Positions 1 to 64,000 of a stretch of DNA of 64,000 nucleotides are shown here, in pieces; the stretch's first letter is position 1; each line of letters opens with the position of its first letter. The notes below the pieces were generated by a model. The model was not told the origin of the DNA and searched no databases. It saw only the letters and a list, made by a program, of their open reading frames with translations. The DNA is from Fusarium oxysporum f. sp. lycopersici 4287 (taxonomy: Eukaryota > Ascomycota > Sordariomycetes > Hypocreales > Nectriaceae). The position numbers were made by a program, and so were the translations under genes. The stretch spans positions 377,472-441,471 of the forward strand of contig NW_017264845.1 of NCBI RefSeq assembly GCF_000149955.1, given 5' to 3'.

Positions 1-185
1 TAAAGTGGAGGTGTCGCACTGAGCGAGCTTAAAGGGTTGAAGTGAAAATGATATGATATATGATATAATGTTCTACTACGCCTGTGATTAGAGAGGTAGA
101 CAGTGAATATGATGAGCAACAGCAGTTGTGTTGATTGATGTCTAAAGTGCGGGGTACTCCATCCAACGGATTTTACTTGAAGCAC

Positions 186-289
186 ACGGGGCCCCATAGG
201 GACACGCCTAGGCGCCTCTCCACTTCTGCACGCGTAGGCGTGCGGATTATGTCAGCCCCCAATTTGGCACAACTCCACAACTGCATTTC
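186..289 (+). repeat. MULE terminal inverted repeat, left copy
   Basis: This is a perfect 104-bp inverted copy of 2973-3076. It contains the nested palindromes ggggcccc and ggcgcctaggcg, which could bind transposase. Confidence 0.95.
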
Positions 290-351
290 GAGTTTTGAGG
301 CTGGCGGGTTTCAGAATCCCGAGATTCAGAACTGCAATGAATTCCTAATTA

Positions 352-2910
352 TCAAGCTGAATACAATTCCTGCTGCTCTTTTCCATCATTCTCAGCCGCC
401 TCCAAGATGTCGCGCATGCCTCTTCTGCTAGAAAATGGATTACTTTCCATTGCTGCCGCTACCTGAGCCTCCACCCGATCATCTTCTGCTTTACTCCAAT
501 CCAGGTACGCCATCATCTCTTCCTTACTCCAATCTCTAGATCCGGTGGGTGTCGTACAGAGTTTGCCCATCTGCTTCCAGTCAAGACACCACTGGTAGCT
601 TGCTTTGTCATACCGCAAAGGTAGACCTAACGCCCTCCGATACTGCTGGTTAGTTTTGACGCTACCACGAGGCTGCGCCTTATACCAAGCATCTCGAGCA
701 GCAACATATCTCCGATAGATGGCTTGTGGGTCATCATATCTTAGTGTCGGCGCCACTGATGCTGTTGAAGATGATGCTACTGGCGACTTCCCTCCCTGTG
801 TCGATGGTTTTGCTGATGACACTGCCGATGATGCTGCTGTCTCTATACTAACTACAATGCAGCTAGTATCATCCCTGCCAGACCCAGCATGTCCGGATAA
901 TCCCGATGATGGGTCTTCCAGTGGTTGTCCTTCCTGCAAAGATGATACAGATGCAGATACTGCTGCTGCTGGTCGTGCTTCCCCGGATAATGCTGGCGAG
1001 AGTGCCACTGGCATTGCTTCTACCTGTGCTGACGATGATGACAAATACAAAATCCCCTCGTACCGTTGAGGGCATGCCTTTGACGTCATCTTGTGTCCTA
1101 ATTTGTGGCATCTACTGCATGTAGGTCGTGCTTTTGGCTGCGCTGCTGCCTGAACTGCCTCGAATGCACTTGGTTCTCTCTGAGTGCTCGATTGCGATTT
1201 ACTTGTGGTAGAATCGGCAGCTATTCGATAAGATCGGTGTCGAGGCTCCAATAGCACCTGATGAACACCATGGCGACTCAAATGCCAATGCGGGTGAAGA
1301 TGCTCCAAGCGAAGGGTTTGGCCTTGCTCTTGTAGAGCCTTGAGAATATGGGCGCAAGGGAGGCCGTGGGATCGAGAGAATGTACCGGTACAACTAGGCA
1401 GGTCTTCTTTCATAAGCCGCTTCCGCTGTTCTTCAACTTTGCGTAAAGCCTCGTGAGATATCCAGCCACGTATGGCACTATATAGTGATCCAGAGAGCTC
1501 AATTGGTATTCGCATTTGCTGCCTGACTTGGTTGGAGCGCAGCTCAGATAATTGATTAAGAAGCGCATGTTTCATAGCTCTCCACGCCTCGAAGAGATCT
1601 AGCGTAGATTTCTTGAGGTGGCTCTTAAGGAGCCCATGGATACCCTCAACCCGTGAGGTGACCACATTACCAAAGTGAGGGTGCTAGTCGACCCAGGCCT
1701 TAACAAGCTTTTTCTTGTACGGATCGAGCCAGTTGGACTTGATGTAGCCAACCTCTTCGAGCTATTGAGGCAGATAGCGCTTTTCAAGCTCTTGTACGCG
1801 CTGGTCAAATGCCTGTTCATCTGACGACCTCATAATCGAATGCCAGTGATTGAAAAAGTCATTCCAGTCGCTCAGACCTTGCTGATAGGCCTCAGACCCT
1901 TGCTTATGGTGTACGAATGTTGGCTGGCAATAGCGGAGGACCGCCTTATTCGCATGCCACAGGCATAGCAAAGAGATCGAAGACGGAAAGCAGCTCTCTA
2001 CAGCGTTCATACAGGCCTTATCACGGTCAGTCAGAATAACAGATGGAAACCTTGTGTTGCAGAGTTCATACAGCGACCTGAGCCGGTCCAAGGCCCATAT
2101 GAAGTCCTGCTCAGCCTCGCCATTAAGGAATGCGAAGGCGATACAGAAGGATCGCTGACAGGCATCAACACCAATCATATCAAGCAGCGGCATTCCGTAT
2201 TTGTTCGTTTTGTATGTGCAGTCCAAGAAAAGTAGATCTGGGTAAGCCTTCAAGTATGCCAATGACTCCGGATGGGCGAACAACACCGCCGTGATTCGGT
2301 TATCTGAGTCAAGCTGCATCCGGTTCCAGAACCCTTCCTTGTCTAGCTGGTTAGCAAAAGCATGTATAGTGCTCTGACCCTCACAGAGCTCTCGTTTGCT
2401 ATCTGCGATGCGGTTGTAGATATCTTGCTGGGTTGCAATGGTATTCGAGTTCTGGCGAATATAAGTCCTGATATCTTTTGGCGCTACACCAGCGTTCGTA
2501 AGGCGGCTGATTGTTGACCTATCCACATCCGAGAGCTGCCGATGGACTGGGTGCGCCGATTTGTGCCAACTTGGTTCATGGTTGTGTGAAGAAAATTGTG
2601 GATCCGGACGATGCCTTAAAGACCAAGTCGTCTTATCTAGGGATTCCTTCGCGATGATAGAGAACCGGCAGTTGGTTCCTCGCGTAGTAGTCTTGCGCTG
2701 GCGGTCCCTTGAGGCGCTTGGTGGCCGACACCATCGATCACATGCGTATGTGATAATCTGCCTGCCGCTGGTTGATCGCGACGATCTCCCAGTTACGAAC
2801 GCGTATCCTCTTGGTGCTGCCCATTCATTGATAGCTGTGAGTAGAGCCTCTCGCGAGTCGTACGTGCCCTCTGGCGGAAGCACATCATCAGGAAATGCCG
2901 TCTGCGCCAT
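352..2910 (-). pseudogene. MULE transposase with two in-frame stop codons
   Basis: One reading frame runs from the ATG at 2910 to TGA at 352, but TAG codons at 1762-1764 and 1684-1686 break it. The N-terminal third has a FAR1-like DNA-binding region (residues about 20-115, with the conserved GTNCRF segment). A MULE DDE core follows (about 215-330: the LLFLDCTYKTNKYGMPLL stretch, VILTDRDKA, LLCLWHANKAV). After the stops come a SWIM-type finger (SCTG...PCAHIL) and a zinc knuckle (CSRCHKLGH...C). Both stops sit where CAG would fit, which is consistent with C-to-T RIP-type change. The intact protein would be about 850 aa, the usual Hop size. Without readthrough the product is only 382 aa and lacks the last part of the catalytic domain. 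Confidence 0.9.
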
Positions 2911-2972
2911 AACGGCAACCCCTGAAACCTACGGTTGTGGTTAGCAATGGCAGCAATAGCCGCAGCCCCTGA

Positions 2973-3076
2973 GAAATGCAGTTGTGGAGTTGTGCCAAAT
3001 TGGGGGCTGACATAATCCGCACGCCTACGCGTGCAGAAGTGGAGAGGCGCCTAGGCGTGTCCCTATGGGGCCCCGT
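2973..3076 (-). repeat. MULE terminal inverted repeat, right copy
   Basis: This is the exact reverse complement of 186-289 over 104 bases. The match stops at 3077, where the flank reads ccgctagg. Confidence 0.95.
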
Positions 3077-3599
3077 CCGCTAGGTGTGACTTTGCCACTA
3101 GATCATCAAGAACAAGCCAATCATTAGCATTCCCACTCAAGGGCGACTATGTCACGTAGGTTATCTCGCTTTGCATAGCCATGCGCTAGTCCGGCGGGGC
3201 AGGTAGGGTGATTCGACCAGTCATTAGCATTTCCGACTCAAGGTGGGAAAACATGGGGAAATACATATTACGCATTCTTGATGAGTAATTGAGTATCAAT
3301 TCCCTTGCAAAGGGAACCGAGGGGAAGGTTCTGAAAGCAACTTCGGAATGAAAGTTGGATGTAGTAATTCGAGCGACGTTGTAGTCTAGATGTGAGATGT
3401 GGCCGATTCGTAATCCATGAGGCCCAAAGTCGGGCATGTATGTCAATCTGCGCTAGACACTACATCGAAATCGCGTAAAGTCGGTGTCTTTCCCACTGCC
3501 TAGATACTTGCACGATAGATGCGTTTCTCACAACCACGATAACAGCCTAGCGATTCAATCTCTTCACAAGTGCGCCAAGATGGAAATTCGTGAGCAAGA
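3077..3599. other. Intergenic; no gene recognised
   Basis: Only short, unconvincing reading frames are present. A near-repeated motif (tcattagcattcccactcaa at 3120 and tcattagcatttccgactcaa near 3221) suggests old duplicated or transposon-derived sequence. Confidence 0.5.
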
Positions 3600-4022
3600 C
3601 CAGTACGATACCCTCAATGGCTGGAGAGTTGTCGACGCCGCTGCAATTACGCAATTCGTGTATCCAGGCACCATCTACTCTTGGGGACGTTTATCTTCCT
3701 CACGGGTGTCAGTTCACTTGCCATCTGGCCATTTACCTCTAGTCTGGTTGTTCTCTGCATCTTTATCATCCTAAACGGTATCGGCCGCGGCTCCTTCTTC
3801 AGCCTCGTTTCACCAATTCTAGGTCAAGTGTTTAGACCACAAAACGTAGTCAGGAATGGCTCTGGCACTATCTATTGGAATTTAGATATAGCAGTCTTTC
3901 CACAAATGCCCCGAGCGCCTTATCTGAGCCGACTGTTTAACATCTTTCAGGAGGGAAAAGACATCCAACGAGAGCAAAATGCCGTCGGATGGCGTATGAG
4001 CACTTACTCCTATGACATTTAG
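3600..4022 (+). pseudogene. MFS (monocarboxylate-type) transporter relic
   Basis: In one frame, 3600-3690 encodes a segment like the first membrane helix of fungal monocarboxylate-type MFS transporters (NGWRVVDAAAITQFV...GTIYSWG). In another frame, from about 3681, it is followed by a typical late-helix segment (GTFIFLTGVSSLAIWPF, then IILNGIGRGSFFSLVSPILG). These two segments are normally about 300 residues apart, so the middle of the gene has been deleted and the frame shifted. The 3' part degrades into unrelated sequence and stops at 4022. No start codon or full domain remains. The family call rests on motif resemblance only. Confidence 0.55.
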
Positions 4023-4832
4023 GCATGCCAGTGGCCCGGACAGAGGGATGTACTAGTTCCCGGAATCGTCTACGTAATGTAATCGAGGATGTCACATCGC
4101 CCGAGGACGGAAAGCACGCCGACATCGCTGTTAGTAACCGATTCATCCACTTGTGGCCAAGATAAACGCTGGTTTCTCTTAATATTACCTGGAAGGAGGG
4201 GGGGGGGGGGGGGTGTGTCTCTTACGATATACTACTGCCGAGCTGTCCACACTGCAGTGGGGGGGGGTGGGTTCAAAAAGTATTCGCATACCCCCTTTAT
4301 GGGGCACCGTAGTACTGCTTTTACATAGCCTCAAATAGTATCTTACAAAACATCTATGGGATAATACCAAACTGCGTTAATGCTAAATATTGATAGATCA
4401 AGGTTGTAATCTTAAAGCGGCTATATTACAATACCTTAATCCGGCTAGCCCAGACCCTTCTGTGCAGGGGGATGCTAATCCTTTTTGCCCCCCACTGTAC
4501 CAACTGGGGAGTGATATCAGCCAAATAAGCGCAAACGTTGCTTATTGGCTTCTGGTTAGAGCTAAAAAAGGGGACTCAGCCATAAGCCGCAATTGGTAAT
4601 GGTTGGTCGAAATAAGAACACACCTGTCCCTGGTTTAGACAGGGCTCTTTCATGTTGAACCGTCAACCACCTAAACCTAGTACGAAGTATATAATTATCC
4701 TCGGGCATGTGCCATAAAGACGTCCTTGTCACGACTACAGCCACCACTTAACTGTGATCGATATTCCAGCACTTACTCTTATCTCTTTGAATCTTGTCTC
4801 TTCGAGCGCAGACTAAAACGAAATCCTTCATC
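4023..4832. other. Intergenic with two poly-G tracts
   Basis: No gene is seen. A run of 16 G at 4198-4213 and one of 9 G at 4259-4267 lie 45 bases apart. The last 100 bases before the amidohydrolase ATG, which include a pyrimidine-rich stretch (cttactcttatctctttgaatcttgtctc), are the likely promoter. Confidence 0.5.
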
Positions 4833-6558
4833 ATGGAACCACTGTCATCTGCTACCTGGGCCAATTCAGTAGCCTACTACAACGGTCGTGTTTACACCGT
4901 TAATGAAATGCAGGAATGGACAGAAGGCTTCATTGTCAACGAGACCGGGGTCTTCGAAGCCGTTGGCTCCAGCCAAGACATACTTGCCATTGCTGACAAA
5001 CGCAAGCTTGTTCGGTTTGACCTCCGGCAAAAGTTCATCATGCCAGGCATTCACGACGCTCATGCGCACATGTACTTTGCTGGTTTGGCTCAAATGAGTG
5101 AGGCTACACTGGAGCTTGAACCAAGCGACGCCAAGATTGCGGAAAAGATTCACAAAGGCCATTGCATGTGTTCTCACACCGGAGAGAGGCACGATTGGAT
5201 TCTCGGCAATTCCTATCTCCCAATTCATTTCCCCGACAACGTTCCGGATCGTCGTTATCTCGATGAGACTTTCCCTGATCGACCGGTCCTGATCCGCGAA
5301 CTCTCAGTACACAGCATGTTGCTTAACACGACGGCCTTAGAGCGGCTCAATATTAATGACGCTACACCAGACCCCCCGGGCGGTCGCTATGTACGTCGAG
5401 CTGATGGAACTTTGAGTGGCGAACTTTATGAGAGCGCCATGGAAAAAGTCTGGAATGCAGTTCCTTTCCCACCTATGTCTCACTACAAACGAGCGCTGAG
5501 CCACGCTGTGTCCATCTGCCACTCATACGGCATCACGTCTGCTCAAGAGGCCACTGCCAGCACCATGGAACTGCATGCCTTCAGAGAGCTTGAAGCAGAG
5601 AACCGTCTGGACTTTGATATCTACACACATATCGTCAGTGCACCTGGTTCTGCTGTAGGCGAATCTGAAGATAGCCTTGCTGCTCAGATCAGCATCGCTG
5701 AAGGGTTTCGAACGAAGCATATCCATCCGCACTTTATCAAATTTATCCTGGATGGTGTACCTATGGCACCCAATTTCACTCATGCCCAGCTTGATGCAGA
5801 GGGAAAAGTTGATCCGAACTTCTTGTTAGTTAAGCAGGATACTCTCTTAGAACGCATCAAGCTATATGACGCCAAGGGCTATACTTGTAAGGTCCACGCT
5901 GCAGGTGAAGGAAGTGCTAGACTGGTTCTGGACATCCTGGAACAAGTCCGAGCGCTAAATCCGAATGGTCCGAGACATGAGGTAGCCCACTGCAATTCTG
6001 TCCACGCAGGTGAGGAATTCTTGGAGCACAATTGCACACTATGGATATTGAAAGCTGACTGTCCTGTTTCCAGACGATGTGAAGCGATTTGCGCCATTGA
6101 GGGTGACCGCCGAGATGTCTCCAGCAATTTTCCATTATGAAGATATGATCAAAGCAAATCCCAAGTTCTTCAACTGGGACTTTGTTGGAATGCACAAGAC
6201 CGGAGCCCTGACTACCATAGGTTCGGATTGGGTGGTAGTGCCCACGCCCAACGTGCTACCTTCAGTAGCTTGTCTCGCCGAGCCCATTGGTGCCGGGATT
6301 AAAACAGATGTAGATGACGGCCTGACAGACTTGCAAAGGGGAAGCCGAGTGATCATCCGCATGCTGACCCTTGGTGGTGCCGAAGCCGTTGACTCAAAGC
6401 GCTCAGCTGGTAGCATTGAGGTTGGCAAGAAGGCCAACTTCATTGCTCTGGATAGTGACCTTAGCGAAGGTGAGTTTGCTAATGCCACTTGCCTCCAGAC
6501 ATGGTTTGAAGGACGTATTGTATACACTGCAAGGAAGGATAGATCTGTGGCCTTGTAA
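4833..6558 (+). CDS. Amidohydrolase family 3 protein (YtcJ-like)
   Basis: Two exons, 4833-6009 and 6074-6558, encode about 553 aa. The 64-bp intron has GTGAGG/TTTCCAG borders, and removing it joins the HCNSVHA and DDVKRFAPL segments in frame. The fold is an amidohydrolase-3 metal hydrolase: the HxH metal motif is HDAHAH (about residue 73), with a second His in the KVHAAGEG segment, a further His in HEVAHCN and the late metal-binding Asp in IGSDW. The family hydrolyses C-N bonds of amides or formamides; the substrate cannot be told. The ATG at 4833 is chosen because the reading upstream lacks an ATG and the family starts shortly before the AYYNGRVYT strand. There is no signal peptide, so it is probably cytosolic. 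It looks intact and ends only 38 bp before hAT element 1. Confidence 0.9.
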
Positions 6559-6596
6559 ATACAGCTTTAGTAGTTCGACGGTACCCTGTCTATAGG

Positions 6597-9590
6597 CAGG
6601 GTTCAAATCCACGACACTCCACGACACATTTGTGAATATGGCGTGGATATGGATGTTGACTAATAACTTCGATGTGGAATGGGTGGAAATGGATCCATTA
6701 TGGAAATGAATCCATATTGTGGAATTTGTGGAATGGAAACCTACTTTGTCTAACAATGGTAATTAGTGGATCGCATCCATGCCTTGGTGACGTCGATGTT
6801 TTTGTCACTCGTCCATTAGAATCCTATCTAGCGACCCGATCAAACCGGCACGCAACCAACTCCGTAGTGTCTGGCAAAGCCTAATTGTACTGGCATCTAG
6901 CCTATTGCGGCTCTTAGTAACCATGCGGCTAGTGGTCGAGAATAGCCTCTCACACTCGGCTGACATTGGTGGCACAGTAAGCAGATCCAAGGCCATCCTA
7001 GACAACCGGGGGTATTTGAGCCGCCTTATGTGCCAGTATTCGTAGGGATCTGTGACAGAAGCATCAGCATCCTCGATATCACGCTGCCACTGCTCGTATT
7101 CATCAAGATCCAGACCGCCAACTGAGGACCTAGGGGATTGAGCTGGGGATTGAATTGGCGGCTCGGTAACAGAAATCCCTCCAGTCGTCAGTCCTCGCTT
7201 CTTTGTGCGCCACGCTGTGAACTTGTTTCTTGAGGTCTTCAGCCGCTTATTGGCAGGCAACTCAATCTCTGGGTCATCAACCTCCAGGTCCCTATACTCT
7301 CTCTCCCAGAGATCCTGGACCATCTCCTTCGCCTTGGTAATCCACAATTGTCTTTCGTCGTCGTCTCCCCACAAATCGTCAAACAGTGCCCACCGGTAGG
7401 CAGGATGAAGAACTGCAGCGCCATAGATCAGGGGGCTATCGTTCAGATGCTCGTAGTATTCGTTCAATTTGAGCCAACCCAGGTTGATGTTGACAGCGAG
7501 GTGATGGCTGTCCGGAAACTTGGCGACTGCTCTTTTCGCGGATTCGAGGGTTTCGAGAAGAAATTCGTACGCGTGAATAAGATCCCAGCTTGTTCCTGTA
7601 CAAGTCAGCTGTTAAAATAAGAATCGGGCCGCTTTTGAGAAGTCTAAGGCTTACCAGACAGTGGAGGGTCGATCTCGTTTTCCTCAACCTTTCTCTGGTG
7701 TTTTCCCTGTCCATCGCCCTCAAGACCTCTCACAACCAGCTGGAAGTCAAGCAAAATGTCGTAAAGAGTCCCGAGCACATGCCAATCACCAGGTGTCATG
7801 CGATTCTCTTCCTTCAGGAAGAAGGGCAGCTTGGAGCCCTTTTTGATGTGGCCAGCTCTCGTCAAGTTGACCTTCTCCCACTCGTTTGACGCTCTCTGGA
7901 CAAAAGAATTATAAAATGGCCTCAAGACGAGAGCGCGTTCAATCATCGAGAATTGGGAAAGCCACCGGGTAGCATTGTCGACCACAACTCCAACTGGACG
8001 GTGTTTCTTGAGCTGAGCGTCATCAGAGAGTTGGCTCTCGACAGCCTGTACCTTCTTGAGCATATCGGTCCACGTGTCCGATCTGCTCACCTCCTAGGTC
8101 TTCGTGAGTATAACAAATAAAGCCGGGGACTCAGCCACCTACAACAGCAAAGTTATGCCATTTTCCAACAGAGCCTCGCCTCCTCCAGACTTCATGCTCC
8201 TTCGCTGCCGTGTGAAGTCCTTCGAAGACCTCTTTCTCGAAAGCATCCGGGTTCTTGCCATACAGCATCTGTTTCACTACTATATTGACAACGTGGCCAA
8301 CGCAGCGAACCCATCGCTTCTCCCAGTCGAAGCCAAATTCTAATCCAAGCTCCCCCATCGAGGTTTTATTGTTACCGGCATTATCCAATGTGAAATATCC
8401 GAGTTTATCGCTGATCTCGTACTCCCGAATGATCTCGATAATCTGCCCGGCGATATTCTCGCCTGTGTGCCGCTCTGTAAGCTCAGGCAGTCCGAGGACA
8501 CACTTCTGTGGCCGATTGTTTGAATCCCGAAACACACATGTGATTCCGTATAAGGCGTGTCGGTTACCAGACTTCCAGCCATCGTACTGGATATGGATCT
8601 GTCCCGGACTCTTTCGCAAAGCATCCTTCACTCTTTCCATGTTGTTGGTAAATTCTCGTTCTGCGATGGCACGCACGGTCACGTCAGTAATGTTAGCTTT
8701 TGTGATCTCAACAGATGGATTGAGGTAGTTGAAGATGTCTCGAAGATCTTGATCGTTGACGATCGAGAAGGATTGGTTAGAATTGACAATCCAGTTGACA
8801 AGTTTCTGCTGGAATGCAGTTTTGTCGAAACGTTTGATCAAGGTATTGATCAAATCTTGTTCCTTCGGCTCCTTCGGGTTCAACTGTAGGATTGTTGCAA
8901 TGGACTGATGTGCTTTCTCGGATGCCTTTGTAGGCTTTTGCCTCTTGCCTGTCGGATCCATGATGCCATTGTGGTCCGTGTACAGGTGACCCTCAGCGTT
9001 CTGCAACCCTTTGATGGCATAACTCTTTGGCCTCGGCCGCTTTTGCTTGATGCAAAGGCAACACACCCATCGGCGTTCCCCCTTATCGGCATGCTGGATA
9101 TCTTAGCCGAACTGATATACCCATTGACGCACTTGGCCGTCTCTCTCCGTCAAGGTCCAGCCTTTGTAGAGCTGAAAGAGTCGTTGATTGTCTTCTTCTG
9201 TACGTTCTGGAACGGGTGTGGTTGTCTTGGTAGGATGAAGGGTGGCCATTTCAGTTTGGAGTAGTAAGGGCGTGAGTAATAGTAAACCCTCCTAGAATAG
9301 ACTTGTTTGAACTTTGTGTACGGGTAAAACGGAGTGGAAAATTGTTGCTATTGCGTTGTTATTGGCGATGGAAAATACTTAGGGTATGCGCTATTTCACA
9401 AGGAAATCCAGGTATTTTCAAACCCCACCTAAATTTCCATTCCTTTCCACAATTTCCACATGTTCCACATGTGAAGGGGTTCCGTGGCGTGGATATGGAA
9501 ATGCTGAAGCCTACGTGGAATGGAATAGAATGGATATGGATCCACATTATGGATCCATATGTGGATTTCGTGGTATGGATTTGAACCCTG
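6597..9590 (-). mobile_element. hAT transposon 1
   Basis: The ends are inverted copies: cagggttcaaatcc at 6597-6610 and its reverse complement ggatttgaaccctg at 9577-9590, with further partial match inward. The subterminal 150 bases at each end are packed with variants of tggaatgg and atggatcc, as expected for hAT transposase-binding repeats. A hAT transposase gene fills the interior on the minus strand. The 8-bp flanks do not match (tctatagg on the left, ctccagtc on the right), so this copy did not simply insert here. Confidence 0.88.
6805..9249 (-). pseudogene. hAT transposase, one nonsense codon
   Basis: There are three exons on the minus strand: 9249-8143, 8093-7655 and 7595-6805. Introns of 49 bp (8094-8142) and 59 bp (7596-7654) have GT/AG ends, and the spliced frame is a multiple of three (779 codons). 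A BED-like zinc finger lies at the N-terminus (WVCCLCIK...H...H). The catalytic core includes IQYDGWKSGNRHALYGI, FTLDNAGNN and NATRWLSQF. The C-terminal hAT dimerisation domain has MSAECERLFSTTSRMVT and LCQTLRSWLRAGL. A single TAA at 9103-9105 interrupts codon 49, just before the zinc finger. Initiation downstream of it would lose only the first 48 residues, so a shortened transposase is possible. Confidence 0.88.
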
Positions 9591-10087
9591 CTCCAGTCCC
9601 TCAGGTATACGACTTTTCCATCGCGGGATGGACATTTCCAAAGGACCAGCCTATCATGATCTCAACATTCGACACAGCTCGTAAGCCGTCCGTTTGGAAC
9701 CAAGGCACACCAGATGAACCTCACCCTGTGGACGAGTTCTGGCCAGAACGTTTCATTGTCGAGCCAAAGGATCCTACAAGTGGGCCTACACTATCGCAAA
9801 CTCGCTTGCCAGAAACTAAAGATGAGTGGTCGAAACCATATTTCACACTTGACGGCACAGTCGGATCCTGGATACCTTACGGTGGCGGGTCTCGTATGTG
9901 CCCCGGCCGTCACTTTGCCAAGAAAGAACTGATCGTTACAATGGCCATGTTCCTCACAGCCTTTGACATTGAACTTGAGCCTCGTGACGACTGGATTCGG
10001 AATGATGCCAAGTACTTCATGTTTGGTGTGATGCATCCAAAGGGGCCAATCCCGGCAAGGGTGAGGAGAAGGACACCCAATGTTTGA
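9591..10087 (+). pseudogene. Cytochrome P450, C-terminal fragment only
   Basis: The open frame starts directly at the end of hAT 1 and encodes about 165 aa of the P450 C-terminus. It has a beta-sheet segment (YDFSIAGWTFPKDQPIMIS), the DEFWPERF motif (the PERF region) and the haem-binding loop YGGGSRMCPGRHFAKKE with its Cys ligand. It then closes with a short tail. The N-terminal membrane anchor, I-helix and ExxR are absent: the sequence upstream is transposon, and before that an unrelated amidohydrolase. The CPGRxFA loop resembles CYP7/CYP8-like fungal P450s. It cannot be functional as it stands. Confidence 0.9.
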
Positions 10088-10554
10088 TTCCGTCCCGGTT
10101 CTGAGGTAGTTCATGTCTGCTGTACCTGGTCCATATGCAGTGTCATACTTTCTTTTTTTGTGGCTTGGTTCACCGTAGGCTCCTATAAGCGTTTGTAAGC
10201 ACTACTGTAATTGCTAAAATAGCGATTATAGCCCAATCTCTTGCCCTGTAGCGTAATAGCTAGGTGCGATCATCACACTTAACCTCTGAATATAAACCCT
10301 ATAAATTCATAACTAAATATTTAGAAATCAGTGAGTTTATCATAATAATAGTCCCTCCCCAGTATATCAGCAACTGATTAGACGACTCTAACAAGTATCC
10401 TAAACCTAAATAGATATGGAAAATACCGTAAAGAGGGCCTGTACCGGTATGTTACACTTGGCTGAAGACAGCCATTTCGTCCGCTTCAACGCTTCTGCGT
10501 GTCTTCTTTTTCGTTAGGCAATGGGTCCTAAATCTAATTCCCGGGAGCTGTATA
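10088..10554. other. Intergenic, no gene recognised
   Basis: Moderately AT-rich, with only short frames. The end of the stretch may hold the promoter of the small zinc-finger gene at 10555. Confidence 0.5.
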
Positions 10555-10784
10555 ATGGACATAATTCCCATTGTCTGTGCCCGCTGTGGCGAGGAGAGAC
10601 CGGCGGGCGACTTCGTCAGCAAAAGGAAATCTGCTGGGAACACGAAGAACTGCCTTGATTGTCGTAATAAGAACAATTCTCATGTCAGTTCTGTCTCCCC
10701 ACTCTGTAAAATCAATACTAACTAAATGAAGTATTCCAGATCCAGAGGCGCGACCTTGACGCTGAGAAACCCAGCCTCAGCTGA
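10555..10784 (+). CDS. Small CxxC-CxxC zinc-finger protein (57 aa), possible gene or first-exon remnant
   Basis: Exon 1 (10555-10683) starts with ATG and encodes a compact four-cysteine motif: VCARCGEERPAGDF, then KNCLDCR, i.e. CxxC-x21-CxxC. An intron of 56 bp follows (10684-10739). It has a good tactaac branch point and ttccag acceptor, and a weaker gtcagt donor. Exon 2 (10740-10784) adds HIQRRDLDAEKPSLS and a stop. Similar zinc-ribbon-like N-termini occur at the start of longer fungal proteins of unknown function, so this may be a full small gene or the surviving 5' end of a larger one. It is too short to score well on coding statistics. Confidence 0.4.
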
Positions 10785-11505
10785 GAGATGTCGGAGACGA
10801 TAGGTTCTTACACGGAATCCCTACAAGACAGACGACGGTTCTGCATAATTCTAGGTGATTCTGCTCGCGACAATAAGAAATGTCACAAAAATTGCTCCAG
10901 CGCGTAAATAATGCAATGGTTGTAGATAATTGCTTGGCCCCGTGGACTCCCAGCCTTCGGCTGGTTGTACCCCTTGCACCACCGCTCTAAAGTTAGTTTG
11001 CGTGATTTCGGGATCCCGTCACGTCGCGATTGAATGCCCTTCTGCCGGCGTCCATGGGATCATACGGCCCACTTTATAGATCTCTGCAGCGCGTCGGAGC
11101 TTTAATTTTGGGCCATTTTGAAAGGCCTGAGGGGCAAGAAGGATTCTACCCGCAATATTAGGGTCCGACATATTTCGTGGTTGAGAATCAATTGATTAAA
11201 TAGAGATGATGTAAGTTGAGGGACTTTTGTCACGCATGCTTGTTTGCCACGCAAGCTTATCATGTACGTTACCGCATATCCTAAGTTTATACTAAACAAC
11301 AAAAATAGACCGCTGCTGGGCTGCAGAGACAGTATGATAAATGTAGGACTACAGCATATGAAGAAAGCAAGAGGTATTAAAACACCAAAACTGAATTTAA
11401 AGGTAAAACTAGATAAATGCTGCTGGCTCTGTTCCCGCGTTTTGGTCCGGAAGGATACATGGCAGATACGTAGACCAAGAACCGAGTGTGCTAGGGCCGA
11501 TCCTA
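10785..11505. other. Intergenic, no gene recognised
   Basis: No convincing reading frame or RNA gene. It contains a small hairpin (ccagccttcggctgg near 10950). The right end is probably the 3' region of the SDR gene. Confidence 0.5.
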
Positions 11506-12525
11506 TCACTCGCTCTCGAAGCCTACCAGCTCGTTCGATGCCTTCCAAAGCTTGCTTGCAGACTCCTCGTCGTAAATCCACGGGGCATAACCAACCTCGT
11601 TATTCAACCAGTCTCCCGTAGTATCCGCCGGTCCCTCGTCGACGAGGTTGCTGAGGTACTTGCCGCCTCGACCTTCCCATTCCCTACTCAGCCCAGCATA
11701 AACAGCCGCGGCCGCTCCCTGGGGTTCGCTCTTTATGGTCTTGTGCCTTGTTTCATCCTTCAACATCCCCTCTACTATCTCCTGGCTGAGATACTGAGAG
11801 AGATTGGTGGCGATAATGCCCGGGTGCACAGCGAGGGCGTGCAGTCCCTTGGACCCGTACCGTCTTTCGATCTCGTTTGCGAGGTAGATAGTGGCCGTCT
11901 TGGATTGGCCATATGACGCCCAGGGGTCGTAAGGGTCCTTTTCGAAGTTGAAGTCATGGAAGCGGACCTTACCGTAACGATGGCCGGCGGAGGCCACAAC
12001 AACTACCCGCGATTGGAACTCAGGCGTGGAGGCTGCGAGCAGATCGGGCTTTAACAGTTGGAAGAGGAGGAAGTGGCCCAAGTGGTTCGTGCCAAACTGT
12101 GTCTCGAAGCCATCCTCGGTCCTCCCTTCGGGCGTGGCCATAACGCCCGCGTTGAGGATGAGCAGATTAAGCTTGTCGCTCTTCTCGTGGAAGGCCTTGG
12201 CAGCTGCTCGCACCGAGGCAAGGGAATCCAGCCGCAGCTCTATGCCGTGAACGGGCGCATCAGATTTGGGGCCGGGTCCGTTCTTGACTTTGTCGACGGC
12301 CTGCTGGGCCTTGACGGGGTCTCTGGCACTGACGTAGAGAGTGGCACCGGCGGCGTGGAGAGCTCGCGCTGTTTCGACACCGATACCAGAGTTTGCGCCC
12401 GTCACAAGGGCGACCTTGCCGGTGAGCTTGCCGATGAGGCCTTCGTCCTCAATGACCTGAAGAGCCGTGGGCCGCGCATCTCCAGGACCCTGAGGGTTAG
12501 CGTGGGAGGCGGTGTATCTAGACAT
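11506..12525 (-). CDS. Short-chain dehydrogenase/reductase (retinol-dehydrogenase-like)
   Basis: A single exon encodes about 339 aa from the ATG at 12525. An upstream in-frame start at 12615 would add 30 residues that do not look conserved. The Rossmann fold is plain: LTGKVALVTGANSGIG (TGxxxGIG NAD(P) loop, about residues 35-50), LNLLILNAGVM (NAG motif), the Ser of VVVASAGHR, and the YGQSK catalytic YxxxK. The C-terminal part (NEVGYAPWIYDEESASKLWK) is typical of fungal retinol-dehydrogenase/WW-oxidoreductase-like SDRs. It would reduce or oxidise a small carbonyl or alcohol with NADP(H); the substrate is unknown. No transmembrane segment is seen. No lesions are seen and the neighbours are unrelated. 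Confidence 0.92.
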   Translation of the reverse strand: MSRYTASHANPQGPGDARPTALQVIEDEGLIGKLTGKVALVTGANSGIGVETARALHAAGATLYVSARDPVKAQQAVDKVKNGPGPKSDAPVHGIELRLDSLASVRAAAKAFHEKSDKLNLLILNAGVMATPEGRTEDGFETQFGTNHLGHFLLFQLLKPDLLAASTPEFQSRVVVVASAGHRYGKVRFHDFNFEKDPYDPWASYGQSKTATIYLANEIERRYGSKGLHALAVHPGIIATNLSQYLSQEIVEGMLKDETRHKTIKSEPQGAAAAVYAGLSREWEGRGGKYLSNLVDEGPADTTGDWLNNEVGYAPWIYDEESASKLWKASNELVGFESE

Positions 12526-14243
12526 TGCGATGGATTTCTTATGGAGTCTGGCTTGTGCAGTAAGAGGATGGGATGGTGTTGTTGTGTGACTGTCAGTTTG
12601 AGAGAGAGGAAGCAAGTCGTTTTATACCAGCAGTGTGTGTGAGCTACCACAGAGCGGTTCCACTAAATGCCGGGTTTATAAGCTCAAGCTCACACATGCC
12701 TGGAACCGGAAGCCTCGAAGCTCATGAAGTGTCTGTGTCATGTTTATGTCCCGTAAATTAGGGGGTAGATAACTCAAATCCCACTGCAATGACGTGTTCT
12801 CATCAACAGCCACTGGTGTGGGGCGCATGGGGCGGTGACGCTCTGCTCTTGACGCAATCCTGAGAAAATGCACGACACGATGGAGCTGTCGGTGTTAGAT
12901 AAGTGGGTATGGAAATCTTGGAACACGTCGTTCTGAGGCACTACTAGATTGAACAGAGAAGCTGAGGTCTGCACTCCGCAGACACGATTGTGTTCAGGCT
13001 CCTATGGTTGAGAACTTGAGACAGCTGGCCGGACCTCTGCCCTCAATTTATCACAGTTGGCGCTCTGCCATAGCTCAGTCAAAGTTGAACAAATTAACGA
13101 CGAAACACAGTGATTAAGTCGTACTAAAAAGACACCATCTAATTGCCGAATTTACATTACTGCGAGATACCTTCCAGTATAAGAGGGTTCGAAACCGGCC
13201 GCCTGCTCAATATTTACAAGGTGAAAAACAACATGGACCTTTGGCTCTTGCATGCTTCTATGCCTGGATCAGACTAACTAGTTTTGCCTTAGTTTGCACC
13301 GAATATCTTATCCTCATCAAGTAAACAATCCAAAAACTCTACTTGCGACTAGCATTTTGCACTAAGCCATGGCACTGCTTTATAAGCCCAGTTGATTGTT
13401 TCCCTAAAACGGTAAGAAGCTATTAATAAAGCGACGGTGCCCAAGATCTACGTAGTAGCTGCGTCGTGGGCTGCGACAGACCTGTCACATGCAAAGATAT
13501 GTTTGATCTGCCATTAGATTCTCCACCACTACAATACCTTGAAAGGTAAGTTGTGAAGTACCCACAATGGAATGTCGAGGAGATACTCCAGCAGAAGTTC
13601 GAATCCTCCATCATAACCTTGTAGACAGTCGTTGGATCCAGGACATGTACTACAGGAAGCCTTTGCACCATAATTAAGAGAAGGGCTTTGCATAGCCAGC
13701 ACTAGAGAGTAAGACTTAAAAAGTTCCGAGTACGAATAGTGAAAGCTAAAGAGCCTTGCTGGAGAACAGCTCTAATGTAAGGTACCTACTAAATTCGCAG
13801 GGAGGGGATCCGAAAGCGGTCGGGTGGTGGCATAGCGTTTACGCTAAGGCCACAAAAGGGAAACAATCTGAATCTTGGCACGCCGGTGTTGAAGTGCCTT
13901 ATCTCTTATCTCCGGGGCTAACTAAATATCCCAGCAAGGATCTTCTGAATTTCTCCGCAACTTACCTCCTTCAATTGTTTCCCTAATTCGGACGACAACC
14001 AGCCGAACATACCGCCACCCATCCCATCACCATTTTTATGCCGATATTTGGCACCATATACATTCTCCATACGGACAGAAGCACGCTTGCAGCCACACCT
14101 GGGCAGATACCCGTGGTTTAGCTTCCATCTGAGTGATACTGGCACCTTGGCAAACTTACTTCTTGTCGGCAAACGGCCTTGCAACGGTGTGCCCGGGTAG
14201 ATTCTGTCCCCGTCCAAAGGTATCGGTACATTCCAACGGAACG
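12526..14243. other. Long intergenic stretch, no gene recognised
   Basis: About 1.7 kb with only short frames on both strands and no recognisable protein or RNA. The left end is the SDR promoter and the right end the promoter of the regulator starting at 14244. Confidence 0.5.
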
Positions 14244-15874
14244 ATGCTCAAGGGGCCACGAGCGGCTAAGGGGTTTGTCTTTATCACCGCCGACGCCCAT
14301 GGTCAAGCGGCTGCTGGAGATCGTAAGCTCATACGGAGTCACGTCATGCGGGGGAAGAATACCCGTACACGAGCTCTTCCTGGTCGAGTGAAGGGCCGTT
14401 CTCCGGCTACCGCTATGGGAATACAACGGCCGCAGCATGCTGCAGGAGACAGTGATTCTTCTGAAGAGCCCCACGGAGCTCGGGCACGAAGTGAGCTGCT
14501 CGACTCTGACGAGGATGCTCTGGCCCGCATCAGACATGCAGAAATGGTCCCCGGTGCTGCCGACATGTTCACTTTCATCAAGTTCCCTGAAGACATCGAT
14601 AGTAGTTCGCGCAGCTTGCTATACGCATGTACGTCTCTCCCCTCCGACCATGAGCACGCCCTGCCCCTGACGCCTTCTGTCCTCCAGATTTTTCGTACAT
14701 GAAAGATGAAATGTACCCGATCGTGAGATACTCTCGCCCTGACACTCCCAAGACATACTGGTTTCACTGGGCCCATCTCGACTTGGCCTACCTGCACTCC
14801 ATCCTTTACATGACATCTTTTTCTTTGGATAGTCTGAGGGGGCAGAAGAGTAAGAGGACGGAGTTTCACGCCTACAGGATGATTCACGAGCTTAACAAGC
14901 AACTATCTGATCCGAACACTGCACTGACCGACTCGACAACCATTGTCGTCATGGCCTTGGCCTTGATCGCCGAGTCCTTTGGAGACGTAGAGTCCGCCCA
15001 CATGCACGTGATGGGTCTCAAGAAAATCGTCGACCTCCGTGGTGGCATAGAATCGTTTGCAAGTCACCCTCTTCTTCAATCCAAACTTCACCGGTGGGTT
15101 GCTAGTTCTCTCTTATATTCAGCTTCTCAGGCTCCGGCCAATCGCTGACCTGCCAACGCCGGAAGAACTGGTCTAGTGCACAGCATCTGCACCGGCGCGA
15201 ATCTAGCCTTTCACCAAGATGCTGCGTCGTTCGACTCAGCTTTCGACAGTTCATCTGAACTTGCCCAGCTCAAGCCACCGGACGCGTCCTGCTTCTCCCG
15301 CTCGCGCTCTGCGGTACGGACTTTAAAAAGGAGGCTCTATGCCATCTTGAAGGATGTCCAGGACCTCTCACAGCTTCTCAACGATAGCCACGATTCTGGT
15401 CACAAGATACGGGAGATGTCTCTCGAGGATCTCATAACATACATTCAATCCCGGCTGCTCATGCTCGAATTTGAGGACAACGACATTTTCCCCGAGCTTC
15501 TCCGGTTATCACTCCTCGCTTTCTTGACAACTATCTTCTGGGGTTTTCCTGGTGTCAAATTCGAGTGCCCGCGTCTGGCCAACCAACTCCGACAAGCTTG
15601 CATGGTCTTTACGCCCAGCACCCCTGGAGAGAGCTATCTCTTCGCCTGGGCCTTGATGGTGGGGGCAACGTCTGTGTTCCGAGGCCCTGATCAGACATGG
15701 CTTCTGCAAAGACTGCGCCCTCTGATCCGGGACAGTCTAGGGAGGACGTGGTTCGAAGTAAAAAATAATTTGAGGCAAGTCATGTGGATCGATAGCATTC
15801 ATGACGTCCCCGGGATAGAGGCCTTCAACCAATGTCTTGGGGAAACAGGGGACAGAAGTATTGTTCCGATATAG
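14244..15874 (+). CDS. Fungal transcription-factor-like protein without a Zn2Cys6 cluster
   Basis: Three exons (14244-14628, 14688-15093, 15184-15874) give 493 aa. Introns of 59 bp (gtacgt...ctccag) and 90 bp (gtgggt...cacag) both restore frame. Residues about 9-40 hold the short motif FVFITADAH...RSHVMRGKN, found at the N-terminus of many fungal proteins that carry the fungal-specific transcription factor domain but no DNA-binding cluster. The helical middle part (YAYFSYMKDEMYPIV, LALIAESFGDVESAHMHVMG, LKKIVDLRGG, then SKLHR joined to ICTGANLAF) is typical of that domain. A role in regulation is inferred from the family. The ATG at 14244 is the first in frame before the conserved motif. No lesion is seen. 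Confidence 0.8.
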
Positions 15875-16101
15875 TAATGGACGAGATCTATCTAGCACTC
15901 CGTTGACCTCTATGCCTACCCGGAGGTTTGATCATGGGTACTGTGCATTGACGCCCTTGTCGAGGTACAGATTTCCTTGCATGACCGAAGCCAAAGGTCC
16001 AGTCGTTGATTCTGTGACGGAGACGAGAAGTAGACTAGGCACCGATTTGCCACCGCAAAAGCGATCATGTACGGTAGAAATAAGGTTTATGCTGCATGAA
16101 A

Positions 16102-16458
16102 CTATGATACGGCCGAAAAGCTAGGTTTTAGCTTTCCACTCTGGTGCCGAACAACGTCTTGTGTTTTGTCATCGTAATTATTCGACTGTGTCAGCTCGTC
16201 TACCATGTGGTCAATGTATATGCTAACAGCGGAGGAGATTGACTCATGGTTTAGTTCGAGACAGATTCGGAGCTTCTGCGTAGATGCTCTTAGGGCCTTC
16301 TCGATACTTGGCCAGTTACGACTGGACACGATCAGTTTAGCTGAATATGAAAGGATATCTGGACAAGCAATTCAAGAAGCTGGTCGCGATTTGTCTCGCA
16401 CTCGTCAAGCGCGTCGATGATTAAGAAGGTATTCGGCCGGCTTGAGTCCTGCGAGATG
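16102..16458 (-). pseudogene. NACHT-domain NLR (HET-E type) fragment, 3' piece
   Basis: Reading the minus strand from 16458 gives the Walker B part of a NACHT domain: PNTFLIIDALDECETNRD, then QLLELLVQIS. A frame shift follows, and then SAKLIVSSRNWPSIEKAL and LNHESISSAVSIYIDHMVDEL, all hallmark segments of fungal NACHT STAND receptors. The frame ends at 16102 without the C-terminal repeat domain. This piece begins exactly at the 8-bp target duplication of hAT 2 and continues the reading of 19745-19988 when the transposon is ignored. Such receptors act in heterokaryon incompatibility and innate immunity. Here the gene is broken by a transposon, a frame shift and truncation at both ends. Confidence 0.85.
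16451..16458 (+). repeat. 8-bp target site duplication of hAT 2, left copy
   Basis: gcgagatg directly abuts the left inverted repeat and equals 19745-19752. Confidence 0.95.
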
Positions 16459-19400
16459 CAAGCTTCGAAATCGATCGATTAGATCGACTGTCAGCTCTAG
16501 TCGATCGATTTATATCGAGCAGGGCCTTCAATTGATCGATATCGACCGATTCGGTTCAATTTTTGATCGATCGACGACCGATATCGATCGATCACTCGTA
16601 GTTCTCACTAGGTATCCTTATCCATCCTCATCCTACTCGCTAGCTGAACAACCTGCCTCCAATTGTCCCCTTCAAGGAGACCAAGGGGCAGAGCTGGTTG
16701 GTAGATCCCAGCCTTACTCCACGAACGAAGACACTGGGCCATGGCCACAATATGTCGTCGCAGGCGGCACCTAAGCGGTGTCACCATCTTCCCGCAACTG
16801 CTGAAATCTCTCTGTTTCAGCAGAGGATGACGCAATGGTGAGAAAGTCGACAGCCATGAAAGATAACCGAGGAAACCGCACCGCTCCGACATCCCTCCAC
16901 CGAGCAATCGGATCAACTTTGTACGCGATGTTGTCCACTGGCGGCTCAGACAAGTACTGGTCAAGCTCGTCTTGTACTGGCAACGTGGCTGACTGCCTTC
17001 GCCGTTTGCTTTGTCGTTCTTGAGAGCCAGGCCGGACCAGTGATCGACTAAACGCTAGTCGGCGCTCAATATAGTCCAGGGCACTATTGCTCTCAGTAGT
17101 CGAAACAGTACTGCAAGCTACCTCATGAGCCATGTTCTTGTACTTCTCTTCCCAAACTCTCGTTAGGTTTTCCTCACAAGTCTTCCTCCATTCCGACGTC
17201 TGACGAGACGGTAGCTGGTTCCAAAGCTGCTTTAGTGTTCGCCATTTCTTACACGGGTGAAATACAACTGCCGCTACGTAGGCGGTTGAGGTCAGCTTGC
17301 CATAGTAGCTGTTCAGCTTCTTCTATCCGAGTTTAATGTAAATTTTCAAAAGTCTCCGGGTCTTCGCATCCATGTCATCGAATAAGTGAACCTCTTCCAT
17401 AACATGATCATCATTCTCTTCAATTAATACCCCTTGGACAGCCAGCTCAAGGTGGTCAAGAGCATCTCCACCACCTGGAAGTACTCATCGAACCCTCCCG
17501 ATGTTGAACGTTTACCAGCAATGCCCTCGCCCTGGAGCTGCTTTGAGGCGACCTTGAACGGCTGGAGGATCTTCTGAACTGCCGCAATAACCTTCCATTC
17601 CTCAAGGGAGACAGTTTCTTTCAATATCGCCGGTCTGTCTTGTTCTTTACCGCCTTGGCTGATCCATCGTTCCTCGATAATGGAGAGCATCCTGTTTAAG
17701 GCCGAGCGCTTGAGCAGGGCGCGCGAGGCCATCGCCTCATCGGATTGCCAACGTGTACAGACGTTTTGAATCCACGCAACTACAGGTTCGGTTGGCGCGG
17801 TTTGTCGTTGAGCTTCATAAAAGTCCTCTAGAAGTTGGCTGCTCGTTCGAAGGGCGATGCCAATGTTGTGTAGCTTGCCAAATGGCCCATACTTACGGTA
17901 TGTGTCCATCTCCTCAGCGTTGATAATCTCAGGGATCTGGCACTGCTCCCGATTATGTTCCGGGGCTGTCTCAAGCTCCAAGTCTTCTTCCATGCTTGGC
18001 GTGCCAAAGTCGTCGTCGTCCTTCCCAAGTTCATTGATGGCGTCGGATAACTGGCGTTGCTCGTCCTCTTCCGTCATGAAGTCCTTGTCACCCCAGTGAG
18101 CCAGCAGTTCGTCGAAGTTGTCGCTTTTACTTCCATACATCATAGCCCTGACTGCCAAGTTCAGAAAATGAGGGGCACAACGAATGTGACGCTCATCTTT
18201 GTCGAAGTCGAACTCAGCGGCGAGTGCTTCCATAGCTGTATCATTATTCGCAGCGTTATCAAGCGTATAGTACCCGATTCTGAAGTCGAATAACAGTTAG
18301 AATACTTGGCTCGGCTTGCAAACCGATGGAGTTGTTGGTCATGGTTTCGTACCTATCTTGAAGGTCGAAGGCACAAATCGTGTCTGCAACTTCATCCGCA
18401 AGCACTGCACCAGTATGGCGATTCCTTAGAGCTGGTAACACCAAAAGAATTCTCCATTGTTTCCAATCTCGGTCAATAAAATGAGCATTGATGCCAAGAA
18501 ATGATGCGTTTTGTCGGGAAGTCCAACCGTCGAAGGTAAAATGAACCATACTTCTCGCTTTTCGAAGAAGCACGCGAACTTCCTGGCTAGCTCGATTGTA
18601 CTCACGTGTTAGAAGGTTCACGAGAGTCCTGTCGCTTGGTATCTGCTCTTCCCGGAGAGAAGGGTTGTTGTAGAGCAAGAGTCGCCTGAAGCGCTCTGAG
18701 TTTACTAGATTGAAGGGGAGGTTATGGTACGTAAGCCAGTCGAGCAGGAGCAGCTGGTTCACGGCCGGGTCGAATAATGAGCGCAAATTGCTGACAAGGG
18801 TTTGATCTCGAGGATTCGTGGGATCGGCGTGAAGCATGTCGAGTAGATTCCGTTGTGTACCTCCATTCCTAGAACCTGGACCTGTCATTTTTCCACAAGG
18901 CGGCCGACAAGTCAGTGCTTATCGTTGAGCAACATGGGATAGGGCGTGGGGAGATGGCACCAACCACGACCTTGTGTTCCCTACTCAGATGCCGGACGAT
19001 ACCTCCTGCCGTAGAAGCAACGAAGACATAATTTGTAGTCTTCAGCCTATTACGAAGAAAACACCTCTCGCATATCCATACAATCTTGTGAGGTTGCGAT
19101 CGATTGTCCTTCATTCTAAACCCGAATTGCCACCACCAAGTCCGCTCCCGAGAAGGGTCATGGCATATCGTAAAGCCGGGGAAATGCTCGAATTTATCAA
19201 TCGTCCAAGCCTCGTAGTCCGGAAACTTGCTGGGTGCATACTTAGCTGAAGCCGAGCTGGTTGACAGCTCAGAAGAAGGCGGTGGGATTGAGGTGGTGGC
19301 ATCTTCTACCTCTTCGTCGAAAGAGTCCATGATATATCGGTACGGTAATGACTAAAGACCCACAAAGAGTACTCGAGGTTGGACCGTAGGCTACCACGTT

Positions 19401-19744
19401 GGCAAGTGTCAAATCAATGAGGTTTACTTGAATTGAATATGTTTGAGCAGAGAGCATTGGACAAGCATCCAAGGACACGGATCTGTCTCGTGTCGCGCTG
19501 TGTGACGCGTAAGGTTAAGGTTAGAACGGCACTGGCGGATGCGCAGTGAGGAATGGCCCCACAAATAATAACACCTACCCTAACACTCCCGACGAATTTG
19601 GCGATCGACGATCAAATCGATCAATCACGACTTGTAGTCGATCGATGTCGATCGACTGGAAGGCGGTAGTTGATGGATCGAAATCGAAATCGAATCGATT
19701 AATCGAATCGATCAAATCGATTGGTCGATCGATTTCGAAGCTTG
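16459..19744 (-). mobile_element. hAT transposon 2, inserted in an NLR gene, with 8-bp target duplication
   Basis: The ends are perfect 20-bp inverted repeats (caagcttcgaaatcgatcga at 16459-16478 and its reverse complement at 19725-19744). The target sequence gcgagatg occurs immediately outside both ends (16451-16458 and 19745-19752): the 8-bp duplication expected of hAT insertion. Both subterminal regions are dense in atcgatcga. A degenerate hAT transposase lies inside. Confidence 0.96.
16608..19330 (-). pseudogene. hAT 2 transposase, degenerate
   Basis: Starting at the ATG at 19330, the reading gives an N-terminal zinc-finger region ([17 protein letters not shown]...[11 protein letters not shown]) and, after an intron, the core [20 protein letters not shown] and [20 protein letters not shown] 73-bp intron (18280-18352) then joins DLQDR to [12 protein letters not shown]. 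The rest includes [27 protein letters not shown] and QCLRSWSKAGIY of the hAT dimerisation domain. It is inactive: there is a frame shift after VVEM (about 17465), a TAG near 17322 and a one-base loss near 16815 inside the SSAETER...SSCGKMV motif. The change around the TAG fits a TGG-to-TAG transition. Confidence 0.85.
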
Positions 19745-19752
19745 GCGAGATG
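19745..19752 (+). repeat. 8-bp target site duplication of hAT 2, right copy
   Basis: gcgagatg directly abuts the right inverted repeat and equals 16451-16458. Confidence 0.95.
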
Positions 19753-19988
19753 TTGGCGAGAATCTTGGACAGCGCATCCCATTGATCCACGTCCTCGAAT
19801 AGTTGTTTGCCCGCGTGAGCAAACTTTTTCCGTACGTGCGACATCAGCGGCGGCTCCTGATCAAGGAGGAGATAGAGGAGGCCGCGGAGCACGGACGTCG
19901 CATTACTAAGGCGCACGTCGGTCGCCTATAGGACAAGCGGCGCGTATCCGCAGGTAGTTTCTCTAGCTCTTGGATGATCCCGTACAGG
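19745..19988 (-). pseudogene. NACHT-domain NLR (HET-E type) fragment, 5' piece
   Basis: The minus strand from 19988 reads LYGIIQELEKLPADTRRLSY, then in another frame ATDVRLSNATSVLRGLLYLL, DQEPPLMSHVRKKFAHAG and WDALSKILANIS. It then runs into the hAT 2 target site. These are the segments between the P-loop and Walker B of fungal NACHT receptors. The frame change coincides with loss of about 10 bases where relatives have FFCQ. The P-loop and everything N-terminal of it are missing because hAT 3 starts at 19989. Confidence 0.85.
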
Positions 19989-22900
19989 CTGGCGAATCTA
20001 TCTACATCTATCTACCGGCATCTTATATAGATAGATGTAGATGCTTAGTCATAATTTGCAATGTAGATAGATAGATGTAGGCTACATGTAGATGTAGATA
20101 GATCCGGTAGATAGACGGTCGGCTAATCCTCGGCCGTGTCGTCGCCCACCTCCTTCAGCAAACCTTCATACCCTTCTAGCAGCCCAGCCCGTAACCACGA
20201 CCTTACCGTCTGAGTAACGGCAATTGTGCTTGCATCTAAGCGTGACCTCTTGGGCGAAACCATACTACCAGCGGAAGAAAAGGTCCTCTCACACTCAGAA
20301 GCCATTGCTGGGACAGAGAGGATGTCAATCGCCATTTTCGCCACTCGCGGATACTCAAATCGCTTCGCAGACCAGTATTCCAGAGGATTGTCGTATGTTG
20401 TGTATATGTCTTGCTTTGTAGACAACCACCTCTCCAGTTCGTCTGTGGCTTCGTCATGGCCATGGCGGGTGGATGATATTAATTCGTCTTGGAAGGAATC
20501 AAATGGATTGTACTCGCGCGCCCTCACCGCGGCAGGAAGGTTACTGCTCGAGATCTCCCACTGAGCGGGAAGGTCGCGATACTCCTCTTCCCAGAGCTTT
20601 TGGATGAGCTGGCGTGCCGCGAAAAGCCATTCCTCCTTCTCACCGTAGGCTTTTGTCAAGAACGACCATTGTATACCGGGGTGGAGAACCGTGGCTGCAT
20701 AGTATATTGGCGTCTCATCAAGCTTGGTGTAGTACTTATTGAGCTTGGCCCAGGCCGAATTGACGCACGAGGAATAGTAACTAGGTTCCGCCCGGTGTGT
20801 TGCCTCTGTCTTTGCTTTCTCCAGCGTAGAAAGGAGGAATTCGAATGCGACGGCAACCTGCCAAATAATTCCATATTGAGCTTCAACGCCTCCCTTACGA
20901 ACTCGGAGCTGACAGTCTCCTTCAAGCCGCAAAAGACAGGAATCGAACATTCTAAGAATATCGCTGAACCAACTGAGGGCATCCCAGTCTGCGTCACTCA
21001 GTAGATTTGCTTCCTCAAGACATCGAGGAAGTTGGCTTGGCTGCTGGGTACGGGTAGATCGGGATCGTTGAAATTTCCTGCTTGATTGAATCGTAATGTC
21101 AATCAGCTCCTCCAGATAGCGTCGGAGCTTAATTGCTCGCTCGATCATATAATATTGAGATAGCCAGCGTGTGCTGTTGTCAAGGACGACATCAAGAGTG
21201 CCTGGATAGGACTTGTCAGGGTCCTCATCTTGTAATTTCCGCAGAATTGCTGTCGCCTTATTCGACCGATTGACCCAGACGACAAGGTTGTGGAGTTTAC
21301 CTACTGGACCTCTTTTTGTCCACTCGGAAAAATCGTCCGCATCAAGGTCCTCGAGTGTATTGCTGTCTTTAATGAAGAGGAGCGCTTTGGCGACAAGATG
21401 AAGAATATGTCCGAAACACCGAATCCTTCTGCTGGCCGGATTCTGCCACTGGAGCTTGTGGCCTATTGCTTCGACTGCTCCTTCATTGCTTGCGGCGTTA
21501 TCGTGAATAATGTACCCAACCTTGTTGTTTGCAATCAACTCGAAGTCATCTAACACCTGTTGAAAAAATTGGGAATCCCCCTTATCTTCAGGATTCAGAC
21601 TATTAGTCTGAAAGTCCTAGATTTAAAGTTCAAAGTCCTAGATGAAACTATCTAGAGATATAAACCCGAGAAGAGCTCTCATCTCAATAATGAACAACAA
21701 AGTTTCATAAAATATAATTTTCACCCAGCACTACTGCGCAATATAAACAACAACACCTCCATAACAGCGGCTGAGATATTTTCTCCCGTGTGCGCTATGG
21801 TGACGTTTGGGAGGCCAAGGACGATCTTCCGTGGCTGGAATGTATCTTCATCGAGAAAGAAGGCATTTATGGAGAAGAACGAGTGTCTGTTCCGGGACGC
21901 CCAGCCATCAAATGCAATGTGAACCTGGCTTGGGCTTCGTGATAGCGTGTGGATGACGCGCGATTTGTACGTGTTGAACTCGTCGATGATCCTAGCCCGA
22001 ACCGTTTCATGGGTCAGATTGGCGGAAGTCTCGTGAACCAAGGGGTTCAGGTACTGAAAGACCTTTTGGAGGCCTTTATGCTCCGGTACGCGAAATGACA
22101 GATTTGCATCGGTGATCCACTGGACAACATGGCGCTGGAACGTGGTCTTGTCAAATCGAGTAACCAACTCGTCGTGAAAGTCGTCCCTCTTCCGTTTCTT
22201 GGCTGCCAAATCATGAAGGGTCAGTTGATTCGGAGGCCGCTCCTGCATATATCGTGTTGCTTTTGATGGATCTGGATGAAAAATATTGTGGGCCTTGCTG
22301 AGATGGCCTTCAATGTTCCGAGTGTTGGACGAGACATAAGCCTTTGGCCGGGGAACGCCATGCTGGACACAGTGGCAACAGAGCCATGTATGGGGGCCAG
22401 ACTCATTGCCTTTGGACCTAGCTTGAACGTCATAGCCGTGAGCCCAAAGACAGCCGGTAGCTTGACCAGTTCGAGCTGAGAGGACCCAATGGCTGCGGAC
22501 AGCTTGCGATACTGCATCCCAGTCTTTGATGATTGAATGGCTGCCGCGAGACGAGGAATTGTGCATAGGCAAGGTTGGGTCTTCGGGACAGGATATTTCC
22601 GATATGGTAGTATCGGTTGCGTAACTGAATAAATCGCTTTAAGGTGCCATTTGGGCAATGGTTTTGGGTGGCATCAAGGGCAATGAGAATATGTCAAACC
22701 AAGACCCAAGCGAAAAAGGGGGATGGCGTGGGGAAATCGGGAAATGAGGGACGGTTAGGGAAGGGATTGTCAGAGGTACCGATACTTCGGTGCAGGGGGA
22801 TGCCACTAGTACCGAGAAAGTACAACTACCTCACCCAATTTTCACCGCGGTCTTGGCATCTATCTACAGTTCGTCTATCTACCGGGCCTCCAGGTAGATA

Positions 22901-22996
22901 GATAGAAGACCCACATGTCCTCTGGTAGATAGATAGATGTAGATCTACATCTATCTACATCTACATTTCATCTACATCGGTAGATAGATTCGCCAG
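19989..22996 (-). mobile_element. hAT transposon 3 with open transposase
   Basis: Perfect 17-bp inverted ends (ctggcgaatctatctac at 19989-20005, reverse complement at 22980-22996). Both subterminal regions are built from repeats of tagatagatgtagat and its complement (20000-20115, 22858-22990). One side is the NLR gene; the 8-bp flanks differ (cgtacagg against acatcatg), so the flanks are not from one insertion event. The transposase frame is complete. Confidence 0.9.
20123..22566 (-). CDS. hAT transposase (hAT 3), apparently intact, about 747 aa
   Basis: Exon 1 runs from the ATG at 22566 to 21757 and exon 2 from 21556 to 20123. The 200-bp intron has a weak donor (gtgttg) and a ttttttcaacag acceptor, and splicing joins ENISAAVME to VLDDFELI in frame. 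A BED-like zinc finger is seen (WLCCHCVQHG...IEGHLSKAHN). The catalytic region includes VHIAFDGWASRNRHSFFSI, GYIIHDNAASNEG and NSTRWLSQYYMIERA. The dimerisation domain is DILSVPAMASECERTFSSAG and SRLDASTIAVTQTVRSWLRAG. No stop or frame shift is seen. It could supply transposase to related non-autonomous copies. The intron is longer than all others here and holds short direct repeats (aaagtcctagat). Confidence 0.85.
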
Positions 22997-23909
22997 ACAT
23001 CATGTCTGACCAATGAAACTGCACAATATGAATGGTACATTATTTCCCACCTCAATTAACCTGTGATAGAAGTTCCAATAATATTTTGAGTTACACATCG
23101 CGACATCACACCGCTTACATCCCCACCTTGATTGATGCATCATCAGGTTCCCCGCATGTACCTATCATGTGACAGGGGTGATATGGGGCGGAATACCTTC
23201 TGGAGCCTTAACACAATCGAGGGGATAGTTCATGATAAGAGATTCCGTCGGCGAGGCACGTTCCGTCCATCTTGTTTTTAGCCTCGGCCTGGTTGATAAG
23301 AGTTCGAGTAAGCTAAGGAGAATTAACTAAACGTGGAAATCTTTCGAGATCTGGTGACCAGACTTCCCCGCGTTGTGCAGGGTGCATTATCTCCTCCTTA
23401 TGTTCAGATACGTATGGAGTAGTTGATATGTATTCTGGTTCATGTGGGGCAAAGGTGCTATATGCAGCACTAAAACGTGGAGTGTTACATTGACCTTCGG
23501 TTTCTGGTTCTCGAAGAATTACCTATTGAGGAAATCAAGATTCCAGAGATTAAAGATACCGGTTATACCCATGATCGAAGATCTTCCTATCTCCTTACCC
23601 CGTAACGCTTGTGGGGACCCGTGACGTGTCTGTACATCTGCCACTAAAAACTAGTCCTCTGGTTGGTCTAATGCATGTCTTGGTATCTCCTCAAGCATTA
23701 CGGGTTCTAAGGAGATCAAGATAACTTAAACAGAGATAGATGATTGCTGTTGTTTTCTCGAGAAATTTCCTATTTCAGTAAGCTGGCGTGGCTGGGCCTA
23801 ACTAGAGGGGCACTAACGTATTAGCTCTAAGCGGTGACAGGTGACAGAACCCCTCTGCGGGCCCTCTATTACCCCGTCGTGGTCCTTACTAGACCCGAGT
23901 AGATGCCTT
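22997..23909. other. Intergenic, no gene recognised
   Basis: Only short frames are present. No NACHT sequence continues here on the far side of hAT 3, which shows that the flanks of that element do not belong together. Confidence 0.5.
23901..23909 (+). repeat. 9-bp target duplication of the MULE-type MITE, left
   Basis: agatgcctt equals 24539-24547 on the other side of the element. Confidence 0.88.
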
Positions 23910-24538
23910 GGCGGCCAATACATGGGCACCTAGGTGCCCAAATAACCTTGGGCATCCCTCCTAGTACACGCAATATTATTGGGTCAAAACTCCCCGCACT
24001 TTGACAAAGCACTAAAGCCTCAGGCGGCCTTCATGACTCGTACGGCTGGTACAACAGCACTAACACCTGAGACTGTGTTAGACATTTGCTGCATCGACTT
24101 AACTACAATATTATTATTGATACCTGGAGATGGTGTTGCATTGAAATGAAACGTATATGGGCCAAAGAATATAGTTACTTCCTATTTAATAGTCGAGACG
24201 TTTTGAGCGCTGAATTGGCGTGTGTGCTGTGCTCTTACTCCTCACAGGGCGGCGTTTGGATCAGTTTTCATGCTGTCGACTCTGTAGCGCTCCGTGGGCC
24301 TATAGAATCGTGCTCACCGCAAAATCCTGTGTTCAAGACTTTAACCACCCATTAACCCACAGTTAGGCTACCGCAGTATCTTTGAGCCCATTCCCCCGCC
24401 CATCTGTCCTGCAACAGCTCTCCAAAGTAGCCCTAACCGTCCTGTTGTATGCTATGTATTGGTGCCGCGCTTACTAAGGCGGCGCACCTGGGTGCGCAAC
24501 TTTATTTGGGCACCTAGGTGCCCATGTATTGGCCGCCC
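23910..24538. mobile_element. MULE-type non-autonomous element (MITE), 0.63 kb
   Basis: Near-perfect inverted ends of at least 36 bp (ggcggccaatacatgggcac... at 23910-23945, and the complement at 24502-24537). They contain the palindrome gggcacctaggtgccc at both ends. Directly outside, agatgcctt is present on both sides (23901-23909 and 24539-24547), extending to 10 bases if the next g is counted. A 9-10-bp duplication is characteristic of Mutator-like transposition. The interior has no transposase, so movement would depend on an element elsewhere. Confidence 0.85.
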
Positions 24539-24547
24539 AGATGCCTT
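24539..24547 (+). repeat. 9-bp target duplication of the MULE-type MITE, right
   Basis: agatgcctt equals 23901-23909. Confidence 0.88.
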
Positions 24548-24581
24548 GTGTTAAAATAGGTGTTGTCGTATTGTGTAGATC

Positions 24582-24787
24582 TGTTGAATACTAGTGAAGA
24601 TGAAACCGGCTAACCGGAGGACAGAGCCACCGGTCAGAGAGTTGTCTCAGCACTGTAACAACCTCTTAGATAGGTGGTTACTGAACAGATAGAAATAGGG
24701 TTCCGACCCAACTATCAGACAGAGAGGAAGATAGAAAAGACACACACAAGAAGTTAAATAGTACATAATTCACCCTAATATCTGACA
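24582..24787. repeat. Solo LTR A with 5-bp target duplication
   Basis: A 206-bp unit beginning tgttgaatac and ending tctgaca, flanked on both sides by agatc (24577-24581 and 24788-24792). It is homologous to 25246-25433. TG...CA ends plus a 5-bp duplication and no internal retroelement sequence define a solo LTR left by recombination between the two LTRs of an element. Confidence 0.9.
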
Positions 24788-24792
24788 AGATC

Positions 24793-24946
24793 TGTCTTAG
24801 GGAGAATTCTATATAATAATCTATCTCTATAATTAGCTTAACTTCTTATAATAACTAGGTTTATTTTATAGCTTAATTTCTAGGGCTTTACTAATGGTTT
24901 TATATAGCTTTACTAAAAGTTTTGCATTATACTTTTTTTAATATTT
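24793..24946. other. AT-rich sequence, no gene
   Basis: Very AT-rich (ataataatctatctctataa...), as in RIP-mutated repeats. No reading frame is seen. Confidence 0.6.
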
Positions 24947-25245
24947 TAACATGCGTGATAAGCATGTGTCCTATATAAGCATGTGTCTCACTGGTATTTC
25001 CACTTTAAACCCGGGTTTTTAAAAGTATATAAAACCTTTATTTATGATTTAAAATCTATAAAACTTTTAATAGCTTACTAAGTAGCTATTAAATAAGTTA
25101 TATAAACTTTTCTACATTTTTAAAAAAAATTCCTATATAGCTAGAAATAAAGAAATCTATGTATACTGTGTAAATAGCTCTATTTAGCTAGGGGAATTTT
25201 TAAAACTCTAGAAAAAATACTTTATATAACATAAACTATACTATT

Positions 25246-25433
25246 TGTTGAATACTGGTGAAAATGAGACCGGCTAACCGGCTGACCGAACTACCGGTCA
25301 GAGAGCTGTCTCAGCACTGTAACAACCTCTTAGATAGGTCATTACTGAACAGATAGAAATAGGGTTCCAACCCAACTATCGGACAGAGAGTGGAATACAC
25401 ACAATAGACCCCTATATCTGACACTATTACTAA
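25246..25433. repeat. Solo LTR B with 5-bp target duplication
   Basis: A 188-bp unit, tgttgaatac to tctgaca, flanked by ctatt on both sides (25241-25245 and 25434-25438). It is about 85-90% like solo LTR A by eye and shares the gaaccggctaaccgg and gtctcagcactgtaacaacc blocks. It is an independent insertion of the same retroelement family. Confidence 0.9.
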
Positions 25434-25536
25434 AAAGTATTTTTTTAGAATTTTAACTAATTTATTTCATAGTGAAAACCGCTCTAGGGTAGGACTTATT
25501 TAGTTATACAGTGCGGTGGGACACATGCTTATATGG

Positions 25537-25777
25537 TGTCACGGGTCAGGCTCGGGAATACAGGTGAACAGGGAACGCTTTAGGCGGATAGGTTCTATTG
25601 CTACGGATAGGCACTGCCGGCAGGTCAGGCTCTATTGACAAGACGTAGCTCGAGGAGCTACGTTCGGGAGCTATCTGGCGGTCGGTCAAGATCTTCTGCG
25701 ATAACGTATCGCCACGTGACTGAGATCCACTTGGCCTATCGGTCTAGGGTAACCTGGTCTGGTCTTACGCTGTGACA
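25537..25777 (-). repeat. 3' LTR of the Gypsy element
   Basis: 241 bp, identical to 31034-31274. It contains a 9-bp-stem palindrome acgtagctc-gag-gagctacgt at 25643-25663. Confidence 0.97.
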
Positions 25778-25793
25778 GTATCCCCCTCTCTAG
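25778..25793 (-). promoter_or_regulatory. Polypurine tract of the Gypsy element
   Basis: On the minus strand, agagagggggatac lies immediately before the 3' LTR, the position and composition of a plus-strand primer. Confidence 0.7.
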
Positions 25794-25834
25794 CATCGAG
25801 CTCTGTCGAGATGGGCACTCCGTGGTCTCATCCA

Positions 25835-28800
25835 TCAGGCCCTTTTCTGCGGTCCCGGCTTATCGGGATACCTCCTGTGGAAGTTGGCTACGACCTCAGC
25901 AGCGTTATCCACGTAGTCGGCAGGGACTTCAGTTGGGTCGGTGTATCCTGCCCATTTCACTATGTACTTCAGTCTGGGGCGGCCTCCACGGCCGCGGCGA
26001 TCCCAACGGGAATCGAGGATATCTTCCACTTCCCACTCTTCCACTCCTTCGACCTCGATAGGCGGCGGCGGGTCTGGGTTCTGGCCTGGCAAGGGGTTGG
26101 TGGCGGCGGGTCTGAGCAGGTTCGTGTGAAACACCGGGTGTATCTTCATGCTCGCAGGCAGATCTAACCGGTAGGTATATGGGGAGATGACCTTTGTGAT
26201 CTTAAGGGGACCGATGTTCTTCCAGTCTAGCTTCTTCTGTGGCCTCAAGGTCTTGATATTCCGGGCATCGAGCCAGACATAGTCGCCTTCTCGATAGCAT
26301 CTGGCGGGTCTTCTATGACGGTTCGCCTGGTCTTCGTAACGGGCTTGTGCGGCTATGCTCTCGGAGCGTAAGTACTCTAGTATCTCGTTCATCGTCTGTG
26401 CGAACTGTTCCGCATCTCTCGTGGCAGGGGTTCCTCTGACTGTGATAGTAGGCTCAAAGCCCATCCGGGGGTTAAATCCATAGTTCGCGAAGAACGGGGA
26501 TATCCTAGTGGTCTCAGACTTTAATGAGTTCGCTGCGAACTCGGCCAGGGGGAGCCATCGGCTCCAGTCGTCTTGCAGGTATGACACATAGGTTCTCAGG
26601 TACTGCTCTAGTATGGCATTTAGCCGCTCGGTCTGTCCATCGGTTTCGGGGTGATATGCGGTTGATAGAAGGGCGTTGATGGATAGCTGTTGGTTAAGCT
26701 TCTTCCAGAATTCAGCCACAAACTGAGGTCCTCGATCAGATACTATAGTCTGTGGAAGGCCATGTAGCTTCCACACTTCCTTTAGGTAATATCGGGCGGT
26801 ATCTTCGGCATCACAGGTTCCCTTGCAGGCTATAATATGTCTCATCTTCGTAAGTCGGCAGGCTATGATCAGGATAGCATCGTTCCCTTCGCTAGGTGGC
26901 AGGTGGGTTATAAAGTCCATTGATAGGTGCTGCCAAGCTCGCTCTGGCACGGGCAGGGGCTTTAGGACTCCTTGTCTTGCATCTCGGGCGGGATTCGATC
27001 TTCGGCAGGTGTGACAATTCTTAACCCATCGTTCTACATAAGATAGCATTCCAGGCCAGTAGTAGTCGCGTGAGAGTAGGTCATAAGTGCGGGCGCGGCC
27101 TGGGTGGCCTGCTATGGGGTGTTCGTGACTTGCTTTCAGCAGGGCAGCCTTCAGGGGGTTGTGGTCTGGAATATAAACGCGGTCTCGATAGAGTAGTCGG
27201 CCTTGTACGATAGTGCACTCGGCCAGGGTGATCTTCGGGTGGCGCTGGGCGCCTTCTCTTACGGCCTGCAGTATTGACTGTAGGTCGTCGTCGGTCTGGT
27301 AACCCTCTTCTAATAGGCGGTCGATATCCCCCGGCAAGTCTATGGAAGGACTTGGTTCTGCTGGGGCTGCAGGTATTTGTAGGTGCGGCTGGCGTATACG
27401 GGCCCTCTGAACCTTCAAGGGTGGAAGCTGCCAATTCTCTTTCTTTAGGATTACCTGGCTCTGATGCGCCAGGCGCTCATCCCCCTCCTGAGGCAGGTCT
27501 TCTGACCTCCTGGTCAGAGCATCGGGCTTAACTCCTTGCTTTCCGGGTCGATAGCTAATTTGAAAATTAAAACGAGATAGGAACTCGGACCAACGGGCTT
27601 GTCTTCGGTTCAGTAGCTTCGTTGTCGTAAAGTACTCTAGGTTCTTGTGGTCTGTGATCACCTTGATCGGCGAGGGTGCGCCCTCTAGTTCGGGTCTCCA
27701 TTCCTCAAAACAGCGGATAATTGCCATCAGTTCCTTATCATATATCTCGTAGTTACACTCGGTGGCTGTGTGTTTCTTTGAGAAGAAGGCTACCGGGTGT
27801 AGCCTTCCTTCGTCGTCATATTGCGATAGCACTCCCGCCGAGACGTAGTCAGAGGCATCGGTCTCAAGGATTACATCTCTGGTCCAGTCAAACGGGCGTA
27901 GGATCGGGGCTGTTGTAAAGGCTTCCTTCAGCTTTAGGAAAGCTTTCTCGCAGGCATCATCCCATACGAAGGGCACGTCCTTCTTCGTCAGTCTGTTCAA
28001 GGGTGCCGTGAGCTTTGAGAAGTCACGGATGAACCTCCTATAGAAGTTCCCGAAGCCGATAAAGGCTTGCACATCTGTCAGGCAGGTCGGTGTCTTCCAG
28101 TTCTTGACCGTCTCGACTTTCAAAGGGTCCATTCTAATCCCTTCCTGGCCCACGATTAGGCCTAGGAACTTCGTCTCCTTAACTAGGAATTCGCATTTAG
28201 CAGGATTGGCATAGAGCCCTGCGGCTCGGAGCTTCTGGAGCACCAGCTTAAGGTGCTCTATATGTTCCTCTCGGGTTCGGCTGTATATCAGGATATCATC
28301 TAGGTAGGCTGTACAGAATATATCTAGGTGTTCTCTTAGGGCGTCGTTGATATAACGTTGGAAGGTTGCAGGGGCTCCTGTTAGTCCGAAGGGCATGACT
28401 AGGGATTCGTATAATCCAAAGCGTGTTCGGAAGGCTGTGAGATATTCTTCGCCCTTCCTTATTCGGAGGTTATTAAAGGCAGATACGATGTCTATACGGG
28501 AGAAGTACTTCATGCCGGATAGGTTGTTTAGGGACTCTTTGATCAGGGGCAGCGGGTAGCGGTCCTTGACTGTGATGTTGTTTAGGGCTCTGTAGTCCAC
28601 GCAGAATCGAAGTCCGCCGCCGGGTTTCTTTACAAAAAGTACTGGCGACGCGACAGGCGAAGAGCTAGGTCGGATAAATCCCTTGCGTAGGTTCTCCCTA
28701 AGCCACTCTCGTAGGGCTCTCAGCTCCTCACGAGACATTCCATATAGTGGCCCAAAGGGTAGCTTCCCTCCAGGTACCAGTTCGATGTGGTGGTCTCCGG

Positions 28801-29629
28801 ATCGGTGCGGGGGTAGCTTCTCGGCTTCCTTAGGCGAGAAGACGTCTTGGAATTCTTGTAATTCCTCGGGCAACTGGAAATCTTCGGTCTTATCCTGTAG
28901 TCCTCGGTCAATCTGTTCGAGTGTGATGGTGTAGAAGCGGCAGCTTGGTCTCTGGCTGTATAATCGGACAGCCTTTAGGGATATAGGGAGGATATCCTTC
29001 TTCCTTAGGTTCTTAGGGATGCTCTGTTCTAGTTGGCGGAGGAATTTCTTTGGGATGGTCTGTAGGGCTTTGATTTTTGTAGGTTTAGCTGGCGTATTAC
29101 AGAACTTCTGGCAGTATGGGCTATTAAAGGTGAAGGTGTGGGTTGCGAAGCCCACCTGGGGGTCATGCTGTTTTAGCCAGGGCATCCCTAGGACTATGGG
29201 ATAGCTGGCTAGCCGGGTGACGTAGAATAGCATACTCTTCTGGAAATGGTCTGCGATCCGGAGTCCGGCACGGACATAGTGGGTAATCTGCCCACTCTCG
29301 GCGGGTCGGCCGTCGAAGACCTCTATCTCGAATGGTCTCTTTAGGGGGTAAAGCTGTAAGTTCTGGGACTTTGCCCAGCTTTCATCGATAAATCCTTTCC
29401 CTTCCGCCCCGCTGTCGGTCATGGCGTAGGAGGGTATAGGGTCTTTCCCAGTCGGTATTAGGTTAGCTGGTAGAATCATCAGGTTAGAACGTTGGTTCCC
29501 TTCGTCTTCGATAGGGATCCCATGGACGGCGGCAGTAGATAGTCTGATCTTCAGTGCGGGTATTGGAGAGGCGAGAGCCTGTCGCCGACTTAGGACAGGC
29601 TTGCCCCGTTTTCCTGATGGATTTGCGAG
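25835..29629 (-). CDS. pol: Gypsy pol polyprotein (protease, RT, RNase H, integrase, chromodomain)
   Basis: The frame is open from 29629; its first ATG is at 29479 (1214 aa from there). Counting from that ATG: protease DSGA at residue 22; reverse transcriptase about 250-430 with YLDD at 392-395; RNase H with ETDASD (Asp 541); integrase zinc finger H785/H792 with C822/C825; and a DDE core at D855, D915 and E951. A GPY-like region and a C-terminal chromodomain follow (about 1147-1205, [13 protein letters not shown] and [15 protein letters not shown]). The frame overlaps the end of gag (29590-29629) in the -1 register, so Gag-Pol is probably made by -1 frameshifting. All catalytic residues are present. 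The chromodomain should tether integration to modified chromatin. Confidence 0.95.
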
Positions 29630-30999
29630 TTACGGGAGTCAGATCGGCTAGAGGTCGGGGACTTAGGAGACTCCTGACGGCTGGGGTGGCGCGGACTATA
29701 GGTGATAGCGGCATGTCGGAACTTGGCTGGGCCGGTATCTGGTTCAGGGCAGTCGCGGATATAGTGAGTAGATGAGCCACAACGGAAGCATTGGTTGTTT
29801 TCCCGACGATAGCTGGGGCGCTGGTAGCGGCGTTGGTTGCTTAGGTCCATAGGGTCGCCTGAGGGCTGGGCTCTCTCTGGGGGGCTACGGCCCCTTTGAG
29901 GTGAGGGAGACTTCCTTTCCTGTCGTGTGGTCTGGATATAGGTAGGTCTAACATAAGCTGTGGTAGTCGGTTTCCTGGAGATATAGGGTCGGGTCCTCTC
30001 GCGGTGTTCTTGCAGGCGGATATCTAGTCCTCGGAAGTGGGATACGAGGGTGTGGTAGCTGTAATCGGCAGGCGGGTTATGGAGGAGCATTTCTGATAGT
30101 TCCTTCGAGACGGCCTTCTCTAGGAAGGGGGCCAGGGCGTCACCTTCTATGCCGCCTTCTAAGGCTAGGCTCTGGAACTCTGCATGGAAGGAGAAGAAGT
30201 CTCTATTGCCTTGTCGAAGGGTGTCTAGCTTTCTTCGTGCAGTTCGGGCTGCATTAGGGTCTCCATAGGCACCCTGCAGGATATCTAGGATATCAGTATA
30301 GTCAGGTAGGCGGCAAATTCCATGACGAATATACGGCTGTATGAGTTTATAGGCATCATCATTCAGCCGGCTGTTCACATAGCCCATACGACTGATAGGG
30401 GTTGGATAGCGGTCTCGGTTCAGGCTTAGCTTCTCAGTGACGGCGTCACAGAAGCGTCGTAGGTCGGCGCGGGTTGCTTTAAACTTATCAGGGTCGGGGA
30501 TTCGTTCTGAAAGCTGGGCGGAGGCGGCAGATTGTGTAGCAGGAGGTGAAGGCGTTTCCATAGTCTCAGCTATTTGTGCCTTAGCATCAGGGTCAGATGT
30601 GACGGGTGTCAGGGTTGCTACAGTAGGGAGTCGGGCGGCCACGGCTTGACGGGCTTCCTCTTGAGCCTTATAGGCCTTGCCCTGGGCTATCTCTAGTTCC
30701 TTCTCCTTCTTATCCAGTCGGTCCTCTATCCATGACTTCTGCATCATCGCTGCGGACTTCTCGACTTGCATTGTCTGTATTATATTCTGGAGGTTTAGAA
30801 TTTCCTCCTGCTGGGCTTCGACTTGGACTTGAAGCTCTATAAGCTTCCGATCAGTAGCGGTTTGACCTTCTTCTTGCGCTGCCATCCAGGCATAGGCTTC
30901 ACTTAGGTACTGATACCATCTATCGGGGTCTTTCGCGTATTGCGCCTCATATTCGGCGCGGTTCCCTGGGATAGCCGGGGGAATCGGGTGGGTAGGCAT
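29590..30999 (-). CDS. gag: Gypsy gag protein
   Basis: 469 aa from the ATG at 30999, close inside the 5' LTR. A coiled-coil-like stretch (about 50-130, rich in Glu/Gln/Lys) precedes the capsid-type domain ([19 protein letters not shown] ... [19 protein letters not shown]). Near the C-terminus is one CCHC zinc knuckle, [14 protein letters not shown], for RNA binding. The stop lies 40 bases inside the pol frame. Confidence 0.93.
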
Positions 31000-31019
31000 T
31001 GCGTTCAGCGTCCAAAGGG

Positions 31020-31033
31020 GAGGAGCTACGTAG
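31020..31033 (-). promoter_or_regulatory. Putative primer-binding site, self-priming type
   Basis: Directly inside the 5' LTR the minus strand reads ctacgtagctcctc. It is complementary over nine bases to gagctacgt within the LTR palindrome, so the RNA could prime on itself as in Tf1/sushi-type chromoviruses. I did not recognise a tRNA 3' end here. Confidence 0.4.
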
Positions 31034-31274
31034 TGTCACGGGTCAGGCTCGGGAATACAGGTGAACAGGGAACGCTTTAGGCGGATAGGTTCTATTGCTA
31101 CGGATAGGCACTGCCGGCAGGTCAGGCTCTATTGACAAGACGTAGCTCGAGGAGCTACGTTCGGGAGCTATCTGGCGGTCGGTCAAGATCTTCTGCGATA
31201 ACGTATCGCCACGTGACTGAGATCCACTTGGCCTATCGGTCTAGGGTAACCTGGTCTGGTCTTACGCTGTGACA
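31034..31274 (-). repeat. 5' LTR of the Gypsy element
   Basis: 241 bp, identical to 25537-25777. Transcription of the element starts in this copy and runs towards lower coordinates. Confidence 0.97.
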
Positions 31275-31303
31275 TATGGGACACATACTTATCACGCACG
31301 TTA

Positions 31304-32015
31304 GTATTAATATTTCAGTATTAATATTTTAGTTTTAAGTAGATTTTAATAAATTAAAAACTATAGCTACATTAAAATACACTTAATATAACTTTAATTA
31401 AGTATAATAATAAAAGTGCAAGTAAGGTTAAGGTTAAGAGTATATATTTAGGAATAAATAAGAAACAAAGGTAAGAGTTAGGGTTAACTTATACTTAAGT
31501 ATAAACTTTATAAAAATTATACCTATTATCTTAATAGAGTTATATCAAAAGTCTATTTAAACTGTGCTATGCACTGTATTTTAAGGCTTTATATGGAATA
31601 TAAAATAGATGAAAATAAGTTAGAAAATATCGTTTTACGTAGTTAACTATACTAACTTTAAAGCCCTTTTTTTTTAGATTTTTAACTATTTTATTTAAAC
31701 TTTTAGGCTCTGTAGGGTAAGCTGCTTTTAGGTGCACAGTATTGTAACGGTCGGGTTTCCAAACAGGTAAACTAGTCCGTACTAGGTTTATGTTTGCAGA
31801 TAACGTAGGGCGTGATGCTGAGCGATGTGAAGTGTCACGTCTCTTAATGATCAAGTAATGCGTGTTAAGCTTATTGATGTAAAGATGCTTTATTGATAGC
31901 TGGTGAGCTAAGTTCTATCTACTGCTAAATGAATGTGTATATATACTGAGGGATATGCGAGTCGAACGTGGTCGGTTCGACTCTGTCCGTCTTCCTTCGT
32001 CATGTAAGTCGAATG
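31304..32015. other. AT-rich intergenic sequence before the LINE
   Basis: 31304-31640 is extremely AT-rich with no reading frame, which fits RIP. Later bases hold a 9-bp inverted repeat (gagtcgaac at 31959-31967 and gttcgactc at 31975-31983) and the left copy of the LINE target duplication. Confidence 0.6.
31999..32015 (+). repeat. 17-bp target duplication of the LINE, left
   Basis: gtcatgtaagtcgaatg, identical to 38009-38025. Confidence 0.92.
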
Positions 32016-32529
32016 TATGTATGTATGTATGTATATTTTTCGTCCGGGGGGCCATCGGCCCCGAAAGTCCCCTACTGGGGCACAGGACGTGCTGGGCTAG
32101 AGAAGTCGGAATCTATCTACACGCTATTTACAGAAATGCTATTGGCTACAAAGGATTAGTCATTCGCAACGCGAAATTAGTCTTCCGCTCGGCATCCGAT
32201 TTCTGCAAACGCGTCAGTAGACCGTACTCTATCCAGCATATCATCGGCACAAATGGCGCATCCTATCGGGCCTGTTACCCGTCAGCGGGACGACAAGGCG
32301 GAGCTGGCATATCGCAGCCGCTTTTGGCCTGATACCAGGAGAGTTGAGATCAGTCTGTGTGTGTGCGGCAGCTCGAGACTACCTCAAGGTGGTCCCGGCC
32401 AGATGGAGGGCGTGGTGGCGCCCTTCGTCTGGCCGTGAGCATACGAGAGAGGAAGAAAAGGTAACAAAAGAAATGTGTGGAAGATAAAGAAAGGAAGAGA
32501 GTCGCGAGTGCTTCTCCAGTCGCGGTCGC

Positions 32530-35500
32530 CTAATAACGAGGGCAAATCTTTCCAAAGAACGCGCTGTCCTTGGACAGGTCGATATATTTGGTAAAGTCTT
32601 TTCCTATTGCTAGATTGACCGCTGCATTCGGTGAGGGTGCAAGCCTCATCCGATGACGCGGCGGTACTTTTCTGCAATAGAAGATGTGATCCGGTGCTTT
32701 GCGTCGGTCGCACGAGCAGACCAAGCGTGCATCGCTATGGTCGAATCTCTCGTGATATGCAGCGAAATCCCCATGGAGGGATCTCGCTGCCAGCAGATGG
32801 TGCAAGGCTGCACGCGGGAGCGAGAGCTCCGGCGGGCAGCCTGTGGTCGCCTTGAGATTGAGTCTCTTATACTGCTTAGGGGCGTAGGTAGACCACCACG
32901 TCTCGAATGCTTCTTTCGGTTTCTGTCTTGCGATCCTTCGCAAGTATGCTAGTGTTGGCCGAGCTCCCTCAGGCTCGGGGGCTGATGATCCTGCTTTGGC
33001 CAGTTTATCGGCCTGTTCGTTGCCAGGGATGTCAGTGTGTCCTGGCACCCAGCGTACCTGTGTGGCTCCATGCGATGCCGCTAGTGCTTGAAACTCAAGA
33101 AAGACGTCCTGAGAGGAGTCGGACGGTGTGCCTCGCAGGCACTTGGCGGCCGCGAGGTTGTCTAGGCAGATTATGATGTCTTGTGTTGCTGAATCTTGCA
33201 GGGTTAAGGCGGCTCTAAGGCCTTCCAGTGCTCCTGCAGCTTCGGCATCAAAGACCTCTGCAGGTCCAAGGCGACCTGATCCGCCGAGGACGGGGAAGTT
33301 GCCTTGGTGAATAGTGAAACCGTAGCTGGTGGCACCCTGAGAGGACAAAGAGCCATCTGAGTATACGACTAGGGTGAGCGGGTCGAGTGACTGCACCCAA
33401 TGGAGGAAGGCGTCGGCTGTTTCCTTCTTCGATGCTGTCTGCAGCGGTGGCATTTGTTCTTGGTTGAAGCATTGCTGGATGAGCTTCGGTCGCGCGCACG
33501 GCGCAAGGAGCTCATCTGTACGTCGAAGACGTGTTCGGAAGCTGCTTTCCGTCTGTGCTTGATATCTTCGTTTGATGAGGTCGTGGTAAGCAGGTTGGCT
33601 GGGCGGGCGCGTTCGGCTCGCCAGAGGGTGAGCCTCATCAAGCGATTTGAGTCGCGCAGAGAATCGGAGTCGCCGCGCTTCGAGGAGTTGTGCGACTGGC
33701 GGTATCCCACTTTCTCGGTGGAGAGCAGCAATAGGTGTTGTCTTCCAAACGGGAAGTATAGCTCTCATAGACTGGTTCATGGCCTTGGTCATTCTCTGTA
33801 TGAGATGCTGGTTGCTTGACGATAGGTCTTTGGTGGGTTGATTCCATCGCGGCCTGGTTGTGCCCGGGTACCAGGCCTCGGCGCCGTAGAGTAGCACGGG
33901 CTCGACATATGCCCTGACGGCACTTCGTACGGCAGCCGGCAGCCGGCCGTGTTTCGTGTTGGTGAGTCCTCGCAGATGGTAGGCCACGGCTTGCGCTTTC
34001 GCTGCCCACTTCTCTACATGAATTCTGAACGATAGCCTGCTGTCAAGCCAGATGCCCAGCCAGCGTAGGGCTGACTCGGGATGTTTCTCGATATCTCCGT
34101 GACGTACCGCTGGGGCGGTCCTGAGTTTGCTGCGAGAGAAGTGCATGACTTCGGTCTTCTTCGAGTCGAAGGAGACACCGTTTGTCGCGCCCCAGCGCAC
34201 CATCTCGTCGATGGCCCCGGAAGCCATAGCCGTAGTTTCGTCTACTGTGTCGCCTAAGGACAGGATAGCTGTGTCATCCGCATAGCCGAAGCGGCCTTGG
34301 GGGTTGCCCAGTCGGTAGATGGGCTCTGTGTAGAGTAGGAAAAGAATCGGCGATACTGGCGATCCCTGAGGGAGGCCACATTGGAGAGGAGAGGAGGGTG
34401 TGAGGGTGTCTTGATATCTGACACGGGCCGATCGGCCACTCATAAAGGACCCAGCCCATCTAGCCAGATGATCGGGCCAGCCTTGTACGCGTAGACGCAG
34501 AACCAGCCTGTTTCGCATGACGGTGTCGAATGCGCCTTGGATATCCATCGTGACCAGAGTGGCCACCTTCTTGCGTGCGAATGCCTCTTCGATATCATGG
34601 ATCAGGGCGGCCACTAGGTCTGTTGCCGACCTTTTGGGGAGAGCACCAGCTTGTTGTGGGTGAAGAACGCTGAAGTGAATGGCTGCCCACGCAAGACGGC
34701 GTGCAATCAGCCGTTCTAAGCCCTTGCCGAGGCAGGAGAGCAGAGAGATAGGTCGCCAAGCCCGTGGCGATGTGAGGTCTCGGCGTCCGGGTTTGGCGAT
34801 CATGACCACTTCGGCCTCCCTAAAAGGTTTCGGGTGGTGGCCTACAGCGAGGCATCTTTCGAACAAGCGGCGGACGTGCGTCCCGATGATATGCCATACG
34901 GCTTTAAGGAGATTAACGGTGATGTTGTCTGATCCAGGAGATGTATTGCTTGTGTGGAGGGTTGCATACTGTGCCTCGTCTAGGGAGATTTCGAGTGGAA
35001 ACGGGATCAGTCTAGGAGGAGAGACGAGCATCCAAGGGTCTTGGATGTCGTCGTCTGCAGTTCGTCGTTCCAGCGTGGCTCGTCGGAGCGCGTTAGCCTT
35101 GTCTATCTGAGATTCGTAGACGACGTCGTCAACCTGCAGTGGTGGCGGCTGGAAGGGCCCTGGGGACTTCAACCACCGAACGGCTTTGAAAACAGAGCTA
35201 CTGTCGGAGAAGGTGTCGATGAGATTCCGCCAGTATAGCCTTTTGGCTCGGCGGACTACGCGATGGAAGTCTCGTTTGGCGATTTGGACTTCCTCGTTGA
35301 AGCCAAGAGGGTAGAGTCTTCTGATTGCACGAAAGGCAGCCGCGGCGCCGGCGCATTCTTCGGTCCACCAGGGAGCAGTTCGTGCACCCTTCCGTGTGGG
35401 CCGGCCGGCTGCCTTCGCTGCCGATGTTAGGAGATTCACGAGTGCAGAGGCAAGCTCATCAAGCTCGGATGGGGTCGAATCAGCTGTGGGGAGTCCAGCG

Positions 35501-36273
35501 GCTCCAAGCTCTACGATCTCAGCGAATCGTTTGAGCTCGTCATCTGTTGTCACCCGAACCCGGCCCGGTTGCATCGGGGCTAGTCCCGCATCGGGAAGGG
35601 TAAGGCTGAGTGTGAAGTGGTCAGAGCTAGTGGCAAGGTGATCTTCGACGGTAGCTTCAGCAAGTGGCATATTAGTAAAGGCAAGATCGATCGTGTTGCC
35701 GTGTGGGTTTGTTGGAATATCTGGAGTGTTAAGTAGGTCGAGATCATTTTCTGATGCCCAGTCTGCAATTTCTTGGCTACGGTTCGTCGCTTGTCCCGTC
35801 TGCCAAGTATGATGTCTGGCGTTAAAGTCGCCGGCGATAAGGCAGCGTTCCGGAACAGGCCATCGTATCAGTATGTTCAGGGCATCACTCTCGTCGTTCT
35901 GACGATAGAAGTTAACTATCGTCATGCCGTTGATTGTAAGCCATAGAATATCCCGAGTCTGAAAGGGCCGGATCTGATCAGCCAGGAGCCTTGGGTCTCG
36001 TCGGACATATGTCATGACTCTAGGCCGAGTGTCGTTACCGTCCCATGTCTCGACAGGTGTGAACGTGTCGTATGCGGGATGGGTTTTAGTTAGGGAGCGA
36101 GTGTCTGTGTGAGCAGTCCACGGCTCCTGTAGAAGGACGATGTCGTATCGTTCCGAGTCGGCCAGCGCCAGGGCGCAGTCGTGGGCCGGGGGGATCTTGC
36201 CGACGTTGGCCTGAAAGATCCTGAGCGGCTTCTTGTTATTCTTTCGTGTCTGCGAGTATCTATTCCTGGTCAA
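32530..36273 (-). CDS. LINE ORF2: AP-endonuclease, reverse transcriptase, RNase H
   Basis: About 1247 aa. The N-terminal endonuclease/exonuclease/phosphatase domain shows LRIFQANVGK, DIVLLQEPW, CLIAGDFNARHHTW and SSDHFTLSL. The central RT has AWRPISLLSCLGKGLERLI, PQGSPVSPILFLLY and the active site RFGYADDTAI. The RNase H I domain has VVYSDGSLSSQGATSYGF, the acid of FDAEAAGALEGL, CLDNLAAAK and GNEQADKLAK. A C-terminal C/H cluster is also present (CSCDRRKAPDHIFYCRK). An RNase H after the RT fits the Tad clade. The frame overlaps ORF1 by 14 bases and has no early ATG (it opens at TTG), so translation is probably coupled to ORF1. No stop is seen inside. Confidence 0.93.
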   Translation of the reverse strand: MTRNRYSQTRKNNKKPLRIFQANVGKIPPAHDCALALADSERYDIVLLQEPWTAHTDTRSLTKTHPAYDTFTPVETWDGNDTRPRVMTYVRRDPRLLADQIRPFQTRDILWLTINGMTIVNFYRQNDESDALNILIRWPVPERCLIAGDFNARHHTWQTGQATNRSQEIADWASENDLDLLNTPDIPTNPHGNTIDLAFTNMPLAEATVEDHLATSSDHFTLSLTLPDAGLAPMQPGRVRVTTDDELKRFAEIVELGAAGLPTADSTPSELDELASALVNLLTSAAKAAGRPTRKGARTAPWWTEECAGAAAAFRAIRRLYPLGFNEEVQIAKRDFHRVVRRAKRLYWRNLIDTFSDSSSVFKAVRWLKSPGPFQPPPLQVDDVVYESQIDKANALRRATLERRTADDDIQDPWMLVSPPRLIPFPLEISLDEAQYATLHTSNTSPGSDNITVNLLKAVWHIIGTHVRRLFERCLAVGHHPKPFREAEVVMIAKPGRRDLTSPRAWRPISLLSCLGKGLERLIARRLAWAAIHFSVLHPQQAGALPKRSATDLVAALIHDIEEAFARKKVATLVTMDIQGAFDTVMRNRLVLRLRVQGWPDHLARWAGSFMSGRSARVRYQDTLTPSSPLQCGLPQGSPVSPILFLLYTEPIYRLGNPQGRFGYADDTAILSLGDTVDETTAMASGAIDEMVRWGATNGVSFDSKKTEVMHFSRSKLRTAPAVRHGDIEKHPESALRWLGIWLDSRLSFRIHVEKWAAKAQAVAYHLRGLTNTKHGRLPAAVRSAVRAYVEPVLLYGAEAWYPGTTRPRWNQPTKDLSSSNQHLIQRMTKAMNQSMRAILPVWKTTPIAALHRESGIPPVAQLLEARRLRFSARLKSLDEAHPLASRTRPPSQPAYHDLIKRRYQAQTESSFRTRLRRTDELLAPCARPKLIQQCFNQEQMPPLQTASKKETADAFLHWVQSLDPLTLVVYSDGSLSSQGATSYGFTIHQGNFPVLGGSGRLGPAEVFDAEAAGALEGLRAALTLQDSATQDIIICLDNLAAAKCLRGTPSDSSQDVFLEFQALAASHGATQVRWVPGHTDIPGNEQADKLAKAGSSAPEPEGARPTLAYLRRIARQKPKEAFETWWSTYAPKQYKRLNLKATTGCPPELSLPRAALHHLLAARSLHGDFAAYHERFDHSDARLVCSCDRRKAPDHIFYCRKVPPRHRMRLAPSPNAAVNLAIGKDFTKYIDLSKDSAFFGKICPRY

Positions 36274-37931
36274 GAGGACGAGTGATGAGAACTATGCGCC
36301 GTTTTCGCGGTGAGCCTGGTCGGGGATGCTCGGGCTCCTCCGCCTCGTAGCCCGCATGAGGGCTTGTGGCCACCATGATGCACGAGGGTGCTCCTGATGC
36401 CGCTGGACTTGGGCCACGAATGCTCGGCTGTTCGTGTGATGCGATGTCGTCGCTTTGTTGGGCTTCCAGATGCGACTCTGGTTGTTGTGCCAGGTGTCGT
36501 TGTCGGTATGCCTCCGCGCCAACGGTCCGGACATGTCCTCGTTGCTCTTTGGTGAGTCGGCGGAGCACGCCGTGCACTCTCTTTGGCCGAGCTGGGCACT
36601 TATGAAAGTTGGCTTGGTGAGGGCCTAAGCAGTTGATGCACTGTTCTGGTGCAGTACAGTTATCTATAATGTGGCCAGTCTTACCACAGTGTTGGCAAAC
36701 TGGCTGTCTATGACAGTTGCGGGCAAAGTGGTAGCCCCAACACGTCTCACATTGTCTGGGTCGGTCGGTTTTGTCAATCAGTCTCGCCGCGCTGCTGCCA
36801 AAGAGCGACCAGAATCTCTTTGTGGGCTTCAGAAACGACACAAGTAGAGTCTTGGTCAAGGGGCTGTCCGATAATTGTCGCGAAGGACGTATATCAACAG
36901 GCTTAAGCCCCGTCTGGATTTCTATCTCATCACGGACAATACTGTCACTATCCACCTCTTTACCGTGAAAGTCAGTCAGTCTTGTGGGAAAGTCTGAAAC
37001 TACATAGGTGAACCATTCCTTGTTCGTTTCTACTGTCGTAGCTCCCAGTTCAGCCGCCCACTCAGCCTGCTTCTCTACGAGAAAGTCGCGTGTCTCAGGG
37101 TCGGCAGTCAGGACGGCCCATCCCGATCTGACCTGGAACACCTGTCGAATCTTGTCCGAGACAACTCCAACTTTTTCCTGAATCAGGGTTCGGATTGCAT
37201 AGCTACTGTGGGCTCTGGCCGGAGCCCCGGCTTCTAGACGGATGAAGACGCGGAGGTCTTGTCGGGGTGGGGCGATGGTCGTTTGTTGCCCTTGGCGATG
37301 AGGTGGATCTGTTTGTCGGCGTCCATGTTGTTGTTGTTGTCTGTGGGTTAGACGGTCACGGTCAGTGCGAGGCGAGGCAGCGGCTACGCTGCTGTCAGTA
37401 GGCTTGGGGATGGTAGGCCCGGCACTGGAGAGCTCTCGTTTCCAGGAGTCGAGGAAGCTGTCGGCAAACTGTTGAGCGAAACGTCGTTGCGGTCCGGTAG
37501 TGAATTGTTGTGCGGCCTCTTCGAACTTGGCGCAGAAAGCCTGGAATACCATAAGTTTGGCATTGTACTCCTTCTACGCGTTCGCGCGCGAGATCATTGG
37601 CTGATTTAATGATAGAGACTGGTTGCTGTTCAAAGGTCGATGAGGGGCTGGCGCGCTCAGCTCCTTCCGTAGTTGCAGCAATGGTAGAGGCATTGAGTGG
37701 TGAGGATGGTGTCTGAGCCATCCGCCTGGGACCGGGTGAAACACCAATGGTGCCGTTCACGGCCGCAGGGCTGTTCTGTAAGAGGGCTGCACGGGCTCCT
37801 CGGTTCAGATTGGCGGGAGTGTGGATCCCTAAATCGAAGGGGTCCGGAGCAGCGGGCGGGTTCGTCGTAGACGAAGCCATTGCCGCGGCTTGCGGGCGCG
37901 CAAAGCGCAAATTGAGGCGTTTGTTGTGCAC
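36260..37931 (-). pseudogene. LINE ORF1 (gag-like, zinc knuckles), one frame shift
   Basis: The reading begins at the ATG at 37931 and is collinear with ORF1 proteins through KSANDLARERVE. It then must change frame at about 37567 to continue as YNAKLMVFQAFCAKFEEAA. A single extra base explains this. The remainder (36260-37552, 430 aa) has three CCHC-type knuckles: CETCWGYHFARNC, CQHCGKTGHIIDNC and CINCLGPHQANFHKC. ORF1 binds the element RNA. With this lesion the N-terminal 120 residues are uncoupled, so autonomous movement is doubtful although ORF2 is open. Confidence 0.8.
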
Positions 37932-38008
37932 TTGTTAAGGATTTAGGTGTAGACAGGGCGACTTTCTTAACAATTGTATGCCAAGAAAGTGTGATGACAA
38001 AGGAAGGT

Positions 38009-38025
38009 GTCATGTAAGTCGAATG
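38009..38025 (+). repeat. 17-bp target duplication of the LINE, right
   Basis: gtcatgtaagtcgaatg, identical to 31999-32015. Confidence 0.92.
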
Positions 38026-38069
38026 GCGTGCGTTCGACTTGTTACAGGGTAGGTAACTGTTGATTGGGA

Positions 38070-38720
38070 NNNNNNNNNNNNNNNNNNNNNNNNNNNNNNN
38101 NNNNNNNNNNNNNNNNNNNNNNNNNNNNNNNNNNNNNNNNNNNNNNNNNNNNNNNNNNNNNNNNNNNNNNNNNNNNNNNNNNNNNNNNNNNNNNNNNNNN
38201 NNNNNNNNNNNNNNNNNNNNNNNNNNNNNNNNNNNNNNNNNNNNNNNNNNNNNNNNNNNNNNNNNNNNNNNNNNNNNNNNNNNNNNNNNNNNNNNNNNNN
38301 NNNNNNNNNNNNNNNNNNNNNNNNNNNNNNNNNNNNNNNNNNNNNNNNNNNNNNNNNNNNNNNNNNNNNNNNNNNNNNNNNNNNNNNNNNNNNNNNNNNN
38401 NNNNNNNNNNNNNNNNNNNNNNNNNNNNNNNNNNNNNNNNNNNNNNNNNNNNNNNNNNNNNNNNNNNNNNNNNNNNNNNNNNNNNNNNNNNNNNNNNNNN
38501 NNNNNNNNNNNNNNNNNNNNNNNNNNNNNNNNNNNNNNNNNNNNNNNNNNNNNNNNNNNNNNNNNNNNNNNNNNNNNNNNNNNNNNNNNNNNNNNNNNNN
38601 NNNNNNNNNNNNNNNNNNNNNNNNNNNNNNNNNNNNNNNNNNNNNNNNNNNNNNNNNNNNNNNNNNNNNNNNNNNNNNNNNNNNNNNNNNNNNNNNNNNN
38701 NNNNNNNNNNNNNNNNNNNN
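38070..38720. other. Assembly gap, 651 N
   Basis: Unresolved bases. The right margin (38721-38830) is A-rich low-complexity sequence such as ataaaaataataaaataaac. Confidence 1.
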
Positions 38721-38832
38721 TTATAAAAAAAGATAAAAATATAAAAATAATAAAATAAACAAGGTTTAAAAAGAAATAAAAATAAGAAATTAAAATTAAA
38801 ATAAGAGGCAGAGTTATAAAAGTAATATAGAG

Positions 38833-40549
38833 TTAAATAAAAGAAAGTGTAAAAAAAGAGATAAGATATTGAGGTGATTCCATCTCGATCAACTCAGCGG
38901 CACTCGCACCATCTGTATCGTCCCGCTCACATGTCCCTCTCCTACTCTTAAGCACATCCCTGTCTTGCTGTTTGTAGCATTTGCCGTGCTGACCCGTGCG
39001 GTTCGCGTCTCCGGAAGCACCATTGTGAGTATTGACCTCGGCGGGAATTGCCGGAGACCGACCAGAAGGAGGCTCGTTCGAGTCGGGATAGGTATAGCCC
39101 GCAAGAGCGGGCCATATATGGAGCAGCAGGGCTCGAATGTCTGGCATGCAAGTGCAGACCACTCCAACGCTGGCTTCGATAACGGAGTAGTACCCGATTG
39201 GAACCCAGTCCCCTAATCCGGGTGGTCAGTTATTTGGGCAGATATTTCAAGGCTATTTCTTAATATTACAAGTGGGATTCGGTGTGTCTGAGTATTCTTG
39301 TAGGGAGCTAAGCCGTAGTGCCGAAATCAAAGTAATACTACAGGCAGGCTCATTAGCGGGAAAGTGCCACAGGATCATACGAGACTTACAATGCCCCGAC
39401 GGAAAACATAAGGAGGACATGGATCTTCTTCTTCCAAGGCATTTGCATCTGTAATAGCCGAGGCCAGGGAAGCACCATAATCCATACGTCGAGCGCGATG
39501 TTGATGATTGATACTGCATAAACGGCTGGTAGATATGCTATGCATGAGCCTTTGTGATCACCATCCCAACGCGTCCAAGCGTATGATATAGGTGAGCATT
39601 GGAAGACATCAACAATAACGAAGGTTATCCAGTACGCGATACATATTATATTGGTTCCATAGACAAACCGAAGGAAGTTAGGGTAAGCAACGAAGATGCG
39701 TTTGTAGAGCAGGAGGATGACGATTTTCGTTAGAACTATCGTCGTGTGGTACAGAGGAAGGGCGGCATAAAAGACCCGCAAATCCGTTAGACAGACCTCA
39801 AGCCCTAGAGATTGGGGGTGCTTACAAGTAGGAAGTGGGTTATCTGATCGGGTTCGAGTTGAAAGAAATCCTTGCCATAACCGTTCTGCGATACTGCGCG
39901 TTACTTAGCCTGGTTCCGCAACCCATCACCAAGCGAGACACCCACAGTAAATCAGGATAGTGGACAGGCCAATAACGGTGAGCTTTCAGTTTCATGTTAG
40001 CCCTGAACTCGTTCCCACAAGGTCAACACCAACCAGATTGACCATAGCAACATAGTCTCCGAATACCATCTTGCGCAATACCAGGTATCGCGTGGATAAG
40101 CGAGCGGCCATGGCGGCAATGGCTAGAGCAGTAAAGACGCTGATAATAGCCCCGAGCTTGCCACTCTGGTCGCGGACAGATGCATGGCATGCACCGGACA
40201 TGAACTTCTGGGTGGCTTCGCACAGGTGTTAGCTAGGTTGGATCCGGATTGAGGACAGCCGGATACCCAGGCCTTCTTTCGCTGTGCAAGTTGTAAGGAC
40301 GCATTGCTCAACAGCCGCAAGTAAAGGGGCACCTGCGCAACGGCATGCCATGTCCATAGTAGCGCAGGAAGTGATGTTTTTTTGCGCAATGCATCTCGTC
40401 TATTGAATACAGTGAGACTCGCAATCACATAGGTGGACCAGAGCGGAAGAGCTGACCGCGCAGGCAGGCAAGAGCCCTGGACCCGTCTTTGTCGCAGTGG
40501 TCCATCGAGCAAGACTGACCACCGGGAGGGCAGAGAAAAGACTGATCAT
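38833..40549 (-). CDS. CFEM-domain, PTH11-like seven-helix receptor (possible pseudogene)
   Basis: Eight exons: 40549-40457, 40399-40267, 40215-40034, 39982-39946, 39893-39826, 39775-39390, 39337-39270, 39212-38833. Their sum is a multiple of three (448 aa). A short signal peptide precedes a CFEM domain with eight cysteines (LPACA, TRC, NITSC, the Asp of TMDMAC, RC, VEQC, TTC, SGAC). The rhodopsin-type membrane domain follows: KLGAIISVFTALAIAAMAAR, FGDYVAMVNL, GYGKDFFQLEPDQITHF, LTKIVILLLYKRIF, QCSPISYAWTRWDG, NPTWDWVPIGYYSVIEA and CTCMPDIRALLLHIWP. The cytosolic tail is polar. PTH11-like receptors sense surfaces and hosts in plant-pathogenic fungi. One lesion is visible: the acceptor of intron 5 reads GG instead of AG (39776-39777). 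If the model is right, splicing there would fail. Confidence 0.8.
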
Positions 40550-41792
40550 AGTGATAGGGCTCTATGAAGTCGGTTACTGATAAGAGTGAAATGCAGAGGG
40601 GTTCGATGCGTCTGTTCAAGGAGCTCCCCAAGAGCGTAGGATGAAGTCGGAGTGTAGTCGGAGTGTGGACAGAGCCTGGAGGAGTGGAGGCGGGATGTTT
40701 GAACCTTTTCAGCCAGTCAACTTGGGGGATCCCCCGCGGCAATATCCATGAATTGCCCCGACAGACCCTAGCATCAGTGCAGAGTCAATATCCAGCCTGT
40801 GACAACGCCAAAACGACGCGCCACCGGGGAGGGGTGGAAGAAGACACACATGATAGGTGACAAGGAATCAAAATTTAAAGTTTATGGGAAGCTCTGAACT
40901 TAATTTGCTCTGATAAGACGAGATACCGTAGTAAGCACTGTAGCAAGTGGGCGAATGATAGGTGGGCGCCTGGGCGCGCCGCCTGACTAAGCCCCGGAAA
41001 TGCATTCTCCGATTGGTGCTGCGAGACGCGCTCTGCAACACCTGTCACAGACAATAGTAATGCAAATCTTTATCTTTACCCAGAAAAAATAAAACTAGTC
41101 TGGACGTATATTAGGCACTTGGATCCATCCCAAACAGGAAGTTATTTCTTACGAAATCATTTGGCCGGCGGGTTTTCCATTGGCCAATAGCGGGAGTCGT
41201 AGCTTATCATTATGTCAATCAGGTCAGGGGTTCACAGGGGGACAGATAGTGGTGTGGAGCCCCGACATGCTCCCAATCATGGCCAATCATGTTTGCAGAT
41301 CTAGCATCACCTCCATGAATTGGCAAAAGCCTCCGGGGAACTGGCTACATAAACCCTCGTCTCACCAGGGTGGCCCAAGTCTAGCTGGACCGTCGGTATT
41401 ACAACCGAGAGAAATCAGAACTTCCAAACTGATGTTGGCCCTGTATGGTTCGCCACCGAAGCCACCAGTGGAACGGGTAGATGCACTGTCCTTGGAGCCT
41501 ACGACAGGGGTATTATACTAAGATCGGTCATCGTATCGCTAATAGTTGACAGTGGCTCTATGCGAGATGATAAGTCACTATATGGACCGTCCTTTCCCGA
41601 TGCTTCGACTGAGGAGAATGGATGGTAAAGGAATTTTGTTTGGAAAAGGCGACACAACTACCCGATATCGGATTTGAAAGACACAAGACCGGAATCTTCC
41701 GAGGTCACCATAACTTGAAAAGTGAAATTGCGAGGTATAGGATTTTCATTGGGGAAAGCCATAGGTTACGTATATCTAGTCACGAAAATATC
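40550..41792. other. Intergenic, no gene recognised
   Basis: Only short frames are present. At about 40967-40995 a GC-rich palindromic patch (gggcgcctgggcgcgcc) resembles a subterminal block of the MITE near 24480 and may be a relic of that family. Confidence 0.5.
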
Positions 41793-44231
41793 CTAAATAT
41801 TAAACTCGTTGTCATCTGCTTCTACTCCTGCTTCTTGAAATCTTTCCACGGGCCGCAATGTCAAGGAGCAGCCATTTGCGCCACTTAGAATAATAAAGTC
41901 GTCCAGATTTAGGGACTCTGGTATACCGTTTGGGAAAAGTTGCGTGGCGGTGGGAAGATCATTGTAAGAAGCCATCAAGCGAAGGTCCAGGGGCAAATCA
42001 TTGGTATCGGGTATCCTCCCATTTTTCAGACACAAATTTAACATCGACGAAAGAAACAGGTAAAATTTCGGTTGGTACAGGAGTAGGTCCCCCCACCAAC
42101 TTGCAGTATGTTGATTGACTTTGGATGAGCGCGAAAGGGAATACCTGGGAAAAGACTGACAAAACCTGCCTATGATGGTGCGAACCGCATCAAGAACCCA
42201 GTCTATTCCCGAGTGTCGGAGCCGATAAACCTGCATAGCTTCAAGAAGAAGCATGAGATTATGCTGCGTTTGATCGGGGTGGTTGACAACATCATGCTCG
42301 TTTAGGTCAAGCCCGGTCGACATGTTCCGCAGCCTGAGACTCAGGACATGCAGAAGAAGGGGAAATAATGTGCATCCTACCCTTGGATAAGTGTTAGCTT
42401 TCAAGGTTAATCCGAAGGGGTTCACTCTTAACGTACGCGCTGAGTGGCAGTAAAGGAGCAAGACCCGAGCGCACCAGCTGAGCCAAGCATTCTATAGTTT
42501 CATGGGTTGCACTCTGGACTCTTTCGCAGCTTATATGCAATCGCGTTGTTTTGATGCGAGGTAGATCTGTCATCATGGAGCGGCTGATGATCAGGACCCG
42601 GCAGTGACTAAGAACAGTTTCTGCGGTGCTTCGAAATCATGAGAAGGCTGTTATAAAACAGGGTCGAGATACGAACCAAGTATACATGATAGACAAGTTG
42701 GCAAATAGAGCGATCGAAGATTGTGTAGTGCCAGGTGATACAATACACCTATCGACCGACGTCGAGTTTCGTATTACTTTCAAACGTCTTTTGTAGTCGT
42801 GTATAAGATGTTCATATTGCTCAATAGATGCTAAAACGGCGTAATCGTCAACATGATTCGAGATTTTTTCTTCTAGAACATCCGTGAGTAGTACACAAAA
42901 CTCCACAAATGCTTGTAATAGCTCAATGAGAGTCATCTTGGCGGCCCTATCGTATATCTTTGAGTGATCTATTTCTTCGTGCAGATCTGCCAGCCCTAGA
43001 TACGACTTAGCGTTGAAGTCGAAGCTATCACGCGTGATTTGGATACCTCGATGCGAGGTAAGGGACAGAATGCGATCCCGAATGATGCAGCACCACCACA
43101 AACGCTTGAGAGTGTTGCGGTGCCTATTTTCTTCGGGGTAAGTTGACTGTCTGCCAAGACAGGGAGCATCATAGTGTTGAGCGCCAGACAATTCAGCATG
43201 ACGAATTGCTCTACTAAGCCACATCGTTGCCAAGTCACAGAGGGGTGGCTGAGAATAGTAAGAATGCGAGAGGAGCAACGCTACTTGTGCTCTAACAATC
43301 GAGGGTTGTTCAGCCTGACAATCGTATAAGAGCTGTTTTCTCTTAGTTATGTAAGTTAACACCATGGACTTGGAGAACAATCTCACCTCAGCACGTTTAT
43401 AGAACGTTGACTTGGCATGGATGTAATCCTTAAAGCCGAGGGACTCGACAACAGTAATGGGCACAAACTGTCCGTCAGTATGCGCAATTATCAACAAAGG
43501 TGAGCTTAACTTACACTAACCGACGTGTAAAGAATCGCGAAGAGAAGGATAAGGGGTAATGATGGTTCTGATATTGTTTCTACTTTGAGGTTGGATGAAT
43601 ATGATTTCCAAAATTGCGCCTCGTCGAGGATAGGCATTAATGGGTGTATATAAAGAAAGAAATGTTGGAAGAAAACATTCAAGGTGTCGCTATTGGGAAC
43701 CTCGAAACAGCCATGGGTCCTGAGAAGACTTAGGTTCTGAAACATAACCGCGCCATAACGTGGAACACGTATGGGCGATTGAAGAGATATGGACGGAATG
43801 AGCCGAGGGTTGAGTTCTAAAGCCGGTCTAGGCATTGGAGTTCTAAGTCATAGTCGGTAAAGGTAAGACACCAGTACCACGTGTACGGCGATGCCGATGC
43901 AGGGTAGGCATTATCCAACTTACAGTTGCGTGACAGTGGTACTTATACGAAGGGTACAGTCTCTCTTGCCCATGGCGCAGTTGAGACACGGTTGGCTGGG
44001 ACCAGAGCGACGAACACATTGAAGCTTCATCGAGCGACACCAAAGACAAGCCTGCGAGAAGCGCTTTCTGCCTCGGCCCCGCTTCCCTTGTTGAGGCTCG
44101 TCGGAATTGCCAATTGCAGGCGATGCCATACTGAACGCACTGGGCCCGCGGTTGGCCGAGTATGACAGCATGCTATGCGTCGGGTGATGGGTGAATTGGT
44201 GGCGTTGAGGCGATAGGGAAGTAAGGCACAT
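41793..44231 (-). pseudogene. Zn2Cys6 transcription factor with fungal_trans domain, one in-frame TGA
   Basis: Four exons: 44231-43924, 43842-43515, 43467-42437, 42381-41793. Introns of 81, 47 and 55 bp have GT/AG ends and the total is 752 codons. The binuclear cluster is at residues 62-92 (C62, C65, C72, C82, C85, C92; ACLWCRSMKLQC and PCLNCAMGKRDC) after a basic stretch. The fungal-specific domain follows (VVESLGFKDYIHAKSTFYKRA, LATMWLSRAIRHAELSG, NTLKRLWWCCIIRDRILSL). A TGA at 42637-42639 interrupts it after RPCFITAFS; a CGA-to-TGA change would explain it. If translated to that point, the product keeps the DNA-binding domain but loses about 280 residues. It is divergent from the acyl-CoA ligase-like gene with a 515-bp shared promoter, so it is a plausible regulator of it. 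Confidence 0.8.
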
Positions 44232-44745
44232 GTGGGCATGTTGTTGTAAAGACCTTGTTTAATCCCTCGGACCCCGCGGCTACGGCGTGAGGTAGCCTTG
44301 GTTTGTTTATTCACCGATTGGCTAGTGTTGACCGAACAGAATCGGTTACTATGCAGCCCGAGAGTATGAAGTTTCATGCTAGTCTGATAACATCACTTGG
44401 CCAATAACAAGTATGCTTCAAGACCCATTTCCAGGCCGCCCCCTGTCGTCGACATTAACTCGTACTACCACGGCTGCTGGTCAAGTGTCGTCAACCCCAC
44501 CAGCGATGGATATCGATGTATTCGTTATCACTCCTGACCCAATCACCCTAGCAAAAGAGGACTCCGGGGTAGATGGGTCAGAAAAGAAGTCGCATAGCCT
44601 CGGTTTTATCACTCTCTCAGCTGCTCAGCTGTTCTTAAAGACCTTGAAATTCTTGGATCTAAAGGACGTGTTCCAGTACACCTTCAGGTCAATATCGCAT
44701 CCCAATTGGCATCACTTCGCCTCTTATTCACGCACTAGTATAGTC
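44232..44745. promoter_or_regulatory. Shared divergent promoter region
   Basis: About 515 bp between the start codons of the Zn2Cys6 regulator (minus) and the acyl-CoA ligase-like gene (plus). It contains ccctcggaccccgcggctacggcg near 44265, with CGG and CCG triplets of the kind Zn2Cys6 proteins bind. An upstream ATG frame (44413-44820) overlaps the start of the ligase and is probably a shadow. Confidence 0.45.
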
Positions 44746-46767
44746 ATGGTTTTCAAAACGCCGTCTTGGGTGCCCAAATTGCCTTTTGGTAAATGCACTC
44801 GACCTGCTCATGTAAGGTAGACATACTAATTGTCCTGAATCCAGAACCACCTGACAACATTCCTATTCCCGAGTTTATCAACAACCAGGCCTACGGTCGA
44901 TGCCCCCTCGACAGATCAAAGAACCCATTTACCTGCAGCAAGACTGGTAAATCGTACGATGCTCGCGAGGTCGCAAAGAGAGAGGACTACCTCGCACGTG
45001 GTCTCCGTAAACACCTAACCCCAGAGGAGCTCGCAGGCTCGGAATGGAATCGTGTGGTTACAAATTTTAGCTACAATTGCGTAAGTTCAGTCTCTGCTCT
45101 TCTACTGTTATTTCATCAGCGTAACCGGCTGTCTAGATTGATTATGTCCCTGCCACACATGCTGTTCATCGCCTCTCGGGTATTGTTGCTGCTGCAAGCG
45201 CTGAATACTCTGCTGCTGATCTCGAATACCAACTACGTCAATCTGGATGCAAGACCATATTTACCTGTGTCCCCTTGCTACCACGAGCCTTGGAAGCAGC
45301 CGCTTCTGCCGGAATACCTCAAAACCGTATATTTCTTTTGCCTTTACCCCATGTGGGCAACAATGCTCCTGATCTTGCGACGATTGAGGACCTGATCGTA
45401 GCTGGACAGGATTCTCCGCCTCTTGACCCAATTATTTGGCCAGCTGGCCAAGGCGCAAGACAAGTGGCTTATCTGTGCTACTCGAGCGGAACTTCTGGCT
45501 TACCGGTATGTGAATAACTGAAGAACCCGCATGTCCCCGGAACAGAGCGCTCAACCTGCTTTGTAGAAAGCCGTCAAAATCTCTCATCACAATATCATTG
45601 CAAACATACTCCAGCTCTGTACCTTCGAGTCTATGTCGAGACGCAAGCAAGACCTCGCTACCCAAGTCACTCTGGGCCTCCTTCCGTTCAGTCATATCTA
45701 CGGACTTGTTTTAATAGGCCACTTGGCGCCCTATCGAGGTGACGAGGTTATCGTACAAATGTCATACAATTTGAAAACCCTACTTACAGCTATTCAACAG
45801 TACAAGATCCAGAAGATGAGTGTAGTGCCCCCTATTCTCGTCCAGATCTTGGCTAGCCAGGACCAATGTAAGGGCTTTGATCTAGGCAGCATTCGACATG
45901 TGCACACTGGTGCCGCACCACTGGGGCCAGAGACTATCACGCGTCTGCAGGAAATATACCCTCATTGGAAAATTATTCAGGGCTTCGGTATGATTGTTGC
46001 TGCTGATATGTCAACTATTACTCACCGTACACGTTAGGAATGACTGAAACCGCCGCCGTGGTGTCAATTACCGACGACTTCGATATCCTAGGTGGATCTT
46101 GCGGTTCTTTGCTTCCTCACACAAAGGCCAAAATTATAGATTCAGACGGCAACGAAGTTCATGAATATGATACACCCGGTGAACTGTTGGTACAGAGTCC
46201 ATCAGTTGTTTTGGGCTATCTCAATAATGAGCTTGCTACTGGTGAAACCTTTGTGTACCACTCAGACGGACGATGGCTGCGCACTGGTGATGAGGTTATT
46301 GTACGTAAATCTGCCGCAGGCCATGAGCACTTGCAGGTCGTCGACCGGATCAAGGAACTCATAAAGACCAAGGTATGTTCTCTGAAGCCTGTGATGACTT
46401 CGCTAATAACTAATTTTTAATAGGGCATCAAGTTGCCCCTGCCGAGCTAGAGGCTTGTATTCTGACTCATACATCTGTTTCTGATTGTGCTGTTATTGGG
46501 GTCAGGGACGAGCGTGCTGGCGAAGTTCCAAAGGCCATCGTGGTTCGAAGTGTCGATTCTCTATCGAAAACAGAGGAGGACCTGGCACTGGATATCGCAA
46601 AACTTGTAGAGGACAGGAAAGCGAGGTATAAATGGCTGAAGGGCGGAGTCAAATTCATTGATTCAATCCCAAAAAGCCCACGCGGCAAGATTCTGCGTAG
46701 GATCTTGCGGGATCAAGAAAATCAGGCAATCACGCAGGCTGCGAGAGAAGAGCGGGCCAAGCTGTGA
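44746..46767 (+). pseudogene. Peroxisomal acyl-CoA ligase-like (4CL-type, AMP-binding) enzyme, one missing base
   Basis: Six exons: 44746-44788, 44845-45080, 45137-45505, 45567-45987, 46038-46372, 46424-46767. Introns are 50-61 bp with GT/AG ends. Motifs: AYLCYSSGTSGLPK (AMP-binding P-loop), LLPFSHIYGL, IQGFGMTETAAVVS, GRWLRTGDEV, VVDRIKELIKTKG and the catalytic Lys in IPKSPRGKILRR. The product ends in AKL, a peroxisomal targeting signal. The enzyme would activate an aromatic or fatty acid to its CoA thioester. The first five exons total exactly 468 codons, but exon 6 is two bases over a multiple of three. The conserved frame GHQVAPAELEAC is reached only if one base is missing at about 46424. 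This may be a true deletion, an assembly error, or an unrecognised splice choice. Confidence 0.82.
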
Positions 46768-48380
46768 AACTGCTTGGCAGTGAGATGTGTTATTTGTTAT
46801 TTCGTATGTAGATAAAACTTGATTTGTGCCAATGCGGGCTTGCGTAATTGAGTTAATTCGTTGAGAAGGTTGGCCTTACGCAGCCACGGCGGGCAAGATG
46901 GCCAAGAATGGTGCCGAATATGTGAGGCTGCGCAATAATGGTCCGGGTGCTGTTACCCCTGACACAACAAGAATTTCGCTTTGTTCCTACCGGCCTAACA
47001 GCTCCCGAGCAGGGCTCTTCGTGGAATGCCCATATAAAGGCTAAATTGAAGCTCTAATTAAAGATAATCGGCCCCAGTAGGTCTTGGGTAAGGAGGTGGG
47101 TGATATATAACCCAGTGATCGGAATGGTCTGGTATGAGTTGGGATTGGTATGGTAAATACCGCCAAGACTTGGTATGGCTTGAAGAAATCTCAATACCAT
47201 GGTATTACCAGCATATCAAGTCATACCAGTAAGGCTAAATGGGCTAAAAATAGGCTGAGTTGGTGGCGCTAGGCAGCTGGGTTATGACCAAACTGGCTAG
47301 CACCTCAAGGTCAAGAATTTTCTCGGCTTAGAACTTACAATCCTACAACACGTAGTTGACCCATTTACGGTATTGAGGTATCACCTATGGAATCTCCAGT
47401 TCCAACCTTGCCGTCCTCTCTGGCTACAGGCTCAACGCCATTATCCTTCAAGACTCCTACACCGTCGCCTGCTCCCATACTACCGTACCTGTCTCGACGC
47501 CATCACTTGCTCCCCTTCAGTATCCCGAGCATCAATGAAGTCGATGATGACGTGGCGGAATGGGGGGTCCTGGTGTTGGTAGCTCTCACATTCAATCCGG
47601 CAATTTGTGGAGAAATCATGACCCAGATCAGGCGCTCTAAAAATTTCCATATGCGGTAATGTGCCAGCGGTGCGGTTCTAACGTATTTCCCCACCACCCC
47701 GTACACCCCTAGACCTCGCACACTTTTCCCACCAAAAGCTAGTATTTATAACTATAAAAGTAAAATACTTATAAAATAGCTATTTAAATAAAATAAGACG
47801 TTTTAGGATATTTAAAGGTTAAATTTTCTTCTTATAATATAAAATATTTTATATATAAGTTATTACTTAAGTTATATAAACTTTAATATTTAATATTTTT
47901 ACTCCTTAAACAGAGAAAACGCTGTTAATGCCTTTATTTTAGGCGGAAAGTGGTGCTGTTTTTGGAGGCTTTAGCAGTGCGGGGCCAGATAACAACAAGA
48001 GGGGGAGGACATGTACTATATACTTATGCTGCCCCTGACGCACTGATCCCTGTACATGCCAGGGCCGCTGCGGAAAAGACACACATCCCCATTTTGGTCC
48101 CCCTCCATCAGCGACTAGGTGTCTAATTTCAGCATCCTTTATGCTCTTTGTGTCTTCCGCTGCTTACAAGTCATGCTGACCGCGTCAAGAGCATTACTTG
48201 CCGCCCGGGGTCGATCTGCGCGAGCATGCCGTGAACTTCTTAGACCATAAATGGCGGCATCGACCACGTTTGAATCCTTCGTCTATCTGCTCTCCCTCTC
48301 GTTCACTTTCTTCACTGGTCCTTACACTCATTCCATTTCTCGCCGCTGTTCTTGATCACCAGCCTGCTTACCTTTATTGA
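46768..48380. other. Long intergenic stretch with an AT-rich block and an imperfect foldback
   Basis: No protein was recognised; a 90-codon frame at 47387-47659 is rich in Pro and Ser and unconvincing. 47129-47229 can fold back (ctggtatgagttg against caagtcataccag). 47740-47940 is extremely AT-rich, like RIP-affected repeats. The last 200 bases, pyrimidine-rich, are the probable promoter of the recombinase. Confidence 0.5.
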
Positions 48381-51152
48381 ATGCCAGACCCGATGACCAC
48401 CAGCGCGACTACGGCCAGAAATGGTCTGCATCAATGCCATGCATCTTTCCTCGAGCGCTTCAATGCCAGACAAGCTCAAAGTCGAGCCGCAAAGCAGAAA
48501 CCCACGCTCTCGGTGGAGGAACATGCTGCTCACCGCGCGCAGCTCGGCAACGTGCGTTTCATCAAGCCCAGATACTCTGAGCAGACCGAGATCAACGTCA
48601 GCGGCATCTTTAATAAATGGAGGCGGTATGTGATAAATACCCCCATCGCTTCCCTGTAACCTTGTTTGTGTACTGACCTCCTTGTGCACAGCTACTGCGT
48701 TGACATGAAGGTCGGCGAGTGGAAGGCGACGCTCGAGAACCTCGACCGTGGGACGACGCAAGACTTCCTCCTCTACATTTGCGAGCGATACAAGATCACA
48801 TCATGGGGCAGCGGACACGAGTACATTCGCCAGTTCCAACAGCTTTACACAACAGTAAATGGCCAGTATATGGATCGGAACGACACCAAGGAAGTGTATA
48901 AGGTATGTCGGAAGTCCTTTCTGCCTGGCTGTAGCGGTACACCAGANNNNNNNNNNNNNNNNNNNNNNNNNNNNNNNNNNNNNNNNNNNNNNNNNNNNNN
49001 NNNNNNNNNNNNNNNNNNNNNNNNNNNNNNNNNNNNNNNNNNNNNNGCTTGGGCCTATTCTTGAGCTCTAGTAACAGGCAATCAGTATTATCGCAGCGTA
49101 CTTGTCCCACGATTCGGACACCGCCCGCCAAACATCGATGGCAAGCCGGTACTCAACGTCGATAACCTACGAGTCATCCTGACGTTCAATATCGCATACG
49201 ATACAACCGTCTTTCCAGGGGAACGGCACCGCATCAACCTCGCTGGCTGCTACCAGCTCCTGTGCTATACGGGCGCACGTCCGGCCGAGCTGGTAGATGG
49301 TGAGCGTCAGAAGCCAAAGGACGGTTCTATCCAAGAACTTTTTGGTCAGAATGCAGTCCAGTTGTCTTCTTCAGCAAGCAGTGAAGAGCAGGAAAGCCCT
49401 GCGGATGAACACTCTAAAGTTCTTAATAGCCTTCTCTGCCAAGAGACTTTAGGGCGCGGCCGCCCTAAAGCCCTTTGCTACGAGGATATCCAGATGATGA
49501 TTGTTCGACACCCGGCCACTGGACGATGTATACCAGCCATGGCCATCAAGTTCGTTCATCATAAAGGCGCTGACAATAAACCTAAGCCGTAAGTTTCTTA
49601 TGCTTATCGTCCCAAACAGTAAGTATTGGGGCATTCTGTATATTAATAATCGCTCTAGTACCATCTTCTACTTTACGCCTACAAGAAAGTTACTCTTCTG
49701 TGCTGTTTCTACGGTTCTTGCTCTCGCTCTCCACGATAATGCATTCGATGCTCCGAGCTTAACTGATGCAGCTGCTATATTCAGATTACAGCCACCGCGC
49801 TTTAAGCACTGCATCCCGCTCCGATGGAAGAAGTCTATATTAAAGACCCCAATCTTTCGCCGATATCGTGGCACTGAGCTCTCTGCTGGTGAGACCATGC
49901 TGTACTCCAAGCTTAGAGACGACATAGGTCAACAGAGTCTTGATTCAGGGCATGAAAGGAAATGGACACCTAGGTTCGCTAGGAGAGGCGCCGGCAACGC
50001 GGCTAACGGTGCGTATTTGAACTGCAAATATCCCCAAATGTCGGCTTTGTCGCCATGCCATCATTGTTCCCTTTACTGACTGTATTTCTCACAGGAGACG
50101 CACCTGACTCCGTTCGCGATCAGATGATGCGCCAAGATCCCCGATTTATGACCTTTCAGAGCGCGTACCTCAACGAGATTGCCAACTTCGACCTCCAGAA
50201 CGCGTTCCTAGAAGAAGAGAAGGAGAGCCAGCTGTTTCGACTATTTGCACACGTTAGCCTTACGCGCGATCCTCGAGCTACGGCAGACATGGTGCCCGAC
50301 GAAGTCTGGGCCAACCTGGCACCAGACCCGGAAATTGTCGAGCTTGAAGAACAACGTGCACAATTAAAGCAGGGCAAATATCGCATCGTAGGCCGTGATA
50401 ACGAGGAAGAAATCCGACGGCTCAGCAATAAAATCCGAACGAAGAGAGCATGTCGCGAAAAGCAGGTCGTCAAGGAATACCGCGAGGATTACTTCTACCA
50501 CCGTCCCACTTGGGACATTGAGCAGCAGGCACGGGGCGAGGAAGAGGAGGAGTACATAGAACCTACTATCGATGTGCATATACCAGAACGCAACCGGCTA
50601 GCAAATATTCTTTGCCATCAGCCGGATAGTCTAACAGAAGGCCAGATTCTCGAGCGAAGGATTGAGGCAATTCAACTTATGGTGGCTCTTTGCGACAAAC
50701 GCGAGACCGCCAAGCGTCGCTACATCCAGCAAAATATCAAAGCTCAATCTCACATCAAAATCGAACATACCGAAGCGGACATTCAGCCTTCACTTAGCGT
50801 CAATCGATTTCCTCTCCTTATGCAACCCGGACAATGCCCAGACTGTATAGGTGACGAGCGGCTCTCTCTCGAGGAGCGTACGTTTGCATATTGCCGTCCG
50901 ACCGTCAGGAATGATCACTTTGATGACCAGCACTTGCTCGAGCGCGAGAGGGCACTGCAACGTGGTGAGAAGATGGTGTGTACGCACCCTGCCTGTCGCA
51001 CCCAAAACCAAGGGCAAAATCTCGAATTTCATGATATGGATCATTTTAGGGCCCACGTGCAGACAATTCATTGCGTGACGCTACGATCATCGTGCCAAGT
51101 GGAGCAAAGGCGGGTGCGCAAGCTGAGGCGTCGAAAGATGGTTAAAGAATAA
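48381..51152 (+). CDS. DUF3435 tyrosine-recombinase-like protein (Starship captain-related)
   Basis: Five exons: 48381-48625, 48692-48902, 49086-49588, 49659-50008, 50095-51152, 788 aa in total. The 100-N gap lies wholly inside intron 2, so the coding sequence is complete. The N-terminal part is a helical SAM-like region (KWRRYCVDMKVGEW, NVDNLRVILTFNIAYD). The catalytic core shows the first Arg in YTGARPAEL (R217), a Lys in IKFVHHKGADNKPKP, the box-II Arg in RFARRGAGNAANG (R428/429) and the candidate nucleophile in FQSAYLNE (Y461). Position 450 is Gln in MMRQDP, where relatives commonly have His. The C-terminus has zinc-binding motifs (QCPDCIGDERLSLEERTFAYC, CTHPACRTQ...H...H). DUF3435 proteins mobilise giant Starship elements; many family members are stand-alone. 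No lesion was found. Confidence 0.88.
48947..49046. other. Assembly gap, 100 N
   Basis: Exactly 100 N, the convention for a gap of unknown length. It falls within intron 2 of the DUF3435 gene, so the real intron may be longer or hold an insertion. Confidence 1.
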
Positions 51153-51484
51153 CCATTATGGTAAGTTGGGCGCCATAGATACAGTTAATTACAGTAAAAG
51201 ATAGAATAGTAGGGTATCTCAATTCAATCTCATTGGATTAGTATGGCTCGATCGACTTCCTTATATAGTTTTTACGCAAGGCTTAAACCTGCTGGTTAAC
51301 ATCATCCAGTACGGCATTATCTTTCCTTGAGTACTCTACTTAGTCTATATTAGTAGAGAGAAACTTATAGGTGCTGGGTTTTAAATCAGATGCTACAGAT
51401 GTACTCGTAGGGAAAGAACTGTTAGTTCGGTAGCAATAATATACCTGTCACAGATGGACTAGTAGAGGGAAGCCACTGGAATGG
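51153..51484. other. Intergenic, 3' region of the recombinase
   Basis: No gene is seen. It ends with the left copy of the target duplication agccactggaatgg (51471-51484). Confidence 0.5.
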
Positions 51485-52156
51485 TATGTATGTATGTATG
51501 TATGTATGTATGTATGTATGTATGTGTATTTTTCGTCTGGGTGGCTGTAACGAAGCCAAATCTCCTACTGGAGCAAAAGACGTGCTGAGCTAGCTAGGTA
51601 CAGGATACCCCGCTTCCTTCACCATCCAGCATACCAATGGCACAAAAGGTGCTGTATTTCTCAAGCCCGTCACCCGTCAGCGGGTTCGAGGGCAATCTAT
51701 TGTCGAACTTTTTCCACCGACCAGAATTCTCTCGCGCATCACTACATCTGCTGACGCAGTCCACAATCTCTAGAAACCAAGTTGTAGCTCGTAGTCGACT
51801 GTCGCGGCGGCAGGGAAAAACCTCGGGAAGGGATCAGAGGCCGACGGTGCGGCTTGCCTTTAAAGGAGAAAAACCCATCGCAATCGGCGTCGTTGATCGG
51901 AAGGATGTCGCTACGAATGCCCGGGGCATCGCCCTCCGATATCTAAGGCGTTCTGGTTCTGAGGTGCCGCCATTAGATCCGACAAAGGTGTTGTCAGAGA
52001 AGGCGAACTCTCCAAAATTCCTTCTCTGAAAACTGCTGTTAGGGAGCCGATAGCGTCCCCGCAGTTTTTGTGTGGTCGCGTGGCCTGCAGAAAATCCCGC
52101 TCCTAGCACCGCACTAACAGTGCGTGCCAAGAAAGAATTTTTACAGGAGAGAGTTG
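51485..52156 (-). mobile_element. Short LINE-derived element with (TATG)n tail and 14-bp target duplication
   Basis: A tail of about ten TATG units (51485-51525) is followed by sequence closely like the 3' end of the full LINE at 32034-32300 (tatttttcgtc, ctactgg-gca, gacgtgctg, atccagcat, cacccgtcagcggg). The flank agccactggaatgg is duplicated at 51471-51484 and 52157-52170. Its 5' end (minus strand) shares TTTCTTGGCA with the first bases of the full LINE, but the interior is different and lacks RT. It holds a 98-codon frame (51834-52130) with no known match. Confidence 0.8.
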
Positions 52157-52773
52157 AGCCACTGGAATGGTAGCAATAGTGTACTAGTCGTGTAGGGTCA
52201 GTATTTAGACCCTTGTATCCTGGTTGAAGTGTAGCAGTAGGAGTTGACTGGTCGGGCTAGTTAGCCAGGACTGGTATAGAGGATATATTAGTCTTACTTT
52301 GCCTGTAGACTAGTCTAGGAAAATAGACTATTCCAATGCGACTAGTATACCTCGAGCTGTATAAATGGTCTAGGAAGAACAAGATAGGGTACTGGTATAA
52401 TTATCCTAGTATAAGGGATTGCCTAGTAGAAAAAAAGCATTTTACAGGTATAACTTACTACTAATATAACCAAGTCAGTATAAAGAATCTACCTAATAGC
52501 TTTAAGAAGGTTACTTTTAAAATAGCTAAGCCTAATATATTCTTATAATAAATTATTTACTTAGCATTAACTTAAAAAGCTATCCATAGCAAATAATAAT
52601 TATTAATAACTAACTTTCCACTAGAGTTTTTCCTAGGTACCTATCCCTCTAGACTATGATATCCCTTTCCTGAACTCTTATTGCTCCTTTGGCATGCAAC
52701 ATCTGCAGCTGTTACAAGCACAGGTAATGGAAAGCTTTCATTCTACCGTGCTCTGTTAGTTACAGTAAGAGCA
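52157..52773. other. Intergenic, AT-rich, no gene recognised
   Basis: Begins with the right copy of the LINE-type duplication. 52430-52600 is AT-rich with no frame. The probable 3' part of the MADS-like gene may extend here: a gtcagt donor at its last codons and a ctaacag acceptor about 45 bases on are visible. Confidence 0.5.
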
Positions 52774-53025
52774 TTACACCAGTAAGATACTGACCTTTTC
52801 CTGCTCAGATAGAGGCAATGCTCTATCAGTAGACTTAAACTCATACTTTTTACCTTTACGGCGTATACAAATATATACTTCAGCGTTATAAATCTGGTAT
52901 ATATTGAGGCCGTTATTCTTAAGTGTGCTCCATTTCTTCTTAAAGTTCTCGTTACTGCGGTCTCTTTTCTTCACGCAAGTATTCTCATTGGCTGCCATTA
53001 CGATCAAAGGGGAAGGTAATGCCAA
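52774..53025 (-). CDS. MADS-box (SRF-type)-like small protein
   Basis: 83 aa from 53025, or 74 aa from the second ATG (MAANENTCVKKRDRSNENF). The segment KKRDRSNENFKKKWSTLKN, then YNAEVYICIRRKGKKYEF, matches the layout of a divergent fungal MADS domain: a basic N-terminus, an FKK helix, then the hydrophobic strand with Ala-Glu-Val. Such short MADS-like proteins are found in accessory regions of Fusarium and relatives. The end (SEQEK followed by a GTCAGT donor) suggests a second exon beyond an intron near 52790, so the true C-terminus may differ. It is divergent from the orphan gene at 53471. Confidence 0.55.
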   Translation of the reverse strand: MALPSPLIVMAANENTCVKKRDRSNENFKKKWSTLKNNGLNIYQIYNAEVYICIRRKGKKYEFKSTDRALPLSEQEKVSILLV

Positions 53026-53470
53026 AATATTAATTAGATAGCAGACATATGTATATATGCGTGATATATTCTTGCTTCGAATTTTGCAGTTTCAGGGACT
53101 CTTTTTGGCTCCATACATTGAATAATGATTGATTATTTGCTTTATGTTTTGGCTTAGTTCTGTATACGTCATCTCTACAAGGAGGCCAGTTTTAGCTCCT
53201 CGGCCCATTTTGCGCACAGCATGGGTGCCGTTCTTAGCTCCCTGTCGACACAAGTCAAGCCTGGCTAAGCTAACGAAAGCAGAACTGCCATCCCAGCTTT
53301 CAGCCACCCCTGTCACTAACCCCACACAGACCAAAATTGCATCTGTCTAACCCAAACTCCTTCCTTGCCTACTTTAACCCTAAGACATAGCTTCTCACTA
53401 TTTATTACCAGGTCACTTTAGAGTACATGCTTTCTCCTCTTACGCAACAGACTTAAATCCTCACTTTTCT
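53026..53470. promoter_or_regulatory. Divergent intergenic region between the MADS-like gene and the orphan gene
   Basis: About 445 bp with no convincing gene. It holds the start regions of two divergent genes. Confidence 0.4.
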
Positions 53471-54211
53471 ATGCCACTACACTTAGTAAATAATATGCAT
53501 CCCCGCAAAAGGCTTTGTGCGCCTATCTACTTTGAACCTGAAATAATAAAGGATTCTGCTATAACGAAGCTTGATGCACTAGAGAATCTCAAGCTAAGTC
53601 AAGAATGGGTTAATAATTCTATATTTTTAAACGAGGATGGGTCTTTCTCACATCAGGTTCTTAACAAAAGATCCATTCAAGTTTATACACAGAAAGCTTC
53701 TCTACTTATAACTACACTCTTTTACTCACTAGGATCAAAAGACTCAGAAGAAGCACCGAGACTACAAGAACAAAGGCTACGCAGTGCTCGACGCCAACTG
53801 CTAGTCTCGCTCCTAGCGCACGCGTGGCTATGGGGAAGGCCCAAAGTGTTAGATAACAAAGGTAATCTGGTCCCTTATGAAAAAAGGAGAGTACTTGCCC
53901 CCCAGGATATTCTGAATTTCTTTATTAAGGTTCGGGCTCGTGAGGCAAGTTATACCTATAAAGAAGTACGGGAATTTCTAGATAAAGGCATACAAAAGGT
54001 TTTTTTATATGAGGATATATCTAAGTGGAACGCAACAGGGGTTATTGCATGTCTGAGGTGGGATCAATCCCATAACCTACATAATGGGGGCCCATGGTGC
54101 TCTTGTCGGCTCGAGAGGAAACTCCCACCACCTTACCAAGAAGTATCCCTGGTCAATGGCTCGGTTTGGGACGTCAATTTAGACCCTGATGACTTGAAGA
54201 AAATGGAGTAA
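53471..54211 (+). CDS. Hypothetical protein, 246 aa
   Basis: Single open frame. Not recognised. The N-terminal part (MHPRKRLCAPIYFEPEIIKD) and the helical middle (RLRSARRQLLVSLLAHAWLW) suggest a soluble, basic protein. Trp and Cys cluster near the C-terminus (CLRWDQSHNLHNGGPWCSC). No signal peptide or membrane segment. Codon use and length argue for a real gene. It has an upstream in-frame ATG pair (MPLHLVNNMHP), so initiation could be at 53471 or 53495. Divergent from the MADS-like gene, with which it may share regulation. Confidence 0.55.
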   Translation: MPLHLVNNMHPRKRLCAPIYFEPEIIKDSAITKLDALENLKLSQEWVNNSIFLNEDGSFSHQVLNKRSIQVYTQKASLLITTLFYSLGSKDSEEAPRLQEQRLRSARRQLLVSLLAHAWLWGRPKVLDNKGNLVPYEKRRVLAPQDILNFFIKVRAREASYTYKEVREFLDKGIQKVFLYEDISKWNATGVIACLRWDQSHNLHNGGPWCSCRLERKLPPPYQEVSLVNGSVWDVNLDPDDLKKME

Positions 54212-55121
54212 AATACAGTGGAGGAGTTCCACCTCTGGATCAGCTGAGATCACTCGGGGCTTCCCGACTGACTCGTTCATTGGCTTATTCGGAAGGTCAC
54301 ATCGAGGCTGTGCTGAGAATCAAGGAACACATAGAGGGCTTGACTTTCACTACATTTGTCATATTATCATCCTATAGTGCCCCGACAGTTGTAGTCAATG
54401 AGCTGAACCACCTCATATTTAGGAAATTGAAAGCATGAAGTTCCCAATATTCAACCTTTCATAAATTATTCTAGAGACACATTTGCTTGTTTCTTGTTTC
54501 TGTATATCGCGGGGTTTCATGGGTAATGTGCCTCACTGCCTCTTGATCCAGGAGCCACGTCATTATCAGCATGGGCTAGAAGCTGCTTCCGTGGCCGCTG
54601 GTCCGACAACAAGTCATAATAAGACACGATTGTCAAAAGCTGAAACCCCGGTTCGAGTATGGTCACACGTTAAGGCGCAGCTGGAATTGTGTAGTCCAGT
54701 TTGTATGCTCGGTGGGTGAAAGCTAACTCTATACTACACCTATCAGACGTCGTAGAGGCAAGAAAAGATGCAAGCTCATGCGAGGAAGGGGAGAAGCTTG
54801 CAGGACAAGGAGGGCGAAGTGAAACTGTATTTAGAAGTCCGAGCTGATCTGCAACAACTGTTGGATGGATATATACAAAAGGCCCAATAGGTTCTTCCCT
54901 TTGGCCCTCCATCACAAGCGGCTTCGTCATCATTTCAAAGGTGAGAGCATTATGCCTGGAGTTCGGTAGGAAGTCAAGCCCGTAGGATCTCATGACTGGC
55001 CTCGTATTGGCTCATCACACGGTTCAACAGTGTTGTCAAAGTATTTAAGGGACATCGTCACCCAGTCCAAGGAATTTGCAACTTCATCTCTTTCCCCTCA
55101 ATCTATGCTCTCTCCTCGATA
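54212..55121. other. Intergenic, no gene recognised
   Basis: Short frames only. The final 60 bases (tcatctctttcccctcaatctatgctctctcctcg) are CT-rich and likely the core promoter of the gene at 55122. Confidence 0.5.
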
Positions 55122-56619
55122 ATGGATCATATGCTTTCTGTCAGCTCCTTCCCTTGGCTCTCAGTGGACGAATTCACTGGCTCCAATCAGTCAATGGGCT
55201 CTAAACAACAATCTCATCCACGCGAAGCAAACGAAAATCTCTGTGAGCTTTCTACCGAAGCTATCATGGCGGGCAGCTCCATCAACTTTGTGCCAGGCAT
55301 GTCTGCGTCCATGACGTTAGGATATACTCTTGCCCGACTTGGGCTTCCTTTAGACATCCAAAGCATTATGCAGGGATTCTCCTTTGGGATAGCCGATGCC
55401 TTCTCCTACAACAATATGGGCAATCTTGACTGTTTTGCCAATGCAGTTCTAAACGGTAATGGGGTTGTATCTTCTCAAACAGGAGTGCAATCCTTCTCTG
55501 GTCAACTGTGGGGTATCTCAGGATCACCATATTCCGCAGAGGAACATCCCACTGGCTACGACAACGGCGAGGGCTTCTTCGGCTTTCTGGCCTCCAGACT
55601 GACAGAAGAACCTGCAGGTAATTTCCATTTTGGAGATACTTGCGAAACGGATCCTTCTAGTATCCTTCAAGAGCAATGCGAAGGAATCACTGCAGGATCA
55701 CTTTCTCCTGTTAATTCCGGATCTCAAGACGACAACCTTCCTGAAATTCCAACAGAAACCCAATCTGAAGGCATTAGATACGACCAACCGGACGCCTTTA
55801 GTGATTTAGTGGAGGGTCTCAGCGGCGACGTGTATTCTCCAAGCTGTGGCACTGGAAGCCCGACGCTGCCACAAGACAGTATCAGCGTCGCTCAAGGGCC
55901 AGAATCTAATCAGGAGGCCGCCACCTGCCTCGCATCGTGTATCAACCTGGTTGGCTGTCATACTCAGTCCTCGGAACCTGAAGTGCCTGAAACCACCGAA
56001 GAGCCATCTTCTCCGATGAGACCTTCTATCGATATTATCGATCTCACTCTCGACAGCGATAAGACGCCTGCTAATACAGCAACCCCCAACACCAATGGTG
56101 CTACTAGCTGCACTGCAGATGCGGTTGTTGCGGGTCTGCCATTGATGCCAAATGGTATAAACCGGAGGACAGAGTCAAGCCGCAGTAAAAGACGGAATCA
56201 GCAGAAGCGGAAAAGGCGTCATGAAGATGTGCCGTCCTTCCCCGAGATAGTGACTCTCCGGGTGATATCAGTGAAGGCTGAGAAAGAAAACGGAAATGGG
56301 GTTCATGGAGACCGTGGAGTTCATTCGACATAAGTCAAGGAAATGGAAAGCCAAGGAATCCAACGAAGAATGCATCCTCAAGCTTCAAGAAGTGGTATCC
56401 TTCGAGATGATGGTCCAGGGTGGGAGCTTTGGGCGCATCAACATTCACAAGAGCGAGGATGGTAACACATATAAAGGAACAGAGCTTCTTATGGAGTACA
56501 TGGTAGTGCTTTCGAAAGATGAGGCAGAGAAGGTCTTAGATGACCCTGAGAAGTCTCTTGGCACTCGTTGTCACCTTCTACAGGAGCAGAATAGATCAAA
56601 AGCCCCGCGAGTAGCATAG
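55122..56619 (+). pseudogene. Orphan nuclear-like protein in two overlapping frames
   Basis: A 403-aa frame (55122-56333) overlaps a second frame (56296-56619) shifted by one. The first is Ser/Gly/Glu-rich and mostly disordered, then has IDIIDLTLDSD (a SUMO-interacting-type motif, about residue 309) and a strong basic nuclear signal (SRSKRRNQQKRKRRHED). It is followed by a structured start (VTLRVISVKAEKENG). The second frame continues naturally from there (GFMETVEFIRHKSRKWKAK, then LKLQEVVSFEMMVQGGS). A single extra G in AATGGGG at about 56300 would explain the split. Function unknown; nuclear location is inferred. It could also be two genes, but the overlap and the logical junction favour one broken gene. 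Confidence 0.55.
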
Positions 56620-56899
56620 ACGTTGAGATCAAAAAATATAGAAAATAATAAGGTCAATTAGGTTAGCTTAGCTTTCTGGGTTACAACACCTGTTTCGGAG
56701 ATCTCTATACTGTCTCCAAGTTGTCAAATCTTTTGCGAAGGGCAGACTTTCTTCACCCCTGACAATTTGGGATCCCAAAATAGACCAAGCTCACTGCCGG
56801 TAGACACTGTTTGATAAGCAACGGAACGGCAGAATGCAGAAAATAGACTTGGTAAATGACTCATATGATATATGATTTCCGCTACTTGACTGAAGGCCA

Positions 56900-57853
56900 T
56901 TACGCTATACGTGCTCGCTTGGTTTCATTAGCAGTTTCTGAATCTTCTCGTGGCCGTTTGTTATCCATATGAACTACCCCTGCCGGGCAACTTGGGTTGC
57001 GGCTCGAACCGCCTCCTCTGTCAGTTCCCGAATCTTCTCGTGGTCCCTCGTTGTCAGGAGGGACATCATTGTCTTCCCCTCCGGTGTGGCTTGCTTCGTC
57101 AATCGTATTTGGTGCTCCTTTAGCCTCTAGAACTTCGTGTGGTTGCTCGTTGTCAGGCTGGGTATCATCGTCTTCCCCTGGCATGCAGCTTGATTCGCGG
57201 CTTGTGTTCAGAATAGTTGGTGAGAGGCATATTTCCCATTCCTCAAGCTTTCGTACTAGAAACATTTTCCTTTCTCGCCGTGCAATCTGAGAATAACTTA
57301 ATTGCTGAATGCCAAATCTTCTCCAAGGTCTCGCTCCTAGATTGAACAGGAGGTTGATTGTCTCCCATGCGCCTTGTTCGTCTTGTATCCCGAGTATGGC
57401 ATATATGACTGGTGTTGCAGATGATCCATCTAAAATATCAGGATCTATATCACCTTCTCTAGTATAAGCACGTATATGCTCATGTAGCCCTCTCCAGGCG
57501 GCACCATGTAAGCCATTAGCAGAGAACGGCTGTAGTGGGTTTGCTTTCTTCTTTAAAAGTAAAGCAGATGTTTCTAAGTGTCCTGAACGGATGGCCAGGA
57601 ATAAAGCAAGACTTAAGTCCCTCTGTTTGTCTTTGGAGTCAAACTGCACTAGGAAACGAACGACCTCGGTCATTCCTCTAGATGCAGCTAAACACAGCGG
57701 GGAGAGCGTTGCTATACAAGTATATTCCTCGGTATAATTCTGGTAGAGAGAGGCGCGAAGAGGATCATAAGATGTGGGGGAAATGCTTCCAAAGTGGACA
57801 TAGGTAATGCTGCAGGCAGGGAAGCCAAAAGAAGTAGGGTTTAAGAGAGCCAT
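56900..57853 (-). CDS. Ankyrin-repeat protein with acidic repeat tail, 317 aa
   Basis: Residues about 45-130 form ankyrin-like helices (LSPLCLAASRGMTEVVRFL, LALFLAIRSGHLETSALLL, NGLHGAAWRGLHEHI), followed by a further helical pair (TPVIYAILGIQ...WETINLLFNLGARPW). The C-terminal 100 residues contain three imperfect copies of an acidic unit (DNEQPHEV, DNEGPREDS, DNKRPREDS). The protein ends in a basic KRARIA, so it may be nuclear. No other domain is seen. It is in the same orientation as the ankyrin gene at 58336 and may be related to it. Function is not known. Confidence 0.75.
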   Translation of the reverse strand: MALLNPTSFGFPACSITYVHFGSISPTSYDPLRASLYQNYTEEYTCIATLSPLCLAASRGMTEVVRFLVQFDSKDKQRDLSLALFLAIRSGHLETSALLLKKKANPLQPFSANGLHGAAWRGLHEHIRAYTREGDIDPDILDGSSATPVIYAILGIQDEQGAWETINLLFNLGARPWRRFGIQQLSYSQIARRERKMFLVRKLEEWEICLSPTILNTSRESSCMPGEDDDTQPDNEQPHEVLEAKGAPNTIDEASHTGGEDNDVPPDNEGPREDSGTDRGGGSSRNPSCPAGVVHMDNKRPREDSETANETKRARIA

Positions 57854-58335
57854 TATGGATTGAGTTGTTATGGATGAAGAGTAATGATGAAATAAGATAT
57901 TTGAAGCTGGATGAGCTACTTTGTGGAAGGCTTGGATGGTGGTAGGGAAGGAAGTCAGGAGGGGATTAGGAGGGGGGGGTGGTCCTTAAATACTGCACTA
58001 GGCCCAAGTAGTATGAGTAATCACTTGATGGGAGTGTGTATTATTGGGTTTTTGCATGCCGAGGATCAGTTGTCTAAGCCTTGTCGGTTGACCGGCCTCA
58101 TGACCACGAAAGGTTGGCAACGAGCGGAGTCCCCTTTTACAATCGCGTGGGCAGACGGGGCTTGTGCCCAGTATGTGATAGCGATGAGGAACGGGGTATG
58201 ACACGGTGTTGAAGCAGCCGCAGCCGTAGCCTACCTGGAAGTTTGACTCGGTCATGATAACAGCTCCTGTATGAGCAGCTTATAGCAGTATCAGACTGTA
58301 TCTATTGAGGCTATCTACTTAGTGCAAGTATAACG
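57854..58335. other. Intergenic between two ankyrin genes
   Basis: No gene recognised. Includes the promoter of the gene ending at 56900. Confidence 0.5.
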
Positions 58336-59171
58336 TCAGCCCGTAAGAGACCGACATTTATCTTCAAGCCAAGCTACCAGATCATTGCTTTTTCCCATCG
58401 CCCTGGCAAGATCAGCGCATTTCCAATGATACTCCCAATCCCCCAGAGTATCTAAAGCATCCCTATCCAGATCTATAAACACTGAGAAAACCTCTTTGAT
58501 TTGTTCATCATCCTCTAGGTAGAGTGCATGAACAGCAGGCGGGATTGAATCTATATCACAGGCACCTTGTAAATGAAACTTGTGATAAAGGTGCTGTATA
58601 AAATGGCTCCGGCCTGTTCTCGCAGCCATATGCGCAGTATTTAAGGTATTGCCGGATTCGTTCCTCTCAGCAAGAAGTGGAATAACATGGGAATGTCCTT
58701 GAAGACAAGCTAGTGACAGAGGGCTGACAAGCCCGTTATCTTCGTGGGGATCAGGAAATTGTAGAAAATACTTGACAGCCGTCACGTTTCCTAGATATGT
58801 TGCTGCGGATAGTGGTGTGACAAAGATGTTACAGCGTCTTCCGGGTACAAAGACTAGAGCTCCAGTGGAAGAATTGGCTTCGAAGTCGTCGAACGGGAAG
58901 ATGTTTTGGTCAAGGTTCATGCGGCATCGGTAACTATATCCTTCCGATTCACGAATTTGACGCTCGATCCAAGGCCGGATACTTCTGCGGTCGTATGTCT
59001 CGACTTCTTTAGAAAGTATAGCGCAGTTGTCGCATAAAAGCTAGATTGAGTGAGTTATGGAATGGACTATTAAGGATATATCGAATAACCAACCTTGAGG
59101 CTATCTGATAGTCGCCATTTGGGTTTGTTTTCAAGCCCTTGGAAGCAGCTTGAACAGCAGGGCGAGTCCAT
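58336..59171 (-). CDS. Ankyrin-repeat protein with N-terminal CxxC finger, 260 aa
   Basis: Exon 1 is 59171-59094 and exon 2 is 59040-58336, with a 53-bp intron (gttggt...atctag) that keeps frame. The N-terminus has MDSPCCSSCFQGLENKPKW and, across the splice, LLCDNCAIL: a CxxC...CxxC pair likely to bind zinc, as in fungal ankyrin or heterokaryon-incompatibility-related proteins. Ankyrin units follow: TPLSAATYLGNVTAVKYFL, SPLSLACLQGHSHVIPLLA and NTAHMAARTGRSHFIQHLY. The C-terminus is helical and acidic. No lesion is seen. It is probably a paralogue or partner of the ankyrin gene downstream in the same orientation. Confidence 0.75.
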
Positions 59172-60250
59172 ATTGAGTGGCTTGTCTGAGAAGTGTTGTA
59201 AGACGGGAGATGGATGAAAGAACTAAGAAAAAAAAGGAAGGGGACGATGTAGGACGAGGATAAGGCGGGGGGGACGTATCATAAGTACTTACTTAGACAC
59301 TTCTCCTAGCACGTGTCATTGGCTAAACCGCCTTAGGCATACACAGCCCTCGTGGGTGATATCTGAAGCTCGGCATCCACCGAAGATTCGGGGCGACTCG
59401 TATCGACACCGCCAAGTTCTAGGCCTTGTTGCCTTAACATCCACCATACACATGGACCCTGAAGACATCACGGTTGTGTTCAGTCATGCACGTGTCATGA
59501 TGGTCATTATCTAGGCCGCAGAGACATCTTCCAAAGCAGATAGGTGTTCCGCTGGCCACCTGATCAACTATAAGGACTCTTCCCTTATCCAACATTATTG
59601 CAATGCTGGTGCTCCACGAATCAGTCAACGCCATGCAAAGACCATTCTCCACGAATCACATTCTCTGACATCGCCAGCCGGCTATGGAAGAAGCATAATA
59701 TGTCTTTTTGTAAAGTTTCATGACGTCTTACGCATAATGGGCCATCCTGATGACTTCATTGTCGAAGATTCCACCTGCCAAATGAAGCCTGATATGATAT
59801 TGAGTTGTAGAGTAAGCCTCCTGATCGTGCCAACTCCTCTGTAGCATGCAGGGGCGTCTGGATAAAGTAGCTAAGGGGTCGGTGGCACCTATAGATTCGA
59901 GCTCATGCCGTTTATCTCCCAATCCTTGCAGTTTCATTACATAGCCACAACTTCATCTTATTCCAATAGACTTTTTTCATTAAACACGGAAGATTATAAT
60001 ACTATAGTAACTTTGTGCTAGTAGCTGCTATGAGGTCAAGCTTATTTAAGCATAAAGAAAAGGCGAAATGATATTGGTCGAAATGTCGAACAATTCGACG
60101 GATATGCCAGTTACACCTATTGACTTCTTGAATAGCCTTGTCGACATTGAGAAAAGGGCTAGAATAAAGAGCATTCTCTGTACCATGCTGTCTAATGACC
60201 GAAGCAATATAATAGTAGACTAAAGACTATATGTGGTTAATACAAAAGCC
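59172..60250. other. Intergenic, no gene recognised
   Basis: Only short frames. The left 100 bases are the promoter of the gene starting at 59171. The right part should hold the missing 3' end of the regulator ending at 60251, but I see no such coding sequence. Confidence 0.5.
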
Positions 60251-61650
<1,400 letters not shown>

Positions 61651-62523
61651 GGCTGTATTTACTTAGCTTCGATATGCAACCGAGACTATATTTGTATGAT
61701 GATTTAAGGAGTATGGTTGAAGTATTGGTTATATAAGTCTCTGACTGAGACCCGGAAACTCGCCGGTAAACACTTATCGACTCGATGCGGCGAATAAGTC
61801 GGATATTAATAATAAGTGATTGAGAATATCGAAAGGCGGCTGGCGTAGGTTCTGATCTAATATCTGGAGGGTATTTGTATTTGTGGCCAAGTATTCTCTG
61901 AAGTTAAGTGTGAAATAATAAGCCAAACCGAGACTTAGAACATGTAGGTCCTGGGTGCTTGAACGTTCTTATACTGCAACTCATGCTAACAGGGGGTAGC
62001 ACCAAGTACTGTGCGGTGGGTCGAAACTTTGCGAATGCTCCAGTCGCATTAATAGAACAACTCTCGCCGCAGTCCTTTAAGAGGCTCGTAAGAAACATTA
62101 ATCATAGAAGTGGGATAGAAGCTAAAGATATGTGTATGTTGATGCTCTATTTCCCGTAAACGCAGGAGATGACGTCTCTTGCCATAATGATGGATACTGG
62201 TTGAACGACATGTTTAGTGTAAAACGTTACTACTCTTTCTGTTATGGCGGCTATAAAGACCGTTACTTAGTTATGCGGTAACTTTATATAGAATAAACAG
62301 TAGCAGATCTATGCTAGATGAAATAAGGGATTGTAGACATAACACAGGCTAAACCAGATGATTTCTATAAAAAGAAATTAAATAAATTAAATAAATAAAT
62401 AAAGAAACGGTAGAATTTAGGTTAATCCTATTTATAACAACAGCTTCGGATGAAATTCCTACTAACACATTGCTAAACCCTGACTTATACCGCAGCGCGC
62501 TTCATCTCTGACATTCCAAGTTA
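61651..62523. other. Intergenic, no gene recognised
   Basis: AT-rich in 62220-62410 (ttaaataaattaaataaataaataaag). Otherwise only short frames. Confidence 0.5.
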
Positions 62524-63990
62524 TTAAGATCTCGTGGGTAGACTTCGACGTCCACCTTGCCATATCTGGCACTGTCGGTATGAGTACCACCATTCAATTA
62601 TACCACTCAAGAACACTTCGAACCACATGGTCATTTTCTTATCCAAATGCGCGTCAGATGTCTCAATCCTGGCTATATAAGGGCGGTTTTCGTTATTGAT
62701 TTCAAAGCCGAAGCAAAGCCTTGAGGGGGATTCAATAGTGATAGGAGGACTAAGACGGTCTAAGCGAACCTGCCCTACGCAAGCCCTGCTTCCATCTGAG
62801 TAGTCCAGCAAAAGACCTATGAATTCAGGTGATCCTTTCGTCACTCGACAACAAGGAGTCACCGCAACGACATTCTCAACGCTGGCTTGAGACCAGTGAA
62901 AGTCTTCACAGACATGCAAACCCGGATGTAGAGATACAGGTTTGGGGGCATCTAAAACTCTGGGTTGTCTCGGCGCTTTTGAGTCGAATATTAGGCCCCT
63001 CATAGCAGAGGGGTGTGAGTCGAAAAAGAAGTGACCGGGTTCCCCATTTGAAATATCAAGGAGCTCCCAGTTGCAGTTTGATAGCGATGCTGCTAAATCG
63101 ATACCCCAAGTTAAAATCTTCAAAAGAACCCGAGCTTCTTTCGAGAACGCTCTTGTTCTGACTATGATTCTGGGTGGTTCCACAAAGCATGTTCTTCACT
63201 TCCTCGCCATGGCCAAAGCAGCTGGTGTACCCCTGACCATCGACGATATCCAACGCGCCAGTGATAGAACACTCCTCGCGTGTGAGTATGGAGGGTGATG
63301 GGAGCAGGATTACAGCAGACTGAGAAGCCGGTGATTTCAGGACGATTGTATTGGAACATAGACATTCGCCGCGGTGCCTTGTCCGTCATTCCGTGAAAGT
63401 TCACACTTCGTGATGGCTTGAAAGGATGACGCGGAATAGCAAAAGAATCTAAAGTTCGTGTGCTATACTCGTGGCAACTGTCGCGACATGACAAATAACG
63501 TAGTAAGAGGCCCTGTGTTTTTGGCATTCTTTAGCCACTCCAATTACCCATGCATTGTGCGGGATGGGTGGCTTACATTGGTATAGAACTCCATGAGCCC
63601 CTCAGAGTTTCGAATCGGCAATCCTTTCCAGAACACACCAGGTATACAACTTACAGTTGGAGGCTCTTCATACCGACTCCATATCAATCTCTTTACACCG
63701 CGGTGGTCTTCGGCCACATAGACAGCCAAGGGTGCTAGCCAGTCGTCCGTCCTTTGAGGCTCGTTGATTAGAGACCTGAAGTAGACTTCACCTTCGTACG
63801 TCACATAATTCCCACGAAACGGAGCCCGCACGGTGAAGGAAGACTGAAAGGGTTTCTTGCAGGTGAGCCCCAGTATGTTTATCCTCGCGGCGTCGTCTTG
63901 AAGCAAGTATTGAGCTATCTCCCGTCGTAGCTCACCTGCCAGGGTTCCGAAGAGTTTGAGCCGCGACTCTATGGTTTTCAGAAGCCACAT
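62524..63990 (-). pseudogene. Conserved fungal hypothetical protein (F-box-like N-terminus), decayed; may extend beyond the window
   Basis: The 5' part (63990-63544) encodes GELRREIAQYLLQDDAAR, an F-box-like start, and then LIWSRYEEPPTVSCIPGVFWKGL. An intron from GTAAGC (about 63577) to an acceptor near 63497 leads on to [21 protein letters not shown]. The 3' part (62524-63183) has VENVVAVTPCC, FIGLLLDYSDGSRACVGQVRL and GIIEWWYSYRQCQIW, seen in a family of hypothetical proteins of Fusarium and Colletotrichum as I recall it. A TGA at 63196-63198 and frame changes near 63300 break the middle. The frame is open upstream to the window edge, so the start may lie outside. Function unknown. Confidence 0.55.
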
Positions 63991-64000
63991 GCGCCGCTCT

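Follow-up and report, generated by a model that had tools for sequence, protein, structure and literature searches.

The window, a stretch of 64,000 nucleotides (C71:377472-441471) in the 61.2-Mb, 71-contig genome of Fusarium oxysporum f. sp. lycopersici 4287, contains the remnant of a NACHT-domain gene that is interrupted by one hAT transposon (element 1) and bordered by a second (element 2). The features of the locus, in window coordinates, are the following.

16142-16458, minus strand: NACHT fragment, C-terminal part, comprising Walker B (IDALDEC) and beyond; 94% identical to the paralog; homology ends at 16142
16451-16458, strand not applicable: left copy of the 8-bp target-site duplication (TSD) of element 1
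16459-19744, minus strand: hAT element 1, 3,286 bp, with a 20/20 terminal inverted repeat (TIR), an 8-bp TSD and an hATC domain; transposase spread over several frames
16459-16478, plus strand: left TIR of element 1, 20 bp
19725-19744, minus strand: right TIR of element 1, 20 bp
19745-19752, strand not applicable: right copy of the 8-bp TSD of element 1
19745-19984, minus strand: NACHT fragment, N-terminal part, starting directly past Walker A; 88% identical to the paralog; stops at element 2
19985-22996, minus strand: hAT element 2, with hATC (PF05699, E = 9.3e-17) and a left terminus beginning CAGG; right end short of the last 4 bp

The region has a twin on contig C15. Over the first 10 kb compared, the twin differs from the window by 13 mismatches and eight gap openings; beyond this the stretches that align are 99.9-100% identical and are separated by two unaligned gaps, and the alignment spans window positions 718 to 41120. 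Overall identity in the aligned stretches of 718-41120 is 99.75-100%. About 190 kb from there, both contigs have a further protein match to the 522-aa paralog described below, at similar offsets (C71:204344 and C15:1974021). This likeness reflects either a recent segmental duplication or a partly redundant contig.

Element 1 is a hAT DNA transposon, in which the 8-bp TSD, the short TIRs and the hAT C-terminal dimerisation domain are all present. The inverted repeat pairs 20 of 20 terminal bases and GCGAGATG stands on both sides, as the initial annotation had described; the interval 16451-19752 given there corresponds to the element together with both duplications. In the window, GCGAGATG occurs at three places on the plus strand (the two TSD copies and 41562) and at none on the minus strand, and the 20-bp terminus is present a single time per orientation. 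Given the base composition, two specified 8-mers would match by chance with a probability of 1.6e-5. Inverted ends arising by chance are excluded by the TIR, the TSD and the empty site described below.

The hATC domain (PF05699) of element 1 was detected at 16771-17322 on the minus strand with a score of 37.1 bits (E = 2.7e-9), above the cut-off of 21.4, and the remainder of the dimerisation domain lies in a different frame, with a score below the cut-off (E = 0.017). The lists of open reading frames (ORFs) show several frame breaks in the transposase, two of which look intron-like by eye. One break near the C-terminus is common to element 1 and its only close relative, the ORFs of both ending in the same peptide, and element 1 carries further breaks beyond this one. 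These frame breaks suggest that the copy is probably non-autonomous. Of 944 candidates in a protein search with the 290-aa ORF of element 1, 84 matched at E ≤ 0.001; the relatives come from Fusarium, Metarhizium, Hirsutella, Purpureocillium and other genera, and some are named AC or hAT transposase in their source records. No family name beyond the source-given AC, hAT or Restless-like was obtained from the protein search with the largest single-frame ORF.

A 553-bp piece of element 1 has six matches in the genome. These collapse to two insertion sites, each copied together with its flanks, and a history of many transpositions was therefore rejected. The first site is that of the window and its C15 twin. 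The second holds a 3,103-bp relative that is found on C70, on C6 and twice on C3, with identical flanks and the TSD AGAATTGG; in a MAFFT alignment of 3,287 columns it differs from element 1 by 89 mismatches and 185 gap columns. Element 1 is a low-copy and precisely delimited transposon. A 430-bp element (L003 and L004, positions 1502-1931) has ends nearly the same as those of element 1 and an 8-bp TSD, CACCAAGG. C15 carries it twice, between identical flanking bases in both cases, and it is a probable short non-autonomous relative. The recurrence of GCGAGATG at many unrelated places near such ends, against which the initial annotation had cautioned, was not found, as the other elements are flanked by different duplications.

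When the left and right flanks of element 1 were searched separately against the genome, the same three loci were the best matches outside the twins for both, and the two flanks are adjacent there:

C6:1850007-1850565: empty-site paralog
C3:3517925-3518483: empty-site paralog
C3:2612659-2613217: empty-site paralog

The joined flanks, with one TSD copy kept, match each of these loci (L027, L028 and L029) contiguously with 788 bits, and 512 of 562 alignment columns are identical, with 14 gap columns (full alignment for two of the three loci). The three loci are 99.99-100% identical over about 7.7 kb; they are copies of one segment and count as one independent paralog and one independent comparison. 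They are an in-genome empty site for element 1, the comparison being one between paralogs of the same genome in one strain. The proposal that the flanks read as a continuous NACHT domain once the transposon is ignored is thereby borne out by a contiguous match to one NACHT gene.

The open ORF of the paralog is 522 aa long and has NPHP3_N (E = 1.1e-37) and NACHT (E = 2.3e-12) domains; WD40-repeat ORFs lie downstream of it in other frames. Over 98% of its length, this ORF matches the 550-aa protein FOXG_07279 with 100% identity. Of 7,992 candidates scored in a protein search with the paralog, 5,189 are homologues at E ≤ 0.001, and the HET domain (PF06985) is present in some of the best 120 of these 5,189. 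No effector domain was detected above the Pfam cut-offs in the paralog ORF, which may itself be a non-working receptor. No HET domain was detected in the window pieces tested, in the paralog ORF or in FOXG_07279, and the designation of the gene as HET-E-type was not borne out. A role in self/non-self recognition would be assigned by family membership. At L027, an ORF with a PNP_UDP_1 domain (2262-3365, minus strand, E = 2.1e-15) lies on the opposite strand next to the open NACHT paralog and could be part of another NLR or an inverted effector domain.

What is left of the receptor in the window is small. The NACHT fragment measures about 550 bp, or about 185 codons, corresponding to codons 88-272 of the 522-aa paralog ORF. 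Walker B is retained and element 1 is inserted some 10-13 codons upstream of it. Walker A (the P-loop) is missing, as the fragment begins just past the codons for GDPGKGKTM of the paralog. When the 522-aa protein was searched against the genome, 83 of 151 candidates were scored and 71 stretches matched at E ≤ 1e-10. The relic is matched in three pieces (codons 204-274, 166-203 and 108-187), with 70-92% match to the paralog protein, and no N- or C-terminal remainder adjoining the fragment was found at that threshold among the candidates scored. The N-terminal piece alone falls under the Pfam cut-off (E = 0.012). BLASTN at E ≤ 1e-5 revealed no other stretches of the 9.5-kb paralog loci, including the WD40 ORFs, in window positions 9000-26000; in the same interval, neither an N-terminal effector domain nor C-terminal WD40 repeats were found beside the fragment by BLASTN and protein search. 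The description of the locus as a hAT inside the NACHT domain of an NLR gene therefore holds for the insertion itself, which is a true one within NACHT coding sequence, but the host is only a fragment of some 185 codons with a second hAT at its border.

At its left limit (16142), NACHT homology ends abruptly against sequence that is found only in the twin loci. This adjoining stretch, 15875-16141, is present only in part in the C15 twin. Further to the left, 14654-15874 comprises transcription-factor-like coding sequence in two successive open stretches, the first part of which matches Fungal_trans_2 (E = 1.1e-8).

On the other side, element 2 borders the NACHT fragment just past where Walker A would lie. 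The left part of element 2 has 31 matches in the genome; 15 loci were inspected, of which L049 and L050 deviate and 13 read CAGGCTGGCGAATCTATCTA; setting aside the window and its twin, 11 loci have this reading. The right part has 68 matches, of which 10 loci were inspected. All eight of these outside the window and twin end in CGCCAGCCTG; at the window and its C15 twin, CGCCAG is followed by other sequence and the terminal CCTG is missing. No matching duplication was seen around element 2 in the window. One other copy, itself duplicated on C6, is flanked by the 8-bp TSD GTCGAGTC, and two further copies, at 1.27 Mb on C15 and at 6.41 Mb on C1, likewise have left and right flanks that do not match. 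Because other copies likewise have no duplication, it is the missing 4 bp that argue for a break in the window. The truncated terminus suggests that the far end of element 2 was broken later. In the simplest reading, element 2 would have inserted in the gene and a later break in its far end would have removed the 5' part of the gene.

The divergence between the fragment and its paralog carries a record of constraint. Among 179 codons compared, 34 are changed, by 20 synonymous and 15 nonsynonymous substitutions and one that creates a stop. With the stop codon excluded, dN is 0.038 and dS 0.18, a ratio of 0.21 that is averaged over both lineages. Of the 36 substitutions, 16 alter or stop the protein, compared with 24.5 ± 2.7 expected from 5,000 neutral simulations (P = 0.002). 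The lineages of fragment and paralog, taken together, have therefore been mostly under constraint. The fragment has also decayed. Relative to the open paralog, it has an in-frame stop next to a net loss of 10 bp on one side of element 1 and has lost 1 bp on the other, in agreement with the frame shift on each side reported in the initial annotation. Both lesions lie outside the TSD and are undated.

Repeat-induced point mutation (RIP) was considered as the cause of this decay and rejected, there being no excess of C>T and G>A changes: from paralog to fragment there are 10 G>A, five C>T, 10 T>C and five A>G changes and six transversions. The RIP indices are unremarkable: the two parts of the fragment have TpA/ApT values of 0.73 and 0.79, and the paralog has 0.65.

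The missense changes were polarised against 119 homologues (the best 120 of 5,189, minus the paralog itself). The residue of the fragment is found in none of these 119 at codons 88, 156, 169 and 252, in three at codon 135 and in two at codon 269; codons 88, 156 and 169 are near-invariant among the homologues. At codons 118, 125 and 219 the residue of the paralog is the derived one, and codons 92, 247, 254, 259 and 264 are of ambiguous polarity. The fragment opens with codon 88, at the element 2 junction, so the change there may be a junction effect. Codon 169 lies inside the TSD of element 1. It encodes Leu in 118 and Met in one of the same 119 homologues; both TSD copies carry the base of the fragment and the paralog carries the other, and the change consequently predates element 1. 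Both TSD copies likewise share a synonymous difference from the paralog at codon 167, which may have arisen in either lineage.

Element 1 may thus have hit a gene that was already drifting, a reading drawn from one datable missense residue, at which a change could be tolerated in a working gene. The timing of the codon 169 change weakens element 1 as direct evidence of the killing event, and is no proof that the gene was already dead. The initial annotation had taken the insertion as direct evidence for inactivation of the receptor by transposition. That claim needs an intact gene before insertion and, with a near-invariant Leu already replaced, is not supported as stated; element 1 as the cause of the death of the receptor cannot be shown from this locus.

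The core of the present reading can be held with high confidence. It comprises the insertion of element 1, its in-genome empty site, the limits of the fragment, the presence of the second element and one missense change before element 1. This confidence extends to the core only, and the alternatives on order, place and cause considered below overlap with it. According to the preferred reading, the locus is the relic of a NACHT gene paralogous to FOXG_07279, and a working receptor would once have stood here. The pair evolved mostly under constraint, after which the window copy would have decayed. Element 1 entered by ordinary cut-and-paste transposition, through an 8-bp staggered cut and fill-in, at the point upstream of Walker B given above, and element 2 lies directly past the position of Walker A. 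The flank of the gene on the element 2 side would have been lost, probably by the break at the far end of that element, and the other flank at the junction at 16142 by a mechanism that this reading leaves unexplained. The relic would then have been copied with its surroundings to or from the second contig, unless that contig is partly redundant. The codon 169 change before element 1 is the one step with a fixed place; any order among the two elements, the frame lesions and the truncations would be conjectural.

An alternative in which element 1 was the primary inactivator of an intact, working NLR, with the lesions, the second hAT and the truncations all following, is possible but rather unlikely. 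The low dN/dS and its departure from neutrality fit a gene that was functional during most of its past, and the frame lesions lie outside the duplication and carry no date. Against this order stands the change at the conserved Leu, already there at insertion. In addition, the TIR pair and the TSD pair are each without differences, which hints at little time since insertion, although these 28 positions bound the interval only loosely.

Slightly less probable again is that a full gene never stood here, and that a NACHT fragment arrived by duplication, transposition or rearrangement before being struck by element 1. The homology to the paralog does stop abruptly at 16142 and at about 19984, in the latter case exactly at a transposon terminus, and the twin-specific sequence of 15875-16141 fits a fragment that was moved. 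However, element 2 has a normal left end on the NACHT side and a broken far end, which is more simply understood if the element entered a longer gene that was then partly lost; a dN/dS well below 1 points to a long coding history, not necessarily at the window site.

It is most improbable that the insertion was adaptive, as a selected loss of a self/non-self receptor in a putative accessory region, for example by removing a barrier to fusion or chromosome transfer: the lineage-specific chromosomes of this pathogen are described, in the excerpted text of one paper, as able to move between strains (PMC3599309), but the gene is a fragment and many NACHT stretches remain in the genome (the 71 matches above). 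Equally far-fetched is the wider form of this idea, that hATs repeatedly hit recognition receptors in the accessory regions of Fusarium, with two hATs in the one fragment here, and that loss of these receptors is favoured by letting accessory chromosomes pass between strains without incompatibility. The preferred reading, that of a decayed NACHT gene, makes the locus an ordinary genomic relic and not the clean switch-off of a receptor by one insertion.

Comparable cases are on record, and the likenesses given here are limited to the excerpts of the cited papers. In Podospora anserina, nwd2 of het-s strains is described as an NLR pseudogene with a scar of the repa transposon (PMC3321046, PMC4344463), and, as at the window locus, a transposon has disrupted a NACHT NLR gene of a fungus. 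The nwd2 insertion is about 0.5 kb and polymorphic with a working allele, whereas the hAT in the window is 3.3 kb long and interrupts a fragment that is truncated and has a second hAT beside it. Among the P. anserina NWD pseudogenes, NWDp3 is described as lying directly behind a transposon relic and NWDp1 and NWDp2 as having died by RIP (PMC1805685). They resemble the window fragment as decayed members of a NACHT-WD family; in contrast to NWDp1 and NWDp2, the fragment has no clear RIP signal.

In F. oxysporum f. sp. lycopersici itself, AVR1 is disrupted by the hAT-type element Hormin, for which an 8-bp duplication is reported (PMC3428301), and SIX1-H by the hAT-type element Drifter (PMC3599309). 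Both are hAT-type insertions in coding genes of the same organism, although the host genes are of another kind than the NACHT gene. The identification of element 1 as Hornet or Hormin was dropped, as Hormin, which is reported to have high homology to Hornet1, has other ends: those given in the excerpt (PMC3428301) read CAGGGTTCAAATCCA and those of element 1 CAAGCTTCGAAATCGATCGA.

No report of the window locus was found in the open-licence PMC literature, and it may have been published elsewhere. Transposon-inactivated fungal NLR genes and hAT-disrupted Fusarium genes are thus already on record, and the window locus is a further and more decayed case. It adds one well-documented NLR relic and one delimited low-copy hAT, for which the same genome also supplies an empty site and a second place where the family has inserted. 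As a point of method, substitutions inside a TSD can be dated relative to the insertion. The hAT families YahAT, Hornet and Folyt are listed for the pathogenicity chromosome of this pathogen in the excerpted text (PMC3599309); they are likewise hATs of the organism, set beside elements 1 and 2 by name and count and not by sequence.
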